Assembly (NCBI RefSeq): GCF_017654485.1
Contig: NZ_CP061091.1
Location: 1,749,501-1,813,500, forward strand
Direction of reading: 5' to 3'
From: Roseomonas marmotae
GTDB lineage: Bacteria > Pseudomonadota > Alphaproteobacteria > Acetobacterales > Acetobacteraceae
DNA length: 64,000 bases
The translations under genes were made by a program, and so were the position numbers. Each line of letters opens with the position of its first letter. Within the stretch, counting starts at the first letter, position 1. Under the pieces are notes generated by a model, which saw nothing but the letters and a program-made list of their open reading frames with translations, was not told where the DNA came from and ran no database searches. Shown piece after piece: positions 1 through 64,000 of this stretch.

Positions 1-460
1 TCACCTTGCCGCCGCCGCCATCCTCCTCGGCCGGCTGGAAGATGAAGTGAACGGTCCCATCGAAATTCTTCGTCTCGGCCAGATACTTCGCGGCGCCCAG
101 CAGCATGGAGGTATGGCCGTCATGGCCGCAGGCATGCATCCGCCCCGGAACCTTGCTGGCATAGGGCAGGCCCGTGATCTCCTCCATCGGCAGCGCGTCC
201 ATATCCGCGCGCAGCCCGATGGCGCGCGGGCTGTTGCCGCCCGCGCCGCTGGCCGCGCGCCCGCCGCGCAGCGTGCCCACCAGCCCTGTGCCGGCGATGC
301 CCCGCGTTACCTCGATGCCCCAGGATTCCAGCTTGCTCGCCACCAGGTCACTGGTGCGGTGCTCCTGGAAAGCCAGTTCGGGATGAGCGTGGATATCGCG
401 CCGCCACTCGGTGGCCTCGGCGGCGATGGCGGCGATACGGGGATCTTGTTCGGATGGCAT
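1..460 (-). CDS. M20-family amidohydrolase (hippurate hydrolase-like), 3' part missing
   Basis: The first 153 residues of a zinc-dependent M20D amidohydrolase; the gene runs off the left edge. Visible landmarks are WRRDIHAHPELAFQE (about residues 19-33), RADMDALPMEE and the metal-binding HACGHDGHTSML, then FQPAEEDGGGG just before the edge. The family cleaves N-acyl or amide bonds of amino acids in the cytoplasm. The ATG at 460 has a GGAG ribosome binding site a few bases upstream. It lies downstream of, and on the same strand as, the N-carbamoyl hydrolase gene (138 bp gap), so a role in the same amide or hydantoin breakdown is plausible. The substrate cannot be read from the sequence. Confidence 0.88.
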   Translation of the reverse strand, partial: MPSEQDPRIAAIAAEATEWRRDIHAHPELAFQEHRTSDLVASKLESWGIEVTRGIAGTGLVGTLRGGRAASGAGGNSPRAIGLRADMDALPMEEITGLPYASKVPGRMHACGHDGHTSMLLGAAKYLAETKNFDGTVHFIFQPAEEDGGGGKV

Positions 461-598
461 GATGGCTCCGCGTCAATCAATCGGCGCCACGATGCTCGGC
501 CCGGCTTGGCGACATGGCAAGGCCCAGGCCAGGATTTGTCGCTGCCTTCCGGCGCGTGAATGCCGCCCATCCGGCGTGGAGGCCGGATGGGCGGGCTG

Positions 599-1600
599 TC
601 ATTCCGCCGCCTTGGCGGCCGGCTGCCACTCCGGCGGAGCCATGCTGCCCACCTGCTCGATGATGCGGCTATAAGCCTCGGGTCGGCGATGGGCGGCGAA
701 GTTGAAGATGGTGGTGCGGCCCAGCGTGCATTGGTCGAGGTTGAGATCGGCCACGATCAGTTCGTCATCCCAGGTGGTGGCCTGGGCGACGATCTCGCCC
801 TGCGGATTGACGATGATGGAATGGCCGAAGAGTTCGTTGCCATCCTCGGTGCCCGCCTTGGCGACACCGGCGCCGAAGCAGGCATTCTGGTAGCAGCCCG
901 CCTGGATGGAGAGGTGGCTATGCGCCACGCGCAGGTGATGCGCCTCGAAGCCGCGCGCATCCTGGTTCAGGGAGGGCGTGTTGTAGCCCAGCATCACCAG
1001 CTCGACCTGCTGCAGTCCCATCACGCGCCAGGCTTCCGGCCACCGGCGGTCATTGCAGATCATCATGCCGATATTGACCGGGCCGGCCTGGCCGATCGGC
1101 GCCCGCACCACCGGGAAGCCGAGGTTGCCGACCTCGAAATAGCGCTTCTCCAGGTGCTGCACCTTGCGGACCGGGTCGAATTCCTTGTGCCCGGGCAGGT
1201 GGACCTTGCGGTATTTCAGCACGACCTCGCCGCTGGGATGGACATAGACGGCGGTATTGAAGTGGCGCTTGCGCATCACGCCGGCCTCGTCCGGCTCATA
1301 GGCCAGCTCGGCATAGCCGAGGTGGAAGCCGATGTTGAACTTCCGCGCGGCCTCGAAGAGCGGCGCCGTCTCGTTGGAAGGCAGCGACTTCTCATACCAG
1401 TGGTCGGCGTCGTTGATGTCCTCCTCATACCAGCGCGGGAAGAAGGTGGTCAGCGCCAGTTCGGGAAAGACGACCACCTCGGCGCCGCGCTTATGGGCGG
1501 TCTCCATCAGGCGGACGAGGCGGCCGACGACGACATCGCGTCCCTCCGCCTTCTGGATGGGGCCGAGCTGTGCGGCGGCGAGGGTCAGGCGGCGGGACAT
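599..1600 (-). CDS. N-carbamoyl-D-amino acid hydrolase (nitrilase superfamily)
   Basis: 333 residues. It aligns by eye along its length with Agrobacterium D-carbamoylase. The catalytic triad of the carbon-nitrogen hydrolase superfamily is present: Glu47 in FPELALTTFFPRW, Lys132 in YRKVHLPGHK and Cys182 in MMICNDRRWPEAWRV. Known family members split N-carbamoyl-D-amino acids into D-amino acid, CO2 and ammonia. An upstream extension to 1723 is open but the ATG at 1600, with GAGGAG in front, gives the family N-terminus (MSRRLTLAAAQLGP). It is the last step of a cassette with the cyclic amidohydrolase at 2095-3498. The exact carbamoyl substrate is inferred. Confidence 0.92.
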   Translation of the reverse strand: MSRRLTLAAAQLGPIQKAEGRDVVVGRLVRLMETAHKRGAEVVVFPELALTTFFPRWYEEDINDADHWYEKSLPSNETAPLFEAARKFNIGFHLGYAELAYEPDEAGVMRKRHFNTAVYVHPSGEVVLKYRKVHLPGHKEFDPVRKVQHLEKRYFEVGNLGFPVVRAPIGQAGPVNIGMMICNDRRWPEAWRVMGLQQVELVMLGYNTPSLNQDARGFEAHHLRVAHSHLSIQAGCYQNACFGAGVAKAGTEDGNELFGHSIIVNPQGEIVAQATTWDDELIVADLNLDQCTLGRTTIFNFAAHRRPEAYSRIIEQVGSMAPPEWQPAAKAAE

Positions 1601-1613
1601 CGGTGCGGTCTCC

Positions 1614-1829
1614 TCAGTGGCTGCCGGCGGGCGGCATGGGGTCAATGAAATCCTCGCCGTGCTCGATCTGCGTCTCGGCCACGGCGCGCATGAAGACCTC
1701 GTCCCAGGCATCCTCCAGCGCATCCATCAGGGCCTCGGCGGCGTCCTGGCTCCGCAGCAGGGCGATACGCTCCCGGCCGGCGGCCCAGACGGAAAAGGCG
1801 CCGTTCGGTTCCTCGCGAATCTCAAACAT
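1614..1829 (-). CDS. small acidic protein of unknown function
   Basis: 71 residues, acidic, no signal peptide or membrane segment. It is predicted mostly helical (QDAAEALMDALEDAWDEVF). It lies 13 bp upstream of the carbamoylase gene on the same strand, between it and a small membrane protein, so it is almost certainly co-transcribed with the hydantoinase/carbamoylase pair. I do not recognise a family. The reading frame is supported by its operon position and by the tight packing of its neighbours rather than by homology. It could be a small accessory subunit, but nothing in the sequence shows this. Confidence 0.6.
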   Translation of the reverse strand: MFEIREEPNGAFSVWAAGRERIALLRSQDAAEALMDALEDAWDEVFMRAVAETQIEHGEDFIDPMPPAGSH

Positions 1830-1847
1830 GGATCAACTCTCTATATC

Positions 1848-2087
1848 TTAAGGGCGGTTCTGGCGGCGCGGACGGATGACGGTGGAGTCCGCCGGCTGCC
1901 GCGAGGGCGGGGGCGCGCTGTTCAGGTCCTCGATCCTCGGCTTCAGCAGCACATAGGTGATGCGGCCGACGATGGCGCAGAAGATCCACCCCCCGGCCGC
2001 CACCAGCAGGCTGGTGCCCGGACCAGTGGCCCAGACCCAGAGCGCCAGCGCGACCGCGATCGAGAGCAGGACCAGGAACAGGCGCAT
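1848..2087 (-). CDS. small two-helix membrane protein of unknown function
   Basis: 79 residues. Two hydrophobic stretches (about residues 2-20, RLFLVLLSIAVALALWVWA, and 27-45, LLVAAGGWIFCAIVGRITYV) are followed by a Pro/Arg-rich hydrophilic tail. The ATG at 2087 was chosen over the longer open frame to 2216 because the upstream part overlaps the hydantoinase gene and lacks hydrophobic character. It starts 7 bp after the stop of the cyclic amidohydrolase, so co-transcription is likely. No family recognised. An inner-membrane location is inferred from hydrophobicity. Confidence 0.6.
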   Translation of the reverse strand: MRLFLVLLSIAVALALWVWATGPGTSLLVAAGGWIFCAIVGRITYVLLKPRIEDLNSAPPPSRQPADSTVIRPRRQNRP

Positions 2088-2094
2088 CCCCGCC

Positions 2095-3498
2095 TCAGTC
2101 CGCGCCGAGGTAGCTGTCGCGGTGCTGGCGCGGCACGAAGCGTCCGGCACCGGGGGCGGCGAGGACATTGCCGCCATCCCAGATCTGCTGCCCGCGCAGG
2201 AAGGTGGCGGCCACACGCGCCTTGACGGGGCGGCCGTGGTAGGGGGACCAGCGGGTCTCCTCGCGGTCTTGGATGCTTGCCTCGTCGAAGGTGAAGTCGC
2301 CTTCCTGCATCACCACGACATCGGCATCCGAGCCGATGCGCAGCGCGCCCTTCTTGGGGAAGAGGCCATGGAAGCGCGCCGTCCGCTCGGCCGCATACTT
2401 CGCCATAAGGGTCAGCGGCAGCCCGCGCTCGACCAGCAAAGAATAGAAGACCGGTGCGAAGGACTGCATGCCGGTCAGACCGGCGCCGCAGGCGAAGATG
2501 TCGTCGCCCAGCTTCTTCTCACGCGGCCAGGGGGCGTGGTCGGTGGAGACATAGGCGACCTTGCCGGCCACCAGCGCGGCCCACATGCGCTCCACTTCCT
2601 CGGCCGTGCGGAAGGGCGGGTTGCACTTGCCGAAGCCCTTGAGGCGGACGAGGTCCTCCTCGGTCATGCAGAGATACTGCAGGCAGGCCTCGCCGGTGGA
2701 GCGGCCGCCCTGGGAGCGGAAGCTCTCGGCGATGTCGAAGCCGCGAGCGACGGAGGAATGCGCGATATGCACATGCGCGCCCGTCTCCATCCCGATCTCG
2801 AAAATTTCGAGATCCGCCATGGTCTCGGCCAGCGGCGGGCGGGTGCGGGCATGCATGATGGGATCGACCCGGCCGCTGGCCTTGGCTTCGGCGGTCAGCC
2901 GCTCCACCAGCTCCTGGTCCTCGTTGTGCAGGGCCACCATCAACCCGGTCTTCGCGATCTCCCGGAAGGCCGCGACCATGGTGGGATGGTCGATGCGCGG
3001 GAAGCGCACCGCGTCATACTCATAGGTGGAGAGCTTGAAGGAGCAGGCGCCGGCCTCGGCCAGCCCGGCGATGGCATCGACGCCGCCCTGCTTGGTGATG
3101 GTGCCGTAGAGCGCCACGTCCACATGCGCGGTGGCGTTCACCACCTCCACCTTCTCCCGCAGGATGCCGGCATTGGTGACGGCGCGGGGCACGTCATAGG
3201 GCATGTCGACGCAGGTGGTGACGCCGCCAGCGGCCGCGGAGCGCGTCGCGCCCTCGATCCCCGACCAGCCCAGCGCGCTGCTGGTATGCATATGTCCATC
3301 GACCAGGCCGGGCAGCAGGCTGTGTCCGCTGAAGTCGTGGATGGCCCTGGCGGGCGGCAATTCCCCTTCGCCGATGGCCGCGATGGTCTCGCCCCGCACC
3401 GCGATGTAGCCATCCGGAACGATACGATCCGGCAGGACGAGATTACCGCGAAGCACGCGGTCGTAAGGTTGCTGCGTCACGAGAGAGCCCCACGCCAT
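2095..3498 (-). CDS. cyclic amidohydrolase (hydantoinase / allantoinase / dihydropyrimidinase family)
   Basis: 467 residues, the usual length for hydantoinase and allantoinase. The binuclear metal site is intact: DGHMHT near residue 68, the carbamylated Lys in CSFKLSTYEYD, His in VALHNEDQ and HVHIAHSS, and Asp in STDHAPWP. The family hydrolyses the ring of hydantoins, dihydropyrimidines or allantoin to a carbamoyl or ureido acid. With the downstream D-carbamoylase this makes a two-step ring-opening and decarbamoylation route. Neither start candidate (ATG 3498, or GTG six codons in) has a good ribosome binding site; ATG was kept. Which cyclic amide is used cannot be decided from motifs alone. 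Confidence 0.88.
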   Translation of the reverse strand: MAWGSLVTQQPYDRVLRGNLVLPDRIVPDGYIAVRGETIAAIGEGELPPARAIHDFSGHSLLPGLVDGHMHTSSALGWSGIEGATRSAAAGGVTTCVDMPYDVPRAVTNAGILREKVEVVNATAHVDVALYGTITKQGGVDAIAGLAEAGACSFKLSTYEYDAVRFPRIDHPTMVAAFREIAKTGLMVALHNEDQELVERLTAEAKASGRVDPIMHARTRPPLAETMADLEIFEIGMETGAHVHIAHSSVARGFDIAESFRSQGGRSTGEACLQYLCMTEEDLVRLKGFGKCNPPFRTAEEVERMWAALVAGKVAYVSTDHAPWPREKKLGDDIFACGAGLTGMQSFAPVFYSLLVERGLPLTLMAKYAAERTARFHGLFPKKGALRIGSDADVVVMQEGDFTFDEASIQDREETRWSPYHGRPVKARVAATFLRGQQIWDGGNVLAAPGAGRFVPRQHRDSYLGAD

Positions 3499-3644
3499 TG
3501 TTCGTGGGAGAAGGATATCGCGGATCGGCGGCCTGTCGATCCGCTATGGCCGGATAAGGCATGGCGGGAGGCGCGCGCCTGCCCGCATGGGCGGCAGGGC
3601 TGCGCGCGCCGAAGGCACCGCCGCGCCGCCGCGCGCCGGCCTCG

Positions 3645-4880
3645 TCAGGGGGAGATCACCATGCAGGGGCCGCGCGTACCGCGGCAGGTGCTCCGCGCCG
3701 CGGTGGCGGAGAGACCGGTGACGCGGGCGCGCCAGAACCAGTTCCCCTTCACCTTGACCCGCTCCACCTCCATCCGGCCGCCTTTCGCGGCGGCCTTGCG
3801 GGCGGCGGCCTGGGCCGGGCCACGCTCCGCGAAGGCACCCACCTGCACCGCCCACCGGCCTGCCGCGGCGCTGCCGCGGGCCGGTGCCGGCCTGCTGACC
3901 ACGGGACGGCTGACGACGGGCCGCACGGAACCGCCGGCGCCGCCACGTGCCAGCACCGAGGCGGAGGGAACGGGCGCCGCCGTTGCGGTGCCGACGAGGG
4001 AGGGGCCACGGCGCCCCGCCATCATCATGTCGGTGGAGGGAAGGGCCCCTGCCTCGGCGAAGCCGCGATCCAGCAACGACATGACATGCGCGTCGCGTTC
4101 CCAGCTGCTGGCTCCGCCGAAGACCACGGCGATCATCCGCACACCGCCGCGCACGGCGCTGGCGGCAAGGTTGAAGCCGCTCGCGTTGATGAAGCCGGTC
4201 TTGATGCCGTCGGCGCCGGGGTAGTTGTCCAGCAGCCTGTTATGGCCGCGGATGGTGCGGCCGTTCCATTCGAAGGAGCCCACGCTGAAATAGGCATAGC
4301 GCTGCGGAAAGTCGCGCAGCAGGGCCTGGCTGAGCCGCGCCATGTCCCGCGCCGTGGTGCGCTGCTGCGGGTTGGGAAGGCCGCTGGCATTGCGGAAGGT
4401 GGTGCGGCTCATGCCGAGGGTGCGTGCCCGGGCCGTCATCATGCGGGCGAAGTTGGCCTCGCTGCCGCCGCCCAGATGCTCGCCCAGCGCGGTGGCGGCG
4501 TCATTGGCCGACCTGGTCACCATCGCCATCATCGCATCCCGCGCCGTGATGGTGCCGCCGGCCCGCAGCCCCAGCTTGGAAGGCGGCTGCGCCGCCGCAT
4601 GGCTGGACACCCGGATGCGGCTGGTGGGCGACAGGCGCCCGTTCTGCAGGGCCTCGAAGGCCATGTAGAGCGTCATCATCTTGGTGAGCGAGGCCGGATA
4701 ACGATATTCATCGGCCGAGATGGAGACGAACTCCTCCCCCGTGCCGGCGTCGATCACCAGGGCGGCATAGCGTTCACTGCCGATCTGCGCCCGCGCCGGG
4801 GTGATGGTCGTGATGGTCAGGACGACCGCGAGCAACGCGAACGCGAAGACGCGGCATCCGGCGAGGCCGAGATGCGGCAT
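3645..4880 (-). CDS. D-alanyl-D-alanine carboxypeptidase (DacA/PBP5 type) with C-terminal SPOR domain
   Basis: 411 residues. A signal peptide (hydrophobic core about 11-27, cleavage after ARA near residue 31) leads into a peptidase S11 domain with Ser64-x-x-Lys67 (SLTK), Ser124-Ala-Asn126 and the KTG motif in GIKTGFI. A Pro/Ser linker is followed by a SPOR-like segment (GRWAVQVGAFAERGPAQAAA) that in other proteins binds denuded septal glycan. It trims the terminal D-Ala from peptidoglycan stem peptides in the periplasm. The ATG at 4880 has GGGGGAG in front; the open frame upstream is GC-driven. Monocistronic by layout. Confidence 0.93.
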   Translation of the reverse strand: MPHLGLAGCRVFAFALLAVVLTITTITPARAQIGSERYAALVIDAGTGEEFVSISADEYRYPASLTKMMTLYMAFEALQNGRLSPTSRIRVSSHAAAQPPSKLGLRAGGTITARDAMMAMVTRSANDAATALGEHLGGGSEANFARMMTARARTLGMSRTTFRNASGLPNPQQRTTARDMARLSQALLRDFPQRYAYFSVGSFEWNGRTIRGHNRLLDNYPGADGIKTGFINASGFNLAASAVRGGVRMIAVVFGGASSWERDAHVMSLLDRGFAEAGALPSTDMMMAGRRGPSLVGTATAAPVPSASVLARGGAGGSVRPVVSRPVVSRPAPARGSAAAGRWAVQVGAFAERGPAQAAARKAAAKGGRMEVERVKVKGNWFWRARVTGLSATAARSTCRGTRGPCMVISP

Positions 4881-5189
4881 GTGCAGACTCCCCCTTCCGC
4901 GCGCGGCCCTAACCCCCCCGGGTGCCCGCGCGCATCCCCACGATGTCCGGCCGCAGCGACGGCGAACCGGAAACCGGCGCGGCCACCCACGCCTGAAGGC
5001 GGGATGCCGTGCCGCTCCAGAATGCAGATTCAGGGCGCCCGATGGAAGCGCTTCAGCCAAAATTGCTGGAGAAAGTTTCATCTGGAGGCCGGCTGACGGC
5101 TCTGGCCCGCTGATCGGCGATGGACGAGTGCGCGAGGCCAGAGCACAACACGGGCGGAACCCAAGAGCCGGAGGAGGAAACCCCCCGTC
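4881..5189. other. intergenic region between divergent dacA-like and prpD-like genes
   Basis: 309 bp between two divergent genes, so it must hold both promoters. The GGAGGAGG ribosome binding site of the prpD-like gene is at its right end. I see no convincing -35/-10 pair, operator or riboswitch, and no conserved small reading frame. Confidence 0.5.
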
Positions 5190-6713
5190 ATGAAACTGCA
5201 TCCCGTGAAGGTGTACCCGTCAAAGGCGCTGCTGCCGCGCGAGGACCAGCTGGCCTGGAAGATCGCCGGCGTTGCCGCCGACCGCGTCGCCGTGCAGAAG
5301 CCGGTCGCCGAGATGATCATCAACCGCATCATCGACAACGCCGCCGTCGCCATCGCCGCCGTCAACCGATCCGCGCCCACCTCGGCGCGCGCTATGGCGC
5401 TTGGCCATGCGCGCAAGGGCGGCGCCACCGTCTTCGGCCAGCCCGGCAACCGGGGCTTCAGCCCGGAATGGGCCGCATGGGCCAATGGCACGGCGGTGCG
5501 CGAGCTGGACATGCACGACACCTTCCTGGCCGCCGACTACTCGCATCCCGGCGACAACATCCCGCCCATCCTGGCGGTGGCGCAGACCATGGGCCGCTCC
5601 GGCCGCGAGCTGATCCGCGGTATCGCCACGGGCTACGAGATCCAGGTGAACCTGGTGCGCGCCATCTGCCTGCATGAGCACAAGGTGGACCATATCGCGC
5701 ATCTCGGCCCCTCGGCCGCGGCGGGCATCGGCACGCTGCTCGGGCTGAAGCAGGAGGTGATCTACCAGGCGGTGCAGCAGGCCCTGCACACCACCATCAC
5801 CTTCCGCCAGAGCCGCAAGGGCGAGATCTCCTCCTGGAAGGCCTTCGCGCCCGCGCATGCCGGGAAGCTGGCCGTCGAGGCCGTGGACCGCGCGATGCGC
5901 GGGGAGGGCGCGCCGAGCCCGATCTATGAGGGCGAGGATTCGGTCATCGCCTGGGTGCTGAGTGGCCGCAGCAACCGCGAGCGTGTGTACGAAGATGTCT
6001 ATTACAACGTGCCGCTGCCGGAGAAGGGCGAGGCGAAGCGCGCCATCCTCGATACCTACACCAAGGAACACTCGGCCGAGTATCAGAGCCAGGCGCTGAT
6101 CGACCTGGCCTTCCGGATGCGGGAGCAGATCCGGGACCTGGAGGCGATCGAGAAGATCATCATCCACACCAGCCACCACACCCACTACGTGATCGGCACC
6201 GGCGCCAACGACCCGCAGAAGATGGACCCCAAGGCCAGCCGGGAGACGCTGGACCATTCCATCATGTATATCTTTGCCGTGGCCTTGCAGGACGGAGGCT
6301 GGCACCACGTGGACAGCTACGCGCCGAAGCGCGCCGGCCGCCCCGACACCGTGCGCCTCTGGCACAAGATCGAGACGCGGGAGGAGGAGGAATGGACGCG
6401 GCGCTACCATTCCACCGACCCGGCAGAGAAGGCCTTCGGCGCGCGGGTGGAGGTCCTGATGAAGGATGGAAGCACCATCGTGGACGAGATGGCGGTGGCC
6501 AACGCTCATCCTCTGGGCGCCAAGCCCTTCGAGCGCGCGGACTACATCCGCAAGTTCGAGATCCTGACCGACGGCATCCTGGCTCCGCGGGAGAGCGCAC
6601 GCTTCCTGGAGGTGGTGCAGGACCTGCCACGCCTGACGGCCGAGGAGCTTTCCCTCCTCAACGTCGCGCTGCCGCGCGGCGCGCTGGCCGAGGGTAAGCC
6701 CGGCATCTTCTGA
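5190..6713 (+). CDS. prpD: MmgE/PrpD family protein, probably 2-methylcitrate dehydratase
   Basis: 507 residues. It matches the PrpD style throughout ([20 protein letters not shown] near the N-terminus, [74 protein letters not shown]). PrpD dehydrates 2-methylcitrate to 2-methyl-cis-aconitate in propionate degradation; other MmgE/PrpD proteins act on related hydroxy-tricarboxylates. A strong GGAGGAGG sits 13 bp before the ATG. No prpB, prpC or acnD neighbour is present, so the symbol rests on sequence alone and an aconitate-type or cis-aconitate-processing role is an alternative. Confidence 0.85.
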
Positions 6714-7191
6714 GCAGGGCAGGCGGCGCGGGAAGGGTTTACGAATCCTTTCCGCGCCAGCGGCGAGATATGTGCCGCTCTTCGCTGCGGCTTCCACGAC
6801 ACGATCGGCGGAAAAATCCGTGCCGGGATGCAACCCGGGCACGCGGAAATGCAACGCGTGCACGCGGATTTCGTTGACAAGCGGATTGGGCGTGAAGATA
6901 GCGTGTTGCGTGCGCGGGCGGGCCGAGCGATTCGCGTTGAAGCTGTCAACCCAGCGTCACGAATCAGGCCGCGGCCGGAGCCGCAATTCGGAAGGATAAT
7001 GCTCGCACCGCAGGATGCGTTCCGTGAGGATGCAGGACTGGAGGGAAGGCCGCAAGGCGCTATCTCTCTCTTTTGCCACTTACGGCCATAGCGGGACTGG
7101 CAACCGGATGGCGACACCACAAGGCACAGCTCCGCCACGAGGCGGAGCAGATCGGATGAGCCCAGAATGACTCGGCAAGGAGAGCCAGCAA
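6714..7191 (+). other. 478-bp intergenic region upstream of the histone H1-like gene
   Basis: Holds three things I can point to. A 12-bp stem lies right after the prpD stop (separate entry). A TTGACA hexamer at 6874-6879 has a weak -10-like GATAGC 17 bp downstream, facing the H1-like gene. A GCTCCGCC/GGCGGAGC hairpin with ACGA loop lies at 7129-7148, about 45 bp before the ATG. An AAGGAG ribosome binding site precedes the ATG at 7192. The long leader (about 290 bases if TTGACA is used) could be regulatory. No coding frame recognised. Confidence 0.45.
6725..6758 (+). terminator. hairpin after prpD-like gene, probable terminator
   Basis: Arms at 6725-6736 and 6747-6758 pair over 12 bp with one G-T wobble around a 10-base loop, starting 11 bp after the stop codon. 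No T-run follows, so it may be a Rho-assisted terminator or mRNA 3'-end stabiliser rather than a classical intrinsic terminator. Confidence 0.45.
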
Positions 7192-8412
7192 ATGACTGAC
7201 AGTGACGAAACGGGCTCGGGCCGCGCCCAGCCCATGGCGGTAAGCACCAGCCGCCGTACCGCCGGTACGCGCAAGGCCAGCACGGCAGGCCGCAAGCCCG
7301 CCGCCAAGAAGGCTGCCGCCCCGGCCAAGAAGGCATCGACCGCCACGCGCAAGCCGGCGGCGAAGAAGACGGCCACGGCGACGCCGAAGAAGGCGGCTTC
7401 GGGCGCGGCGCGCAAGCCGGCCTCGACCCGCGCGACGGCGGCCAAGAAGACGACGGCGAAGAAGACGGCCACGGCGGCGCCGAAGAAGGCGGCGGCGAGC
7501 ACGGCGCGCAAGTCGGCTTCGACCCGCACGACGGCGGCGAAGAAGACGGCGGCGCCGAAGAAGGCGGCGGCGAGCACGGCGCGCAAGTCGGCTTCGACCC
7601 GCGCGACGGCGGCGAAGAAGACGGCGGCGCCGAAGAAGGCGGCGGCGAGCACGGCGCGCAAGTCGACCTCGACCCGCACGACGGCGGCGAAGAAGACGGC
7701 GGCGCCGAAGAAGGCGGCGGCGAGCACGGCGCGCAAGTCGGCTTCGACCCGCGCGACGGCGGCGAAGAAGACGGCGGCGCCGAAGAAGGCGGCGGCGAGC
7801 ACGGCGCGCAAGTCGACCTCGACCCGCGCGACGGCGACCAAGAAGACGGCGGCGACGGCGAGGAAGACGGCCACGGCGGCGCCGAAGAAGGCGGCGTCCG
7901 GCACGGCGCGCAAGTCGGCCTCGACCCGCACGACGGCGGCGAAGAAGACGGCAGCGGCGCCGAAGAAGGCGGCGTCCGGCACGGCGCGCAAGTCGGCCTC
8001 GACCCGCGCGACGACGGCGAAGAAGACGGCCACGGCGACGCCGAAGAAGGCGGCGTCGGGCACGACCCGCAAGCCCGCTTCCACCCGCAAGGCACCGGCG
8101 GCCAAGGCCGCGTCGGCGACGAAGCGCCCGGCTGGCGCGGCCCGCAAGTCGGCCACGACGCGCCGCGCCACCAAGGCTGTCACGCCGATCCCCGCCGAGA
8201 TGCCGATCGAGGCCGTGGCGGAAATGGCGGCGCCGACTGCGACCAATGGTTCCGCCAAGCGCTCGGGCGGAGCCCGGAAGGCGTCCGGCGCCCGGTCGCG
8301 CGACAAGGCCGAGGTGGCGCCCCCGCCGCCGGTGGATCTGCCGCTGGACAGTGCTTCCACGACGGAGACGGATACTGATACCAGCACGACGGAAGACATG
8401 AGCGGCGACTGA
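7192..8412 (+). CDS. histone H1-like Lys/Ala-rich DNA-binding protein with tandem repeats
   Basis: 406 residues. After about 15 polar residues almost the whole protein (about 20-325) is low-complexity Ala/Lys/Thr/Ser/Arg with recurring AAKK, TARKSASTR and PKKAAAS blocks, like the AlgP/H1-like proteins of bacteria. It ends in an acidic, Thr-rich tail (TETDTDTSTTEDMSGD). Such proteins bind DNA non-specifically and compact the nucleoid. Repeat unit is 25 residues (26 in the later copies). Strong AAGGAG before the ATG and a textbook terminator after the stop argue for a highly expressed single gene. Copy number probably varies between strains through slippage or recombination. Confidence 0.85.
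   Translation: MTDSDETGSGRAQPMAVSTSRRTAGTRKASTAGRKPAAKKAAAPAKKASTATRKPAAKKTATATPKKAASGAARKPASTRATAAKKTTAKKTATAAPKKAAASTARKSASTRTTAAKKTAAPKKAAASTARKSASTRATAAKKTAAPKKAAASTARKSTSTRTTAAKKTAAPKKAAASTARKSASTRATAAKKTAAPKKAAASTARKSTSTRATATKKTAATARKTATAAPKKAASGTARKSASTRTTAAKKTAAAPKKAASGTARKSASTRATTAKKTATATPKKAASGTTRKPASTRKAPAAKAASATKRPAGAARKSATTRRATKAVTPIPAEMPIEAVAEMAAPTATNGSAKRSGGARKASGARSRDKAEVAPPPPVDLPLDSASTTETDTDTSTTEDMSGD
7501..8060 (+). repeat. in-frame 75/78-bp tandem repeats inside the H1-like gene
   Basis: The block starting ACGGCGCGCAAGTCG recurs at 7501, 7576, 7651, 7726 and 7801 (exact 75-bp period), then at 7903 and 7981 (78-bp period). Copies at 7501-7650 and 7651-7800 are nearly identical as 150-bp pairs, alternating ACG/GCG and GCTTCG/ACCTCG variants, so the array probably grew by duplicating a two-unit block. 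All copies keep the reading frame. Confidence 0.92.
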
Positions 8413-8435
8413 GCCGTCAGTTCCGACAGAAGAAG

Positions 8436-8465
8436 GGCGCCGCTGGAAACAGCGGCGCCTTTTTT
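8436..8465 (+). terminator. intrinsic terminator of the H1-like gene
   Basis: A perfect 10-bp stem GGCGCCGCTG/CAGCGGCGCC with a GAAA tetraloop is followed directly by six T, 23 bp after the stop codon. Confidence 0.96.
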
Positions 8466-8545
8466 CATGCCCGCCCCGCTGCGCAGGCGGTGGCTTTGCA
8501 GTGCCCGGCGCATCCCCTAGCCTGTCGGCGTTGGGAGACATGATC

Positions 8546-9535
8546 ATGAGCGAGAATCTTCGGCGCGTCCTTTACCTCAGCTACGCACCGGACAAGGTCT
8601 ATGCCTTGTGGCGCGCCCGCATGCCGGATGGCTGCGAGCTGATGACTCTCTCATCCAACGACGATGCGGAGCGGCTGGAGAAGCTCGCCATCGCCGACGC
8701 CGTGATCGTCGCCCCCGCCGTGCTGAAACCCGAATGGGTTCCCCTGGCGCCGCGCCTAAGGCTGGTGCAGCACCAGGGCGTGGGCTGGGAAGGGGAGACG
8801 CCGATCGCTGCCCTGCGGGAACGCGGCATCCGCCTGGCCATCAATCCCCTCGGGACGCCCGAGGTGGTCAGTGAGCATGCGCTGTCCCTGATCTTCGCCT
8901 GCCTGCGGCACATCCCGCGCGCCGATGCCGCCATGCGCCGCGGTGAATGGCTGGGCACGGCCATCCGCCCGATCTCGCGCAACCTGCGCGGCCGCACGGT
9001 AGGCATCGTCGGCATGGGGCGCATCGGCTCGGCCGTCGCGGCGCTGCTGCAGCCTTTCGGCGTTCGCGGGCTTTATACTGACCCGGCAGTACAGTTGCCG
9101 GAAGGATTGGAACTGGCGCTGGGCTTCCGGCGCGTGCCGCTGGATGTGCTGCTGCGGGAATCCGATGTCGTCACGCTGCACCTGCCGGCGACACCCGCCA
9201 CGCATCACCTGATTAACGATAACACCCTGGCGACCATGAAGCCGGAAGCCGTGCTGGTGAACTGCGCGCGCGGCGCCGTGGTGGACGAGGCCGCGCTGGC
9301 CCGGGCCCTGAGCAACGGCACCATCCGCGCCGCCGGCATCGATGTCTTCGAGCCCGAGCCGCCCCTGCCCGACAATCCGCTGCTGAAGCTGGACAATGCC
9401 GTACTGACGCCGCATATCGCCGCCGGCACGCTGGATGCGATGATGGCCAAGGTGGAAGGCGCTACGGCCAATCTTGGCCGCTTCTTCCGTGATGGCTCAC
9501 TCGAGAACGAAATCGACCTTACCAAACTACCATGA
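8546..9535 (+). CDS. D-2-hydroxyacid dehydrogenase (NAD(P)-dependent)
   Basis: 329 residues of the D-isomer-specific 2-hydroxyacid dehydrogenase family. The Rossmann motif is in GRTVGIVGMGRIGSA. The catalytic Arg lies in VNCARGAVVD, the Glu in DVFEPEPPLPDNPL and the His in TPHIAAGT. It reduces a 2-keto acid or oxidises the 2-hydroxy acid; glyoxylate/hydroxypyruvate reductase is a common assignment for this subgroup, but the substrate is not fixed by motifs. ATG at 8546 was preferred to 8540 because GGGAGA lies 7 bp upstream of it. The stop overlaps the next start by ATGA, so it is translationally coupled to the GNAT. Confidence 0.9.
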   Translation: MSENLRRVLYLSYAPDKVYALWRARMPDGCELMTLSSNDDAERLEKLAIADAVIVAPAVLKPEWVPLAPRLRLVQHQGVGWEGETPIAALRERGIRLAINPLGTPEVVSEHALSLIFACLRHIPRADAAMRRGEWLGTAIRPISRNLRGRTVGIVGMGRIGSAVAALLQPFGVRGLYTDPAVQLPEGLELALGFRRVPLDVLLRESDVVTLHLPATPATHHLINDNTLATMKPEAVLVNCARGAVVDEAALARALSNGTIRAAGIDVFEPEPPLPDNPLLKLDNAVLTPHIAAGTLDAMMAKVEGATANLGRFFRDGSLENEIDLTKLP

Positions 9536-9993
9536 TCATCCGTTCACTACCCCCTGGCGCGCGTGCGCCGCTGGGCCCTCTCCTGGATGCCTATGCGGCA
9601 GAGATGCGCGGCGTCCTGACCGGCGATGCCGCGCTGGCACCCGGCGCCGCCCTGGCCATGCTGGAGCAGGACGCGCGCACCGAGGTCCTCTGCGCCTTCG
9701 AGGGTGAGGAGCCGATGGGTTTCGCGCTGTTCTTCGACCTGCCCGAGGTCGTCTTCGCCCGCCGCTGCGGCCAGCTCGACGACCTGTTCGTGCGGCGGGA
9801 GGCACGCGGGAAGGGTATCGCGCGGCGGATGATCGGTGAGATCACCGCGCTGGGCCGGGCGCGGGGATGGACGCATCTGCGCTGGTTCGTCCCGCCCGAG
9901 GACCATGCGGCGCTGGCACTCTACCAGCGCATCGCCGAGGAGCCGGGCTGGCGCAGCTTCATTCTTCGTCTGGATCCCGCGGCGTCTCTGTAG
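9532..9993 (+). CDS. GNAT-family N-acetyltransferase
   Basis: 153 residues with the acetyl-CoA pyrophosphate-binding loop RREARGKGIARRMI (about residues 87-100) after a beta-strand LDDLFV, as in the GNAT fold. Substrate unknown. It starts inside the stop of the dehydrogenase gene (ATGA overlap). Its last 35 bp overlap the 3' end of a convergent GNAT gene on the other strand. Confidence 0.85.
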   Translation: MIIRSLPPGARAPLGPLLDAYAAEMRGVLTGDAALAPGAALAMLEQDARTEVLCAFEGEEPMGFALFFDLPEVVFARRCGQLDDLFVRREARGKGIARRMIGEITALGRARGWTHLRWFVPPEDHAALALYQRIAEEPGWRSFILRLDPAASL

Positions 9994-10450
9994 GGCGGTT
10001 GCGGCGGAGGTTGCGGACGAAGCGCGTCGCGGTGTCGGAGAAGCCCTGGGCACGGTAGAAGCCATGCGCCTCCTGCCGCTGCGTGCCGGCTGTCAGTTCC
10101 AGGACGTCGCAGCCGGCCTGCCGCGCTGCCTGGGCGCCGGCCTTCAGCAGCATGCGGCCGATGCCCCGGCCGCGTTCCTGCTCATCCACCACCAGGGCGG
10201 TGATGCGCGCCACCGGGTGCCGCTCCTGCGGCATGGGGGTCCAGTGCAGGGCGATGAAGCCCACCACGGGGCCGTAGTCGGTGGCGACGAGCAGGCTGCC
10301 CTGGCTGTCCCGCAGCAGCGTCGCAAGCCGCTCCGTGGCCTCCTGCGGCGATGTGGGATAGCCGAGCTGCCCGAGCAGCCGCGCCAGATCCGCCGCATCG
10401 GCCGGCACCGCGCCGCGGAGTTCGACACCGCGACGCGGGTTCCAGGCCAT
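9959..10450 (-). CDS. GNAT-family N-acetyltransferase
   Basis: 163 residues. The acetyl-CoA loop is VVDEQERGRGIGRMLL, followed by GCDVLELTAGTQRQEAHGFYRAQGF, a typical GNAT C-terminal half. The ATG at 10450 shares its first base with the stop of mgsA (TGATG), so it is coupled to that gene; the longer open frame is not used. It is the last gene of the long minus-strand run starting at queA. Substrate unknown. It resembles free amino acid or small-molecule acetyltransferases rather than RimI, but this is a weak guess. Confidence 0.85.
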   Translation of the reverse strand: MAWNPRRGVELRGAVPADAADLARLLGQLGYPTSPQEATERLATLLRDSQGSLLVATDYGPVVGFIALHWTPMPQERHPVARITALVVDEQERGRGIGRMLLKAGAQAARQAGCDVLELTAGTQRQEAHGFYRAQGFSDTATRFVRNLRRNRPTETPRDPDEE

Positions 10451-10830
10451 CAGCGCGCCAGCAGCCCGCCAGCGACCAGCAGATCGGCCGTGGCCGGGTT
10501 GAAGGCGCAAGGCACGTCATAGACGAGGGCGATGCGGAGCAGGGCCTTGACGTCCACGTCATGCGCCTGCGGCGCCAGCGGGTCGGGGAAGAAGATCAGC
10601 GCCTGCACCCGGCCCTCGGCGATCATGCCGCCGATCTGCTGATCGCCGCCCAACGGGCCGCTCTTGACCGTGGCGACGGCGAGGTCCGGATTGCGCTCGC
10701 GCAGCACGCCGCCGGTGGTGGCCGTGCAGACCAGGTTGTGCGGCGCCAGCTCCCGCCTGTGGCGCGCGGCCCATTCGGCCAGGGCCGGCTTCATTCGGTC
10801 ATGCGCCACCAGGGCGATGGTCAGGGTCAT
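10450..10830 (-). CDS. mgsA: methylglyoxal synthase
   Basis: 126 residues, close to the E. coli enzyme through the core. IALVAHD contains His10, SGPLGGDQQIG contains the catalytic Asp63, and FFPDPLAPQAHDVDVKALLR carries Asp83 and His90. It converts dihydroxyacetone phosphate to methylglyoxal and phosphate, a bypass that relieves sugar-phosphate stress. It lacks the N- and C-terminal extensions of the E. coli protein. It sits 30 bp downstream of otnK and is coupled to a GNAT. Pairing with a four-carbon sugar acid kinase suggests a link to triose-phosphate supply, which is inference. Confidence 0.95.
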   Translation of the reverse strand: MTLTIALVAHDRMKPALAEWAARHRRELAPHNLVCTATTGGVLRERNPDLAVATVKSGPLGGDQQIGGMIAEGRVQALIFFPDPLAPQAHDVDVKALLRIALVYDVPCAFNPATADLLVAGGLLAR

Positions 10831-10860
10831 GCCTTCTCCTTCATCCGGCGGAATGTGCCG

Positions 10861-12126
10861 CTACGGTTGAAAGGCTTTCAGGAAGAAGTCCCGAGCGCCG
10901 AAATTGCCGGATTTCAGGGCCAGATGCAGCCCCGCCGGCTCGGCATAGGTCCAGGGCACGCCAGGGTCGATCTGCGGCCCTATCCGCAGGCTGGTGATGC
11001 CCAGGCGCTGCACCACCGCGCCCGAGGTCTCGCCACCCGCGATCACCAACTGGCCCACGCCCTGCGCCACCAGATCGGTGGCGATCCGCGAGAGGGCTTC
11101 CTCCACCAGCGCGCCGGCCGCCTCCCGTCCCAGCTTGTCCTGCAGGGCCCGCACCTTGTCCGGTGGGGCGGAGGCGGCGATCACCACCGGCCGCTCTGTC
11201 GAAAGCCTGTCCCGCACCCAGTCGCGCGCCAGCGCCGCCAGGGCGGAGGCATCGGGCGTGGCCAGCGCATCCAGCTCCAGCACCGGCACATGGTCCCGCG
11301 CCAGCCCGATCTGCCCCAGCGTGGCGCGGGAGCAGGAGCCGGCGATCACCGCCATGCTGCCGCGCGCCTCCGGCAGTTCATCGGCATCGTCGCGCTCGGG
11401 CAACAGGCCCTGGGCGCGGAAATTCTCCGGCAGCCCCATGGCGATGCCGGAACCGCCGGTGATCAGCGCATGTTCGGCGCAGGCGGCGCCGATCGCCAGC
11501 AGGTGCTCGTCCGTCACCGCATCCGTGATGGCGTAGCGGCGGCCGGAGTCGCGCAGGCGGTGGAACTCGCGCCGGATGGCGGCCTCGCCCGCATCGACAG
11601 CAGCGAAGGGCACCAGCCCCACCCCGCCATCCGTCTGACGGGAGAGGACGCGGACCAGATTGGCGTCGCGCATCGGCGTCAGCGGGTGGTTCTCCATACC
11701 GCTCTCGTTCAGAAGCCGGTCGCCGACGAAGAGATGCCCCTGGAAGATGCTGCGCCCATTGGCGGGGAAGGCGGGGCAGGCGATGGCGAAGCCGGATTGC
11801 AGCCGCCGCATCAGCGCATCGGCCACCGGGCCGATATTGCCTTCATCCGTGCTGTCGAAGGTGGAGCAGTATTTGAAGAAGATCTGCCGCGCCCCCGCGC
11901 CCAGCAGCGCCTCGCAGGCGGTCAGGCTCTCGGCCACCGCCTGCTGCACCGGAGCGGTGCGCGACTTCAGCGCCACCACCACCGCATCCGCCTGCGGCAG
12001 CGGGCCCTGCGGCACCCCGATCACCTGCACCGTGGCCATGCCATGGGCCACCAGCATGGCGGCGAGGTCGGTCGCGCCCGTGAAGTCATCGGCGATACAG
12101 CCGAGGATGAGCCCCTGGTGGGACAT
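10861..12126 (-). CDS. otnK: 3-oxo-tetronate / four-carbon acid sugar kinase
   Basis: 421 residues of the DUF1537 kinase family. The N-terminal signature GCIADDFTGATDLA and the C-terminal GGETSGAVVQRLG nucleotide-binding segment are present, at the family's normal length. OtnK phosphorylates 3-oxo-tetronate, which OtnC decarboxylates to dihydroxyacetone phosphate. The usual partners (otnC, otnI, PdxA2, denD) are absent here. Instead it is 18 bp after a methyltransferase and 30 bp before mgsA, which consumes dihydroxyacetone phosphate. Substrate stereochemistry (threonate or erythronate derivative) is not readable. Confidence 0.85.
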   Translation of the reverse strand: MSHQGLILGCIADDFTGATDLAAMLVAHGMATVQVIGVPQGPLPQADAVVVALKSRTAPVQQAVAESLTACEALLGAGARQIFFKYCSTFDSTDEGNIGPVADALMRRLQSGFAIACPAFPANGRSIFQGHLFVGDRLLNESGMENHPLTPMRDANLVRVLSRQTDGGVGLVPFAAVDAGEAAIRREFHRLRDSGRRYAITDAVTDEHLLAIGAACAEHALITGGSGIAMGLPENFRAQGLLPERDDADELPEARGSMAVIAGSCSRATLGQIGLARDHVPVLELDALATPDASALAALARDWVRDRLSTERPVVIAASAPPDKVRALQDKLGREAAGALVEEALSRIATDLVAQGVGQLVIAGGETSGAVVQRLGITSLRIGPQIDPGVPWTYAEPAGLHLALKSGNFGARDFFLKAFQP

Positions 12127-12144
12127 GATCGTTCCCTCGCGTCC

Positions 12145-13038
12145 TTAGTTGATGACCCGCGCGGTCTTCTTCAGCGCAGGTGGCAAAGCCAGCAGATCGG
12201 TATGCCCGACCCGCGCCGCCAGGGCCCCGCGCGCCGCCTGCAACTGCCGCGCGCGGTTCCAGGCCTCGATACGCGGCGCCAGGACGCGGGGCAGGGCGCG
12301 GAGGGCGGCTTGCGCGTGCCCGTCGGCCAGGGCTTCCCCCATGGCCGGCATGGAGGCGGAAATGCGCCAGGGGCTGGGCGCGGCGGTGACGGAGAAGCCC
12401 TGGGCGCGGAAGAGGCGGGCCATCACGCCCGGCGCATCCGGCCCCAGGGCGAGGCCGCCGAAGCCCTTGTCCCGCTGCTGGTCCTGGCGGAAGCCGCGGG
12501 CGACCAGCCGGTCCTCCGGATGCGGGGGAAAGAAGCCCTCGCGCCCGTCGACGTTCAGCGCGGCATAGAAGGGCACGCGCAGCGCCGCCGCCATCCGCGC
12601 CACCCAGGGGCGGGAGACGAGGTCGCAGAGCGCGGTGCTGACCACGCCATCCGTCTGGTCCAGCTTCAGATTCCCGGGCGCCTCCGCAAGGTCGGCCAGC
12701 TGCGCTTCCACCCGCCAGACGCCGACGGGCGTATGCACGAGCATGATGCGCGGTTTCGGCAGCATGACGGTCCAGCCGACCCGTTCGGCGGCCTCGGCGA
12801 TCTCGTCGAAGGCGCGGTCCAGCAGCGCGGCATCGGAATCCACCAGCGTCCAGATCTGCGTGCGGCCGATATAGGGCGCGAGCCAGCGGAACAGCGAACC
12901 CGTGCCGGCGCCCAGGTCGATGATGCGCGGCCGCACCGGCAGCGCGTCGGCCAGCAGCAGCGCCAGGGGGACGGAACGCGCGCGGGCGTCATAGGGCTCG
13001 CGCAGTTGCAGCCAGTCGGCGTCGAAGCCCTCGCTCAT
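12145..13038 (-). CDS. class I SAM-dependent methyltransferase
   Basis: 297 residues. Motif I is IIDLGAGTGSLFRWLAP (about residues 36-52), followed by the acidic TLVDSD that would bind the SAM ribose. The rest does not match any methyltransferase family I can name. The ATG at 13038 overlaps the glycosyltransferase stop by four bases. It is the last member of the tight RibD-MDR-PTPS-GT4-MT module, so the acceptor is probably the small heterocycle or glycoside that the module makes, not a protein or RNA. That substrate assignment is inference. Confidence 0.82.
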   Translation of the reverse strand: MSEGFDADWLQLREPYDARARSVPLALLLADALPVRPRIIDLGAGTGSLFRWLAPYIGRTQIWTLVDSDAALLDRAFDEIAEAAERVGWTVMLPKPRIMLVHTPVGVWRVEAQLADLAEAPGNLKLDQTDGVVSTALCDLVSRPWVARMAAALRVPFYAALNVDGREGFFPPHPEDRLVARGFRQDQQRDKGFGGLALGPDAPGVMARLFRAQGFSVTAAPSPWRISASMPAMGEALADGHAQAALRALPRVLAPRIEAWNRARQLQAARGALAARVGHTDLLALPPALKKTARVIN

Positions 13039-14078
13039 GCGCTGGCCGCCCCGATCTCCGCCAGGAAGGCCTGCGCCCGGTCGGGCCAGCGGGGCAGGGC
13101 CTGGCCGGCCTTCCAGGCTTCCTCGGCCATCTCGGCGCGCAGGGCCTTGTCGAAGATCGGCCGCCGCATGGCGCGGGAGAGGGAGGTAACGTCCCCCGGC
13201 GGCGCGATCACGCCAGCCGTCCTCGGCACCACATCGGCGATGGCGCCGCCGGCGGTGATGGCCACCGGCAGGCCGCGCGCCAGCGCCTCGGCCGCCGCCA
13301 TGCCATAGCCTTCCCAATAGGTGGCGAGGGCGAAGAGGTCGGCGGAGGCATAGAGCTTCTCCAGCTCCCCATCCACGACCTCGCCCGCGAAGGTGACGCG
13401 GCTGGCGATCTGCAATTCCTCCGCCAGCGCCACCAGCGTCTGGGCATGCACGGGGTCGCGCGGGCCACCCGCGATGGTCAGGTGCCAGTCGAGATCCGTG
13501 AGCCTCGCCAGCGCGCGCAGCAGCACGTCATGCCCCTTGCGTGGCACGATCACGCCGACTGACAGGATGGCGCAGCCGGGCCCGCCGGACCCTTTTGCGC
13601 GCGGCGCCGGATCGGTGCCGGGCTCGACCACGCCGATCCTGGCGGCATCGACAGGGAATTCCAGCGGCAGCCGCTCGGCGGTGAGGCGGGAGGTCGCGAC
13701 CAGCCGCGCCATGCGCGGGAAGAGCAGGCTCTCCAGCTCCTTCAGCCGCGTGCGGTCGGCATCGGGCAGACCGGGCTCGATGGCGGTGGGGTGATGGATC
13801 AGCCCGATGGCGCGGCGCTGCTCCAGTTCCGCCAGGAAGGGCGCGAAGGCAGGCAGGCCGAGGCCGTCGATGATGATGCGGGTATCGGCGGAAACGCGGT
13901 CCAGCGCCGCGCGGGCCGAGGTTTTGGCGGCGTCGTCCGGCAGCGGATGGCGGCCATCCAGCTCCACTACCTCCACCTCATGGCCGGCAGCGCGGAAGCC
14001 TTCCACCAGCCGGCGGTCATAGCCGTAGCCGCCGGAGACGATGCTGAACGGTCCGGGGACCAGCAGCGCGACCTTCAT
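13035..14078 (-). CDS. family 4 glycosyltransferase (GT-B fold)
   Basis: 347 residues with the two-domain GT4 layout. The N-terminal glycine-rich VPGPFSIVSGGYGYDRRLVE leads to a linker, then the nucleotide-sugar domain with SVGVIVPRKGHDVLLRAL and the E-x7-E motif in EGYGMAAAEALARGLP. It transfers a sugar from an NDP-sugar to an unknown acceptor. Its start shares one base with the PTPS stop (TGATG), and its end overlaps the methyltransferase start. Such coupling to a pterin-synthase paralogue points to a small-molecule acceptor rather than a polysaccharide; no other polysaccharide genes are adjacent. Confidence 0.88.
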   Translation of the reverse strand: MKVALLVPGPFSIVSGGYGYDRRLVEGFRAAGHEVEVVELDGRHPLPDDAAKTSARAALDRVSADTRIIIDGLGLPAFAPFLAELEQRRAIGLIHHPTAIEPGLPDADRTRLKELESLLFPRMARLVATSRLTAERLPLEFPVDAARIGVVEPGTDPAPRAKGSGGPGCAILSVGVIVPRKGHDVLLRALARLTDLDWHLTIAGGPRDPVHAQTLVALAEELQIASRVTFAGEVVDGELEKLYASADLFALATYWEGYGMAAAEALARGLPVAITAGGAIADVVPRTAGVIAPPGDVTSLSRAMRRPIFDKALRAEMAEEAWKAGQALPRWPDRAQAFLAEIGAASA

Positions 14079-14476
14079 CAGGGCGCGGCCTCATAGGCCG
14101 CCCAGGCCAGCGGGCTTTCCCGCAGCAGCACCTTGATCATCTGCACCGACTTCGCGCCCTCTCCGAACCGACCCTCGCGGATGGCCTCCGCCAGCTTGCC
14201 GTGGATGTAGCTGCAGAGGAATTCGGTGCTGGTATTCTGTCCGGCGAATTCAGGCAATGTGTCGAGGTTGTTGTAGTCGATCGCGTCGAGGATCTTCCGC
14301 AACTCCACGCGGGCGGCGGCGATGTCGATCAGCAGGTTGAGCCGGTCCAGCCTCGGCGCGCGGAACTCGGCCTCCACCACGAAGGTCGCGCCGTGCACGC
14401 GCTGGGCCGGGCCGAATTCCTCGCCCTTGAAGCTATGCGCGACCATGATGTGGTCGGCGACGGTCAGGCTGTACAT
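14078..14476 (-). CDS. divergent 6-pyruvoyl-tetrahydropterin synthase / QueD-family paralogue
   Basis: 132 residues of the PTPS (T-fold) family. It keeps His14 (VAHSF), His28 (RVHGATF), Asp51, the NTSTEF helix and Glu120 (LLRES). The third zinc His of the canonical HGH is Ala30. The catalytic Cys upstream of HGH in QueD and PTPS is absent (EEFGPAQRVHG), and the family DHxxLN is IDYNNLD. It therefore looks neither like QueD nor a standard PTPS. His9 could replace the lost zinc ligand. Canonical relatives act on 7,8-dihydroneopterin triphosphate. It sits between an MDR dehydrogenase (25 bp upstream) and a GT4 transferase (1-base overlap). A substitute for QueD seems unlikely. Confidence 0.88.
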   Translation of the reverse strand: MYSLTVADHIMVAHSFKGEEFGPAQRVHGATFVVEAEFRAPRLDRLNLLIDIAAARVELRKILDAIDYNNLDTLPEFAGQNTSTEFLCSYIHGKLAEAIREGRFGEGAKSVQMIKVLLRESPLAWAAYEAAP

Positions 14477-14501
14477 GCGGCCTCTCTTTCAGTTCCGGGA
14501 T

Positions 14502-15461
14502 TCAGTAGGTGATGACGGGGCAGAGCGGCGCAACCTCTCCCGCCGCGGCGGGGCCGAGGAGATCCGCGTAGCGCGCCGGCAGCTCCTCGAAGCGGATGGC
14601 CGGGCCGCAGAGCGCATCCAGCTCCGGCTCCGCCAGCAGGGAGAGGGCAAGGGCCATCCGCTCCGCATAGCTGCGGCGGACGCGCATGGCGGGTGCGACG
14701 GCGCCGACCTGGCTGGAGATCAGCCGCAGCCGCTTCGCGTGGAAGGCCTCACCCAGCGGCAGGCAGACCTCCTTGTCGCCGTACCAGGAGGCTTCGACGA
14801 TGCGCGCCTCGAATGCCGCCAGGGCCAGCGCCTGCCGCAGCCCGGCGGGATTGGCGGAAGCGTGGATGATCAGTTCCTGCTCGCCTGGCGCATCCTCCGG
14901 CGAGGCGAAGCGCAGGCCGAGTTGCCGTGCCACCGCCACCCGCGCCGGGTCGCTGTCCACCAGCGTCACGGCCATGCCGGGGACGCGGGAAAGCAGCCAG
15001 GCCGCCAGCAGCCCCACCACCCCCGCGCCGATCACCAGCGCGCGTTCCCCGGCCAGGGGGCGCGCATCCCAGTTGATGTTCAGCGCCGTCTCCATATTGG
15101 CGGCGAGGACGGCGCGCCGGCTGGGCACCGCATCGGGGATGGGGATGCACATCGACTTCGGCGCCAGGAAGAGATCCTGGTGTGGATGCAGGCAGAAGAC
15201 ACGCTGCCCGTCCTCCAGCCGGCCTGCCGCCGCGTAGCCGTATTTCACGGGGAAGGGGAAATCCCCGGCCTGCAGGGGCGCGCGCATGACGGGCCACTGG
15301 CTTTCCGGCACATGGCCGTGCAGCACCAGCCGTTCCGTCCCGCGCGAGATGCCGCTGGCCTCGGCGCGCACCAGCGCCTGCCCTTCGGCGGGAGGGGGCA
15401 GGATCTCCTCGCGGATCTCGCCCTGACCGGGGGCGGTGATCCAGAAGGCGCGGGCCCGCAT
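14502..15461 (-). CDS. zinc-free medium-chain dehydrogenase/reductase (BchC-like)
   Basis: 319 residues of the MDR superfamily. The nucleotide-binding motif is ALVIGAGVVGLLAAWLL, followed by VDSDPARV with acidic Asp suggesting NAD(H). Where zinc alcohol dehydrogenases have catalytic Cys and GHE, this protein has ASGISRGTE and KYGYAAAG, so the zinc ligands are missing. The ISRGTE segment recalls chlorophyllide dehydrogenase BchC and related small-molecule dehydrogenases. The start codon shares a base with the RibD-like stop (TGATG), and a PTPS paralogue follows 25 bp later. A dehydrogenase acting on the module's own product is the simplest reading. Confidence 0.85.
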   Translation of the reverse strand: MRARAFWITAPGQGEIREEILPPPAEGQALVRAEASGISRGTERLVLHGHVPESQWPVMRAPLQAGDFPFPVKYGYAAAGRLEDGQRVFCLHPHQDLFLAPKSMCIPIPDAVPSRRAVLAANMETALNINWDARPLAGERALVIGAGVVGLLAAWLLSRVPGMAVTLVDSDPARVAVARQLGLRFASPEDAPGEQELIIHASANPAGLRQALALAAFEARIVEASWYGDKEVCLPLGEAFHAKRLRLISSQVGAVAPAMRVRRSYAERMALALSLLAEPELDALCGPAIRFEELPARYADLLGPAAAGEVAPLCPVITY

Positions 15462-16258
15462 CAGCCGCCCTCGCAGACGGCGGGGCGGGCACGGTGCAGG
15501 GCGATGTCGAAGAGCACGTCATCGCCCAGGCTGTGGACGCCCCAGGTGAAGCGCAGCCCGTCGGCGATGCGCGCGGCCTCCGGCAGGGTGAAGGCGGGGA
15601 TGCCGGAGCCCAGCAGCACCGGCGCCACCGTCACATGCAGCCGGTCCAGGCACCCCGCCGCCAGGAAGCGGGAGACGGTGAGGCCGCCGCCCTCCACGAA
15701 GATGCGGGTCAGCCCGCGCGCCGCCAGGGCCCGCAGCAGGCTGGGCAGGTGCGGGCCGCCGATGGGCGCGCGGGGCAGGCGCAGCACCTCGGCCGCGCCA
15801 TGGGCCTCGCCGCCGCCGGCATCCTCAGCGCAGGCCAGGATGGTGGGCGGGCCGCCGGGGGCGAAGATGCCGTAATCGGTGCCGAGGCGGCGGTCGGTAT
15901 CCAGCACCACCCGCACCGGGCTGGGCCCCGGGCATTCGCGCGTCGTCAGGCGGGGATTGTCGTGCCGGACGGTGCCGGCGCCCACCACCACGGCGTGGCT
16001 GAGGGCGCGCAGCCGATGGGTATGCAGGATATCGCCCTTGCCGCCGATCCACTGGCTGGAGCCGGAGGCGGTGGCGATGCGGCCATCCAGCGTCTGGGCC
16101 AGGCGGCCCAGCACCACGCAGCCATCCGCCGCCCCGGAGCCGGCGAGGACCGGCGCGAAAAGATTGCCCAGCGCGTCACTCGGGGCAGTCAGGCCAGGAT
16201 TGTCCCGCAGGGCGAGCAGCGCGGGCCAGGAGGAATAGGCGTCTTCCGGAGCGTCCAT
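15461..16258 (-). CDS. RibD C-terminal-domain (dihydrofolate reductase-like) reductase
   Basis: 265 residues. The N-terminal 45 residues are unlike RibD deaminase; from about residue 46 it is a RibD_C/DHFR-fold reductase (GRLAQTLDGRIATASGSSQW, HAVVVGAGTVRHDNPRLTTR, VEGGGLTVSRFLAAGCLDRL). RibD_C domains use NADPH to reduce pyrimidine or pterin-like substrates. Standing alone beside a PTPS paralogue, it probably reduces a pteridine or ring-opened pyrimidine intermediate rather than making riboflavin. It is the first gene of the five-gene module, 37 bp after the queuosine-precursor transporter on the same strand. Confidence 0.87.
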   Translation of the reverse strand: MDAPEDAYSSWPALLALRDNPGLTAPSDALGNLFAPVLAGSGAADGCVVLGRLAQTLDGRIATASGSSQWIGGKGDILHTHRLRALSHAVVVGAGTVRHDNPRLTTRECPGPSPVRVVLDTDRRLGTDYGIFAPGGPPTILACAEDAGGGEAHGAAEVLRLPRAPIGGPHLPSLLRALAARGLTRIFVEGGGLTVSRFLAAGCLDRLHVTVAPVLLGSGIPAFTLPEAARIADGLRFTWGVHSLGDDVLFDIALHRARPAVCEGG

Positions 16259-16295
16259 CAGCGGGAGCCTAGCGCCTGGCCGGCCCCCTTGGAAA

Positions 16296-16853
16296 TCAAG
16301 CCGGCAGGATGCCCCGGCGTTCGTCCGCGCGGCGGAGCCAGGAGACCAGCGGCAGGGCCAGCAGCACCATCCAGAGCTTGCCCAGTACCTGGCCGGACAG
16401 GAAGGAGAGGTCCCCGAAAGCGATGAACAGGAAGGCGATGCTGTCCACCACCAGCCCCGCCAAGCCTGAGGCCAGCACCGCCAGCACCAGGTTGCGCCTT
16501 TGCAGCGGGGTATAGACGGCGAGGTCCACGGTTTCGCTGATCAGGAAGGCGGCGGCGGAGGCCAGCACCAGGGAAGGCGGCGCCAGGAAGGCGGAGAGGA
16601 TGGTGCCGCCGAGGATGGCGATCCAGGCGAAGCCCAGGCCCAGCCGCCGCTGCACCAGGTCCCGCAGCACCAGCGCGAGGCCGATCATCAGCACGCCGGA
16701 GGGCGCCATGACACCCGGCGCCACCGGGATCAGGCAGGGACCCTCCGGGGTGCAGACCGTGCCGGCATGGCCGATCAGCCAGTTCGCCGCTGGAATGGTG
16801 AGCCCGAAGGCGATGAGGGCGGCGAAGCCCTCCAGGCGGCGGGTATCGGTCAT
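16296..16853 (-). CDS. VUT/YhhQ-family transporter, probable queuosine precursor importer
   Basis: 185 residues, about five to six hydrophobic segments. It carries the family pattern GLALVLRDLVQRRLG, FLISETVDLAVYTPLQRR and GLAGLVVDSIAFLFIAFG typical of the Vut_1/QPTR family. Characterised members (YhhQ/QPTR) import queuosine precursors such as preQ0 or preQ1 across the inner membrane. ATG at 16853 lies 64 bp after the queC stop, and the open frame upstream overlaps queC. Position directly after queC supports the queuosine role. The same transporter could serve the pterin-like module that follows 37 bp later. Confidence 0.82.
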   Translation of the reverse strand: MTDTRRLEGFAALIAFGLTIPAANWLIGHAGTVCTPEGPCLIPVAPGVMAPSGVLMIGLALVLRDLVQRRLGLGFAWIAILGGTILSAFLAPPSLVLASAAAFLISETVDLAVYTPLQRRNLVLAVLASGLAGLVVDSIAFLFIAFGDLSFLSGQVLGKLWMVLLALPLVSWLRRADERRGILPA

Positions 16854-16917
16854 CTGCGAGTTTTCCCAGAACGGGGCGGGTGCATCCGCGTGTTGCCGCG
16901 CGGCGAACCCCCGCGCG
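16854..16917 (-). promoter_or_regulatory. structured leader between queC and the transporter gene (possible regulatory RNA)
   Basis: Read on the minus strand, the gap holds a CCGCG/CGCGG hairpin with loop CGGCAACA. It is enclosed by GGGGGTTCG on one side and ATGCACCCGCCCCG on the other, followed by GGGAAAACTCG just before the ATG. GGTTC, CACCC and an A-rich tail recall preQ1-I aptamers, but the inner hairpin and loop lengths do not fit that consensus. It may only be a stabilising hairpin inside the operon. Low confidence as a riboswitch. Confidence 0.2.
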
Positions 16918-17616
16918 TCAGGTGCAGGCTCGATACTCCCGATAGCCCTTCGCGCGCAACTCGCAGGCGGGGCAGGTACCGCATCCATAGCCCCAGGGGT
17001 GCCTCTGCGTACGGTCGCCCAGGTAGCAGGTATGGGTATCCTCGATGATGGAGTCGACCAGCGCGGTGCCGCCCAGCCGCTCCGCCAGCCGCCAGGTTTC
17101 CGCCTTGTCGATCCACATCAGCGGCGTGTGGAGGACGAAACGCTGCTCCATGCCGAGGTTCAGCGCCACCTGAAGCGCCTTGATGGCGTCGTCCCGGCAA
17201 TCGGGATAGCCGGAGAAATCCGTCTCGCAGACGCCGGTGACGATGTGGCGCAGCCCGCGCCGATAGGCCAGGGCGGCCGCGAAGGTCAGGAAGATCAGGT
17301 TGCGGCCGGGCACGAAAGTATTGGGCAGCCCGTTTTCCTGCATGGCGATCTCCGTCTGCCGCGTCAGGGCGGTATCGGAAACGGCGGCCAGCGCATCGAG
17401 CTTGAGCGTATGGTCCTCGCCCAGCTTCGGTGCCCAGTGCGGAAAGCGCGAGGCGACGTCCTCGCGGAAGGCAGCGCGGCATTCCAGCTCCACCTTGTGG
17501 CGCTGGCCGTAGTCGAAGCCCATGGTTTCGACATGGGAAAACTGCTCCAACGCCCAGGCCAGGCAGGTGGCGGAATCCTGTCCGCCGCTGAACAGCACCA
17601 GCGCGCCGTCACTCAT
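16918..17616 (-). CDS. queC: 7-cyano-7-deazaguanine synthase
   Basis: 232 residues. The ATP-pyrophosphatase loop is FSGGQDS (Ser10-Ser15), and the zinc site is the C-terminal HTC ... [13 protein letters not shown] four-Cys cluster. QueC converts 7-carboxy-7-deazaguanine, ATP and ammonia to preQ0. ATG at 17616 overlaps the queG stop by four bases; the longer frame is not used. It is the fifth gene of queA-tgt-queF-queG-queC. The genes for earlier steps (queD, queE, folE) are not in the window. Confidence 0.97.
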
Positions 17617-18659
17617 TCTCTTGTCTCCAGTCTCGCCACGGCCCAGCGCGCGGCATCGGCCACCACTTCGGCAGGGTCTTCGCACAATCCGGCCGCCAAC
17701 TCCCGCAGGGCGGGGATGCCGGAATTGCCGATGGCGATCAGCACGTTTCGCACGAAGCGGTCCCGCCCGATGCGCTTGACCGGAGAGCCGCTGAACAGCG
17801 CGCGGAAGGCTGCGTCATCCAGCACCGCCAGCTCCGCCAGGCGCGGCGCGGTCAGGTCCTCCCGCGCGATCAGCCCAGGTTCGCGGCCAGCCTGCGCGAA
17901 CTTGTTCCAGGGGCAGACGGAGAGGCAGTCGTCGCAGCCATAGATGCGGTTGCCCATCTTCGCCCGGAATTCCTCGGGGATCGGGCCTTTGTGCTCGATG
18001 GTCAGGTAGCTGATGCAGCGCCGGGCATCGAGCCGGTAGGGGCCGACGAAGGCATCGGTCGGGCAGGCGCGCAGGCAGCGCGTGCATTTGCCGCAATGGT
18101 CCACCTCCGCCCCATCGGGCGAGAGGTCGAGTGTGGTGTAGATCTCGCCCAGGAAGAGCCAGGAGCCGAATTCGCGGGAGACGAGGTTGCTGTGCTTGCC
18201 CTGCCAGCCCAGCCCGGCCTGCTGCGCCAGAGGCTTCTCGGCCACCGGCGCGGTATCGACGAAGACCTTTATCTGTTGCTCGCGCCACTGATCCATCATC
18301 CAGCGGCCCAGCACCTTCAGCCGCTTCTTGACGATGTCGTGGTAGTCCTTGTGGCGGGCATAGACGCTGATGCCGCCACGGTCAGGCTGGGCCAGGATGG
18401 AAAGCGGGTCTTCCTCCGGCCCGTAATTCATGCCGAGCACGACGACGGACACCGCCTCGGGCCACAGCGCCTGCGGATGCGCGCGCTGTTCGGCACGGTC
18501 GGCCAGCCATCCCATCTCGCCCTGCATGCCGGCGGCCAGGAATTCATCCAGCCGCGCCCGCACTTCCGGCCCCAGATGCGCGGGCGCGAAGCCCACGGCA
18601 TCGAAGCCGATCTCCAGCGCTTTCGCGCGGATCAGAGCAGTTGTGTCAGCCGCGGCCAC
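17613..18659 (-). CDS. queG: epoxyqueuosine reductase
   Basis: 348 residues from a GTG start that overlaps queF by 14 bp with AGGA upstream; no in-frame ATG near the N-terminus fits. The family core begins at [20 protein letters not shown]. Two [4Fe-4S] motifs are visible, [15 protein letters not shown] and [11 protein letters not shown], and a C-terminal HEAT-like segment ends the protein. QueG is a cobalamin-dependent enzyme that reduces epoxyqueuosine to queuosine in tRNA. The alternative enzyme QueH is not needed here. An internal position in the que operon supports the call. Confidence 0.95.
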
Positions 18660-19110
18660 GGTAGTTGGGCACGTCCTGCGGCGGAATCCATACGCCGGCC
18701 GGTGCCTCGCCCGTCTGCCAGAAGACATCGATCGGGATGCCGCCGCGCGGATACCAGTAGCCGCCGATCCGCAGCCAGACCGGAGAGAGCGTTTCCGCCA
18801 GCCGCTGGCCGATGCCCACCGTGCAGGCCTCATGGAAGGCGCCGTGGTTGCGGAAGGAGGTCAGGTAGAGCTTGAGGCTCTTGCTCTCCACCAGCCAATC
18901 GCCCGGCACGTAGTCGATCATCAGATGCGCGAAGTCGGGCTGGCCGGTGATGGGGCAGAGCGAGGTGAACTCGGGCGCCGTGAAGCGCACGCAGTAGCGG
19001 CTGCTGGGATGCGGGTTGGGCACGCGCTCCAGCACCGCTTCCTCGGGGCTGTTGGGCTGCTGCGTGTTCTGGCCCAGCATGGTCAGGCCAGAGACATCAT
19101 GGCTGCTCAT
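18646..19110 (-). CDS. queF: NADPH-dependent preQ0 reductase (short, unimodular QueF)
   Basis: 154 residues, the short QueF type. The catalytic Cys52 lies in [12 protein letters not shown] with Asp59. The substrate-binding [16 protein letters not shown] and Glu94 in FHEAC are present. It reduces the nitrile of preQ0 to the amine of preQ1. ATG at 19110 overlaps the tgt stop by four bases (ATGA), and its own 3' end overlaps the queG GTG start. Confidence 0.97.
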
Positions 19111-20231
19111 GCGGCGGTCTCCTGTGCGGTGGTCCAGCCGGCCTGGATGATCTCCGCCTCCTGGGCGAAGCGGCCGGCGACGATGGCGCTGCGCAGCCGC
19201 GCCATCAGGGTCTGGTAGTAGCGGATATTGTGCCAGGTCAGCAGCATCGGCCCGAGCATCTCGCCCGCCTTGAACAGGTGCAGCAGATAGCCGCGCGAAT
19301 GCCGGGTGCAAGCGGGGCAGTCGCATTCCGGGTCCAGCGGGCCGGTATCCTCGGCATGCCTGGCGTTGCGGATGTTCAGCACGCCCCGGCTGGTATAGGC
19401 GCGGCCTGTGCGGCCGGAGCGCGTGGGGATGACGCAATCGAACATGTCCACACCACGCGCCACGGCGCCGATCAGGTCGGATGGCGTGCCGACGCCCATC
19501 AGGTAGCGGGGATGCGTCTCCGGCAGCATGTCCGCGCAGAAATCGAGGGTGCGGAACATTTCCTCCTGCCCCTCGCCAACCGCCAGGCCACCGATGGCAT
19601 AGCCCTCGAAGCCGATCTGCGTCAGCGCCTTGCTGCTTTCCGCGCGCAGATCCTCGAAGGTGCTGCCCTGCTGAATGCCGAAAAGACCATAACCCTCGCG
19701 CGGCGTGAAGGCAGCGCGGGAGCGGGCGGCCCAGTCCATGGAGAGCCGCATGGCGCGCGCCGCTTCCGTATGCACCGCCGGGTATTCGATGCATTCGTCG
19801 AAGCACATGGTGATGTCGGAATCCAGCAGGTGCTGGATCTCGATGCTGCGCTCCGGCGTCACGCGGAAGCGCTCGCCATTGATGTGGCTCTGGAAGGTGA
19901 CGCCGTCCTTGTCCAGCTTCCGCAGCTTGGAGAGGGACATCACCTGGAAGCCGCCGGAATCCGTCAGGATCGGGCCATGCCAGTCCATCATCCGGTGCAG
20001 CCCGCCCAGCCGGCCGACACGCTCCGCACCCGGGCGCAGCATCAGATGATAGGTATTGCCCAGCACGATCCGGGCGCCAGTGGAGCGCACGGCATCGGCC
20101 GTCATGCCCTTCACGGTGCCGGCGGTGCCGACAGGCATGAAGACAGGGGTGGGCACATCGCCATGCGCGGTATGCAGCATGCCGGCGCGGGCCTTGCCGT
20201 CATGGCACTGGCAGTTCCAGGAGAGCGTCAC
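19107..20231 (-). CDS. tgt: tRNA-guanine transglycosylase
   Basis: 374 residues from a GTG start that overlaps the queA stop (GTGA), the usual length for bacterial TGT. Key segments: [13 protein letters not shown], the base-recognition [12 protein letters not shown], the nucleophile in [12 protein letters not shown], and the zinc site [18 protein letters not shown]. It exchanges guanine-34 for preQ1 in tRNAs with GUN anticodons (Asp, Asn, His, Tyr). The open frame to 20591 lies inside queA and is not used. Confidence 0.97.
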
Positions 20232-21310
20232 TGGGCGGAATCCTCCCGGAAGAGCAGGCTGGCATCGCCATAGGAATAGAAGCGATAGCCGGCCGCGACG
20301 GCATGGGCATAGGCATCGCGCATCCGCGCGGTGCCGGAGAAGGCCGAGACGAGCATGAAGAGGCTCGATTTCGGCAGGTGGAAATTGGTCAGCAGCACAT
20401 CCGCCGAATGGAAGCGGTGGCCGGGCAGCAGGAAGATATCCGTCAGCCCGCGGAAGGGATGGATGACGCCCTGATCGTCCACCGCGCTTTCCAGCAGCCG
20501 CAATGCCGTGGTGCCGATGGCGACGATGCGCCCGCCGCGCGCGCGGGCGGCATTGATGGCGGCGGCGGCCTCTTCCGTGACCTCGCCCCATTCAGCGTGC
20601 AGCTTGTGCTCGCGCGGGTTGTCGCCACGGATGGGCAGGAAGGTGCCGGCGCCGACATGCAGCGTGACCTCGACCTGCGACACCCCGCGCGCTTCCAGCC
20701 CCGCCAGCAGCTCCGGCGTGAAATGCAGGCTGGCGGTGGGCGCCGCCACGGCGCCGGGCTGGCGCGCGAAGATGGGCTGGTAGTCTTCCCTGTCCTCAGG
20801 CCGGGGGCCGTCCGGCCGGGCGATATAGGGTGGCAGCGGGATCTCGCCGGCCTTCTCCAGCGCGGCGGCCAGCAGCGCTTGGTCCGGGCCGAAATCCAGC
20901 AGCACACCGCCGCCTTCCTGCTTCTCCAGCACGCGTGGCGCGAGCTCGGGGGCGCCTTCGATGGAGAGGATATCGCCCGGGCGCAGCTTCTTGGCACCGC
21001 GCACCAGGGCATGCCAGGTGCCGCCGGCCTCGGCGCGGTTCAGCATGATCTCGATCCGCGCCTTGCCCCGCCGGGCGCGCAGCCGGGCCGGGATGACGCG
21101 GGTGTCGTTCACCACCATCAGGTCGCCGGGCCGCAGCAGGGAGGGCAGCTCCCGCACGATCCGGTCCTCCGGTCCCTCGCCGCCCACCACCAGCAGCCGC
21201 GCGGAATCGCGCGGACGCGCCGGTTCCTGCGCGATCAGGGCCTCGGGCAGGGCGAAATCGAAATCCTCAGCCCGCAGGGCGGGCAGGGCAGGGGCATCGG
21301 TCTGGGTCAT
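20228..21310 (-). CDS. queA: S-adenosylmethionine:tRNA ribosyltransferase-isomerase
   Basis: 360 residues, full length. The N-terminus is family-like ([25 protein letters not shown]), with [16 protein letters not shown] and the C-terminal [15 protein letters not shown] and [18 protein letters not shown] signatures. It moves the ribosyl group of SAM onto preQ1 in tRNA, giving epoxyqueuosine. It is the first gene of the que operon; the 138 bp to the divergent SDR gene must hold the promoter, but I see no clear -35/-10. Confidence 0.97.
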
Positions 21311-21448
21311 GGGATTCGGCCGCGGTAGCGGAGGGGCGCGCGGAAGGCAAGCAGTGCCTGGGCAAGGCAGCCCTGCCCGTCGGCCCGGGCTTGCCGCGAA
21401 TCATCGCCCCGTGCAGCCTGCGCGGCAGTTTCGGGAAGGGAGAGAAAC

Positions 21449-22219
21449 ATGATCCGCTACGATCTGCGGGGCAGGCGCGCGCTGGTGACCGGCGGCGCAT
21501 CGGGCATCGGGCTGGCGACGGTGCGGATGCTGGCCGAGGCCGGTGCCCGCGTGGCGGTGAATCATCTGCCCGGTGATGCCCGCGCCGAAACGGCCCTGGT
21601 TGAGCTGCGGGCCGCCGGTCATGACGTGCTGGCGGCCCCAGGCAATGTCGGCGATGCCGTGGCCGGGCCGCGCATGGTGGAGCAGGCATTGGCCGGCCTC
21701 GGCGGGCTGGATTTCCTGGTCAACAATGCCGGCACCCCCGGCACTACCAGCCTGATTCCGCCGACGGCGCTGGAGTTGCTGACGGAGGAGCTGTGGCAGG
21801 CGGTGCTGCAGGTGAACCTGCTGGGCGTCTTCCGCTGCGCCAAGGCGGCGGCGCCGGCCCTGAAGGAAGCCGGCGGCGCGGTGGTGAACGTGGCCTCCAT
21901 CGCAGGCATCGACAGCCCCGGCAGCTCGATGGCCTATGGCGCCACCAAGGCGGGCGTCATCAGCCTGACCAAGAACCTGGCACGCGGCCTGGCGCCGGAT
22001 GTGCGGGTCAATGCCATCGCGCCCGGCGCGGTGGACAGCCCCTGGATGGTCGAATGGACCGAGGAGCGGCGCCAGGCCAGCGCCAGCAAGGCCTTGCTGA
22101 AGCGCCGCTGCCAGCCGGAGGATCTGGCCGAGGTCATCCTCTTCCTGCTGGCCGGCGCCCGCATGGTGACCGGCCAGACCCTGGTGGTGGATGGCGGACT
22201 GACGCTGGAGGCGCGGTAG
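21449..22219 (+). CDS. short-chain dehydrogenase/reductase
   Basis: 256 residues, classical SDR. Cofactor motif TGGASGIG near residue 14, NNAGT, the catalytic Ser in VASIAG and Tyr-x-x-x-Lys in YGATK are all present, and it closes with the usual QTLVVDGG near the C-terminus. Ribosome binding site AAGGGAG. Substrate unknown; 3-oxoacyl, sugar or steroid alcohols all fit the fold. It is divergent from queA and convergent with a RidA gene 4 bp away, so no operon partner suggests a job. Confidence 0.88.
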   Translation: MIRYDLRGRRALVTGGASGIGLATVRMLAEAGARVAVNHLPGDARAETALVELRAAGHDVLAAPGNVGDAVAGPRMVEQALAGLGGLDFLVNNAGTPGTTSLIPPTALELLTEELWQAVLQVNLLGVFRCAKAAAPALKEAGGAVVNVASIAGIDSPGSSMAYGATKAGVISLTKNLARGLAPDVRVNAIAPGAVDSPWMVEWTEERRQASASKALLKRRCQPEDLAEVILFLLAGARMVTGQTLVVDGGLTLEAR

Positions 22220-22223
22220 CGCC

Positions 22224-22604
22224 TCAGTCCACCTCCGCCACGCATTCGATCTCCAGCAGGAAATCGGCCAGCGGCAGGGCCTTCACCACCGCTGTCGTGC
22301 GCGCGGGCCAGGGCGGGCCACCCAGCCATTCGGCATAGAGGCGGTTCATCTCGGCGATGTCCTGCTCCCGCGTCAGCAGGACATTGGTCTTGACGATGCG
22401 GCGGCGGTCGGTGCCCGCCTCGGCCAGCACCTTGTCGAGCCAGGCCAGCACGGCCCGCATCTGCGCGGGGAAGTCGCCCTTCGGGATCGTCCAGCTCTCG
22501 TCGAAAGGCCCCATGCCCGAGACGAAGAGCAGGTTGCCCGTGCGCACCGCGAGCGAAAGCGGCGGAAAACGCGCGGGTTCCTGCGGCGGAAAGTGAGTCG
22601 GCAT
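22224..22604 (-). CDS. RidA/YjgF/YER057c family protein (enamine/imine deaminase type)
   Basis: 126 residues from ATG 22604. The family's substrate Arg102 (PARTTAVVKAL) and Glu120 (LLEIECVAE) are kept, with the NLLFVSGMGPFD strand. RidA proteins hydrolyse reactive 2-aminoacrylate-type enamines. Catabolic members often sit beside amidohydrolases, and here a divergent N-carbamoyl/allantoate-type hydrolase starts 120 bp away, so a role in the same N-compound pathway is possible. Promoters of the two genes share the gap. Confidence 0.85.
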   Translation of the reverse strand: MPTHFPPQEPARFPPLSLAVRTGNLLFVSGMGPFDESWTIPKGDFPAQMRAVLAWLDKVLAEAGTDRRRIVKTNVLLTREQDIAEMNRLYAEWLGGPPWPARTTAVVKALPLADFLLEIECVAEVD

Positions 22605-22723
22605 CTCGGTGCTCCCTTTGGTCCGGCGGCGATGCTGGCACTGCCGCGCCAGAGGCGGAAGATGCTTCCCCCGGTGTGGAAATTGCATTGGACTGCGATA
22701 TCACCACCAGCTGGAGCGTCTCC

Positions 22724-23929
22724 ATGCCGCAAGCCGATACCGCCCGCTTCCTTCAGGACCTCTACGAACTGCGGAGGATCGGCGCTTTCAGGACCGGCGT
22801 GCACCGGCCGACCTACAGCCCGCAGGACATGGAATCCCGCCGCTGGCTGATGGAGAAGATGCGGGAGGTGGGGCTGGAGCCCTCGATCGACGGCATCGGC
22901 AATGTCTTCGGCCGCCACCCCGGCCCAGGGCCGCACCTGCTGGCCGGCAGCCATATCGAGAGCCAGAACGAGGCGGGATGGCTGGATGGCGCGCTGGGCG
23001 TGGTCGGCGCGCTGGCCATGGCGCGGGCGGGGCTGCCCGTGGATGTCTGCGCCTTCGCGGATGAGGAGGGGCATTTCGAGGGTGGCTTCCTCGGCAGCAG
23101 GTCGATCATCGGCGAATTGCCGGATGAGGAGATCGACCGCAGCCGCAACCGCACCGACGGCACGCCGCTGCGCGATGCGCTGAAGGCGGCGGGGCTGGAA
23201 GGGCTGCCGCGCATGCGGATCGACCCAGGCCGCTACAAGGGCTTCTTCGAGATGCATATCGAGCAGGGCACGCAGCTGGAGAAGGCGGGCCTGCGGATTG
23301 GCGTCGTCACGGGCATCGTCGCCATCTGGCAGTTCCGGCTGGTCATCGAGGGGCAGCAGGACCATGCGGGCGGCACCAGCATGGCCGAGCGCCGGGATGC
23401 GGGCCTGACCGCCGTGCGCCTGCTGGCGGCGATCGACCGCGAATTCCCGCGCGTCTGCGGCGAGCGCAGCACCTGGACCACCGGCCGCATCACGCTGGAG
23501 CCGGGCGCGCCGAGCATCATCCCGGGGCGGGCCGATATCCTCTTCCAGTTCCGCGACGTCTCAATGGAGGTTCTACAGCGGATGGAGGCGACGCTGCGCG
23601 CCCTGGTGCAGGAGAGCAACCGGCGGGAGCGCTGCACCACCACCCTGCATGTCGTCAGCCGTGCGACGCCCGCGCTGAGCGACCCGGCGATGATGACGGC
23701 ACTGGACGAGGCGGCCGAGGCACATGCCCCCGGGAAGTGGCGCCGCATGCCCAGCGGCGCCGGGCACGATGCCCAGTATATCGCCAAGACGATGCCAGCG
23801 GTGATGCTCTTCGTGCCTTCGATCGGCGGCATCAGCCATCACTGGGCCGAGAATACCAGCGACGAGGACCTGATGCTGGGCGCCCAGGTGCTTGTGGACG
23901 GCGCCGCGCGGTTCCTCGGCCGGGGGTGA
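22724..23929 (+). CDS. M20-family N-carbamoyl-L-amino acid / allantoate amidohydrolase
   Basis: 401 residues from ATG 22724 with GGAG 8 bp upstream. It follows the HyuC/AllC pattern: LLAGSHIESQNEAGWLDGALGVVGAL with a metal His and bridging Asp, CAFADEEGHFEGGFLGSRS, FFEMHIEQGTQLE, QDHAGGTSMAERRDAG and SGAGHDAQYIA. These enzymes cleave carbamoyl or ureido groups from N-carbamoyl-amino acids, allantoate or ureidoglycolate. The usual SHLDS reads SHIES, a small departure. The RidA neighbour, and the D-carbamoylase cassette 20 kb away, fit an organism that uses cyclic or ureido nitrogen compounds. Confidence 0.87.
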   Translation: MPQADTARFLQDLYELRRIGAFRTGVHRPTYSPQDMESRRWLMEKMREVGLEPSIDGIGNVFGRHPGPGPHLLAGSHIESQNEAGWLDGALGVVGALAMARAGLPVDVCAFADEEGHFEGGFLGSRSIIGELPDEEIDRSRNRTDGTPLRDALKAAGLEGLPRMRIDPGRYKGFFEMHIEQGTQLEKAGLRIGVVTGIVAIWQFRLVIEGQQDHAGGTSMAERRDAGLTAVRLLAAIDREFPRVCGERSTWTTGRITLEPGAPSIIPGRADILFQFRDVSMEVLQRMEATLRALVQESNRRERCTTTLHVVSRATPALSDPAMMTALDEAAEAHAPGKWRRMPSGAGHDAQYIAKTMPAVMLFVPSIGGISHHWAENTSDEDLMLGAQVLVDGAARFLGRG

Positions 23930-23974
23930 GGCCGGCTTCGGCGCGCCGGGCTGGCGGCCCGGCGCGCTGTCACC

Positions 23975-25483
23975 TCAGCGGGCTTCGCCCAGCAGCTTCG
24001 CGAAGTCGGCGTCCAGCGCGGCCAGGGCGGCGTCGATCCGGCCCCGCTGCTCGCGCACCCAACCATCCTGATGTTCCAGCGCCTGCCGCGCGCCGGCGAG
24101 CATGCGCGTCATCTCGGCGGGCTGCGGGCCGCCGCTGGTGGCGCGGTTACGGATGATGGCCACGGGGTCGAGCGTCGCGCGGAACTCCGCCTCGCTCATC
24201 GGCAGGTCGCCGCCCTCCACCTTCATCTCGGCCAGAGTCGCGGCATAGATGCGCTTCGCCTCTTCATAAGGGAAGTCGGTGGGCCGGATGTTGTGCTGCT
24301 TGGCATGGTCCACGACCTCGGAGGCGAAGTGGTGGCCGACGCGGAAGGGCAGGCGGTACTTCCGCATCAGCACATCCGCCAGTTCCTGCGATGCGGTCCA
24401 GTCGCTGTTCAGCTCCTCCAGCGCCCGCTCCGGGCTGATGACCAGGGCGTTCAGGACGCGGTCCCAGCCCTGCAGCATCCGCAGCGTGGCGGCGGCCATG
24501 GCGGAATTCTCCCTCACGCTCTTCGGGTCGGCCATGCCAGGGGGAATGTTATGGGCCTGCAGCACCCGGCCCATGGCCAGCGACACCACCGTGGAGGCCT
24601 GGCTGCGCGTGTCGTTGAGCAGGCCCGGATTGCGCTTCTGCGGCATGGCGCTGGAGACATAGGTATTGCCGCCTCCCTCCTGCAGCAGGATCCAGGGCCG
24701 GGACTGCGCGTATTGCGTCATGATGTCTTCGATGAAGGCACCGGCATGCAGGGCGATGCTGGTGACCACCGCGCCGACCTCGACCGGATGCTCGGAGGAG
24801 GAGATCTGCGCGGCGTCATAGGCATTCTCCACCACCGCCGGGAAGCCGAGGTAGCGCGCCATGCGCTCCCGGTTCAGCGGCCAGCTGGTGCCGTTCAGCA
24901 CCGTCGTGCCCATGGCGGAGCGGTCCACCCGCGCATAGGCTTCCCGCAGCCGCTGCGCGTCCCGCTCCAGCCCGGCCACATGGCCGAGCAGGTAGTGGCC
25001 GAAGCTGTTGGGCTGCGCTGCCACGCCATTGGTGTAGTTCGGCACGATGGTCCCGGCATGCTGCTCCGCCAGCCGCACCATGGAAGCCGTGGTCTTGTGA
25101 AGCTGCGCGGCCAGCTTCAGCAGGTCGTCGCGGATGATGGCGGCGCGGTAGGTGGCGTGCATGTCCTGGCTGGAGCGTCCGGCATGCAGAAGCGTCGCCT
25201 CGACGCCCGCCGCCTCGATCAGCAGCGGCTCGAAGGTGATGACGCTGGAAGGACGCTTGCCGCCCGGCTGCGCGCCCGCCTTCAGGACATCGGCGAGGCC
25301 GGCGGCGATGCGCGGCGCCAGGGACCGGTCCAGCAATCCCTCATCGGTATTGATGACGGCGGTGGCCTTGTTGATCTGGCCCAGCCAGAAGAACTCGTCC
25401 CGCGCCGCCGGCTGCTGCGACAGGGCGGGCAATGCGTATGCGGATAGCACGAGGGCACCTAGGCAGGTTCTGAACCGGGACAT
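23975..25483 (-). CDS. exported argininosuccinate lyase / fumarase-superfamily lyase
   Basis: 502 residues. The superfamily signature SSAMPQKRNPGLLND carries the catalytic-loop Ser, and VLNGTSWPLNRERMARYLGF and HTHL-like segments resemble argininosuccinate lyases. Unusually, residues 1-23 form a clean Sec signal peptide (MSRFRTC then a hydrophobic core, ending ALSQQ), supported by a GGAGGAAGC ribosome binding site directly before the ATG at 25483. Export to the periplasm makes arginine synthesis unlikely. C-N or C-O lyase action on an imported fumaryl or succinyl compound, as in EDDS lyase relatives, is a guess. Convergent with the M20 hydrolase gene. Confidence 0.82.
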   Translation of the reverse strand: MSRFRTCLGALVLSAYALPALSQQPAARDEFFWLGQINKATAVINTDEGLLDRSLAPRIAAGLADVLKAGAQPGGKRPSSVITFEPLLIEAAGVEATLLHAGRSSQDMHATYRAAIIRDDLLKLAAQLHKTTASMVRLAEQHAGTIVPNYTNGVAAQPNSFGHYLLGHVAGLERDAQRLREAYARVDRSAMGTTVLNGTSWPLNRERMARYLGFPAVVENAYDAAQISSSEHPVEVGAVVTSIALHAGAFIEDIMTQYAQSRPWILLQEGGGNTYVSSAMPQKRNPGLLNDTRSQASTVVSLAMGRVLQAHNIPPGMADPKSVRENSAMAAATLRMLQGWDRVLNALVISPERALEELNSDWTASQELADVLMRKYRLPFRVGHHFASEVVDHAKQHNIRPTDFPYEEAKRIYAATLAEMKVEGGDLPMSEAEFRATLDPVAIIRNRATSGGPQPAEMTRMLAGARQALEHQDGWVREQRGRIDAALAALDADFAKLLGEAR

Positions 25484-25591
25484 GCTTCCTCCATCCATGA
25501 CGTGGTTGGTTGGGCCGGGCATGGCGTGCCCGGCTGCGACCACCAAGTCATGACGTGAGCCTGGCTCTGGAGGCAACAGCCCGCCGCGCCG

Positions 25592-26272
25592 CTACATCTC
25601 CACCCATTGCCGCAGCAGGTTGTGGTAGGCGGCGGTCAGGGAGAGGACGCCGGGATGGTCGTCCGGCAGGTCGGCCCGCGCCTGACGGATGCCGTTGTCC
25701 AGTTCATAGAGCAGGCGCCGCTGCCCATCGTCCTTCACCATGGACTGCGTCCAGAAGAAGCTGGCCCAGCGGCTGCCGCGCGTCACGGGGGTGACGCTGT
25801 GCAGGCTGGTGGCGGGATAGAGCACGATGTCCCCGGCCGCCAGCTTCACCCGCTGGGTGCCGTAGGTGTCCTCGATCACCAGCTCGCCGCCGTCGTAGTC
25901 CTCGGGCGGGGTGAGGAAGAGGGTGGAGGAGACATCGGTCCGCAGCCGGCCGCCGCCGGGCACGTGGCGGATGGCATTGTCCACATGGGCACGGAAGGTC
26001 ATGCCGGTGTCATAGCGGTTGAACATCGGCGGATAGACCCGCAGCGGCAGCGCGGCGGCGTTGAAGGTCGGGTTGCGCCCCAGTGCGCGCAGCACCAGCT
26101 CGCCCAGTTCCCGCGCCTCGCGCGAGCCCTCCGGCACCTGCAGGTTCAGCTTGGCCGCGCTGGCCTGCTCCCCCGCCGTCACGCGCCCATCGATCCAGGC
26201 GGCGGCTTCCAGCACGGCGCGGCAATGCGCCACCTCGGCGGGGGTCAGCAACTGCGGGATGGTGATGAGCAT
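25592..26272 (-). CDS. piuC: PKHD-type Fe(II)/2-oxoglutarate hydroxylase (PiuC/YbiX family)
   Basis: 226 residues. The iron site is His96-x-Asp98 (FRAHVDNA) and His158 (SLHSVTP), with the 2-oxoglutarate-binding Arg168 ([11 protein letters not shown]). The C-terminal [21 protein letters not shown] is typical of YbiX/PiuC. These genes sit next to catecholate siderophore receptors and are iron regulated; the substrate is unknown. It lies 101 bp downstream of the TonB-dependent receptor on the same strand, so it is probably read from the same Fur-controlled promoter. Confidence 0.93.
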
Positions 26273-26373
26273 GGCGGTTCACTCGGCTGGGGGGCGGAAA
26301 CAGGGAAGGGGGGCAGCGCGTGGCGGCCCCCCTCCGGCTGCCCCGCGCCGTGGCGCGGGGATATGGCGGACGA

Positions 26374-28581
26374 TCAGAACTCGGCGGCGACCGAGACCAG
26401 CACGGTGCGGCCCGGGCTGGGCACCACGCGCCCGCCGAAGAGGGCGCTGTAGTTGACCTCATTCGTCAGGTTGTAGCCGTTCACCTGAACGCGGAGGCTG
26501 TCGTTGATCCGGTGGGAGATCACGGCATCCAGGCTGAAGTTCGAAGGCGCCTGGGCCGTATTCGCCGCATCCAGGAACACCTTGCTGCGCCAGGTGATGC
26601 CGCCGCCCACGGTCACGTTCATGGGCGTGTCGCGGTTGAAGTCATAGGTCGTCCAGAGCGCCGCCGCGTGCTTGGGCACGTACTGCACGCGCTTGCCGAC
26701 ATTGGCGGCGGTGGTGGATTCCGTCGTCTCGCTGTCCATCCAGGTGTAGTTGGCCAGCACGTTCCAGTCCGGCGTCACCCGGCCGGTCAGGCCCAGCTCG
26801 AAGCCCTGGTTGCGCTGCTTGTCGCTGGTCTGCGTCGCGTCGCCCGTGGCCGGGTCGGTCTGCAGCGAATTGTCCTTCTCGATGCGGTAGAGCGCGCCAT
26901 AGGCGCCGAGCCGGCCATCATCGAGCAGCCCGAACTTGGCGCCCAGTTCATAGATGGTGTTGCGCTCGGGCTTGAAGCCCTGGCGGAACTGCGTCACCGC
27001 CGCTGGGAAGGTGGTGAAGTAGGAACCCGGCGGGGTCGAGGAGGTGGAGTAGCTGGCGTAGTAGGTCTGGTCGCCCGTCGGCTCGAAGACCACGGCGACG
27101 CGCGGGTCCCAGACATCCACGTCGGACTTGATGTTGGTGCTGGCCGCCGCGCCGGGGGTACCGGCGGCGTAGTCGATCTCGTAACGGCTCCAGCGCAGGC
27201 CGCCGATCACGGAGAGTTCCGGCAGCAGCCACACCCGCTCATTGGCGAAGAGGCCGTAGCCCGTGGTCTTGGTGTCGCGGAAATTGGTCGCGTCGGTGCT
27301 GACGCTCTGGAGGATGTCCGTGCCGCCGCCATCGCGGATGCTGATCGCCGGGCGGGGAGAGGTGTAGGAGAAGCCGCGCCGCTCGAAATCCTCGTGCCAC
27401 AGGTCGAAGCCGGCGGTCAGCTCATGCCGCAGCGGCCCTGTGGTGAAGCGGGCGGTGGCGGTGGAGATGTTCTGGATCGACCAGTTCTTCTGCTTGTAGG
27501 GGCTGACGCCGCCGCCGAAGGAAACAGCCGGGTTTCCGCCGCGGAGGAAGGCGGCGGAGCAGGTGGCGTCGCAGGCGACCGGCGAGAAGGCGAAGTCGCG
27601 GTCATACCAGCCGACGCGGAAGTCGTTCGAGAGCGTCAGCCAGTCACTGACCTGATGGGAGAGGCGGGCGGTCAGCCGGTCCACCGTGACCTTGTCGCGG
27701 TCGTTGCCGGTGCCGTACCAGGTGCCGCGCGGCAGGCCCAGCTCGGTCGCCGGCACCGAAAGGAAGCCGGGACGCGAGATGACGGGAATGCCCGCATCGG
27801 TCGGCTGGTCGTATTCGTAGTGCAGGTAGTCGAGCGAGAAGGTGGTGTCGGTGCCCAGGCCGAAGGCGATGGAGGGCGCGAAGCCCCAGCGGTGGCCGCT
27901 CGGCGTGTCGCGGTCCACGGCGCTGTTGGACTGGCCCATCAGGTTCAGCCGGACGGCGCCGGTGTCGCTGAACTGGTAGTTCCCATCGGCGGTGAAGCGG
28001 GCGAAGGGACCCATGCCGCCCGTGGCCACGGCGCCGAGGCTGTTGCCGAGGCGCGGCAGGCGGGTGTTGATGGCCACGCCGCCGCCGACCGAGCCGGTGC
28101 CCAGCGCATAGCCCGAGGGGCCCATCATCACCGCGACATCTTCATAGGTGAAGGCATCGCGCTGATAGGCGCCGAAGTCCCGCAGGCCATCGACATAGAT
28201 GTCGTTCTGGGCGCTGAAGCCGCGGATGCGGAACTGGTCGCCGGAGACGCCGCCATTGCCCTCGCCGGCGCTCATGGTGATGCCGGGGACGTTACGCAGC
28301 GCCTCTTCCAGCGTGGTGACGTTCTGCTGCTCCAGCACCTCGCGTGGGACAACGTTGATGACCTGCGGCGTGTCCTGCACCGTGCCGGACAGGCGGTTCA
28401 CCGGCACGGCGCGCTGCAGCGTATTGGCGGGCGCGCTGCCCTGCACCTCGACGGTCGGCAGCATGACCGGCCCCTCGGCGGCCGCGCCCTGTGCTTCGGC
28501 CGTGCCGGGAAGCGCCATCGCGACGCCTGCCATCAGCGCCGCCTGGGAAACCGTGCCGGTCAGACTCTGCCGCCTGCTCAT
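26374..28581 (-). CDS. TonB-dependent catecholate-type siderophore receptor
   Basis: 735 residues. Signal peptide to about residue 31 (ending GTAEAQ), then a plug domain (VQDTPQVINVVPREVLEQQN, LRNVPGITMSAGEGN) and a 22-strand barrel ending in the outer-membrane C-terminal Phe (VSVAAEF). It imports ferric siderophores, in the Fiu/FepA-like group judged by the piuC partner. The ATG at 28581 is preceded by GAGG. A strong Fur box lies 19 bp upstream. An imelysin gene is divergent from it. Confidence 0.95.
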   Translation of the reverse strand: MSRRQSLTGTVSQAALMAGVAMALPGTAEAQGAAAEGPVMLPTVEVQGSAPANTLQRAVPVNRLSGTVQDTPQVINVVPREVLEQQNVTTLEEALRNVPGITMSAGEGNGGVSGDQFRIRGFSAQNDIYVDGLRDFGAYQRDAFTYEDVAVMMGPSGYALGTGSVGGGVAINTRLPRLGNSLGAVATGGMGPFARFTADGNYQFSDTGAVRLNLMGQSNSAVDRDTPSGHRWGFAPSIAFGLGTDTTFSLDYLHYEYDQPTDAGIPVISRPGFLSVPATELGLPRGTWYGTGNDRDKVTVDRLTARLSHQVSDWLTLSNDFRVGWYDRDFAFSPVACDATCSAAFLRGGNPAVSFGGGVSPYKQKNWSIQNISTATARFTTGPLRHELTAGFDLWHEDFERRGFSYTSPRPAISIRDGGGTDILQSVSTDATNFRDTKTTGYGLFANERVWLLPELSVIGGLRWSRYEIDYAAGTPGAAASTNIKSDVDVWDPRVAVVFEPTGDQTYYASYSTSSTPPGSYFTTFPAAVTQFRQGFKPERNTIYELGAKFGLLDDGRLGAYGALYRIEKDNSLQTDPATGDATQTSDKQRNQGFELGLTGRVTPDWNVLANYTWMDSETTESTTAANVGKRVQYVPKHAAALWTTYDFNRDTPMNVTVGGGITWRSKVFLDAANTAQAPSNFSLDAVISHRINDSLRVQVNGYNLTNEVNYSALFGGRVVPSPGRTVLVSVAAEF

Positions 28582-28599
28582 GGGAACCTCGACTCAATT

Positions 28600-28618
28600 A
28601 AGAATGATTTTCATTATG
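28600..28618 (-). promoter_or_regulatory. Fur box upstream of the TonB-dependent receptor
   Basis: The 19 bases match 15 of 19 positions of the palindromic Fur consensus GATAATGATAATCATTATC, with the core AATGAT-TT-TCATTAT intact. A/T-rich sequence in a GC-rich region marks the promoter. Lying 19-37 bp before the ATG, it would block transcription of the receptor and piuC when iron is plentiful. It also lies 226 bp upstream of the divergent imelysin gene. Confidence 0.85.
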
Positions 28619-28843
28619 ATTTTCACGTCGGAACGTCAACCTGAAGGCGGCGGATCGGCTGCACTGTGGCGGCCAGGCCACGCCAGGGCCTCCAGCCGTG
28701 CCGGCAGGCCTGCGAATCCAGAGGCTTGACCTCTCAACCGCTCGGCCTTGGCCGGAGGCTGTGGCATGCTAAAGCGGGGATGCCGGCCACCGGCACCTCC
28801 GCCACGCCTGCGCCGCGCGGCCGCCCTATGTCCGGAGCGCTCC

Positions 28844-29917
28844 ATGCATCGCCGCCTGCTGCTCGCCGCATCCGCCTCGCTGCTGGCCATGCCCGCGATG
28901 GCCGCGCCCGATGAGGCCGGCTACCGCGCCCTGAACAGGGCGGTGGTGGAAGGGGCGGTGCTGCCGGGCTACCGCGCCTTCGCCGCCGCCGCCACCGCCT
29001 TCGCCGCGACCTTGGCGGCCCTGGCCAAGGCGCCGGCCGACCCCGCCGCCCTACAGGCGGCACGGCAGGGTTGGATGGAGGCGATGCTGGCCTGGCAGGG
29101 CGTGCGATACCTGCGCTTCGGCCCCGCCGAACTGTTCAGCCGCCACCAGCGCGTGCAGGTCTGGCCCGACCCGCGCGACGCCGTTGGCCGTGACCTGAGC
29201 GAGGCCATTGCCCGGCGGGACGCGGCGCTGCTGGATGTGCGGCCGGAATCCCTCTCCAACGTCGCGGTGCTCGGCCTTCCGGCCGCCGAGCGGTTGCTCT
29301 TCGGCGATGCCGCGGCGGCACGGCTGGCGGCAGGGGATGCCGAGGCGGCCTATCGCGCGGCCCTGCTGGGGGCCATCGGCGCCACCCAGGCGGCCATCGG
29401 CCGGGACATGCTGGAGGGCTGGACCGCCGGCCCCAACCCCTATGCCGCCGTGATGATCGAGCCGCGCCCTCCTTATAATGAGCCGAAGGACGCGACGATG
29501 GAGCTGCTCCGCGCGCTGTATGGCGCGCTGGACGCGGTGGCGTCGCGGAAACTGACCGAGGCCCTGACCACCGGTCAGCCGCAGCGGCTGGAGGCCTGGC
29601 GCTCGGAACTGTCGGGGCGCTGCCTGCTGGCCACCCTGGCGGCGGCGCGGCTGATGTTCCGCAGCGGCTTCGCGGCCACGCTGGAGAAGGACGGGCAGGG
29701 GGAGCTGGCGGCCCGGATATCCGAGGGCTTCGACCAGGTCATCGCCACCGCCACCGCCCTGTCCATGCCGATCGAGCAGGCACTGGGGGAGCCGGCCGGC
29801 AGGGCCGGGCTGCAGAGCCTGCAACGGCAGGCCGTGGCGCTGCGCGACCTCCTGGCCGAGCGCCTGCCGCCGGCACTCGGCCTGCCTTCCCCGGTCACAA
29901 GTCTGGAAGCCAATTAA
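28844..29917 (+). CDS. imelysin-family (M75-like) periplasmic protein
   Basis: 357 residues from ATG 28844 (GGAG upstream), with a signal peptide ending near residue 21 (AMPAMAA). The fold is recognised from LAWQGVRYLRFGPAELFSRHQRVQVWPD, LGLPAAERLLFG and the second helical repeat. In the canonical family the last segment is GxHxxE; here it is Gly144-Leu-Pro146-Ala-Ala-Glu149, so the His is replaced by Pro. Imelysins take part in periplasmic or outer-membrane iron handling. The position divergent to a Fur-controlled siderophore receptor agrees with iron uptake. Peptidase activity is doubtful. Confidence 0.85.
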   Translation: MHRRLLLAASASLLAMPAMAAPDEAGYRALNRAVVEGAVLPGYRAFAAAATAFAATLAALAKAPADPAALQAARQGWMEAMLAWQGVRYLRFGPAELFSRHQRVQVWPDPRDAVGRDLSEAIARRDAALLDVRPESLSNVAVLGLPAAERLLFGDAAAARLAAGDAEAAYRAALLGAIGATQAAIGRDMLEGWTAGPNPYAAVMIEPRPPYNEPKDATMELLRALYGALDAVASRKLTEALTTGQPQRLEAWRSELSGRCLLATLAAARLMFRSGFAATLEKDGQGELAARISEGFDQVIATATALSMPIEQALGEPAGRAGLQSLQRQAVALRDLLAERLPPALGLPSPVTSLEAN

Positions 29918-29962
29918 AGCCACCTCTGGACAGCGCCGCGCCTGGGGCGCAGGAGGCGCGCC

Positions 29963-30589
29963 ATGTCACATGAGGATAAGGGGCTTGAGGCCCTGTTCAG
30001 TGGTTACCGGCAGTTCCGCCAGACCGTCTGGCCGGAGCGGCGGAAGGTGTTCGAGGATCTGGCGCGCAATGGGCAGAGCCCGCAGGCCCTCGTGATCAGC
30101 TGCTCCGACAGCCGGGTGGACCCCGCCATGGTCTTCGGCGCCGGGCCGGGGGAACTCTTTATCATCCGCAACGTCGCCAATCTGGTACCGCCCTACTCCC
30201 CGGACGGCGACCATCACGGCACCTCGGCCGGGCTGGAATTCGCGGTGCGGGTGCTGGAAGTGCCGCGCATCATCGTGCTGGGCCATGCCATGTGCGGCGG
30301 CGTGCATGCCCTGTTGAACGGCTTCCCCGAGAGTGCGCGGGACTTCGTGGCGCCCTGGATGCGCATCGCCAATGAGGCGCGCAGCCGCGCCCTGGCCTGC
30401 GAGCCCGCCGATGCGCAAACCGCCTGCGAACAAGAAACCGTGAAGCTCTCGCTCCGGAACATCATGACCTTCCCCTGGGTCGCTGAGCGGGTGGAACAGC
30501 AGAAGCTGAAGCTTCACGGTGGCAGTTTCGATATTCGGACCGGTTTGCTGACGATCCTGAAAGATGACGGAAACTTTCACCCCGCCTGA
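29963..30589 (+). CDS. beta-class carbonic anhydrase
   Basis: 208 residues. Zinc ligands Cys47, His108 and Cys111 and the Asp49/Arg51 dyad (SCSDSRVDP, GHAMCGGV) are all present, with IIRNVANLVPPY and HGTSAGLEFAV. It interconverts CO2 and bicarbonate in the cytoplasm. Ribosome binding site AGGAGG. It starts 45 bp after the imelysin gene on the same strand and may be read through from it. Confidence 0.96.
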   Translation: MSHEDKGLEALFSGYRQFRQTVWPERRKVFEDLARNGQSPQALVISCSDSRVDPAMVFGAGPGELFIIRNVANLVPPYSPDGDHHGTSAGLEFAVRVLEVPRIIVLGHAMCGGVHALLNGFPESARDFVAPWMRIANEARSRALACEPADAQTACEQETVKLSLRNIMTFPWVAERVEQQKLKLHGGSFDIRTGLLTILKDDGNFHPA

Positions 30590-30688
30590 GGATTGCGGGT
30601 TCGCTTGCCCTCTTTGCGGCATGGGATTGCCGCAACTCTGCCGTGGCTTAGGTGTTGGCTGGCAGCTTGAACGAGGGGAATAATTACT

Positions 30689-32224
30689 GTGAACCGCCGT
30701 GATGCCTTGCTGGGAGCCATCGCTCTGTCCACCATGTTCGTGGCGGAGGAAACGGCGCACCTGTCCGAGGCGCAGGCGCAGGCAGCGCCGGGCGAGATGC
30801 CTTTCGACTCCAATACCGTGCGGGAGATGGCGCGGAAGCTGGCGGCCGAACCCTATAAGGCACCGAGCGAGGACCTGCCCGCCCCCTTCAACGATCTGGG
30901 CTACGACCAGTACCGGGACATCCGCTACCGTCCCGACCGCGCGCTCTGGGCGCCGGAGAATCTGCCTTTCCAGATGCAGCTGTTCCACCGCGGTTTCCTC
31001 TACAAGCCGCGGGTCGATATGTTCGAGGTCGCCAACGGGGTGGCGCGGCCGATCCGATTCAACCGCGATCTCTTCAGCTATCAGAACATGCAGCCGCCGC
31101 CGCCGGATCAGGATCTCGGCTTCGCCGGCTTCCGCCTGCACGGGCCGATCAACCGGGCGGACTACTATGACGAGATCTGCGCCTTCCTCGGCGCCAGCTA
31201 TTTCCGCGCGCTGGGCAAGGGGCATATCTATGGCCTTTCCGCGCGCGGGCTGGCGCTGAACACGGCCGACCCGAAGGGCGAGGAATTCCCGGTCTTCCGC
31301 AGCTTCTGGGTGGAGCGCCCGCGGGAGGGCGTGAATGCCATCACCGTGCATGCACTGCTAGACAGCCCCTCCTGCGCCGCGGCCTTCCGCTTTGCCGTCC
31401 GCCCCGGGCCGACCACGATCTTCGATGTGGAATGCACCATCTTCCCGCGCACGGACCTCACCACCGCCGGGATCGCGCCGCTGACCAGCATGTTCTGGTT
31501 CTCGCCGCTGAACCGCACCGGGCGGGACGACTGGCGGCCGGCGGTGCATGACAGCGACGGGCTGCTGATCCTGACCGGGCGGGGGGAGCGCATCTGGCGC
31601 CCGCTGAACAATCCGCGCAACCTCGAAATATCGATCTTCAGCGACGTGAATCCGCGCGGCTACGGGCTGATGCAGCGCCGCCGCGACTTCGCGAGCTATG
31701 AGGACCTGGAAGCCCGCTACGAGAAGCGGCCGAGCCTGTGGATCGAGCCGATCGGTGACTGGGGAGAGGGCGCGGTGCACCTGGTGGAGATCCCCACCAG
31801 CACGGAGATCCACGACAATGTCGTCGTCTTCTGGCGCCCCAAGGACCCGCTGAAGGCCAAGGGCGAATATCGCTACACCTTCCGCATGCACTGGTGCGAC
31901 GAGGCGCCGGTGGACCCGGGCCTGGCGCGCATCACCGCCGTCCATTCCGGTGCCGGGACACGGCCGGGCCTGCGCTACTTCGTGCTGGACGCGGTGGGCG
32001 GCGCGCTGCGCGACCTGCCGGCGGATGCCAAGCCGCAGCTGGATGTCAGCGCCAGCCGGGGCGAGATCCTCAATCCAGTGGTCTATCGCAACCCCGAGAC
32101 CGGCGGATGGCGCATCGCCTTCGAGCTGGCACCGGGAGATGCGCGCAGCATCGAGTTGCGCGCCCAGCTCCGGCAGGGTGAGCAGCCCCTGGCCGAGACC
32201 TGGCTCTATCGATGGACGGCGTGA
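30689..32224 (+). CDS. opgG: periplasmic glucan biosynthesis protein (OpgG/OpgD family)
   Basis: 511 residues from a GTG start with GAGGGG upstream. The N-terminus NRRDALLGAIALS is a twin-arginine-like signal. The mature protein follows the MdoG family (FNDLGYDQYRDIRYRPDRALW, FQMQLFHRGFLYKPRV, GASYFRALGKGHIYGLSARGLA, LTSMFWFSPLNRTGRDDWRP). It builds or branches osmoregulated periplasmic glucans made by OpgH. The twin-arginine feature is closer to OpgD than OpgG of E. coli, but the pairing with opgH favours OpgG. The last 13 bp overlap the opgH start. Confidence 0.93.
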   Translation: MNRRDALLGAIALSTMFVAEETAHLSEAQAQAAPGEMPFDSNTVREMARKLAAEPYKAPSEDLPAPFNDLGYDQYRDIRYRPDRALWAPENLPFQMQLFHRGFLYKPRVDMFEVANGVARPIRFNRDLFSYQNMQPPPPDQDLGFAGFRLHGPINRADYYDEICAFLGASYFRALGKGHIYGLSARGLALNTADPKGEEFPVFRSFWVERPREGVNAITVHALLDSPSCAAAFRFAVRPGPTTIFDVECTIFPRTDLTTAGIAPLTSMFWFSPLNRTGRDDWRPAVHDSDGLLILTGRGERIWRPLNNPRNLEISIFSDVNPRGYGLMQRRRDFASYEDLEARYEKRPSLWIEPIGDWGEGAVHLVEIPTSTEIHDNVVVFWRPKDPLKAKGEYRYTFRMHWCDEAPVDPGLARITAVHSGAGTRPGLRYFVLDAVGGALRDLPADAKPQLDVSASRGEILNPVVYRNPETGGWRIAFELAPGDARSIELRAQLRQGEQPLAETWLYRWTA

Positions 32225-34368
32225 GCACCACCGAGCAGGCGCGGCCACGCACGGCCTGGCGGGCCCTGCCGCCTGAGGCACCGCTGGAGATGCCCGTGCA
32301 GTCCCTGCGCGCGCGCCCGGCGCGGCGCGCGGGAGGGCTGCCATCCCGCCCCATGGCCAGTTGGCTGCGGCGGCTGCTGGTGATCGGCGGCGCCATTCTG
32401 CTGACGCTCTTCGCGGCGCGGGAGATGTCGCTGGTGCTGAACAGCGGCAAGCCGACGGTGCTGGAGGGCGTCGTGCTCGTCCTCTTCGTCGTGCTGTTCG
32501 CCTGGATCGCGCTGTCCTTCGTCAGCGCGCTCTGCGGCTTCGTGCGATTGCTGCTGGGGCCGGACCGCAGGCTGGGCATCGCGCCGGATGGGCCGCCCCC
32601 CATGCCGAGCGGCATCACGGCCCTGCTGATGCCCACCTACAATGAAGACCCCAGCCGCGTGATGGCGGGGCTTCAGGCGATCCATGCCTCGCTGACGACG
32701 GCGGGGGCGATGGACCGCTTCCATATCTTCATCCTCAGCGACAGCACCGACCCCGCCGCCTGGATCGCCGAGGAAGCCGCCTTCCTGGACCTGCGCCGCC
32801 GCACGGGCGACGAGGAGCACATCTTCTACCGCCGCCGCCCCAAGAACACGGAGCGCAAGGCGGGCAATATCGCCGAATGGGTGCGCCGCTGGGGCGCGGC
32901 CTATCCGCAGATGCTGATCCTGGACGCCGACAGCGTGATGGAGGCCGACACCATCCTGCGCCTGGCGGATGCGATGGAGCGGCACGAGGATGTCGGGCTG
33001 ATCCAGACCCTGCCGATCATCACCGGCGGCAGCACGCTCTTTGCCCGGATGCAGCAATTCGCCGGGCGGGTCTATGGCCCGCTGATCGCCGAGGGCATCG
33101 CCTGGTGGCACGGGGCGGAGGGCAACTACTGGGGCCATAACGCCATCATCCGCACCGAGGCCTTCGCCAGCGCGGCGGGGCTGCCGGAACTGCGGGGCCG
33201 CAAGCCCTGGGGCGGCCATATCATGAGCCACGACTTCGTCGAGGCCGCGCTGATGCGCCGCGCCGGATGGGCCATCCACATGGTGCCCTGGCTGCGCGGC
33301 AGCTACGAGGAAAGCCCGCCCTCCCTGATGGACCTGGCAGTGCGCGACCGCCGCTGGTGCCAGGGCAACCTGCAGCACATGGCCGTGCTGCCGACGCGTG
33401 GGCTGCACTGGGTCAGCCGCCTGCATCTGATGACCGGCATCGGCAGCTATATCACCGCGCCGATCTGGCTGCTCTTCCTGATCGCAGGCGTGCTGCTCTC
33501 CCTGCAGTCCCGCTTCATCCGGCCGGAATATTTCCCTGCTGGGCCAAGTCTCTTCCCGGAATGGCCGACGGTCGATCCGGTGCGCGCCATGTGGCTGTTC
33601 ATCGGCACCATGTCGCTGCTGCTGGCGCCCAAGCTGATGTCCTGGATCGCGCTGCTGTTCCATCCGCGTGACCGGCGCGGCTGCGGCGGCGCCTTCCGCA
33701 CGCTGATCTCGATGCTGCTGGAGACGGTGATCGCCGGATTGATGGCGCCGGTGACCATGCTGACGCAGTCCAACGACGTGCTCTCCATCCTGATGGGGCG
33801 GGATTCCGGCTGGTCGGCCCAGCGGCGCGACGATGGCAGCATGCCGTTCGGCGAGATCGTGAAGCTCTACTGGCGGCACACGGTCTTCGGCCTGGGCTTC
33901 GGCGTCATCGCCTGGATGGTCTCCCCCTATCTGGCGCTCTGGATGTCGCCGGTCGTGCTGGGCCTCGCCCTGGCCATTCCGCTGGCGGCGCTCACCGCCC
34001 GGCGGGATATCGGGATGGGCCTGCGCCGCATCGGCCTGCTGCTGGTGCCGGAGGAGACGGAGACGCCGCGCGTGCTGACCGATGCCCTGGCCTTCCGTCG
34101 CCAGCGGGCGGATGCACCGGCGCTGCCCGGCCCGGCCGCGTTGTTCCGGGAACCCGCGCTGTTGGAAGCGCACCGGCGGATGCTGCCGGCCCCGCGCCGC
34201 CCTCGCCAGGATCCCTTCGACCCCGCGCTGCTGGTCGGCCTCGCCAAGGCGGAGGAGGCGGAGAGCCTGGAGGAAGCGCTGCGCGGCCTGAACCGGGCCG
34301 AACTGGCGGCGGTGCTGGGGGACGCGCGCGGCCTTTCCCGACTCAGCGCCCTGTCTTCGGCGGGGTGA
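32212..34368 (+). CDS. opgH: glucans biosynthesis glucosyltransferase
   Basis: 718 residues, a GT2 membrane glucosyltransferase. Two N-terminal membrane segments (about 50-68 and 82-110) precede the catalytic domain with MPTYNED, DADSVME and the RRWCQGN product-binding motif, then about five or six C-terminal membrane helices. It polymerises the beta-glucan backbone from UDP-glucose and moves it into the periplasm. ATG 32212 lies inside the opgG end, so the pair is translationally coupled. Confidence 0.95.
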   Translation: MDGVSTTEQARPRTAWRALPPEAPLEMPVQSLRARPARRAGGLPSRPMASWLRRLLVIGGAILLTLFAAREMSLVLNSGKPTVLEGVVLVLFVVLFAWIALSFVSALCGFVRLLLGPDRRLGIAPDGPPPMPSGITALLMPTYNEDPSRVMAGLQAIHASLTTAGAMDRFHIFILSDSTDPAAWIAEEAAFLDLRRRTGDEEHIFYRRRPKNTERKAGNIAEWVRRWGAAYPQMLILDADSVMEADTILRLADAMERHEDVGLIQTLPIITGGSTLFARMQQFAGRVYGPLIAEGIAWWHGAEGNYWGHNAIIRTEAFASAAGLPELRGRKPWGGHIMSHDFVEAALMRRAGWAIHMVPWLRGSYEESPPSLMDLAVRDRRWCQGNLQHMAVLPTRGLHWVSRLHLMTGIGSYITAPIWLLFLIAGVLLSLQSRFIRPEYFPAGPSLFPEWPTVDPVRAMWLFIGTMSLLLAPKLMSWIALLFHPRDRRGCGGAFRTLISMLLETVIAGLMAPVTMLTQSNDVLSILMGRDSGWSAQRRDDGSMPFGEIVKLYWRHTVFGLGFGVIAWMVSPYLALWMSPVVLGLALAIPLAALTARRDIGMGLRRIGLLLVPEETETPRVLTDALAFRRQRADAPALPGPAALFREPALLEAHRRMLPAPRRPRQDPFDPALLVGLAKAEEAESLEEALRGLNRAELAAVLGDARGLSRLSALSSAG

Positions 34369-34372
34369 GGCC

Positions 34373-34744
34373 ATGCCCGGGTTGATCCTGGGCTGGCTGC
34401 TGGACCGGCAGGACCGGGCAACGCTGCTGCGGCACTTCCCGCCAGCCTATCCGCGCGTCGTGGCCGACCATGTGACGCTGCAATCCGGCCTGCCCGCCGG
34501 CACGCCGCTGCCGGTGGAGACGGATGGCTGTGTCGTCGGCATCGCCGATGACGGGGCGAGGGTGCAGGCGCTGGTGGTGGAGATCGGCGGCACCACCGAC
34601 CGGCCGGATGGCTCCACCTATCACATTACCTGGTCACTGGCGGGCAGGCGCAAGGCGGTGGAGAGCAACGACGTCATCCGCCGCCATGGCTGGCGTCCGG
34701 TGGCGCGCCGGCCCGTCCGGCTGGAGCCTGGCCGGATCGGCTGA
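34373..34744 (+). CDS. small protein with two HxT motifs (2H-phosphoesterase-like?)
   Basis: 123 residues, starting 4 bp after the opgH stop. Two motifs His33-Val-Thr-Leu and His84-Ile-Thr-Trp, each preceded by a beta-strand pattern, resemble the paired HxT/S of 2H cyclic phosphodiesterases. The spacing of 51 residues is shorter than in LigT or plant CPDase. No signal peptide or membrane segment. I do not recognise a named family. Coupling to opgGH may be only positional. A small RNA- or nucleotide-processing role is speculation based on the motifs. Confidence 0.55.
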   Translation: MPGLILGWLLDRQDRATLLRHFPPAYPRVVADHVTLQSGLPAGTPLPVETDGCVVGIADDGARVQALVVEIGGTTDRPDGSTYHITWSLAGRRKAVESNDVIRRHGWRPVARRPVRLEPGRIG

Positions 34745-34751
34745 GGCGGGC

Positions 34752-35237
34752 TCAGCCGGCGGCGGCTGCAGGGTTCTCCCCGGTCAGGCCCAGGCGGCGC
34801 AGCGCGGCGATCGAACGTTCCGCCGAGACATGGTGGATGAAGATGCCGCCCTTCTTCTCCCATCCCTCCCGCGCCGAGGCGCGGTCATCCACCAGGACAT
34901 GGCCGGGGGCGGACCAGCGCGGCTTCTCCCGGCTCATGCAGGTGATGATGGGCACATGCGCCCCCAGCATCCGCGCCACCCAGCGCTTCTTCTGCTGGGG
35001 TGCCCAGCTTCCCAGGGGCAGCCCGGTCAGGATGGTCGGGTGGTGCGGGGCGCAGAACTGCCAGAGCAGCTCTGCATCTTCCATGAATTCCAGGGTCTCG
35101 AAGAAGCGTGGCGCGCGGGCCAGGGCGCTCCACATGGTCTTCAGCGGCAGGTCCTCCGGCCGCTTTCCTGTCACCTGCCGAACGCCATGGTCGAAATCGG
35201 CCAATACGCCATCGAGATCGAGGAACAGCTTCATCAT
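34752..35237 (-). CDS. HAD-superfamily 5'-nucleotidase-like protein (NT5C type)
   Basis: 161 residues. HAD motif I is FLDLDGVLADFD near the N-terminus, motif II the Thr of TILTGLPLGSW, and motif III/IV GHVLVDDRASAREGWEKKGG. The compact size matches prokaryotic 5'(3')-deoxyribonucleotidases. It would dephosphorylate a nucleotide or similar phosphomonoester. Two adjacent ATGs are possible (35237, 35234). Convergent with the HxT-motif gene, with 7 bp between stops. Confidence 0.8.
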   Translation of the reverse strand: MMKLFLDLDGVLADFDHGVRQVTGKRPEDLPLKTMWSALARAPRFFETLEFMEDAELLWQFCAPHHPTILTGLPLGSWAPQQKKRWVARMLGAHVPIITCMSREKPRWSAPGHVLVDDRASAREGWEKKGGIFIHHVSAERSIAALRRLGLTGENPAAAAG

Positions 35238-35415
35238 GCCCTTGCCTGCCTTTCAGCCCGGCCCCCCTGGTCTGCACAGAGCATGGCGGCGGGGGGAGTT
35301 TCTGGGGACGGGGATGGAAGATGACGACGGGTGCCTCGACAAGCGGCGCCGACGGCCGCAACCTGAACGGCCTGCCGGCGGCCCCTCCGCCCGCCGCCGC
35401 ATCGAGGAGTGCCCC

Positions 35416-36837
35416 ATGCAGAATACCGAAGAGATCTGGCGTCTGGTCGATGACCGCCAGCAGCCGTTCATCGAACTCAGCGATACCGTCTGGGGCATGC
35501 CTGAACTGGCCTATAACGAGCACCGCTCCGTCGCCGAGCACAAGAAGGTGCTGGAAGCCCACGACTTCCGCATCACCGAGAATGTCGCCGGCATCCCCAC
35601 CGCCATCATGGGCGAGGCGGGCGAGGATGGTCCCGTCATCGCCATCCTCGGCGAATACGACGCGCTGCCCGGCCTGTCCCAGGAAGCCGGCGTGGCCGAG
35701 CACCGGCCGATTCCCGGCGATGGCCATGGCCATGGCTGCGGCCACAACCTGCTGGGTGCCGGCGCGCTGCTGGCCGCCACGGCGGTGAAAGACTACCTCG
35801 CGAAGAACGGCATCAAGGGCCGCGTGCGCTACTACGGCTGCCCGGCCGAGGAAGGCGGCGCCGCCAAGGCCTTCATGGTGCGCGAAGGCGCCTTCAAGGA
35901 TGTGGACATCGCCATCTCCTGGCACCCCGCGCCCTTCGCCGCGGTGAACGAGGCGAATTCGCTCGCCAATACCCGCATCGACTTCACCTTCGTCGGCCGC
36001 AGCAGCCATGCCGCCGTCGCGCCGCATCTGGGCCGCTCCGCCCTCGATGCCGTCGAGCTGATGAATGTCGGCGTCAACTACATGCGCGAGCATATGCCGA
36101 GCGACGCGCGCATCCACTATGCCTATCTGGATGCCGGCGGCATCGCGCCCAACGTGGTGCAGGGCAAGGCCACGGTGCGCTACCTGATCCGCGCCACCGA
36201 CCTGCCCGGCCTGCGCGGGCTGGTGGAGCGCGTGCGCAAGATCGCCGATGGCGCCGCGCTGATGACCGAGACCACCGTTTCGACCAAGGTCGTCTCCGCC
36301 GTCTCCAACCTGCTGGGCAACAGCCCGCTGGAGCGCGCGATGCAGAACAACATCGAGCGCCTGGGCCCGCCGCCCTTCGACGACGAGGACCGTGCCTTCG
36401 CCGCTGAGATCCAGAAGACCCTGACGCCGGAAGACATCGCCTCCGCCTTCAAGCGCATGGGCGTGCCGGTGCGGCGCGGCGTGCCGCTGGCGGACCAGAT
36501 CATCCCGCTGGAAGCCAAGGGTGCCGCCATGGTGGGCTCCACCGACGTGGGCGACGTCTCCTGGGTGGTGCCGACGGTGCAGGCGCGGGGCGCGACCTAT
36601 GCCATCGGCACGCCGGGCCATTCCTGGCAGCTCACGGCGCAGGGCAAGTCCCCGCTGGCGCATAAGGGCATGGTGCATGTGGCCAAGATCATGGCCGGCG
36701 TCGCGGTGGATGCGCTGCGCGACCCGAAGCTGATCGAGGCCGCCAAGGCCGACCTGGCCGAGCGCACTGCAGCCGACCCCTATGTCTGCCCGCTGCCGGA
36801 CGACCTGTCGCCGCCCATCCACATGGGCAAGGCCTGA
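35416..36837 (+). CDS. M20-family amidohydrolase, AbgB-like (aminobenzoyl-glutamate hydrolase type)
   Basis: 473 residues from ATG 35416; the longer open frame upstream runs through the neighbour and is not coding. M20D landmarks: LSDTVWGMPELAYNEHRS, ILGEYDALPGLSQEAGV, the metal site GHGHGCGHNLLGAG, CPAEEGGAAKAFM and HLGRSALDAVELM. The closest match by eye is AbgB, a subunit of the enzyme that splits p-aminobenzoyl-glutamate, but no abgA or abgT is nearby. Related enzymes act on indole-acetyl or other amide conjugates. A terminator follows. Confidence 0.87.
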   Translation: MQNTEEIWRLVDDRQQPFIELSDTVWGMPELAYNEHRSVAEHKKVLEAHDFRITENVAGIPTAIMGEAGEDGPVIAILGEYDALPGLSQEAGVAEHRPIPGDGHGHGCGHNLLGAGALLAATAVKDYLAKNGIKGRVRYYGCPAEEGGAAKAFMVREGAFKDVDIAISWHPAPFAAVNEANSLANTRIDFTFVGRSSHAAVAPHLGRSALDAVELMNVGVNYMREHMPSDARIHYAYLDAGGIAPNVVQGKATVRYLIRATDLPGLRGLVERVRKIADGAALMTETTVSTKVVSAVSNLLGNSPLERAMQNNIERLGPPPFDDEDRAFAAEIQKTLTPEDIASAFKRMGVPVRRGVPLADQIIPLEAKGAAMVGSTDVGDVSWVVPTVQARGATYAIGTPGHSWQLTAQGKSPLAHKGMVHVAKIMAGVAVDALRDPKLIEAAKADLAERTAADPYVCPLPDDLSPPIHMGKA

Positions 36838-36846
36838 ACGGGGAAG

Positions 36847-36868
36847 GGGGGGCTTCGGCCCCCCTTTT
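36847..36868 (+). terminator. intrinsic terminator of the AbgB-like gene
   Basis: A 7-bp GC stem (GGGGGGC/GCCCCCC) with a TTCG loop is followed by TTTT, 10 bp after the stop. Its end abuts the stop codon of the convergent SMR gene. Confidence 0.88.
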
Positions 36869-37203
36869 CAATGGCGGGCGGTGCCGGAGAAGAGGTTCAC
36901 CACCAGCACCCCGGCCAGGATGAGGCCGAGGCCGATGATGGCGGGCATGTCCAGCTTCTGCCCGAAGACCACCCAGCCCACGGCCGAGATCAGCACGATG
37001 CCGAGGCCGCTCCAGATCGCATAGGCGATGCCAACGGGAATGCCGCGCAGCGCGAGGGAGAGGAAGAAGAAGGCCGCCAGATAGCCCAGCGCCATCACCG
37101 CCGTCGGCCATGGCCGGGTGAACTGCTGCGAGGCCTGCAGGGCGGAGGTGGCGATGACCTCCAGCACGATCGCCGCCAGCAGCGGCAGATAGCTCCGCGA
37201 CAC
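36868..37203 (-). CDS. small multidrug resistance (SMR/EmrE) family transporter
   Basis: 111 residues, four transmembrane helices. The essential membrane Glu is in AAIVLEVIATSAL, and IPVGIAYAIWSGLGIVLI is the SMR signature of helix 3. It exports quaternary cations or guanidinium-like compounds by proton antiport as a dimer. The start is GTG at 37203; the ATG seven bases further upstream is out of frame. Drug-export and guanidinium-export subtypes cannot be told apart safely here. Confidence 0.92.
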   Translation of the reverse strand: MSRSYLPLLAAIVLEVIATSALQASQQFTRPWPTAVMALGYLAAFFFLSLALRGIPVGIAYAIWSGLGIVLISAVGWVVFGQKLDMPAIIGLGLILAGVLVVNLFSGTARH

Positions 37204-37224
37204 AGGTCATCTGTCCCGGATGTT

Positions 37225-37310
37225 TGGTGCGGGTGGTCGGACTCGAACCGACACTCTGTCACCAGAAGCGGATTTTGAGTCCGCCGCGTCTACCATTCCA
37301 CCACACCCGC
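37225..37310 (-). tRNA. tRNA-Leu (anticodon CAA)
   Basis: 86 bases with CCA encoded. The acceptor arm GCGGGTG pairs with CACCCGC, with discriminator A. The anticodon arm GCGGA-CTCAAAA-TCCGC gives CAA, reading UUG. A long variable arm (CTTCTGGTGACAGAGT) and the T-arm GTCGG-TTCGAGT-CCGAC mark it as leucine class II. Confidence 0.96.
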
Positions 37311-37553
37311 GATGGGGACGCAGGGCGCCCGCCACCCCTATATGGTACCTCCGGCGGAAACTCCAGACCCTCCTTGGGCTGGGCGGTCAGGGGTAGTTCC
37401 GCCGGGGCAGCCCCGCGTCTTCCGCCGGTCCGGCCTGACGCGCGTGATGTGCCAGCCCGTGGGCGGCATGGTATAGAAAGGGCGGCTCCGGCGCGACCGG
37501 GCCGCATCACCCGACGCCGGCCGCGAAAGCCGCCCGCCCGAGAGGCTGCCGCC

Positions 37554-38390
37554 ATGACCCAGCACGCGCCACACCGCCCCGACCCCGAGATCACGGCTTC
37601 CGGACTGACAGGGCTGGACCCCGTCTGGACCCGGATGCGGCGTGAGGCGGAGGATGCGGCACGGCGGGAAACGGAGCTGGCGGGCTTCATGCACTCCGCC
37701 CTGTTGCAGCATGATACGCTGGAAAGCGCCCTGGCCAGCCGTGTGGCTGACCGGCTGGACCATGCCGACCTGCCCACTACCCTGCTGCGCCGCAGCCTGG
37801 AGCGCGTGCTGACCGAGCGGCCCGAGCTGGCCCTGGCGGTGCGCGCCGATATCATGGCCGTGGTGGACCGCGACCCCGCCACCCACCGGGCACTGGAGCC
37901 ATTGCTGTACTACAAGGGGTTCCATGCCCTGACGACGCATCGCCTGGCGCATCACCTCTGGCAGGAGGGGCGGCGGGACTTCGCGCTCTGGCTGCAATCC
38001 CGCTCCTCCGTCGTCTTCCAGACCGACATCCATCCGGCGGTGAAGATCGGCAAGGGCATCTTCCTCGACCACGCCACCGGCCTGGTGGTGGGGGAGACGG
38101 CGGTGGTGGAGGATGACGTCTCCATCCTGCAAGGCGTCACTCTCGGCGGCACCGGCAAGGAAGGCGGGGACCGCCATCCCAAGATCCGCCACGGCGTGCT
38201 GATCGGTGCCGGCGCCAAGGTGCTGGGCAATATCGAGGTCGGCGCCTGCGCGCGCATCGCCGCCGGCTCGGTGGTGCTGAAGCCCGTGCCCTCTGGCTGC
38301 ACGGTGGCCGGGGTGCCGGCGCGGGTGGTGGGGAAGGCGGGCTGCGCCGAACCCTCCCGCGCCATGAACCAGACGCTGGACGGGGTGTGA
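37554..38390 (+). CDS. cysE: serine O-acetyltransferase
   Basis: 278 residues from ATG 37554. An N-terminal helical domain (about 1-140) is followed by left-handed beta-helix hexapeptide repeats with the CysE signature SSVVFQTDIHPAVKIGKG, FLDHATGLVVGETA and LGGTGKEGGDRHP. It makes O-acetylserine from serine and acetyl-CoA, the first step to cysteine. The open frame upstream to 37224 runs through the antisense of the tRNA gene and is spurious. Confidence 0.96.
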   Translation: MTQHAPHRPDPEITASGLTGLDPVWTRMRREAEDAARRETELAGFMHSALLQHDTLESALASRVADRLDHADLPTTLLRRSLERVLTERPELALAVRADIMAVVDRDPATHRALEPLLYYKGFHALTTHRLAHHLWQEGRRDFALWLQSRSSVVFQTDIHPAVKIGKGIFLDHATGLVVGETAVVEDDVSILQGVTLGGTGKEGGDRHPKIRHGVLIGAGAKVLGNIEVGACARIAAGSVVLKPVPSGCTVAGVPARVVGKAGCAEPSRAMNQTLDGV

Positions 38391-38452
38391 GGCCAGCCGC
38401 TTAACCCTTCGTCACTTGCCGCCCTGGAAACCTGGAGCGACAAGGAAACGCC

Positions 38453-38938
38453 ATGCCCCTGCTGATCGCCATCCTCGCCGCCGCCGCGCCTCTCTTCGCC
38501 ATGGCGACGGAGCGCTGGGGCGGGCTCAATCCTTGCCTGCTCTGCCTCTGGCAGCGCTGGCCCTACTGGGTGGCGGCGGCGCTGGCGCTGCTGGCCTATC
38601 TGCTGCCGCGCCGGCCGATGCTGGTCCTGGCGGGCCTGGCCGTGCTGGCCTCCGGCGCCGTCGCCGTGGTGCATGGGGGTGTGGAGGCGAAATGGTGGCC
38701 CTCGCCCCTGCCGGGCTGCGCGGCGCCGAGCGCGGTTGCTGGCCAGAGCATCGAGGAGATGATGGCCGGCCTGGCGGCCCGCCCGGCCAAGCCATGCGAT
38801 GAACCCGCCTATCTGATCCCCGGCCTGCCCGTCTCCATGGCCTGGATGAACCTGGCCTACGCGCTGGCGCTGGGCGGTTTCACCTTCTGGCAGGCATCGC
38901 GGCCTTCCACGCCGCCCATCGCGAATCGTCGAGGCTGA
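38453..38938 (+). CDS. dsbB: disulfide bond formation protein B
   Basis: 161 residues, four membrane helices. The quinone-linked Cys pair is in NPCLLCLWQRWPYW and the second, DsbA-facing pair is GC and PC in the loop between helices 3 and 4 (PLPGCAAPS, AKPCDEP). It reoxidises periplasmic DsbA using quinone. AAGGAAA ribosome binding site; it starts 62 bp after cysE. Confidence 0.93.
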   Translation: MPLLIAILAAAAPLFAMATERWGGLNPCLLCLWQRWPYWVAAALALLAYLLPRRPMLVLAGLAVLASGAVAVVHGGVEAKWWPSPLPGCAAPSAVAGQSIEEMMAGLAARPAKPCDEPAYLIPGLPVSMAWMNLAYALALGGFTFWQASRPSTPPIANRRG

Positions 38939-38970
38939 CGCGCCGGGCCGCGGCTGGCAGAGTGCTGGCC

Positions 38971-39648
38971 ATGCCCGTCCCGCGCCGCCTCGCCGCCTGC
39001 CTGTCCGCCCTGCTGCTTGCGGCCTGCGCCGGCACCCCGGTGGAAGCGCCGTCGCCGCCCTCGGGCAGCGCCGATCCATCTGCCGCGGGCGCTCTCCAGC
39101 CCCTGGCGGACCGCGCACCGATGCTCCTGCACGGTTTCGAGCGGCAGGAGGCGGGGCCAGCCACCGGCCCGGAGCCTGGCTGGATGCTGCGTTACCGCCA
39201 TCCCGATTCGGGCTCCACGGCGGCGGTTTTCCTGCGCAGGCCCCGCATCACGCCCATGCCGGACGGCCCCTCGTCGCCTGCGGTGCAGATGGAGGTCATG
39301 GCTCATGCTCTGGCGGTGCAGGCCCTGCTGGGAGGCAGCGGCACGATGACGCGCGTGCCCGATTATGCCGCCGGTCGGGGGGGCGGCACGCCACCGGTCA
39401 TACGCTGTGCAGACCTCCGCTTCGGCCAGCCGGAGGCCATGGTGCGGCGGGAATTGATCTGCGCCAGCGGGCTGGACGGCACCGTGGTCACGGTCATGCT
39501 CTCTGCACGGCATGGGGAATCCGACATGGACACCGCGCGCCGCTTCCTGACCAGCTTCGCCTTGCGGCTGGTGTCGGAACTGCGGCAGGGCGGCAGCGCC
39601 CAGCCCCCGGCTGGCGAGGAGCCGGCCGGCCGCGTCTTCCGCGTCTAG
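38971..39648 (+). CDS. putative lipoprotein of unknown function
   Basis: 225 residues. A lipoprotein signal is clear: RRLAACLSALLLAACAG with the lipobox LAAC and Cys19. Mature part has no family I recognise; it contains a Cys pair (IRCADLRF, LICASGLDG) that may form a disulfide, which would fit the dsbB neighbour 32 bp upstream. GTG nine bases earlier is an alternative start; the ribosome binding site is weak for both. Its last four bases overlap the stop of the convergent HNH gene. Confidence 0.75.
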   Translation: MPVPRRLAACLSALLLAACAGTPVEAPSPPSGSADPSAAGALQPLADRAPMLLHGFERQEAGPATGPEPGWMLRYRHPDSGSTAAVFLRRPRITPMPDGPSSPAVQMEVMAHALAVQALLGGSGTMTRVPDYAAGRGGGTPPVIRCADLRFGQPEAMVRRELICASGLDGTVVTVMLSARHGESDMDTARRFLTSFALRLVSELRQGGSAQPPAGEEPAGRVFRV

Positions 39649-40220
39649 CCTTCCAGCTCGCTGTCCCAGTAGAGATAGTCGCGCCAGCTCTTGTGCAGGT
39701 AGTTGGGCGGGAAGGCGCGGCCATTCTCCTGCAATTCCCAGCTGGTCGGCTGGCGCGGCGCCTGGCGCGGGAACATCTTGATCTCGCGTGGCAGCTTGTT
39801 CCCTTTCCGCAGGTTACAGGGCCCGCAGGCGGTGACGACATTGTCCCAGCTGGTCCGCCCGCCACGGGAGCGGGGGATGACATGGTCGAAGGTGAGGTCG
39901 TGCGTCGGCATCTCCTGGCCGCAATAGACGCAGGAGAAGCTGTCGCGCAGGAAGACATTGAAGCGCGTGAAGGCCGGGCGGCGGGCGGAGGGGATGTATT
40001 CCTTCAGCGCGATGACGCTGGGCAGCCGGATGACCTGGCTGGGGGAATGCACCTCGGCATCATATTCCGACAGGACGGAGACGCGGTCCAGGTAGACCGC
40101 CTTCACCGCATCCTGCCATGCCCAGAGCGACAATGGGTAATAGGATAGCGGACGAAAATCCGCGTTCAGCACGAGGGCAGGGAACCCTTGGCTCCCCACG
40201 GACATCATCCCGTCAGGCAA
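39645..40220 (-). CDS. HNH endonuclease-domain protein
   Basis: 191 residues. A zinc-ribbon CVYCGQ and CGPCNLRKGN frame the HNH core DLTFDHVIPRSRGGRTSWDN. An N-terminal VLNADFRPLSYYPLSLWAWQ motif is typical of the stand-alone HNH family common in alphaproteobacteria and actinobacteria. Start: TTG at 40220 has AAGGAG 7 bases upstream, whereas the ATGs at 40208 and 40205 have no good site. Function is unknown; chromosomal position among housekeeping genes does not suggest a homing or restriction role. Confidence 0.87.
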   Translation of the reverse strand: MPDGMMSVGSQGFPALVLNADFRPLSYYPLSLWAWQDAVKAVYLDRVSVLSEYDAEVHSPSQVIRLPSVIALKEYIPSARRPAFTRFNVFLRDSFSCVYCGQEMPTHDLTFDHVIPRSRGGRTSWDNVVTACGPCNLRKGNKLPREIKMFPRQAPRQPTSWELQENGRAFPPNYLHKSWRDYLYWDSELEG

Positions 40221-40378
40221 GCGCCGCTCCTTTTCAGGCCGCGCGCCTCAAGCTCTGGGGCTGAACCGGACGGACAAGCCCCAGATGTCGTGGCGCCGTC
40301 GGTGTGCCCGGAATTCATGCCACCTTGACGGGGCCCGTGCAATATCGGGCCTCGCTGGTTTCACGCCGCTGTCACCTG

Positions 40379-41047
40379 TCAGGCCTCAGCCTCGATCCGC
40401 GCTGCCGCGCGTTGCAGGAACAGCGCTCCGGCCGAAAGTCCGGCATCGTCGATTCCATGCCCCAGGGCCGGGGAGAAGGTGGCCTCGACGGGCACGCCCG
40501 CCGCGCGCAGCACCGTCTCGGCCTGCTGACTGGCGGCGGCGGGCACGACCTGGTCCACCTCCCCATGCACCAGCAGCACCGGCGGGCGGCAGGCGATCTC
40601 GCCGGCAAGGGCAGAGGCACCGATGAGCATGCCGGAATAGGCCATGATCCCGGCCGGGGCCACCTGGCGGCGCAGGCCGGTATAGAGCGCCGTCATGGCT
40701 CCCTGGCTGAAGCCCATCAGCACCACGGCCGAGGGCGGCAGCCCGGCGGCGGCGCATTCCTGGTCGATGATGGCGTCCAGCACCGGCCGCGCCGTCTGCA
40801 CTCCCGCCAGCAGGGCAGCAGGGGCGCGGTTGCTGAGGCTGAACCACTGGCGGCCGAAGGGCGCGCCGTCATGCGGCTCGGGCGCGTGGGGAGAGATGAA
40901 CAGCGCATCCGGCACCGCATTGGCCCAGTAGGGGGCGAGGTCGATCAGGTCGTTGCCATCGGCGCCCAGCCCGTGCAGCAGGAAGACGATCATCTTGGGC
41001 GCATTGCCGCTCTTCGGGCCCCAGCGCGGCCCATCCATCGTCGCCAT
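40379..41047 (-). CDS. carboxylesterase / phospholipase (alpha/beta hydrolase)
   Basis: 222 residues. The nucleophile elbow is LMGFSQGAM, with the Asp in HGEVDQVVP and His in PALGHGIDD, and the oxyanion-side HGLGADGNDLIDLA near the N-terminus. This is the acyl-protein thioesterase/carboxylesterase type found in bacteria. ATG 41047 has GAGAGG about 9 bases upstream and was preferred to 41056. It is divergent from gluQRS, 54 bp apart. Confidence 0.9.
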   Translation of the reverse strand: MATMDGPRWGPKSGNAPKMIVFLLHGLGADGNDLIDLAPYWANAVPDALFISPHAPEPHDGAPFGRQWFSLSNRAPAALLAGVQTARPVLDAIIDQECAAAGLPPSAVVLMGFSQGAMTALYTGLRRQVAPAGIMAYSGMLIGASALAGEIACRPPVLLVHGEVDQVVPAAASQQAETVLRAAGVPVEATFSPALGHGIDDAGLSAGALFLQRAAARIEAEA

Positions 41048-41101
41048 CGGCGGCATCCTCTCTTGCTGTGATGTGGGTCCTTCCGCTACGCGCGCTGACG
41101 C

Positions 41102-41992
41102 ATGGCCGCAACCATCGTCACGCGCTTTGCCCCCAGCCCCACCGGGCGGCTGCATCTGGGCCACGCCTGTTCCGCCCTGCTGGGCTGGCGGGCCGCACGC
41201 CAGGCCGGCGGGCGCTTCCTGCTGCGGATCGAGGATATCGACCCCGTCCGCTGCCGCCCGGAATATACCGCCGGCATCCTGGAAGACCTGGCCTGGCTGG
41301 GCCTGGACTGGGACGGCCCGCCACGCATCCAGTCCCGCCATCTGCCGGAATACCGCGCGGCGCTGGACCGGCTGGAAGGCATGGGGCTGCTCTACCCCTG
41401 TTTCTGCACCCGTGCCGATATCGCGCGGGAGGTCGCGGCCATCGGCCATGCGCCGCACGGGCCGGATGGGCTGCTCTATCCCGGCACCTGCCGCCAACTT
41501 CCGGTCGCCATGCGGGCGGCGCGAATCGCCGCTGGCGAGCCCTACGCGCTGCGGCTGGACATGGGCGCGGCGCTGGCGCGGCTGGACGGGCCATTGTGGT
41601 TCGAGGAGGAGGGAAGGGGACGGCTGCGCTGCGACCCTGCCCGCTTCGGCGATGTGGTGCTGGCGCGGAAGGATATCCCGGCCTCCTACCACCTCTGCGT
41701 CACGCATGACGATGCGTTGCAGGGCGTGACGCTGGTGACGCGGGCGGAGGATCTGCTGCCGGCCACCGACCTGCACCGGCTGTTGCAGGCGCTGATGGGC
41801 TGGCCGGCGCCGCGCTACCGCCACCACCCGCTGCTGCTGGGCGCAGATGGCAAGCGGCTTTCCAAGCGCGACCGGGCGCCGACCCTGGAAGCCCTGCGCG
41901 CGGCGGGCCGCAGCCCGGAGGAGGTGCGGGCCATGGCCCTGGGCGGCGCGACTTCGTCGTCCGGGGCTGCGGCAGACCGAAGCTCTTCATGA
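41102..41992 (+). CDS. gluQ: glutamyl-Q tRNA(Asp) synthetase
   Basis: 296 residues, a truncated GluRS lacking the anticodon-binding domain. HIGH-type motif is GRLHLGHACSALL, the KMSKS-type motif is GKRLSKRD, and the zinc site uses PCFCTR ... YPGTC. It attaches glutamate to the queuosine base at position 34 of tRNA-Asp, without loading an amino acid at the 3' end. It therefore depends on the queA-tgt-queF-queG-queC products encoded 20 kb away. Located alone in its transcription unit. Confidence 0.94.
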   Translation: MAATIVTRFAPSPTGRLHLGHACSALLGWRAARQAGGRFLLRIEDIDPVRCRPEYTAGILEDLAWLGLDWDGPPRIQSRHLPEYRAALDRLEGMGLLYPCFCTRADIAREVAAIGHAPHGPDGLLYPGTCRQLPVAMRAARIAAGEPYALRLDMGAALARLDGPLWFEEEGRGRLRCDPARFGDVVLARKDIPASYHLCVTHDDALQGVTLVTRAEDLLPATDLHRLLQALMGWPAPRYRHHPLLLGADGKRLSKRDRAPTLEALRAAGRSPEEVRAMALGGATSSSGAAADRSSS

Positions 41993-42000
41993 TCCCCGCC

Positions 42001-42020
42001 GCCCCGGCATTGCCCGGGGC
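42001..42020 (+). terminator. GC hairpin after gluQRS
   Basis: GCCCCGG and CCGGGGC pair over 7 bp with loop CATTGC, 8 bp after the stop; no T-run. A possible terminator or 3'-end stabiliser between the convergent gluQRS and manC genes. Confidence 0.4.
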
Positions 42021-42076
42021 GGGAGCAGGACAGGCTGTGGGGCCGCCGTCGCCGGCACGCCCCACCCGGCACGGCC

Positions 42077-43513
42077 TCAGGTGCGGCCGTAATTATCCTC
42101 GAAGCGGACGATGTCGTCCTCGCCGAGATAGGCGCCCGACTGCACCTCGATCAGCGTCAGGGGGATCATGCCGGGATTCTCCATCCGGTGGACGCAGCCC
42201 AGCGGCAGATAGACCGACTCATTCTCCCGCAGCAGGATACGCTCGGCATCGCGCTCGACGATGGCGGTGCCATTCACCACCACCCAGTGCTCGGCGCGGT
42301 GGAAATGCTTCTGCAGCGAGAGCTTGGCGCCCGGCTTCACGGAGATCTTCTTCACCTGGAAGCGGTCGCCCTGAATCAGTCCCTCGTAGTGGCCCCAGGG
42401 GCGGAAGGAGCGGCGATGCTCGGTCGCTTCCTTGCGGCCAGCCTTCTTCAACTGGCTCAGCAGGGTCTTCACGTCCTGCGCCCGGTCGCGATGCATCACC
42501 AGCACGGCGTCGTCGGTGACCACGGTCACCACATCCTCCAGCCCGACCACGGTGGTCAGAATGCCCTCGCTCCGCACGTAGCAGTTCTTGGCATCCAGCA
42601 GCTCCACCGGCCCGATGGTGGCGTTGCCCTGCGCGTCCCGATCGGAAATCTCCCAGAGAGCGCTCCAGGAACCGACATCGGACCAGCCGATGGAAGCGGG
42701 GACCACGGCGGCATGCTCGGTCTTCTCCATCACCGCATAGTCGATGGAGATGTCCGGCGCGCGCTCGAAAGCCTCCGGCGCCAGCCGCACGAAATCGAGG
42801 TCACGGGTGGCCTCTGTCACGGCGGCGCGGACCGCGACCAGCAGGGCGGGGGTGAGGCGCTCCAACTCGGCCAGCAGGGTGGCGGCGGTCGCCACGAACA
42901 TGCCGGAGTTCCAGAGATGCCGTCCCCCCTCCAGGAAAGCCTGGGCGGTGGCGGCATCCGGCTTCTCGACGAAGCGGACGACGGAGGAGACACCCTCCAG
43001 TCCCTCCAGCGGCTCACCCGTCTCGATATAACCATAGCCGGTCTCGGCCGAGGTCGGCTTCATGCCGAAGGCGACGATCCGGCCGGCCCGGGCAGCCGCG
43101 GCGGCACGTTGCAGCGCGACCGAGAGGGCCTCGCGGTCGGTGATGGCGGCGTCGGCGGCCATCAGCCAGAGCACGGCGGAAGGATCCTGCTCATGCGCCA
43201 GCAAGGCGGCGGCGGCGATGGCGGGGGCGCTGTTGCGCGCGACCGGCTCCAGCACGATGGTCGGCTTGGCGATGCCGGCAGCCTGGAGCTGCTCCGCCAC
43301 CATGAAGCGGTGCGCCTGATTGCAGACGATGATCGGGGAGGTGAAGCCATCGCCCACGGCCCGCGCCACGGTGTCCTGCAGCATCGTCGTTTCGGCCGAG
43401 ACCAGTGGCCAGAATTGCTTCGGATAACCTTCCCGGGACAGTGGCCACAGTCGGCTGCCGGTGCCGCCAGAAAGAACGACCGGCACGATCCGCTGGGAGT
43501 TGGCTTCGACCAT
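42077..43513 (-). CDS. manC: mannose-1-phosphate guanylyltransferase / mannose-6-phosphate isomerase
   Basis: 478 residues, bifunctional type II. The N-terminal nucleotidyltransferase has VVLSGGTGSRLWPLSREGYP and FVEKPDAATAQAFL; the C-terminal cupin has GHYEGLIQGDRFQVKKISV and LSLQKHFHRAEHWVVVNGTA. It makes GDP-mannose from mannose phosphate, feeding exopolysaccharide or glycoconjugate synthesis. No other sugar-nucleotide gene is adjacent; it could also supply the GT4 of the pterin-like module, which is only a possibility. Confidence 0.95.
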   Translation of the reverse strand: MVEANSQRIVPVVLSGGTGSRLWPLSREGYPKQFWPLVSAETTMLQDTVARAVGDGFTSPIIVCNQAHRFMVAEQLQAAGIAKPTIVLEPVARNSAPAIAAAALLAHEQDPSAVLWLMAADAAITDREALSVALQRAAAAARAGRIVAFGMKPTSAETGYGYIETGEPLEGLEGVSSVVRFVEKPDAATAQAFLEGGRHLWNSGMFVATAATLLAELERLTPALLVAVRAAVTEATRDLDFVRLAPEAFERAPDISIDYAVMEKTEHAAVVPASIGWSDVGSWSALWEISDRDAQGNATIGPVELLDAKNCYVRSEGILTTVVGLEDVVTVVTDDAVLVMHRDRAQDVKTLLSQLKKAGRKEATEHRRSFRPWGHYEGLIQGDRFQVKKISVKPGAKLSLQKHFHRAEHWVVVNGTAIVERDAERILLRENESVYLPLGCVHRMENPGMIPLTLIEVQSGAYLGEDDIVRFEDNYGRT

Positions 43514-43569
43514 CTTATTCGTCTGACCCTAATGCAACAGGGAGCGGGAGCATAAGGAGCCGGCGCCAT

Positions 43570-43606
43570 AAAGGAAAGCCGCCCCGGACTGGAAGTCCGA
43601 GGCGGC
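43570..43606 (-). terminator. intrinsic terminator downstream of tctA
   Basis: On the minus strand a two-part stem (GCCGCC/GGCGGC plus CGGACT/AGTCCG, one internal mismatch) spans 43606-43578 and runs into TTTCCTTT, about 40 bp after the tctA stop. Confidence 0.7.
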
Positions 43607-43646
43607 CAGCCGGCTCTCGCCGGGTTCCAGGCAGGAATGGCGGAGT

Positions 43647-45149
43647 TTAGGCCGCCATTGCCTGTTCCTTTTTCTTGCGCAGGCCAGGCAGTGCCATCAG
43701 TCCCAGCGCCAGGGCGCAGATGACGAGCAGCACAGCGCTGATTGGACGCTCGATGAAGACCGACACGCTGCCGCGGGAGAGCAGCATGGCGCGGCGCAGA
43801 TGCTCTTCCATCATCGGGCCGAGCACGAAGCCCACCAGCAGGGGCGCCGGTTCCATCTTCAGCTTGTTGAAGATGTAGCCGAGGATGCCGAAGAACACGG
43901 TGGCGTAGACGTCGAACACATTGTTGTTGATCGAGTAAACGCCGATCGCGCAGAAGGTCAGGATCGCCGGGTACATATACTTGTACGGCACCTGCAGCAG
44001 CTTCACCCACATGCCGATCATCGGCAGGTTGATGACGAGCAGCATCACATTGCCGATCCACATGGAGCAGATCAGGCCCCAGAACAGGTCCGGCTGCGCC
44101 TCGACCATGCGCGGGCCAGGCTGGATGCCCTGGATGATCAGGGCGCCGACCATCAGCGCCATCACGGCGTTGGACGGGATGCCCAGCGTCAGCAGCGGGA
44201 TGAAGCTGGTCTGCGCCGCCGCGTTGTTGGCGGATTCAGGACCGGCCACGCCCTCGATGGCGCCGTTGCCGAACTCGGCCCTACCCTTCGAGACCTTCCG
44301 CTCCATCATGTAGGAGCCGAAGGAGGCGAGGGAGGCGCCGCCGCCCGGCAGGATGCCCAGCACGGAGCCCAGGACGGTGCCGCGGGCCACCGCGGGGATG
44401 GAGCGCCTGATCTCTTCCCTGGTCAGGAAGAGGCTGCCGACCTTGGCGGTCAGCACGCTGCGGACCTCGGGGCGCTCCAGGTTCAGGATGATCTCGGCGA
44501 TGCCGAAGACGCCCATCGCCATGGCGGCGAAGTCCAAGCCGTCGGACAGTTCCGGCACGCCGAAGGTGAAGCGCTGCTGGCCCGTCTGCACGTCGGTGCC
44601 GACCAGACCCAGCGCCACGCCGAGCACCACCATCCCGATCGACTTCACCACCGAGCCCTGCGCGAGCACGGCCGAGATGATCAGGCCTAGCAACATCAGG
44701 GAGAAGTAGTCCGCTGGACCGAAGCTGAGTGCCACCTCCGTCAGCAGCGGGCCGGAGGCCGCGACGAGCAGGGTGGCGACGGAGCCGGCGATGAAGGAGC
44801 CGACCGCCGCGATGGTCAGCGCCGCGCCCGCACGGCCGTTGCGCGCCATCTTGTAGCCTTCCAGCGTCGTGACGACGGCGGAGACCTCGCCTGGAAGGTT
44901 CAGCAGGATGGCCGTGGTGGAGCCGCCGTACTGCGCGCCGTAGTAGATGCCGGCGAGCATGATGATGGCGGTGGTGGCGGGCTGGCCGAAGGTGATGGGC
45001 AGCAGCAGCGAAATGGTGGCAACCGGCCCGATGCCCGGCAGCACGCCGATGGCGGTGCCGATCAGCGCGCCCAGCAGGGCGAAGAGCAGGTTGTCGAAAC
45101 TCATCGCGACGCCGAAGCCGTGCGCGAGGTTTGAGAGGAGTAGTTCCAT
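43647..45149 (-). CDS. tctA: tripartite tricarboxylate transporter large permease TctA
   Basis: 500 residues with about 11-12 membrane segments. TctA signatures are GIGPVATISLLLPIT, GAQYGGSTTAILLNLPGE, GILPGGGASLASFGSYM and FGNGAIEGVAGPESANNAAAQ. It is the main membrane subunit of a secondary transporter that takes up citrate or other carboxylates delivered by a periplasmic TctC protein. It follows tctB by 20 bp. No tctC is in the window, so an unlinked binding protein must serve it. Confidence 0.95.
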   Translation of the reverse strand: MELLLSNLAHGFGVAMSFDNLLFALLGALIGTAIGVLPGIGPVATISLLLPITFGQPATTAIIMLAGIYYGAQYGGSTTAILLNLPGEVSAVVTTLEGYKMARNGRAGAALTIAAVGSFIAGSVATLLVAASGPLLTEVALSFGPADYFSLMLLGLIISAVLAQGSVVKSIGMVVLGVALGLVGTDVQTGQQRFTFGVPELSDGLDFAAMAMGVFGIAEIILNLERPEVRSVLTAKVGSLFLTREEIRRSIPAVARGTVLGSVLGILPGGGASLASFGSYMMERKVSKGRAEFGNGAIEGVAGPESANNAAAQTSFIPLLTLGIPSNAVMALMVGALIIQGIQPGPRMVEAQPDLFWGLICSMWIGNVMLLVINLPMIGMWVKLLQVPYKYMYPAILTFCAIGVYSINNNVFDVYATVFFGILGYIFNKLKMEPAPLLVGFVLGPMMEEHLRRAMLLSRGSVSVFIERPISAVLLVICALALGLMALPGLRKKKEQAMAA

Positions 45150-45169
45150 GGTCGTCCCTACCTAGCGGC

Positions 45170-45763
45170 TCAGAAGGTCGGCCAGACGTTTACGCGGATG
45201 TCGAGTTCGTGGATGAAGACCCACCAGCAGAGCGCGAGCAGGAAAACGACGCAGCCTGCGACGCCGAGCGGGCGGTGGGTCTTATCCGCGAAGGCCGCGA
45301 CGATCACCATCACGGTAATGGCCAGGAAGAATCCGCCCGCATCCAGCAGCACGCCGAAGATGGACAAGCCTGCCAGGACCACGGCGAGCACGCGCCAGCC
45401 CGGGCTGATGGCCAGGATCATCATGCTGATGAACAGGGCGAGGCCCAGGCTGTACCAGTTATTCGCCAGGGCGGGCACGCCCTGGAGCAGCGGTTGTGCC
45501 ACCAGGCCCACGCCGATGGCGATGAACAGGGTGACGAAATCGAGCTTGGTCCACTTTTCCAGCGGATCGGTGCCGCCGAAGAAGGCCACGACCAGCACGA
45601 TGGCGCCCAGAATGAATTCCAGCCCAAACACCAGCATCGGCATGTAGCCAGGGCCCATGCGCCGGGCGCTGCCGAGCGTATGGTCCGTATTCAGCCAAAG
45701 GCCGACAGCCGCCAGCACCAGTAGGAAGATGCCAGAGGCCAGGTCTTTCGCGTTGATCTTCAT
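45170..45763 (-). CDS. tctB: tripartite tricarboxylate transporter small permease TctB
   Basis: 197 residues, four to five membrane segments. The family's conserved MGPGYMPMLVFGLEF follows the first helix, and the second half (ALFISMMILAISPGWRVLAVVLAGL) fits TctB. It pairs with TctA. First gene of a two-gene operon; promoter in the 364-bp gap to the divergent M20 gene. Confidence 0.92.
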   Translation of the reverse strand: MKINAKDLASGIFLLVLAAVGLWLNTDHTLGSARRMGPGYMPMLVFGLEFILGAIVLVVAFFGGTDPLEKWTKLDFVTLFIAIGVGLVAQPLLQGVPALANNWYSLGLALFISMMILAISPGWRVLAVVLAGLSIFGVLLDAGGFFLAITVMVIVAAFADKTHRPLGVAGCVVFLLALCWWVFIHELDIRVNVWPTF

Positions 45764-46040
45764 GCCGATCCTTTCTTGAACCTCCGCGTGCGGCAGGCAC
45801 GCCTCGACATCGTCTCGAAGTGAAAAAATTGGGGTGAAATGAGAGCGCCGACCCGAATCCCCTGATCGGGCGGGGGCGAGGAGTGCCCTGCTTCGGCGCC
45901 GCTGACAATCCCGTTATGCGGATTTTGCACAGCAGCATAAGCCGGCACTGGCGGCTCGCCGTCTTCGTTCTCCCTCCAGCCCGAATAATCCGGCAAACCT
46001 ATGTCATCATCCCTCCGTGACGGCAATAACCTGGCTCACG

Positions 46041-46056
46041 ATGAAGAGAACTTCAT
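46041..46056 (+). promoter_or_regulatory. inverted repeat, candidate operator
   Basis: Perfect 6-bp arms ATGAAG/CTTCAT separated by AGAA, 72 bp before the M20 start. The size suits a dimeric regulator; none is encoded nearby. Confidence 0.35.
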
Positions 46057-46068
46057 GATCCGCGCTTG

Positions 46069-46083
46069 CGCAACGAAATTGCG
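46069..46083 (+). promoter_or_regulatory. inverted repeat, candidate operator
   Basis: Arms CGCAA/TTGCG around CGAAA, just upstream of the possible -35 element TTGCAC and 45 bp before the M20 start; overlaps a TTGCGCAA palindrome. Confidence 0.35.
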
Positions 46084-46127
46084 TTTTGCACCGCGTTCCT
46101 GACCGATCGATATAGAGAGTTCCGACA

Positions 46128-47318
46128 ATGCCCGATTCCGCCCGTATCAACGACCCCACCCGCCTGATCCGCGAGACCTCCGCCGAGCTTGCACCCGCCC
46201 TGGTTGCGATACGCCGCGACATCCACACGCATCCCGAACTAGCCTTCGAGGAAGTGCGGACCAGCGGCATCGTGGCGGCGGAACTGGCCCGGCTGGGGGT
46301 CGAGTACCGCATCGGGGTCGGCAGGACCGGCGTGCTGGGCTTCATCGACGGCGGACGGCCCGGCCCGACGCTCGCCATCCGCGCCGACATGGATGCGCTG
46401 CCGATCCATGAGGAAACCGGCCTGCCCTTCGCCAGCCAGATAGACGGCAAGATGCATGCCTGCGGGCACGACATCCATACCGTCACGCTGCTGGGCGTCG
46501 CCGGCGTGCTGAAGCGGCTGGCGCCTGGCTTCGCCGGCCGGGTCGTGCTGGTCTTCCAGCCGGCCGAGGAGACGCTGCAAGGCGCCGATGCCATGATCGC
46601 CGATGGCGCGCTGGACGGCGTCGACATGGCGCTGGGCTTCCACAACCACCCGGACATGCCGGTCGGCCGGTTCGGCTACGTGCGCGGCGCCTGCCTGGCG
46701 GCGGCCGACAAGTTCGACCTGATCATCCGTGGCAAATCCGGCCATGCCGCGCACCCTTATGCGGCGGTGGACCCGATCGTGGCGGCGGCGCATTTCGTCA
46801 CCCAGGCGCAGACCGTGGTCTCGCGCGAGGTGAAGCCGCTGCATCCGGTGGTCGTCACCATCGGCCAGTCGAGCGGCGGCACCACCTACAACATCATCCC
46901 GGAGCGGGTGCATCTGAAGGGCTCCGTCCGCACCCTGCACGACGAGGCGCGCGACACCGCCGAGGCCGCCCTGCGCCGGCTGGCCGAGGGCATCGCGCTG
47001 GGCATGCGGGTCGAGGCCAGCATGGACTACCAGCGCATGGTGCCGCCACTGGTGAACAGCGACCGCGTGCTGGACCCCGCGCTGGCCGCGCTGGCCGAGC
47101 AGTTCGGCATGGATCGGGTGGAGGAGGGCGAGCCCAGCATGGGCTCCGAGGATTTCTCCGCCTTCGCGACCCGTGTGCCGGCTTTGCAACTGCGTATTGG
47201 CTCTTCGGCGCCGGGGCGGCAGGATGCGCTGCACAATTCCCGGTATCAGCCGGATGAGGGCTGCATTCCGGCGGGGGTGGAGGCGCTGTCACGCATCGCG
47301 TTGCAGCTGCTGGGTTGA
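46128..47318 (+). CDS. M20-family amidohydrolase (hippurate hydrolase / N-acyl-amino acid hydrolase type)
   Basis: 396 residues, full length. RRDIHTHPELAFEE, RADMDALPIHEETGLPFAS, the metal site HACGHDIHTVTLLG, FQPAEETLQGADAM, GKSGHAAHPYAAVDP and MGSEDFSAF are all present. It hydrolyses N-acyl or aromatic amides of amino acids in the cytoplasm. 18 bp before a ketopantoate reductase-family gene on the same strand, so likely one operon. Divergent from tctBA, which may import its substrate or a related acid. Substrate not readable. Confidence 0.92.
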   Translation: MPDSARINDPTRLIRETSAELAPALVAIRRDIHTHPELAFEEVRTSGIVAAELARLGVEYRIGVGRTGVLGFIDGGRPGPTLAIRADMDALPIHEETGLPFASQIDGKMHACGHDIHTVTLLGVAGVLKRLAPGFAGRVVLVFQPAEETLQGADAMIADGALDGVDMALGFHNHPDMPVGRFGYVRGACLAAADKFDLIIRGKSGHAAHPYAAVDPIVAAAHFVTQAQTVVSREVKPLHPVVVTIGQSSGGTTYNIIPERVHLKGSVRTLHDEARDTAEAALRRLAEGIALGMRVEASMDYQRMVPPLVNSDRVLDPALAALAEQFGMDRVEEGEPSMGSEDFSAFATRVPALQLRIGSSAPGRQDALHNSRYQPDEGCIPAGVEALSRIALQLLG

Positions 47319-47336
47319 GAACGGGACAGGAATTCA

Positions 47337-48320
47337 ATGAAAATCTGCGTATTCGGCGCCGGGGCCATCGGCGGCCATGTGGCGGCGCGTCTGGCGTTGG
47401 GCGGGGCGGATGTCTCCGTCGTGGCGCGTGGCGCGTATCGTGACGCGATCGCCGCCAAGGGGCTGACCATCAGCGGCAATGGTGGCACCTATCATGTCAC
47501 CCCGCGCGTCGGCTCGCCCGCCGAGCTGGGCGTGCAGGATGCGGTGATCGTCACCGTGAAGGCGCCGGCGCTGCCGGGCGTGGCGGAGGCGATCGGCCCG
47601 CTGCTGGGGCCGGATACCACGGTCGTCTTTGTCATGAACGGCGTCCAGTGGTGGTATTTCGACCGCCATGGCGGGCCGCTCGATGGCCGCCGCCTGCCGG
47701 AGATCGACCCAGGCGAGGCCGTGCGGAAGGCGGTGGGCATCGAGCGCACCCTGGGCGGCGTGGTCTATTCCGCCTGCACCGTCACCGAGCCCGGCCATAT
47801 CCATGTGGAGACCGCCAGCAACCGCATCATCCTGGGTGAGCTGGATGGCAGCGTCAGCCCGCGTGCCGAGGCCATCGCCGCCGCCCTGGAAAAGGGTGGC
47901 ATGGGTGGCGTGGTGACGCGGGAGATCCGCAAGGAACTCTGGGCGAAGCTGGCCGCCAACCTGGCCTTCGGGCCTTTCGCCATCCTCTCCCGCGCCGGGG
48001 CCGGCACCTGCACCCGGGACCCGGTGGTGCGCGCCGCCATGGTGCGGGCGATGAAGGAGGTGCTGACCATCGCCGAGGCCCTGGGCCAGCGGGCGGACCT
48101 GGACCCGGAGAAGCGCGTCGCCGCCATCTCCAGCTCCAACCACAAGGCTTCCATCCTGCAGGATCTGGAACTGGGGCGGCCCATGGAAATCGCCGCCATG
48201 TTCCGTGTGCCGCTGGAACTGGCCCGCCTCGTGGAGGTGGAGACGCCGACCCTGGACCTGTCGGTGGCCCTGGCCACGATGCAGGCCAGGGCGGCCGGGC
48301 TCTACAACCCGCCGGCGTAA
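47337..48320 (+). CDS. ketopantoate reductase family protein (2-dehydropantoate 2-reductase)
   Basis: 327 residues. Rossmann motif KICVFGAGAIGGHVAARLA at the N-terminus, the catalytic Lys region KELWAKLAANLAFGPFA and the Glu-containing C-terminal helix LGRPMEIAAMFRVPLELA. PanE reduces ketopantoate with NADPH for pantothenate; many paralogues in catabolic operons act on other 2-keto acids. Operon position after an M20 hydrolase favours a catabolic paralogue. Its last 19 bp overlap the convergent DUF429-like gene. Confidence 0.88.
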   Translation: MKICVFGAGAIGGHVAARLALGGADVSVVARGAYRDAIAAKGLTISGNGGTYHVTPRVGSPAELGVQDAVIVTVKAPALPGVAEAIGPLLGPDTTVVFVMNGVQWWYFDRHGGPLDGRRLPEIDPGEAVRKAVGIERTLGGVVYSACTVTEPGHIHVETASNRIILGELDGSVSPRAEAIAAALEKGGMGGVVTREIRKELWAKLAANLAFGPFAILSRAGAGTCTRDPVVRAAMVRAMKEVLTIAEALGQRADLDPEKRVAAISSSNHKASILQDLELGRPMEIAAMFRVPLELARLVEVETPTLDLSVALATMQARAAGLYNPPA

Positions 48321-49279
48321 GGGATGGGCGCGGGGTGGACCGGAACCGCGGTCTGCCCCAGCACCCAGCCTTCCCAGCTTCGCAGCCAGGGATCGTCCGG
48401 CACGAAATCCGGCCTCGCCCCCGCCAGGACCCCGACCACGCAGAGCAGGCCGAGCAGGCTGTCGAATCGGTCTTCCCCCACCGCATCGGTGCCGAAGCCG
48501 TCTTCCAGTGCCCGCCCCAGCGCCGGCGCCGGGCATACGCCCAGGCGCTGCATGGCCAGGTGCAGGGAAGGGGCGGCTTCCTGTCGCGCCGCGCGCGCCC
48601 GCTTGCTGCCGGACAGGCGGATGCCCAGGTGGCGCATGGCCTCCGCGGGATAGGTCTCCGCCAGCACGGCCACCCCGAGGACGAGCAGCTCGCGCAGCCC
48701 GCCCTCGAACGGCCAGATCCGATAGGGCGCGCCAGCCGCCAGCGCGGGGGAGAGCCAGTCGCGCCAGGCGCTGATGGCGGCCTTGCCGGTCTGGTTGGCG
48801 CCCAGCGTCCAGAACAGCGGCGCCCCTGCCGGGCGCTCCGTAGTCGCGAGGTCGCAGAGGCGCGAGAGCCCGCCCGCACCGGCCATGCCCAGCGCCGCCG
48901 CATGGGCCGCGCGGGTCATGCCCTTCACGCCGCGCGCCGGATAGAAGGGACGCGCGGGCGAGACATCCTCCAGCCCGGCGGCGACATCGAAGAAGCCGGC
49001 CATCCCGGCCATCCCGGCCATCCCGCGCAGGAAGGGCAGGAATCCCGATTCCGGGCGCGCCGCGGCATAGCTGCGCGGCAGGCCCATCGGCAGGTCGAGA
49101 CCCAGCGCCAGCGGCGCGCCCTCCGCCAGCAGGCGGCGCACCAGCGTGGCGGGGTCACCCACGGGCACCGGGGCTTCCGCGTGCCAGATTCCGGCATGGC
49201 ATCGAGCGATGCTGACCTGGCGCTTGCGCGGGTCCACACTCCAGTCGGCATGCGCCGCGATCAGGGAGGGCTCAGTCAT
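48302..49279 (-). CDS. DUF429-like protein (RNase H-fold, predicted nuclease)
   Basis: 325 residues. The N-terminus IAAHADWSVDPRKRQVSIA followed by LALGLDLPMGLPRSYAA matches the first acidic strand and GxDxPxG pattern of DUF429-type proteins with an RNase H-like fold; C-terminal EDRFDSLLGLLCVVGVLAG carries further acidic residues. No activity is established for the family. A short MAGMAGMAG repeat interrupts it near residue 87. Its ATG overlaps the divergent cytochrome b561 ATG (CATG), so each gene's leader lies in the other's coding sequence. Confidence 0.7.
   Translation of the reverse strand: MTEPSLIAAHADWSVDPRKRQVSIARCHAGIWHAEAPVPVGDPATLVRRLLAEGAPLALGLDLPMGLPRSYAAARPESGFLPFLRGMAGMAGMAGFFDVAAGLEDVSPARPFYPARGVKGMTRAAHAAALGMAGAGGLSRLCDLATTERPAGAPLFWTLGANQTGKAAISAWRDWLSPALAAGAPYRIWPFEGGLRELLVLGVAVLAETYPAEAMRHLGIRLSGSKRARAARQEAAPSLHLAMQRLGVCPAPALGRALEDGFGTDAVGEDRFDSLLGLLCVVGVLAGARPDFVPDDPWLRSWEGWVLGQTAVPVHPAPIPYAGGL
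49001..49027 (+). repeat. 9-bp tandem repeat in the DUF429-like gene
   Basis: Three head-to-tail copies of CATCCCGGC (the last ending CATCCCGCG) encode MAGMAGMAG on the minus strand without breaking the frame; a likely slippage site. Confidence 0.85.
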
Positions 49280-49802
49280 GCGCTACACCCATACGGCCCG
49301 AGTGCTGCACTGGCTGACGGTGGCAGCCTTGCTGCTGGTGGGCACGCTGGGCCTCTGGCTCGGCTGGGCGGCGCCGAAAGACGAAGCCTTCAAGCTGCGT
49401 CTCTATAACATCCATGAAAGCACCGGCATCCTGCTGCTGCTGGTGACGCTGTTCCGACTCGCCTGGCGCTGGCGCCACCCGCCCCCGCCAGGGCCGGCGC
49501 AACCGGTAGTGCTGGAACGGGCGGCGTGGCTCAATCACGCCGCGCTCTATGCTCTGCTGCTGACCATGCCGGTGGTGGGCTTCCTGGCGACGAATGCCTG
49601 GGGCTTCCCGCTGCGTATCTACAATGTGCTGCCCCTGCCCAGCCCACTCGGCCGGCATGAGGCGCTGGCGCCGGCGCTGACCAGCCTGCATGGCTGGATG
49701 GCCCTGGCGCTCGGACTGCTGGTGGCCGTGCATGCGGGCGCGGCGCTGGTATGGCACGGGATGATCCGCCGCGACGGGCTGTTGCGGCGGATGCTCTGGT
49801 GA
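49278..49802 (+). CDS. cytochrome b561 family protein
   Basis: 174 residues with four membrane helices. The heme-ligand histidines are visible in ARVLHWLTVAALLL, NIHESTGILLLLV, LNHAALYALLLTM and LHGWMALALGLLVAVHAG. It is a diheme inner-membrane electron carrier that oxidises quinol, possibly passing electrons to oxygen or superoxide. GGGAGGG ribosome binding site before ATG 49278; the longer frame to 49146 lies in the divergent gene. Confidence 0.92.
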   Translation: MRYTHTARVLHWLTVAALLLVGTLGLWLGWAAPKDEAFKLRLYNIHESTGILLLLVTLFRLAWRWRHPPPPGPAQPVVLERAAWLNHAALYALLLTMPVVGFLATNAWGFPLRIYNVLPLPSPLGRHEALAPALTSLHGWMALALGLLVAVHAGAALVWHGMIRRDGLLRRMLW

Positions 49803-49813
49803 CCGGCTGCCGC

Positions 49814-50038
49814 TCAGAGTGGCTTGGTCGCCTTTTCCATCAGCCGGGCGAAGAAGCCCTGCTTCTTCGCGGGCTCCGCAGTGGCCTTGGCGGCGGCGGC
49901 CAGCAGGGCCTCGCGCTCCTTCGCCTTCAGCTTCAGCCATTGCTCCAGCGTCTTGCCGGCCTTGGCGGCGCGCTTGGCCTCATAGGCACGCTGCCCTTCG
50001 CTCATGCGCGGGGCGGTGGTGTCGCTCGTCTTCGCCAT
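49814..50038 (-). CDS. small basic protein of unknown function
   Basis: 74 residues, Ala/Lys-rich, helical. MSEGQRAYEAKRAAKAGKTLEQWLKLKAKERE followed by a short hydrophobic FFARLMEKATKPL end. I have the impression that similar small proteins occur in relatives, but no named family. Convergent with cytochrome b561 (11 bp) and divergent from the DUF1491 gene. Confidence 0.6.
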   Translation of the reverse strand: MAKTSDTTAPRMSEGQRAYEAKRAAKAGKTLEQWLKLKAKEREALLAAAAKATAEPAKKQGFFARLMEKATKPL

Positions 50039-50149
50039 CGATACTCGTCCCTGTGCGGCCGGTGGGCGGCTGCCCCCGCCAGATGCCCGCTGCGGCCTCT
50101 CGCATCAAGGGGCTTGCGCGGCGTGGCCGCCAGGCCTTTCCCTGCGGGC

Positions 50150-50485
50150 ATGGAACCGAGACTGAAGACTGGCCTCTGGGCCAGCATGGCCATCCGCATG
50201 GCGGACCGGGCCGGGCGCCCTGCCATGGTGCTCCGCAAGGGGGATGAGGACGCTGGCGGCGTCCTCTGCGTGCTGCGGGGGAGGGAAGGCTGCGTCGTGC
50301 TCAGCCAGGCCCGGGACGGGGAGGGGCGCCCCGCCTGGGTGCGCGGCACCGGGAAAACCCCAGTGCCGGAGCCGGATGCGGATGCCTATGTGGCCCGCCA
50401 GACCGCGCGCGACCCTGATCTCTGGGTCATCGAGTTCGAGGCGCCGGACCTGATCCCGCCTTTCGAGGCGCGAATCCTGCCCTGA
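50150..50485 (+). CDS. DUF1491 family protein
   Basis: 111 residues. RLKTGLWASMAIRMADRAGRP followed by MVLRKGDEDAGGVLCVL and a C-terminal ARDPDLWVIEFEAPD match the DUF1491 pattern of alphaproteobacteria. Function unknown. ATG 50150 preferred; the frame open upstream to 49751 has no family similarity and overlaps cytochrome b561. Convergent with the dehydrogenase gene. Confidence 0.85.
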   Translation: MEPRLKTGLWASMAIRMADRAGRPAMVLRKGDEDAGGVLCVLRGREGCVVLSQARDGEGRPAWVRGTGKTPVPEPDADAYVARQTARDPDLWVIEFEAPDLIPPFEARILP

Positions 50486-50497
50486 CGCCTGTCCGGC

Positions 50498-51466
50498 TCA
50501 GCAGACGAAGTCGGCCTCGGCCACCTGCCCGCCCTGGGCGACGCGGTGGATATTGCCCCACATCTGGTTGATGGTGCTGGCGAAGTTGTCCGCCGCCATG
50601 GCCGCGATATGCGGCGTGACCACGGCGTTATCCAGCTTCAGCAGCGGGTGGTCGGCCGGCACCGGCTCGGTCTCATAGACATCGGTGGCGGCGCCCAGGA
50701 TTTCCTTGGCCCTCAGCGCCTCCACCAGGTCGCTCTCGATCACCACGCCGCCGCGGGCGCAGTTGATCAGCACGGCCTTGGGCTTCATGGACTGCAGCGC
50801 CTTGCGGTCGATCATGCCCTTGGTCTGCGGCGTCATCGGGCAGTGGAGGGAGACGATGTCGCTCTCGGCCAGGATCTCCGGCACGGTCGCGAAGCGCACG
50901 CCCTGGGCGGCCTCTTCCTCGGCGCTCAGGCGGCGGGTCTTGTTGTAGAGCACGGTGGAGCCGAAGGCCTTCACCATCCGCGCCACATTCTGGCCGATCG
51001 CGCCATAGCCGATGATGCCGACGGTCTTGCCGGAGATCATCAAGCTCTCCTTCGGCAGGGTCGTGGTGCGCCAGGCGCCGTTCTCGCGCAGCGCGGCATG
51101 GCCGAAGGCGAGGTTGCGCAGCAGCGCGATCATCAGGCCCACCGCGAATTCCGCCACCGGCACGGCATTGCTGCCGGTGGTGCGGGCCACCGTGACGCCC
51201 TGGGCCCTGGCGGCGTCCAGGTCGAAATTATCGACGCCCACGCCCCATTTATGCAGCAGCTTGGCCTTCCTGGCTGCCGCCAGCAGCTCCGCGTCCACCG
51301 GGATCTGGCCGGAGACGATATAATCCGCGTCCACCACAAGCTCCTTGAGCTCGGCGTATTCGCGCGTCTTGGCGTGTTCCAGCGTCAGGCCGGGCGGCAG
51401 CAGCGCGCGCATCCGGTCGGCGGTGGTGGGCGTGATGGGGTCGAGGACGATGATCTTTTCGTTCAT
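50498..51466 (-). CDS. D-2-hydroxyacid dehydrogenase (SerA-like)
   Basis: 322 residues. Rossmann segment KTVGIIGYGAIGQNVARM, catalytic Arg in INCARGGVV, Glu in DVYETEPVPADHPLL and His in TPHIAAMA. The N-terminal domain resembles phosphoglycerate dehydrogenase without the regulatory ACT domain. Acts on a 2-hydroxy or 2-keto acid; exact substrate unknown. It shares the family but not close sequence with the dehydrogenase at 8546-9535. Confidence 0.9.
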   Translation of the reverse strand: MNEKIIVLDPITPTTADRMRALLPPGLTLEHAKTREYAELKELVVDADYIVSGQIPVDAELLAAARKAKLLHKWGVGVDNFDLDAARAQGVTVARTTGSNAVPVAEFAVGLMIALLRNLAFGHAALRENGAWRTTTLPKESLMISGKTVGIIGYGAIGQNVARMVKAFGSTVLYNKTRRLSAEEEAAQGVRFATVPEILAESDIVSLHCPMTPQTKGMIDRKALQSMKPKAVLINCARGGVVIESDLVEALRAKEILGAATDVYETEPVPADHPLLKLDNAVVTPHIAAMAADNFASTINQMWGNIHRVAQGGQVAEADFVC

Positions 51467-51626
51467 GTCACAGGCATAATCCGTAAATCGCCAACCGAAA
51501 ATGCCTGGTTAAGGCTATTTTGCCTTCGCCTTGGCATGCGCGACGCGCAAAGCATTGCAAAACCGGCATGGCACCATCCGCAAGCCGTCGTTGACGTGGG
51601 TGCCCGGAGCGCCCGAGGTTCCGTCC

Positions 51627-52715
51627 ATGCAGCAGATCATAACCGAAGCCGCGCCCGCAACGGCGGAACACCGGCAGCCGGAGTCCCGAACCGCCGATGA
51701 CGAGCATCTGGTCCGGGCGGCCGCACGGCTGACGCGCGACCTCGGGGCGGCAAGGCCGGCGATCTACTGGACCGACCTGCTGCTGTCGGCCGGGCTGGGC
51801 TATGCGGCACTCGTCCTCGCCATCCTCGCATCCCCCCTATGGGTGAAGCTGCTGGCGGGCGGCGTCTCGGTCATGGCGCTCTACCGCGCGCTGAGCTTCA
51901 TCCATGAGCTGACGCATCTGAAGCCCACCGCCGTGCAGGGCTTCCGAACCGCCTGGAACCTGCTGGTGGGCGTGCCGATGCTGGTGCCCTCCTTCATGTA
52001 TGAAGGGGTGCACAACCTGCACCATGCCCGTACCCGCTACGGCACGGCCGAGGACCCGGAATACCTGCCGCTGGCGCTGATGAAGCCCTGGAGGGTGGCG
52101 TTGTTCCTGCTTGTCTCCGCCCTGGCGCCGGTGGCGCTGCTGCTGCGCTACGCGGTGCTGGCGCCGCTCTCCGCCCTGGTGCCGCCGCTGCGGCGCGTGG
52201 TGGTGGAGCGCTATTCCGCCCTGGCCATCGACCCTGACTTCCGCCGCAAGCCGCCGGAAGGGAAGGCGCGGCGGGACTGGCACCGCTGGGAAGCCATCGC
52301 CTGCCTCTGGGCCTGGGCGCTGATCGGGGCCGGGTTCCTGGCGACCGGGGCCTTCGTCACCTTCCTGCTGGTGACCTCGGGCGTGGCGGTGCTGAACCAG
52401 CTGCGCACCCTGGTGGCCCATCTCTGGGAGAATGAGGGCGAGCCGCTGACCATCGCCGAGCAGTATCTGGACAGCGTGAACGTGCCGCCGCCGGGGCTGC
52501 TGCCGGCCCTCTGGGCGCCGGTCGGGCTGCGCTACCATGCGCTGCATCACCTGCTGCCGGGCCTGCCCTACCACGCCCTGGGCGAGGCGCACCGCCGGCT
52601 GAGCGCCGAGATGCCGCAGGCCTCGGCCTTCCACCGCGCCAATTACGGCGGCATGGCCGGGCTGCTGATGCGTCTCTTCGGCGGCATCGGCCGCCCCGGG
52701 CTCAGCGGTCGGTAA
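51627..52715 (+). CDS. membrane fatty acid desaturase
   Basis: 362 residues from ATG 51627. The three histidine boxes of the di-iron site are His93-ELT-His97, His129-NL-His132-His133 and His304-AL-His307-His308. Three to four hydrophobic stretches separate them. It inserts a double bond (or a hydroxyl) into lipid acyl chains or a carotenoid-like substrate. The last 14 bp overlap the stop region of the convergent OmpA/MotB-like gene. Confidence 0.92.
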   Translation: MQQIITEAAPATAEHRQPESRTADDEHLVRAAARLTRDLGAARPAIYWTDLLLSAGLGYAALVLAILASPLWVKLLAGGVSVMALYRALSFIHELTHLKPTAVQGFRTAWNLLVGVPMLVPSFMYEGVHNLHHARTRYGTAEDPEYLPLALMKPWRVALFLLVSALAPVALLLRYAVLAPLSALVPPLRRVVVERYSALAIDPDFRRKPPEGKARRDWHRWEAIACLWAWALIGAGFLATGAFVTFLLVTSGVAVLNQLRTLVAHLWENEGEPLTIAEQYLDSVNVPPPGLLPALWAPVGLRYHALHHLLPGLPYHALGEAHRRLSAEMPQASAFHRANYGGMAGLLMRLFGGIGRPGLSGR

Positions 52716-54240
52716 GCCGGAACTCGATCCGGCGGTTGCGGGCCAGCGCATCCGAGGAATCGCCGGGGTCCAGCGGCTGGTTATCGCCGAAGGCCGCGGC
52801 GGCGATATGGTTGGCCGGCAGGCCCTCGCTGATCAGCAGCTGCGCCACGGCAATGGCGCGGGCGGCCGAAAGCTCCCAGTTGCTGGCATAGCGGCTGCTG
52901 CTGATCGGGCTGCGGTCGGCATGGCCATCCACCCGCAGGATCCAGGGCAGATCGGGCGGGAAGCGCCTGCTCACCTCCAGCAGCACCTTGGCCAGTTCGC
53001 GGATCTGCTGCCGCCCGGCGGCGGAGAGGTCGGCGCTGCCGGGCGGGAAGAGCACCTCGCTCTGGAAGACGAAGCGGTCGCCGACGATACGCACTTCCGA
53101 CCGGTCGCCCAGCACGTCGCGCAGGCGGCCAAAGAAGTCGCTGCGATAGCGCTGCAGCTCCTCCACCCGTGCCGCCAGCGCCGCGTTCAGCCGCTGGCCC
53201 AGCGACGTGATCTGCGTGTCCTTGTCGCGCCCGGCGGCTTCCTCGGCATCCAGCAGGCTGGCGATGCGCGACAGCTCGGCCCGCAGCTCCGAGATCTGCC
53301 GGGTCAGCAGCGCCACCTGGGCGCGGGCGCTCTCGGCCAGCCGGGCATGGCCGGTGGCCTCCTCCTCCGCCCGGCGGCGGGCCTCGCCGGCCTCGGCGAG
53401 GCTGCGCTCCGCGGCCTCGGCGCGGCGGGTGGCCTCCTCGGCGGCGCTGCGGGCGGCGGCTGTGTCGCCGGCACGCTCCAGCGCGGCCTGGGTGCGCTGC
53501 TCCAGCTCATCGCGCAGGGCGGTCAGCGCCCGCACCTGGTCGGTCAGCCGGGCAATGTCTGACAGCCGGGCCTCGATGGTGGCGCGGTCGGCCTGCACGG
53601 TTCGGTCCAGCTCCGCCATGGTCTGGCGTATCCGGTCCAGCTCGGCGCGGGCGCTGGCGAGGTCAGCCTCCGCGCTGCTGGCCTGGGCCCGCTGCTCGGC
53701 CAGTTGCCGGCGGGTCTCGGTCAGGTCGCGGGCGGTGGTGGCGGCATCGGCGCCGCGGGTCTCGGCGCGGGAGAGGGCCTCGGCCAGCCGGCTCTCCAGG
53801 CTGGCGATGCGGTCGGTCGCGCCGCGGGAGGATGCTTCGAGATCGGCCAGCCGCGCGGACAGGCGGTCCCGGTCGGCGCGCAGGGCGTCACGGTCGGCGG
53901 TCTGGCGGTCCCGCTCGTCCCGCAGGCTGCCGAGCTGCGCCAGGGCGGCATCGCGCGCCGTCGTGGCGCCGCGCAGCTCCTCCGTCATGCGGGAGAGGCG
54001 GCCGCGCAGTTCCTCGCCCGTGCCGCGCTCCAGGGCCAGCAGGTCGGCCAGCTCCGCCACCTGCCGGTTCAGCCGGTCCAGCGCCTGATCGCGGGAGGAG
54101 AGGGCGACGGAGAGAAAGCCCTGCGCCAGCACGAAGACCAGCAGGACGAAGATCAGCACCATCAGCAGGGTGGATAGGGCATCCACATAGCCGGGCCAGG
54201 CATTCGGCCCCTCGCCACCTTTTCCCCGGCGCAGTGCCAC
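52702..54240 (-). CDS. MotB/OmpA-like peptidoglycan-binding protein with long coiled coil
   Basis: 512 residues from GTG 54240, three bases after the MotA-like stop. Residues about 15-40 (YVDALSTLLMVLIFVLLVFVL) form one membrane helix with an Asp at its start, as in MotB/ExbD plugs. About 50-350 is a continuous Arg/Glu/Ala/Leu coiled coil, and the C-terminus is an OmpA domain (LRVDGHADRSPI, NWELSAARAIAVAQLL). It should anchor a proton-driven complex to peptidoglycan. Not a flagellar stator by context; envelope integrity or transport is the likely job. Confidence 0.88.
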   Translation of the reverse strand: MALRRGKGGEGPNAWPGYVDALSTLLMVLIFVLLVFVLAQGFLSVALSSRDQALDRLNRQVAELADLLALERGTGEELRGRLSRMTEELRGATTARDAALAQLGSLRDERDRQTADRDALRADRDRLSARLADLEASSRGATDRIASLESRLAEALSRAETRGADAATTARDLTETRRQLAEQRAQASSAEADLASARAELDRIRQTMAELDRTVQADRATIEARLSDIARLTDQVRALTALRDELEQRTQAALERAGDTAAARSAAEEATRRAEAAERSLAEAGEARRRAEEEATGHARLAESARAQVALLTRQISELRAELSRIASLLDAEEAAGRDKDTQITSLGQRLNAALAARVEELQRYRSDFFGRLRDVLGDRSEVRIVGDRFVFQSEVLFPPGSADLSAAGRQQIRELAKVLLEVSRRFPPDLPWILRVDGHADRSPISSSRYASNWELSAARAIAVAQLLISEGLPANHIAAAAFGDNQPLDPGDSSDALARNRRIEFRLTDR

Positions 54241-54243
54241 GGC

Positions 54244-55395
54244 CTAGCGCGGCCCCTCATCCGCCAGGGCGGCGATGGTGCGGGCGAGGATCTTGATCTC
54301 CCCCCGGATCTCCGCCGTCGCCTGGGCGCGGCCCTGGGAGACATCCTCCAGCAGGCGCGCCAGGTAGAGTTCAAGGTTCCGCAGATGCCCGCGCGAGGCC
54401 TCGTCCAGCGCGCCCTGGGACTGCGCGTCGGCCAGCCGCGTCAGGGTAGGGGCCAGCACCGCCTGCCCCTCGGCCACCCGCTGCATCAGCACCTGGCTGG
54501 CGCGCATCTGGTCGGCGAGGATGGAGAGCCGCTCCGTCAGCGTCACCAGCGCCTGGGCGGAGGCGGCGCGGCCTTCCTCGCCCCGGGTCATGATGCGCTG
54601 GAGGTTCTCCAGATTCTCGGCCGTCTGCTCCAGCAGGGCCTGCACATAGATGGGGACGGAGCCGCCGATCTCACCATCGCCGCTGCCGCCCAGCACACCG
54701 GAGGAGAGGCGGGTGACACCCGCCAGCCATTCCTCCAGCTCGTTGTAGAAGCGGGTCTGCGCCTGCCCGGCCGTCAGGTCCAGGAAGCCCAGCACCAGCG
54801 CGCCGGCGAGGCCCAGCATGGAGGAGGAAAAGGCCACGCCCATGCCGCGCAGCGGCTGCGTCAGGCCGGATTTCAACTGGTTGAAGAGCTGGTTCAGGTC
54901 GCCCGAGCCCACGGACATGGAGCCGATCACCTCGGCCACCGAGCCGATGGTCAGGATCAGCCCCCAGAAGGTGCCGAGCAGACCGAGGAAGATGGAGAGG
55001 TTCGTGACATAGCGCGACAGATCCCGGCTCTCGTCCAGGCGGGAGGCGATGCCATCCAGCACGCTCCGCATGGCGGGGGCGGAGAGGGAGAGGCGGTCGC
55101 CACGCTTGGTGGCGAACATCGAGGCCATCGGGCTCAGCAGCCGGGGCGCCGGGCGGGCGGGGGCACCGGGGCGCGGCTCGCGGAAGCCTTCCAGCCAGGC
55201 GACCTCGGGGTTCAGGCTCACCACCTGCCGGATGTTCCAGGCGATGCCGAGCAGCAGCACCGCCAGGATGACGCTGTTCAGCACCGGATTGGCGGCGAAG
55301 ATCTGCAACAGTTCGCCCGACAGCACCGCCGCCAGCACGGCAACCGCCACCAGGAAGACCAGCATCCGCAGCAGGTAGCGATTGGGGCGTGTCAT
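54244..55395 (-). CDS. MotA/TolQ/ExbB-like proton-channel protein
   Basis: 383 residues. Membrane helices at about 8-27, 38-53, 133-155 and 200-220; the MotA/ExbB core is YVTNLSIFLGLLGTFWGLI and LRGMGVAFSSSMLGLAGALV. A long soluble helical C-terminus (about 260-383) follows. With the GTG-coupled MotB/OmpA-like partner it makes a stator-like unit; an OmpA-like periplasmic protein precedes it by 14 bp. The locus beside suhB and efp looks like a chromosomal housekeeping neighbourhood, not a defence island. Confidence 0.87.
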   Translation of the reverse strand: MTRPNRYLLRMLVFLVAVAVLAAVLSGELLQIFAANPVLNSVILAVLLLGIAWNIRQVVSLNPEVAWLEGFREPRPGAPARPAPRLLSPMASMFATKRGDRLSLSAPAMRSVLDGIASRLDESRDLSRYVTNLSIFLGLLGTFWGLILTIGSVAEVIGSMSVGSGDLNQLFNQLKSGLTQPLRGMGVAFSSSMLGLAGALVLGFLDLTAGQAQTRFYNELEEWLAGVTRLSSGVLGGSGDGEIGGSVPIYVQALLEQTAENLENLQRIMTRGEEGRAASAQALVTLTERLSILADQMRASQVLMQRVAEGQAVLAPTLTRLADAQSQGALDEASRGHLRNLELYLARLLEDVSQGRAQATAEIRGEIKILARTIAALADEGPR

Positions 55396-55409
55396 GGGCG
55401 GGGGCGGGC

Positions 55410-56009
55410 CTATTGGCTTTGGGCGGCGAGGCTGGGGCTGACGGCGCCGGGAGGCAGCAATTCTATCGCGTCCTCGGCGGCAGCGGTGCGGCCCAGGGGG
55501 CGCAGGTCGATGCGGGTGCCCGGCAGGCCACCGGCTTCCAGCGCCCGGCGAATCGCCTGGGCGCTGGCCAGCGAGGCACGGCGGGCCACCGAGATATCCT
55601 CGGCCGGACCCACCACCTGCGCCACCACGACGACGCGGCCGACGGTCTCGGCGGCCAGGCGGCGGCCGATCTCGGCCAGGGTATTGGTGGTGGCGGGGTC
55701 CAGCTTGCCGTTCGCGGCCATGCCCTCGATCCGCCAGCCGCCATCCGGCAGGCTTCGCATGCTCGGCGGCAGATTGACCATCGAGAGTTGCTGCGGGGGT
55801 GCGGCGGGGCGCGGCGGCTGGTTCAGGTCCGGCGGCGCGGGCGCGGCGGGCGCCGGGTCGGAAGGCGCCGGGGCCTCCGGCTGGCGGCGCAGCCCGGTGG
55901 GGGCGCCGACCTGCGCCAGGGCCGGCGCGGCCAGCAACAGGCCGAGCGGCAGCGCCAGCAGGACGCGGCGTCGGAGGGGAGGGGCGGGGAAGGTGTAACG
56001 GAAACGCAT
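55410..56009 (-). CDS. small periplasmic OmpA-like protein
   Basis: 199 residues. Signal peptide (RRRVLLALPLGLLLAAPALA, cleavage near residue 33), a Pro/Ala-rich linker, then an OmpA-like domain (DPATTNTLAEIGRRLAAE, VVVVAQVVG, RRASLASAQAIRRALEAGG). The peptidoglycan-binding Asp/Arg pair is less clear than in true OmpA, so binding may be lost. First gene of the three-gene MotA/MotB-like operon. Confidence 0.8.
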   Translation of the reverse strand: MRFRYTFPAPPLRRRVLLALPLGLLLAAPALAQVGAPTGLRRQPEAPAPSDPAPAAPAPPDLNQPPRPAAPPQQLSMVNLPPSMRSLPDGGWRIEGMAANGKLDPATTNTLAEIGRRLAAETVGRVVVVAQVVGPAEDISVARRASLASAQAIRRALEAGGLPGTRIDLRPLGRTAAAEDAIELLPPGAVSPSLAAQSQ

Positions 56010-56094
56010 ATGTGGCGAACCCTAGACCCTTTCCCCCCGCAGGCTCAATGCAGGGCTCCCGCTGGCGGCGGTTATCGCCGCCGCGTGAGGGGAA

Positions 56095-56952
56095 TCAGCC
56101 TTCCTGACGGCCTTCAGCGCGGGCGCGGGCGATCATGGCGGTGCCTTCCAGAACCACGTCCCGCAGCTTGGGCTGCAGGAAGGAATTGCCGGCGACGATA
56201 TCGCCAGCAGGGTAGGGGGAGCTGCCATCCGGGGCCGTGGCATAGCCGCCGGCTTCCTTCAGGATGACCAGGCCCGCCGCCATGTCCCAGGGCTTGATGC
56301 CCAGTTCCCAGTAGCCGTCGTAGCGGCCGGCCGCCGTCCAGGCGAGATCGAGCGCCGCGGCGCCCATGCGGCGCACGCCGGCCACCTGCGGCATCAGCCG
56401 CGCCAGGGTCGCGCTGAACTCGGCCTTGCGGCCGACGGAGGCGAAGGGAATGCCGGTGGCGAAGACCGCGCTCAGCATGTCCCGGCGGCCGGAGACGCGC
56501 AGGCGGCGGTCGTTCAGGAAGGCGCCGGCACCCTTCTCGGCCCAGAACATCTCGTCGGCGGCGGGGTTGTAGATGACGCCGGCCATGATCTCGCTGGTGT
56601 TCTCACCCGTGCGCTTCTCGATGCCGACCGAGATGCACCAGTGCGGGATGCCGTGCAGGAAGTTGGTGGTGCCGTCCAGCGGGTCGATCACCCAGCGCCA
56701 TTCCCAGTCATCCGCGCCGGTCTGGCCGCCTTCCTCGCCCAGGAAGGCGAAGTTGGGGCGGGCGCGGGAGAGTTCGTGGCGCAGCGTCTCCTCGGCCCGC
56801 AGATCGGCCTGGGAGACAAAATCGCCCGGCCCCTTCATGCTGACCTGCAGCTGCTCCACCTCGCCGAAATCGCGCAGCAGGCGCTTGCCGGCCTTCTGCA
56901 CGGCGGCCACGACCACATTCAGGGCGGGGGAAAGACGAGCGGACTGAGCCAC
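56095..56952 (-). CDS. suhB: inositol monophosphatase family protein (SuhB)
   Basis: 285 residues. Metal-site motifs FLGEEGGQTGADDWEWRWVIDPLDGTTNF and the second motif ALDLAWTAAGRYDGYWELGIKPWDMAAG are present. It dephosphorylates inositol-1-phosphate and, as SuhB, also acts in rRNA transcription complexes in E. coli. GTG 56952 (VAQSARLSP) with GGAG 8 bases upstream is preferred to the GTG at 56961. Separated from efp by a strong terminator. Confidence 0.94.
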   Translation of the reverse strand: MAQSARLSPALNVVVAAVQKAGKRLLRDFGEVEQLQVSMKGPGDFVSQADLRAEETLRHELSRARPNFAFLGEEGGQTGADDWEWRWVIDPLDGTTNFLHGIPHWCISVGIEKRTGENTSEIMAGVIYNPAADEMFWAEKGAGAFLNDRRLRVSGRRDMLSAVFATGIPFASVGRKAEFSATLARLMPQVAGVRRMGAAALDLAWTAAGRYDGYWELGIKPWDMAAGLVILKEAGGYATAPDGSSPYPAGDIVAGNSFLQPKLRDVVLEGTAMIARARAEGRQEG

Positions 56953-56981
56953 GGTGAGCACTCCGGTTGGGCCGGTAGAAA

Positions 56982-57015
56982 GAAAACGGCCGCGGCGGAA
57001 GGGTTCCGCCGCGGC
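56982..57015 (-). terminator. intrinsic terminator of efp
   Basis: A perfect 12-bp stem (arms 57004-57015 and 56989-57000, loop of three) followed on the minus strand by CGTTTTCTTTC, 36 bp after the efp stop. It should insulate efp from suhB. Confidence 0.92.
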
Positions 57016-57050
57016 AAAGGGGGCGCTTCGGGTCAGGCGCCCGGAAGGGT

Positions 57051-57617
57051 TCAGCCCTTGGCGCGCTCGACGTAGGAGCCGTCTTCCGTCTTCACCACGA
57101 TCTTCTCGCCGGCGGTGATGAAGGGCGGCACCAGGGTCTTCACGCCGTTGGACAGCAGCGCGGGCTTGTAGGAGGAGGAGGCGGTCTGCCCCTTCACCAC
57201 CGGATCGGCCTCGGCCACTTCCAGCGTCACGTTCTGCGGCAGCTCCATGGCCACCGGGTCGCCCTCGATCAGCTTGACCGAGACCGTCATGTTCTCTTCC
57301 AGGAAGGGCAGGCGGTCACCCAGGATGGCGGCGGGGACGACGGTCTGCTCGAAGGTCTCCGGGTCCATCAGCACCAGGTTCTCACCGTCGGCGTAGGAGT
57401 AGGTGAACTCCTTGTCCTCGGTCATCAGGCGCTCGACGGTGTCGGCGGTGCGCCAGCGGTCGTCCTTCTTGGTGCCGGTCTTGATGTCGCGCATCTCAAC
57501 CTGGATGAAGGCGCCGCCCTTGCCCGGCGTGATGATCTGGATCTTCAGCACGGTCCAGCGACGGCCCTCGTACTCGATGACCTGGCCGGGGCGCATCTGG
57601 TTGGCCTGCTGCTTCAT
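57051..57617 (-). CDS. efp: translation elongation factor P
   Basis: 188 residues, full length. KOW-like domain I with the modification-loop residue Lys33 (TPGKGGAF), then the two OB domains (VERLMTEDKEFTYSYADGENLVLMD). EF-P relieves ribosome stalling at polyproline. Lys at the tip suggests lysylation by EpmA, which is not in the window. Monocistronic, with the terminator described above. Confidence 0.97.
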   Translation of the reverse strand: MKQQANQMRPGQVIEYEGRRWTVLKIQIITPGKGGAFIQVEMRDIKTGTKKDDRWRTADTVERLMTEDKEFTYSYADGENLVLMDPETFEQTVVPAAILGDRLPFLEENMTVSVKLIEGDPVAMELPQNVTLEVAEADPVVKGQTASSSYKPALLSNGVKTLVPPFITAGEKIVVKTEDGSYVERAKG

Positions 57618-57741
57618 GGGCTGGACACCTGTCTCTGAAGACGCTTGAAGGAACGGTAAAGGGCCGCGCTTCCGGTTGCACGGAAGGCGGGTGGGGCCGG
57701 GGTTTAACGCGGGGAAGGGGTTCGGGGCAATGGGGCGGACC

Positions 57742-60700
57742 TCACGTCCGCCCGATCAGCTCCCGGACCCGGGCGGCCAGCGCGTCCATGGTAAAGGGCT
57801 TGACCATGACGTGAACGCCCGGCCCCGCCCGGCCTTCGCCAATCACGCTGCTCTCGGTATAGCCGGTGATGAAGACCACCTTCAGGTTCGGCCGCGCCGT
57901 GCGGGCGGCATCCACCATCTCGCGCCCGTTCATGGCGCCGGGCAGCCCGACATCGGTCAGCAGCAGGTCGATCCGGACATCGGATGTCAGCACCTGCAGG
58001 CCGGTGGCGGCGTCGGCCGCCTCGATGGTGTTGTAGCCGAGGTCCTGCAGCACCTCGACCACCAGCACGCGGATGCTGGGCTCGTCATCCACCACCAGCA
58101 CCGTCTCGCCATGTGCGACGGGAAGGCTGCGGGCCACGCTGTCCTGCGTTTTGGGTTTCTCGACCGTGCCTTCGTAGCGGGGCAGGTAGAGGCAGACCCT
58201 GGTTCCCTCACCGACGCGGGAGGTGATGCGGACCTGCCCGCCGGACTGCCGGACGAAGCCATAGATCATGGACAGGCCAAGCCCCGTGCCCTGGCCCAGC
58301 GGCTTGGTGGTGAAGAAGGGGTCGAAGGCCTTGGCCATGACCTCCGGCGTCATGCCCGTGCCGTTGTCAGTCACGCAGAGAGACACATACTCCCCCTGCG
58401 GCAGGTCCCTCTCACGCGCCGATGCCTCATCCAGCGCCAGGTTCGCGGTCTCGATCAGCAGCCTGCCGCCGCCGGGCATGGCATCGCGTGCATTGATGCA
58501 GAGGTTCAGCAGCGCATTCTCCAACTGGTTGGGATCCACCAGAACCGGCCACTGCGTATCCTCCTCCCGCACCTCCAGCGTGATGGCGGGGCCGGCGGTG
58601 CGCCGCACCAGATCCTCCATATCCGCGATCAGCTGGTTCACGTCGGTCGGCCGGGGCTCCAGCGTCTGGCGGCGGGCGAAGGCCAGCAGCCGGTGCGTCA
58701 GCGCCGCGGCCCGCCTGGTCGCGCTCTGCGCCATGGCGATGTAGCGGTCCAGGTCGCGGAAGCGCCCCTGCGCCGCGTGGTTGTGCAGCAACTCCAGCGC
58801 GCCGCTGATGCCGGTCAACAGGTTGTTGAAGTCATGCGCCAGCCCGCCGGTCAGCTGGCCCACCGCCTCCATCTTCTGGCTCTGCCGGAGCTGGTCCTCC
58901 AGCCGGTCCCGCTCCTCCGCCCTCAGGCGCTCGGTGGTGAAGTCGCGGCCGATGCACAGCATGCGCTCCCCACCCGGCTCGGGGGTGATGGTCCAGGCCA
59001 CCCAGCGCCAGCCGTCATCCCCCTTCACCCGGTTCTCCAGGTGGATGGTCTGCCCGTCGTCCCGCATCCGCGCCAATAGCGCCATGACATCGGCGACCTC
59101 ATCGGGGTGCATCAGCTGGCTGTAGGGGGTGGACAGCAACTCGGCCTCCTCCTTTCCCGTCAGACGGCAGCAGGAGGGGCTGACGCGCAGCACGCGGCCC
59201 TGGTAATCGGCGACGGCCAGCAGGTCGTCGCTCAGGTCCCAGAGCCGGTCTCGTTCTCGCGTGCGCTCGGCCACCAGGAGTTCCAGCCGGTCCGCCAGTG
59301 CCTGCAGCCCGATCTCAGCCTGCCGCCGGCCGATGGCCGCCAGGGTGCGGTCGGTCAGGTCGCGCAGGAAGTTGACCTCCTCCTCCTCCCAGGCGCGCGG
59401 TTTGGCGGCGCCGATGCAGAACAGGGCCACGGGGATCCCGTTCTCCAGCACAGGCAGGACGATGAGGGCGCGGATCTGCCGTGCCTCCAGCTCCGCGGCC
59501 CGGCTGGCCAGATGGGTATCCAGCCGCACATCCGGCACCACCGCTGCCCGTCCCTGACGCATGTCGCCGAGCAGGCTGCCGTAGCCGCGCATCACATGTT
59601 CGCCCGCGATGCTGGGGAGGCCCGGGGCGGCCCAGTCGCGCTCCACCACCAGAGTCCGTCTCGCGGCGAAGCGACCATAGGCGGCACGGTCCACCGCCAT
59701 CGTGCGGCCGGCGATCTCGGCGGCGGTGGCGGCCATGTCCAGCGGGTCCCGCATGTCCCGCAAGCGGTCGCCGAGCTCCAGCAGTGCATTGCGCCGCGCC
59801 TCGGCCTTCTGGCTCTCCTGCATGTCGCGCGCCAGGATGCCATGGCCGGCGACGCGGCCCTGGGCGTCGTGCAGCACGAAGATATTGAAGAGCACCGGCA
59901 GCAGGGCGCCGGAGCCAAGGTCGCGGAAGCGCAGCATGCCTTCCCAGGCCCCCTTGCCGCGCACCGCCGGCAGCACCGTCGAGACGACCTTCTCCCGCTC
60001 CTCCCGCGCGAAGTAGTCGATGATGCGGGTGGAGGGCGCCGCCGCCGGCCCCGGCAGCCCCACCATCTGGCAGCCAGCACGGTTGAGGAAGACCATCCAG
60101 CCATCCGGCTCGCAGATGCCGACGAAATCCGACGATTGCTCCGCAAGCGCCGCGAGCCGCCGGGCCTGTTCATCCGCCCGGCGCTGCTCCGTGACCTCGC
60201 TGAAGATCATCGCGAAGCGGTCGTCGTCCAGGCGGTGGATGCGGCCTGCATACCAGCGGTGGGGATCGAAGGCCGGGCGGGTGAAGGCGACGGGGGCGCC
60301 GCTATCCACCGCCCGGGCGATATCCTCCAGCCAGGCATCGTCGAGATCCGGGATCAGCTGCCGGACGGTGCGGCCAAGGGTGCTGGAACGGCGGTGGCCC
60401 AGCAGGGCTTCCCAGGCGGCGTTCAGCTCCAGGTAGCGGAAATCGACGACGCGGCCGCCGCTGTCGCGGATGACCTCGCCGATGACGAAGCCCTCGCGCA
60501 GCTGCTCGAACAATTCACGCCAGTATGTCTCGCTCTGCCGCAGCGCCATCTCGGCGTGCCGCCGATCGGAGATGTCGTTGAAGAGGATGGCGACACGATG
60601 CGCGCCGGGCTCGCCGACGCGGAAGGCGTGCACGTCATACCAGCGGCCCAGCGCATCCGCCGCGCTCTCGAAGCGCACGGCCTCCCCGGTCAGGGCGACC

Positions 60701-61419
60701 CGGGCATAGGTATCGAACCAGTGCTGCTCATGCGCGGGCGCGATCTCGCGCATCCAGCGGCCTTTCGCGCCGCTGAGGCCCGTCAGCTTCTCGAAGGCCG
60801 GATTGACCTCGATGAAGCGGTAGTCCATCCGCTCCGGCCGCGCATCGAGGCGCATCTCGATGATGCAGAATCCGGCATCGATCGCCTCGAACAGCGTCCG
60901 GTAGCGGGTCTCGCTCTCGGCCAGCCGCATATCGGACTGTCGCTGCGCGGTCCGGTCGCGCAGGATCTTGACGAAGCCCTCATGCGCGCCGCCGGGGCCG
61001 CGCAGCGGCATCAGCGTGCCGCTGGCCCAGAGCCGGGTGCCGTCCTTGCGGAGGTGCCAGCGTTCGTCGCTGGCGGTGCCATGGGCCAGGGCATCGCGCA
61101 TCTCGGCATCCATCTGGCCGGCGGCACGGTCCTCGGGGGTGAAGATGCGGACCAGGGACTGGCCCAGCATCTCCGCCGCCGTCCAGCCGAGGATATGCTC
61201 GGCCCCCCGGTTCCAGCCGGTGACCTCTCCCTGCGGGTCGGTGACGATGATGGCGAAGTCGATCGCATCCTCCAGGATGGCGACCCGGCGCAGGCGGCTT
61301 TCCGCCGCTTCATCCCGCGTGCCGGGCCCGGCCAGGGCCAGGCGGGCACGGAGTTGCGCCACCTCGGCCTCCAGCTCCTGTTGCCTGCGTTTCAGGTCCT
61401 CGATCTCTGTGGCGCTCAC
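57742..61419 (-). CDS. soluble multi-PAS/GAF hybrid sensor histidine kinase
   Basis: 1225 residues from GTG 61419. A short coiled coil is followed by four PAS domains (about 45-150, 168-290, 295-420, 425-545), a GAF domain (550-715), a fifth PAS (730-845), a dimerisation/phosphoacceptor helix with His862 in GLAHDFNNLL, an ATPase domain (LENALLNLCINARDAMPGGG, GTGLGLSMIYGF) and a C-terminal receiver with Asp1156 (LLLTDVGLPG). No membrane segment. Five PAS and a GAF imply sensing of small ligands, redox or light; no Cys matching a LOV or phytochrome site was noticed. Orphan: no response regulator adjacent. Confidence 0.93.
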   Translation of the reverse strand: MSATEIEDLKRRQQELEAEVAQLRARLALAGPGTRDEAAESRLRRVAILEDAIDFAIIVTDPQGEVTGWNRGAEHILGWTAAEMLGQSLVRIFTPEDRAAGQMDAEMRDALAHGTASDERWHLRKDGTRLWASGTLMPLRGPGGAHEGFVKILRDRTAQRQSDMRLAESETRYRTLFEAIDAGFCIIEMRLDARPERMDYRFIEVNPAFEKLTGLSGAKGRWMREIAPAHEQHWFDTYARVALTGEAVRFESAADALGRWYDVHAFRVGEPGAHRVAILFNDISDRRHAEMALRQSETYWRELFEQLREGFVIGEVIRDSGGRVVDFRYLELNAAWEALLGHRRSSTLGRTVRQLIPDLDDAWLEDIARAVDSGAPVAFTRPAFDPHRWYAGRIHRLDDDRFAMIFSEVTEQRRADEQARRLAALAEQSSDFVGICEPDGWMVFLNRAGCQMVGLPGPAAAPSTRIIDYFAREEREKVVSTVLPAVRGKGAWEGMLRFRDLGSGALLPVLFNIFVLHDAQGRVAGHGILARDMQESQKAEARRNALLELGDRLRDMRDPLDMAATAAEIAGRTMAVDRAAYGRFAARRTLVVERDWAAPGLPSIAGEHVMRGYGSLLGDMRQGRAAVVPDVRLDTHLASRAAELEARQIRALIVLPVLENGIPVALFCIGAAKPRAWEEEEVNFLRDLTDRTLAAIGRRQAEIGLQALADRLELLVAERTRERDRLWDLSDDLLAVADYQGRVLRVSPSCCRLTGKEEAELLSTPYSQLMHPDEVADVMALLARMRDDGQTIHLENRVKGDDGWRWVAWTITPEPGGERMLCIGRDFTTERLRAEERDRLEDQLRQSQKMEAVGQLTGGLAHDFNNLLTGISGALELLHNHAAQGRFRDLDRYIAMAQSATRRAAALTHRLLAFARRQTLEPRPTDVNQLIADMEDLVRRTAGPAITLEVREEDTQWPVLVDPNQLENALLNLCINARDAMPGGGRLLIETANLALDEASARERDLPQGEYVSLCVTDNGTGMTPEVMAKAFDPFFTTKPLGQGTGLGLSMIYGFVRQSGGQVRITSRVGEGTRVCLYLPRYEGTVEKPKTQDSVARSLPVAHGETVLVVDDEPSIRVLVVEVLQDLGYNTIEAADAATGLQVLTSDVRIDLLLTDVGLPGAMNGREMVDAARTARPNLKVVFITGYTESSVIGEGRAGPGVHVMVKPFTMDALAARVRELIGRT

Positions 61420-61569
61420 GTTGCCGCCCGGCCAGGCCGGCGGGCCGCCGCCGCCCGTGTGATGGCGCGAAACCTCTGGAGGATCCTCGCCTGACGCATG
61501 GTCGAGCCTGTCTTCACCTCCGCGAGGGAGTCAGGAATAGCCGATATCGAAACAAATACCGGCATCATG

Positions 61570-62370
61570 CTATCGGCGGTTTCGCACCGGCACCGTCTGT
61601 AGGGACAGTTGCGGTGTCTGCCCGCTTTCCCAGGCATTGGCGCCGGGGGCGGGTTGTGGCGCCTGGATGCCGGCGCGCGCGCGGCGGCTTTCCGCCACCG
61701 AGACACCCAGCCGCCGGTCGCGCTCCTCGACGCGTTGCGGATCCAGCTGGCCGTCGCGCGTATAGCCCATCATCAGCTGCGGGATGCCAAGAGGCAGCGT
61801 ATCCCCGCGATCCACCTGCCAGGTATGCCAGGTCTTGCCATAGGTGCCGGCCAGCATCCGCATGGCCTCCGTCTCCACCGCCTCGGGGATGCCGGGCATG
61901 ACGAGCTGGCCTGATGTCGTCTCGTAGTGATGGCTGTGCCAGAGCGGCTTCTCATCCTCCGGCAACTGCTGGAAGAGGCGTTCGGAGATGATGTATTCGA
62001 CGCCGATCAGCCGGGCATTGCCATCATTCGAATCGAAGATGGTGCACTGGTGCAGATCCTCGGTGAGATGCGTGCAGAAATGATGCGCCTCCACCGGACG
62101 TCCCATGTCGTCGGCATAGAAATGGAAGCCGTTGAGATAGAGATCCATCGCGTTCAGCGGCGCCTTGCTCTGCAACAGCGCCGCGCCCGCACCCAGCGCG
62201 CGGCTGCGGAGCGAGGGGGGATCGCCGGCCGCCGCCGGGCCGCCTGGTTGCGGGGAGGGGTGCTGTGCATGCGCCCGGCCGCAGACACAGGCCGCCATCG
62301 CACCCGCTGCCGTGGCAACGAGGCCAGTGCCCAAACCGCGCCGGCCCAGTGACGGGTGCAGCCGCTTCAT
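61570..62370 (-). CDS. exported OBAP / DUF1264 family protein
   Basis: 266 residues. An N-terminal signal (RRGLGTGLVATAAGAMAACVCGRAHAQ) precedes a domain matching plant oil-body-associated proteins: LNAMDLYLNGFHFYADDMGR, EAHHFCTHLTEDLHQCTIFD, LIGVEYIISERLFQQLPEDE and LWHSHHYETTSGQL. The many conserved His and Cys could bind metal. Bacterial members are uncharacterised as far as I know. Monocistronic, between the kinase and a DHDPS-family gene. The RR at 10-11 could also mean twin-arginine export. Confidence 0.87.
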   Translation of the reverse strand: MKRLHPSLGRRGLGTGLVATAAGAMAACVCGRAHAQHPSPQPGGPAAAGDPPSLRSRALGAGAALLQSKAPLNAMDLYLNGFHFYADDMGRPVEAHHFCTHLTEDLHQCTIFDSNDGNARLIGVEYIISERLFQQLPEDEKPLWHSHHYETTSGQLVMPGIPEAVETEAMRMLAGTYGKTWHTWQVDRGDTLPLGIPQLMMGYTRDGQLDPQRVEERDRRLGVSVAESRRARAGIQAPQPAPGANAWESGQTPQLSLQTVPVRNRR

Positions 62371-62486
62371 GGCGGAGTCCTTCCTGACAATGTCCTGGGC
62401 CGTAGAACGGCGGATGCGCGAGGACGTTGCGCGGAAGGCATAAGAAGGGGCGGCGGCCCGTGGGCCGCCGCGTCAGGCGCGCCTGG

Positions 62487-63404
62487 TCAGCGGCCCCAGC
62501 GGAGCGCCAGCACGTCGAGGCGCCGCGCGATCTCCAGCAGGCCCGCGCGGGTGGCGGGGTGCAGCGGCGCCAGCGGATGCCGGCCCGCGTCGCAGGCGAT
62601 GATGCCGCCTTCCTTCATCAGCGCCTTCGCCGCCAGGAGGCCGCACTGCCGGTTCTCATGGTTGATGAGGGGCAGCCAGCGCGCATAGGCGGCCGCGGCG
62701 GCCTCCCGCTCCCCCGCCTGCCAAGGGTCCATGATCTGGCGGATGCCGTCGGGATAGCCGCCGCCGGTCATGGACCCGGTGGCGCCGGCTTCGAGGTCGG
62801 CCATCAGGGTGATGGCCTCCTCGCCATCCCAGGGGCCGACAATGGCCTCGCCGCCCAGCGCGATCATCTCGCGCAGCTTGTTCGCGGCAAAGGGCACCTC
62901 GATCTTGAAGTAGGAGAGGTTCTCGATCTCCTTCGCCATGCGCGCGAGGAAGGCGGCGGAGAGCGGCGTGCCCGCCACCGGCGCATCCTGCACCATGATC
63001 GGGATGCCGATGGCATCCGAGACCGTCTGGTAGAACTCGTGGATCTTCGGCTCGGCCACGCGGATGGTGGCGCCATGATAGGGCGGCATCACCATGACCA
63101 TGGCGGCGCCGGCATCCTGCGCGCGGCGGGAGCGTTCGGCGCAGAGGCGGGAGGAGAAATGGGTGGTGGTGACGATCACCGGCACCCGTCCCGCGACGTG
63201 CCGCAGGATCTCGTCCTGCAGCACTTCACGCTCATGGTCGGAGAGGACGAACTGCTCCGAGAAATTCGCCAGGATGCACAGCCCGTGCGATCCTGCGTCG
63301 ATCATGAAATCGACGCAGCGGCGCTGGCCTTCGAGGTCCAGCCCGCCACGCTCGTCGAAGATGGTCGGCACCACCGGGAAGACGCCCTGATAGGGTCCTG
63401 CCAT
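62487..63404 (-). CDS. dihydrodipicolinate synthase-family aldolase/lyase
   Basis: 305 residues from ATG 63404. TIM-barrel family with the Schiff-base Lys167 (SYFKIEVPFA) and the FSEQFVLSDHER equivalent of the GTTGE loop. The catalytic Tyr motif (YNxP in DapA) reads VQDAPVAG, so the Tyr is missing. Hence not lysine biosynthesis; a retro-aldol or dehydratase on another pyruvate-derived compound is likely. Lies 71 bp downstream of DUF4387, in an AtuA-type cassette. Confidence 0.87.
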   Translation of the reverse strand: MAGPYQGVFPVVPTIFDERGGLDLEGQRRCVDFMIDAGSHGLCILANFSEQFVLSDHEREVLQDEILRHVAGRVPVIVTTTHFSSRLCAERSRRAQDAGAAMVMVMPPYHGATIRVAEPKIHEFYQTVSDAIGIPIMVQDAPVAGTPLSAAFLARMAKEIENLSYFKIEVPFAANKLREMIALGGEAIVGPWDGEEAITLMADLEAGATGSMTGGGYPDGIRQIMDPWQAGEREAAAAAYARWLPLINHENRQCGLLAAKALMKEGGIIACDAGRHPLAPLHPATRAGLLEIARRLDVLALRWGR

Positions 63405-63475
63405 GTCTCGCTCCCTTAGCCCCTCTGTTCCGTGGCTTCGGGGGGAGCTTGGCATGGCGGGCGGTGCCGGCCAAG

Positions 63476-63796
63476 TCAGGCCTCGTTCAGCGGGATCTCC
63501 ACCTCCAGCAGCGGCGCGTGCTGCTGGGCGCCATAGACGTCGGTGTCCCCGATATCCCCCGCCGGCACCAGCCGGGGCAGGGTGGCCTTGAAGGCGGAGG
63601 CGGCATCATAGGGCGTGAAGAGCACGTCCTTCTCGTCCACCCCATAGAGGCGGGCGAAGAGGGCGGGGCAGAGCACGCCCGTCGCCTTTACCTTCTGGTA
63701 AGTGCCGTGGTCCTCGAAGAGCACGTCGATGGTAACGGAGAAAGGGCCGGCGTTCTTGCTCTTGCAGATCTGCGCGATCTCACGGATGCGGGGCAT
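63476..63796 (-). CDS. DUF4387 family protein
   Basis: 106 residues from ATG 63796. REIAQICKSKNAGPFSVTIDVLFED and the PALFARLYGVDEKDV segment are family-typical. DUF4387 proteins usually follow an AtuA-family gene, as here (11 bp after its stop), and are thought to be a partner subunit. Function unknown. Confidence 0.88.
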   Translation of the reverse strand: MPRIREIAQICKSKNAGPFSVTIDVLFEDHGTYQKVKATGVLCPALFARLYGVDEKDVLFTPYDAASAFKATLPRLVPAGDIGDTDVYGAQQHAPLLEVEIPLNEA

Positions 63797-63807
63797 GGCC
63801 TGTCTCC

Positions 63808-64000
63808 TCACACCATCTCGTATTCGATGGGGAACATCTCGCACGGGTCCTTCGGCGCCACGGTATGGAAGACGCTGAAGCGGAACATCGGCCCCAGCTC
63901 GATATCCGAAGGGCTGAAGGGGAAGGCCATGTTGCCCTCCTTGCACAGGCGGCCCGGGAAGTCGGCATGCAGCATGGAGGTGCGCGCCATCGCCAGGACG
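63808..64000 (-). CDS. AtuA-family protein (acyclic terpene utilisation-like), C-terminal end only
   Basis: The last 63 residues of a gene that enters from the right edge with no start in the window. HADFPGRLCKEGNMAFPFSPSDIELGPMFRFSVFHTV resembles the C-terminus of AtuA/DUF1446 proteins that pair with DUF4387. The assignment rests on this tail and on the neighbour. These proteins act in degradation of branched or terpenoid acids and other poorly known carboxylates. Confidence 0.7.
   Translation of the reverse strand, partial: VLAMARTSMLHADFPGRLCKEGNMAFPFSPSDIELGPMFRFSVFHTVAPKDPCEMFPIEYEMV

Follow-up and report, generated by a model that had tools for sequence, protein, structure and literature searches.

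A widely conserved five-gene set around a PTPS-IV paralogue in Roseomonas marmotae and its possible branch from riboflavin synthesis

The gene run and its flanks

The window analyzed here is a 64,000-nucleotide stretch of Roseomonas marmotae contig NZ_CP061091.1. Five co-directional open reading frames (ORFs) occupy positions 12145..16258 on its minus strand. In the direction of reading, these encode a RibD_C-type reductase without a deaminase domain (15461..16258, 265 aa; PF01872, 130.8 bits), an apparently zinc-less MDR dehydrogenase (14502..15461, 319 aa), a PTPS paralogue of the PTPS-IV (FGPAQ) type that is orthologous to SCO6650 (14078..14476, 132 aa; PTPS Pfam model, 78.8 bits), a GT4 glycosyltransferase (13035..14078, 347 aa), and a class I SAM methyltransferase (MT; 12145..13038, 297 aa, with its start at 13038). 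TGATG overlaps join the reductase to the dehydrogenase gene (at 15461) and the PTPS to the GT4 gene (at 14078), an ATGA overlap joins the GT4 and MT genes (13035-13038), and 25 bp separate the dehydrogenase from the PTPS gene. The initial annotation had described one unit held together by these overlaps and the single gap, and the ORF check confirmed its coordinates, strand, and junctions. No sigma-70-like promoter was found between positions 10000 and 18000, where two terminator-like sites were detected against 2.1 expected by chance, and no Rfam families were found between 9500 and 22000.

The run extends past the MT gene, into a part that the initial annotation did not cover: a 3-oxo-tetronate kinase of the OtnK type (10861..12126, minus strand; NF043035, 609.1 bits against a cutoff of 350) begins 18 bp downstream and is followed by methylglyoxal synthase (MGS; 10450..10830, minus strand; NF003559, 167.8 bits, cutoff 84). 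Upstream, also on the minus strand, lie a Vut_1-like membrane protein resembling queuosine precursor transporters (16296..16988; PF02592, 39.6 bits, cutoff 27.2; TIGR00697, 29.2 bits, below the cutoff of 50.95) and queC (16918..17613; TIGR00364, 209.1 bits, cutoff 150.3), which opens a queC-queG-queF-tgt-queA run. The 18-bp spacing made OtnK and MGS candidate members of the pathway, and both were set aside. OtnK was detected by similarity at 42 of the 49 Acetobacteraceae-like loci compared below and at 0 of the 51 other loci, and at one locus (L084) the gene behind OtnK is a class II aldolase that scores above the cutoff for 3-oxo-tetronate 4-phosphate decarboxylase; this part of the run therefore looks like a neighboring sugar-acid operon, and OtnK is probably a neighbor rather than a pathway member. 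MGS was found at 7 of the 49 Acetobacteraceae-like loci.

Conservation of the gene set

Relatives of PTPS-IV are numerous, with at least 581 confirmed among the 595 candidate stretches listed. One hundred loci were compared; their record titles, taken by locus number, served to sort them into groups. At 84 of them, drawn from Alphaproteobacteria, Actinomycetota, and one Gemmatimonadales MAG, the PTPS gene is preceded by MDR and followed by GT4 and MT on a single strand; this order is found at 38 of the 49 Acetobacteraceae-like loci, 27 of the 31 loci from Actinomycetota or Gemmatimonadales, and 19 of the 20 other alphaproteobacterial loci. Because the order recurs so often, the five-gene arrangement is not a product of chance. 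GT4 lies downstream of the PTPS gene in the majority of loci in all three groups, and the RibD_C gene is present at 46/49 Acetobacteraceae-like and 16/20 other alphaproteobacterial loci, a gene being scored as absent when the examined flanks, some of them short, gave no tblastn match at an E value of 1e-5. The five genes at the window locus are one copy of a set whose members stay together across widely differing bacteria, Streptomyces among them. The initial annotation had left room for the genes occurring together only in very close relatives; instead, the set spans Alphaproteobacteria, Actinomycetota, and a Gemmatimonadales MAG, and it behaves as a unit kept together outside que operons, with queC inside the examined flanks at 2 of the 100 loci.

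PTPS-IV and MDR co-occur in the identical 36 of 289 alphaproteobacterial genomes, where PTPS-IV matches have E values of 6.5e-28 or better and MDR matches reach at least 267 bits, the next match scoring 60.6, when the best seven first-look candidates per genome are scored for MDR. At a looser E value of 1e-10, 50 of the 289 genomes match MDR. Among the 36 strong MDR matches, three (G135, G236, and G186) have a single in-frame stop codon within the matching region.

Family assignments of the five proteins

The FGPAQ signature is present in the PTPS paralogue and its relatives: F21, G22, P23, and A24 are invariant among 26 sequences, and Q25 is found in at least 90% of them. A search with the family profile matched PDB 3d7j (SCO6650 of S. 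coelicolor) at 207 bits. H14, H28, D51, and E120 are strictly kept in all 26 sequences, E120 being, as we take it, the counterpart of the Glu that binds the ring in other PTPS proteins. The paralogue shares the PF01242 fold family and one His of the HGH motif with QueD and 6-pyruvoyltetrahydropterin synthase, but CxxxHGH is absent: in 26/26 sequences, A24 stands at the Cys position and A30 at that of the second His, reducing HGH to HGA. The E. coli QueD chain used in the alignment itself reads Ala opposite A24, where wild-type E. coli QueD presumably has Cys. PMC5041015 gives CxxxHGH as the QueD signature, which places Cys at this position in the wild type. With these substitutions, the ordinary PTPS chemistry on dihydroneopterin triphosphate that the initial annotation had assumed is unsupported. 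Judged by its sequence, the paralogue is a member of PTPS-IV, a named but functionally orphan subfamily of COG0720 whose motif is given as FGPAQ in PMC5445326, and it is not QueD because it lacks CxxxHGH.

Two assignments to known pathways bear on this protein. It is the single PTPS match in the whole genome, and the presence of queC, queG, queF, tgt, and queA would fit a role as the missing QueD step of queuosine synthesis; against this role stand the absent CxxxHGH, a TIGR03367 (QueD) score of 38.3 bits against a cutoff of 89.25, the lack of a QueE match at an E value of 0.01 with one model, and the rarity of queC at the loci compared, and we regard it as highly improbable. A part in coenzyme F420 synthesis has next to no probability either. 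PMC5041015 cites an unpublished remark that ties archaeal PTPS-IV to F420, and CofH scores above its cutoff in 7 of the 36 module-bearing alphaproteobacterial genomes (12 match at an E value of 0.001), but the remaining 29 fall below the cutoff, and the window genome gave no CofH match at an E value of 0.001. Both roles are disfavored for the window genome.

The proximity of PTPS-IV genes to PF00925 and RibD_C has been published as AGeNNT cluster-node 62 (PMC5445326); section 19 of that paper labels PF00925 "FolE2" and mentions none of MDR, GT4, MT, or a product. At the window locus the RibD_C gene is present and both PF00925 genes of the genome lie elsewhere, a PF00925 neighbor being common in the PTPS-IV family and not universal. 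The earlier statement that no described pathway matches the set stands insofar as no named product was found in the literature titles and abstract openings surveyed, which covered few subscription journals; it needs amending insofar as the PTPS has a crystallized orthologue (SCO6650), a subfamily name, and a published PF00925/RibD_C neighborhood (PMC5445326).

The PDB chain closest to the RibD_C protein is 6p8c, a 2,5-diamino-6-ribosylamino-4(3H)-pyrimidinone 5′-phosphate reductase (E = 2e-23), and by this similarity the same activity is proposed for the window protein. It scores 106.4 bits against TIGR00326 (riboflavin RibD; cutoff 156.35), matching the reductase part only, and 93.4 bits against TIGR01508 (archaeal-type ribosylaminopyrimidinone phosphate reductase), below the cutoff of 186.45. 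A separate full-length riboflavin RibD (L158; TIGR00326, 346.3 bits) is encoded elsewhere in the genome, so the riboflavin RibD role was set aside for the RibD_C protein.

The MDR protein has weak Pfam matches only. Its AlphaFold model (pLDDT 91.8) matches MDR structures, the best being polyol-type dehydrogenases, and yields the fold rather than the substrate. S39 and Y76 are invariant and position 77 is variable among 38 sequences, these being taken, by eye and not by superposition, as the positions of the Cys, His, and Glu that bind catalytic zinc in polyol dehydrogenases; the protein is apparently zinc-less, and we propose that it is an alditol (ribityl) dehydrogenase. Against the BchC model (TIGR01202) it scores 49.6 bits, below the cutoff of 291.25.

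GT4 membership is clear from PF00534 (106.1 bits against a cutoff of 26.4). Pterin glycosides exist in bacteria, and a tetrahydrobiopterin glucosyltransferase (PDB 9v0l) offers a glycosyltransferase with a pterin acceptor; the GT4 protein of the window matches this enzyme weakly, over the GT4's C-terminal half (E = 2.4e-5, with no single stretch significant), and 41 of the 46 chains among the matches listed rank above the enzyme. We know of no RibD_C or MDR protein in that system or in pterin glycoside systems. The MT scores 24.2 bits against PF13649, below the cutoff of 27, and is predicted to have the class I SAM methyltransferase fold from its AlphaFold model (pLDDT 95.1), which matches class I MT structures and likewise yields the fold rather than the substrate.

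Cyclohydrolase association and the proposed pathway

Actinobacterial copies of the set add a GTP cyclohydrolase II (GCHII), a creatininase-family hydrolase, a CDP-alcohol phosphotransferase, and a flippase-like protein. GCHII and creatininase, with Pfam assignments on representatives, are each present at 28 of the 31 Actinomycetota/Gemmatimonadales loci, and GCHII is present at 7 of the 20 other alphaproteobacterial loci. The residue aligned to E. coli Tyr105, which we take to control whether the product is formylated, is Met in 20, His in 7, and Tyr in 8 of the 35 cluster GCHIIs. Creatininase shares the locus with 27/27 of the Met/His enzymes, compared to 2/8 of the Tyr types. The SCO6655-type GCHII, with Met at this position, is said (Spoonamore et al. 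2006) to release a formylated product, and the 27/27 association makes sense if the formyl group needs removing. Archaeal riboflavin synthesis proceeds through the ArfB deformylase and a ribosylaminopyrimidinone phosphate reductase, and the set is reminiscent of it in the creatininase-family hydrolase of many other loci and in the reductase domain without a deaminase. However, the cluster creatininase of L081 is far below the ArfB cutoff (40.3 against 180), and the cluster adds MDR, PTPS, GT4, and MT.

The window copy shares FGPAQ, the orthologous PTPS-fold protein, and the RibD_C neighbor with the SCO6650 system, whereas none of the genes for a GCHII, a creatininase, the CDP-alcohol phosphotransferase, or the flippase-like protein is linked to it. 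Unlike SCO6655, the single-function GCHII of the window genome is of the Tyr type and unlinked to the cluster; the genome also encodes two creatininases, neither above an NCBIfam cutoff. For the CDP-alcohol phosphotransferase of the cluster type, the best hit in the window genome (E = 0.0014, 26% identity) is not convincing, and a search with the sequence of the phosphotransferase itself gave no PDB chain at an E value of 0.001. An actinobacterial query did not detect the flippase-like family in the alphaproteobacterial loci.

These data bear on where the pathway starts. An alternative entry through GTP cyclohydrolase I, leading to a similar product, would have PTPS-IV alter the side chain of dihydroneopterin (tri)phosphate, with RibD_C acting as a dihydropterin reductase like DmrA/Rv2671. 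Some relatives of RibD_C do reduce dihydropterins or dihydrofolate, the PDB matches of the RibD_C protein include Rv2671 entries, and the window genome has no linked GCHII. Yet the cyclohydrolase adjacent to the cluster is GCHII in a search that covered GCHII, and creatininase accompanies every non-Tyr enzyme; this entry appears rather unlikely. The GCHII/creatininase association makes the diaminopyrimidine of riboflavin synthesis the most likely starting point, and the set probably draws off this early intermediate of vitamin B2 synthesis to make a pterin-like compound that carries sugar.

From the cyclohydrolase types and creatininase onward we infer the activities, as follows. GTP would be opened to 2,5-diamino-6-ribosylamino-4(3H)-pyrimidinone 5′-phosphate, in a single step by Tyr-type GCHII in the window genome and other Alphaproteobacteria and in two steps in Actinomycetota, by a formyl-retaining Met/His-type GCHII and a creatininase-family deformylase. 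RibD_C would reduce the ribosyl to a ribityl chain without deamination, retaining the 2-amino group, and MDR would oxidize a ribityl hydroxyl, most simply at C2′. PTPS-IV may hold the ring and aid closure of the 5-amino group onto the ketone. A dihydroneopterin-like pterin would thereby arise with no need for GTP cyclohydrolase I, to be glycosylated by GT4 and methylated by the MT. The CDP-alcohol phosphotransferase of Actinomycetota and some Alphaproteobacteria may attach the product as a lipid, and the actinobacterial flippase-like protein may move the lipid-linked product. That the five genes form the core of a widespread, uncharacterized PTPS-IV pathway branching off riboflavin synthesis by this route has, in our judgment, an even chance of being right; the glycosylated, methylated pterin-like product suggested by the initial annotation remains the best guess.

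The ring might never be closed, the product being a glycosylated ribitylamino-diaminopyrimidine, lumazine, or other flavin-like compound that PTPS-IV merely binds or isomerizes. The lost Cys and second His would fit such a role, but a PTPS fold that keeps H14, H28, D51, and E120 is more easily explained by a pterin-like ligand, and we consider an unclosed ring unlikely. Ring closure by PTPS-IV could, at its furthest, mean that several phyla possess a second, GTP cyclohydrolase I-independent pterin route, in which a reduce-then-oxidize detour through RibD_C and a zinc-less alditol dehydrogenase would replace the Amadori rearrangement and a PTPS without its own catalytic site would close the ring; in Actinomycetota, the CDP-alcohol phosphotransferase would then mount the glycosylated product on a phospholipid, to be flipped across the membrane as a pterin lipid. 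This extended reading is quite unlikely.

A set kept from Roseomonas to Streptomyces probably makes something useful. With the proposed route, a gene annotated as "6-pyruvoyl tetrahydropterin synthase" takes its place in a specific pathway that can be tested and whose first substrate is named, and the orphan PTPS-IV family comes to share a context with the formyl-retaining Streptomyces cyclohydrolase. Finally, SCO6655 and SCO6652 appear in expression tables of two papers (PMC2853524 and PMC3610822).

The five-gene unit and its PTPS paralogue

The five minus-strand genes reported in the initial annotation (12145 to 16258) were recovered with exactly matching coordinates. The RibD_C reductase and MDR dehydrogenase genes overlap by 1 base at 15461, a 25-bp gap separates MDR from the PTPS paralogue, PTPS and the GT4 glycosyltransferase gene overlap by 1 base at 14078, and an ATGA (13035 to 13038) is common to GT4 and the methyltransferase (MT) gene. 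RibD_C, PTPS, and GT4 were assigned by Pfam; for MDR and MT, the Pfam matches are weak and the predicted structures are clear. The unit is real, conserved, and widespread, and no product of it is named in the literature searched. It is not categorically new, given that its PTPS family has already been described in print, along with one crystal structure and some of the neighborhood; the window copy is a reduced alphaproteobacterial variant of this partly published gene set. One actinobacterial cyclohydrolase of the set has reportedly been published as well.

The nearest solved relative of the window PTPS is Streptomyces coelicolor SCO6650 (PDB 3d7j; 207 bits with the profile, compared with at most 37 bits for the rest). 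The SCO6650 structure paper reportedly describes a protein with a pterin-like pocket that lacks zinc and PTPS activity. All 26 PTPS-IV sequences compared carry Ala at the Cys position and HGA for HGH, and all keep H14, H28, D51, and E120. The signatures listed in section 7 of PMC5041015 are CxxxHGH for PTPS-I and CxxxxxHGH for PTPS-II; section 19 of PMC5445326 gives FGPAQ for PTPS-IV, with PF00925 and PF01872 in the neighborhood.

Upstream of the unit lie queC and a Vut_1-type membrane protein; downstream, the gene run is extended by OtnK (3-oxo-tetronate kinase) and methylglyoxal synthase. The genes queC, queG, queF, tgt, and queA all lie at 16918 to 21310. A queuosine role for the unit is disfavored by the tests, the paralogue having HGA for HGH; an F420 role was likewise disfavored for this genome. 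The only PTPS detected in the window genome is this noncanonical one, QueE had no match there at an E value of 0.01 with one model (TIGR04508), and the early queuosine steps look to be missing although QueC is kept. The Vut_1-family protein (16296 to 16988), which overlaps the end of queC and weakly resembles queuosine-precursor transporters, could import a precursor formed after the missing steps. Elsewhere in the window, a 406-aa ORF (7192 to 8412), Lys/Ala rich and histone H1-like by eye, contains 75-bp tandem units (5.1 copies, 96% matches, 7471 to 7854).

Distribution and gene order

PTPS-IV orthologues were found in 36 of 289 sampled alphaproteobacterial genomes (E value of 6.5e-28 or better; two more, matching only at 7e-4, were left out) and in 55 of 120 genomes of the window's own family. 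Strong MDR matches (≥267 bits) occur in the same 36 genomes; at 1e-10, the MDR profile, scored on the best 7 candidates per genome, matches 50 of the 289, the next score below the 36 being 60.6 bits. Of 299 genomes in a phylum sample, 22 pass 1e-15 for PTPS: 19 score ≥176 bits, and 3, at ∼60 bits, probably represent other types of PTPS. Among the 19, six fall outside the class, and in all six, MDR, GT4, and MT adjoin PTPS in a 3.4-kb locus. A scan of a species-genome collection confirmed at least 581 relatives among at least 595 candidate stretches; the best 80 include Roseomonas and relatives, Streptomyces, Amycolatopsis, Actinomadura, and a Gemmatimonadales MAG.

Gene order was compared across 100 loci, comprising these best 80 of at least 581, which are the tool's own selection of best matches and hence biased toward near relatives, and 20 hand-picked from the 36 alphaproteobacterial genomes. 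In 84 loci, MDR precedes PTPS and both GT4 and MT come after it, all on one strand: 38/49 Acetobacteraceae-like, 27/31 Actinomycetota/Gemmatimonadales, and 19/20 other alphaproteobacterial. Among the 16 exceptions, one contig ends inside the cluster (L076), MDR lies nearby on the opposite strand in two (L081 and L091), PTPS and GT4 occur without MDR or RibD_C in two (L069 and L075), and neither GT4 nor MT was detected in one (L064; tblastn, 1e-5, within the fetched flanks). Some complete loci, such as L044 and L052, have no detectable MT, with OtnK directly after GT4; therefore, methylation may be dispensable. In L084 (5645 to 13407), the module is flanked on one side by a flagellar P-ring gene (FlgI) and on the other by a 3-oxo-tetronate kinase paired with 3-oxo-tetronate 4-phosphate decarboxylase, whereas in the window methylglyoxal synthase follows the kinase. 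Similar loci exist: relatives of the L084 FlgI ORF were found in 30 of the other fetched loci and relatives of its decarboxylase ORF in 32.

Additional cluster members and cyclohydrolase type

The Actinomycetota/Gemmatimonadales loci hold further genes: GTP cyclohydrolase II (GCHII; 28/31), a creatininase-family hydrolase (28/31), a CDP-alcohol phosphotransferase (31/31), and an LPG_synthase_TM flippase-like protein (31/31), with RibD_C in only 5/31. Of the 20 other alphaproteobacterial loci, 8 carry the CDP-alcohol gene, 7 the cyclohydrolase, and 5 the creatininase; the flippase-like gene was found in none with the query used. Of the 39 loci positive for the CDP-alcohol gene by similarity, 38 contain its signature at some position. 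None of these four genes is linked to the unit in the window genome. Its Tyr-type GCHII and a RibBA-type gene lie elsewhere, its two creatininases fall under every NCBIfam cutoff, and nothing in it convincingly resembles the cluster CDP-alcohol gene.

Work on SCO6655 reportedly showed that Met in place of Escherichia coli Tyr105 halts GCHII at the formylated pyrimidine. With this residue placed by alignment to E. coli GCHII (2bz0), the 35 cyclohydrolases in the 100 loci divide into 20 Met, 7 His, and 8 Tyr types. A creatininase shares the locus with all 27 non-Tyr cyclohydrolases but only 2 of the 8 Tyr types; the actinobacterial L093 has a Tyr type and no creatininase. Such an association is expected if the Tyr-type route and the non-Tyr route with creatininase would both supply one deformylated diaminopyrimidine, the classical substrate of the archaeal-type RibD_C reductase. 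It is not a proof, because it is confounded with phylogeny and because the MftE and creatininase models outscore that of the archaeal deformylase ArfB for the L081 creatininase, all below cutoff. Less likely alternatives are a pterin route fed by GTP cyclohydrolase I and a non-pterin ribitylaminopyrimidine as the product.

Finally, a sulfatase-family protein (PF00884) is encoded in 3 of the 20 other alphaproteobacterial loci (L120, at 3001 to 4665, L126, and L132), all of which carry the CDP-alcohol phosphotransferase, which the sulfatase adjoins in L120.
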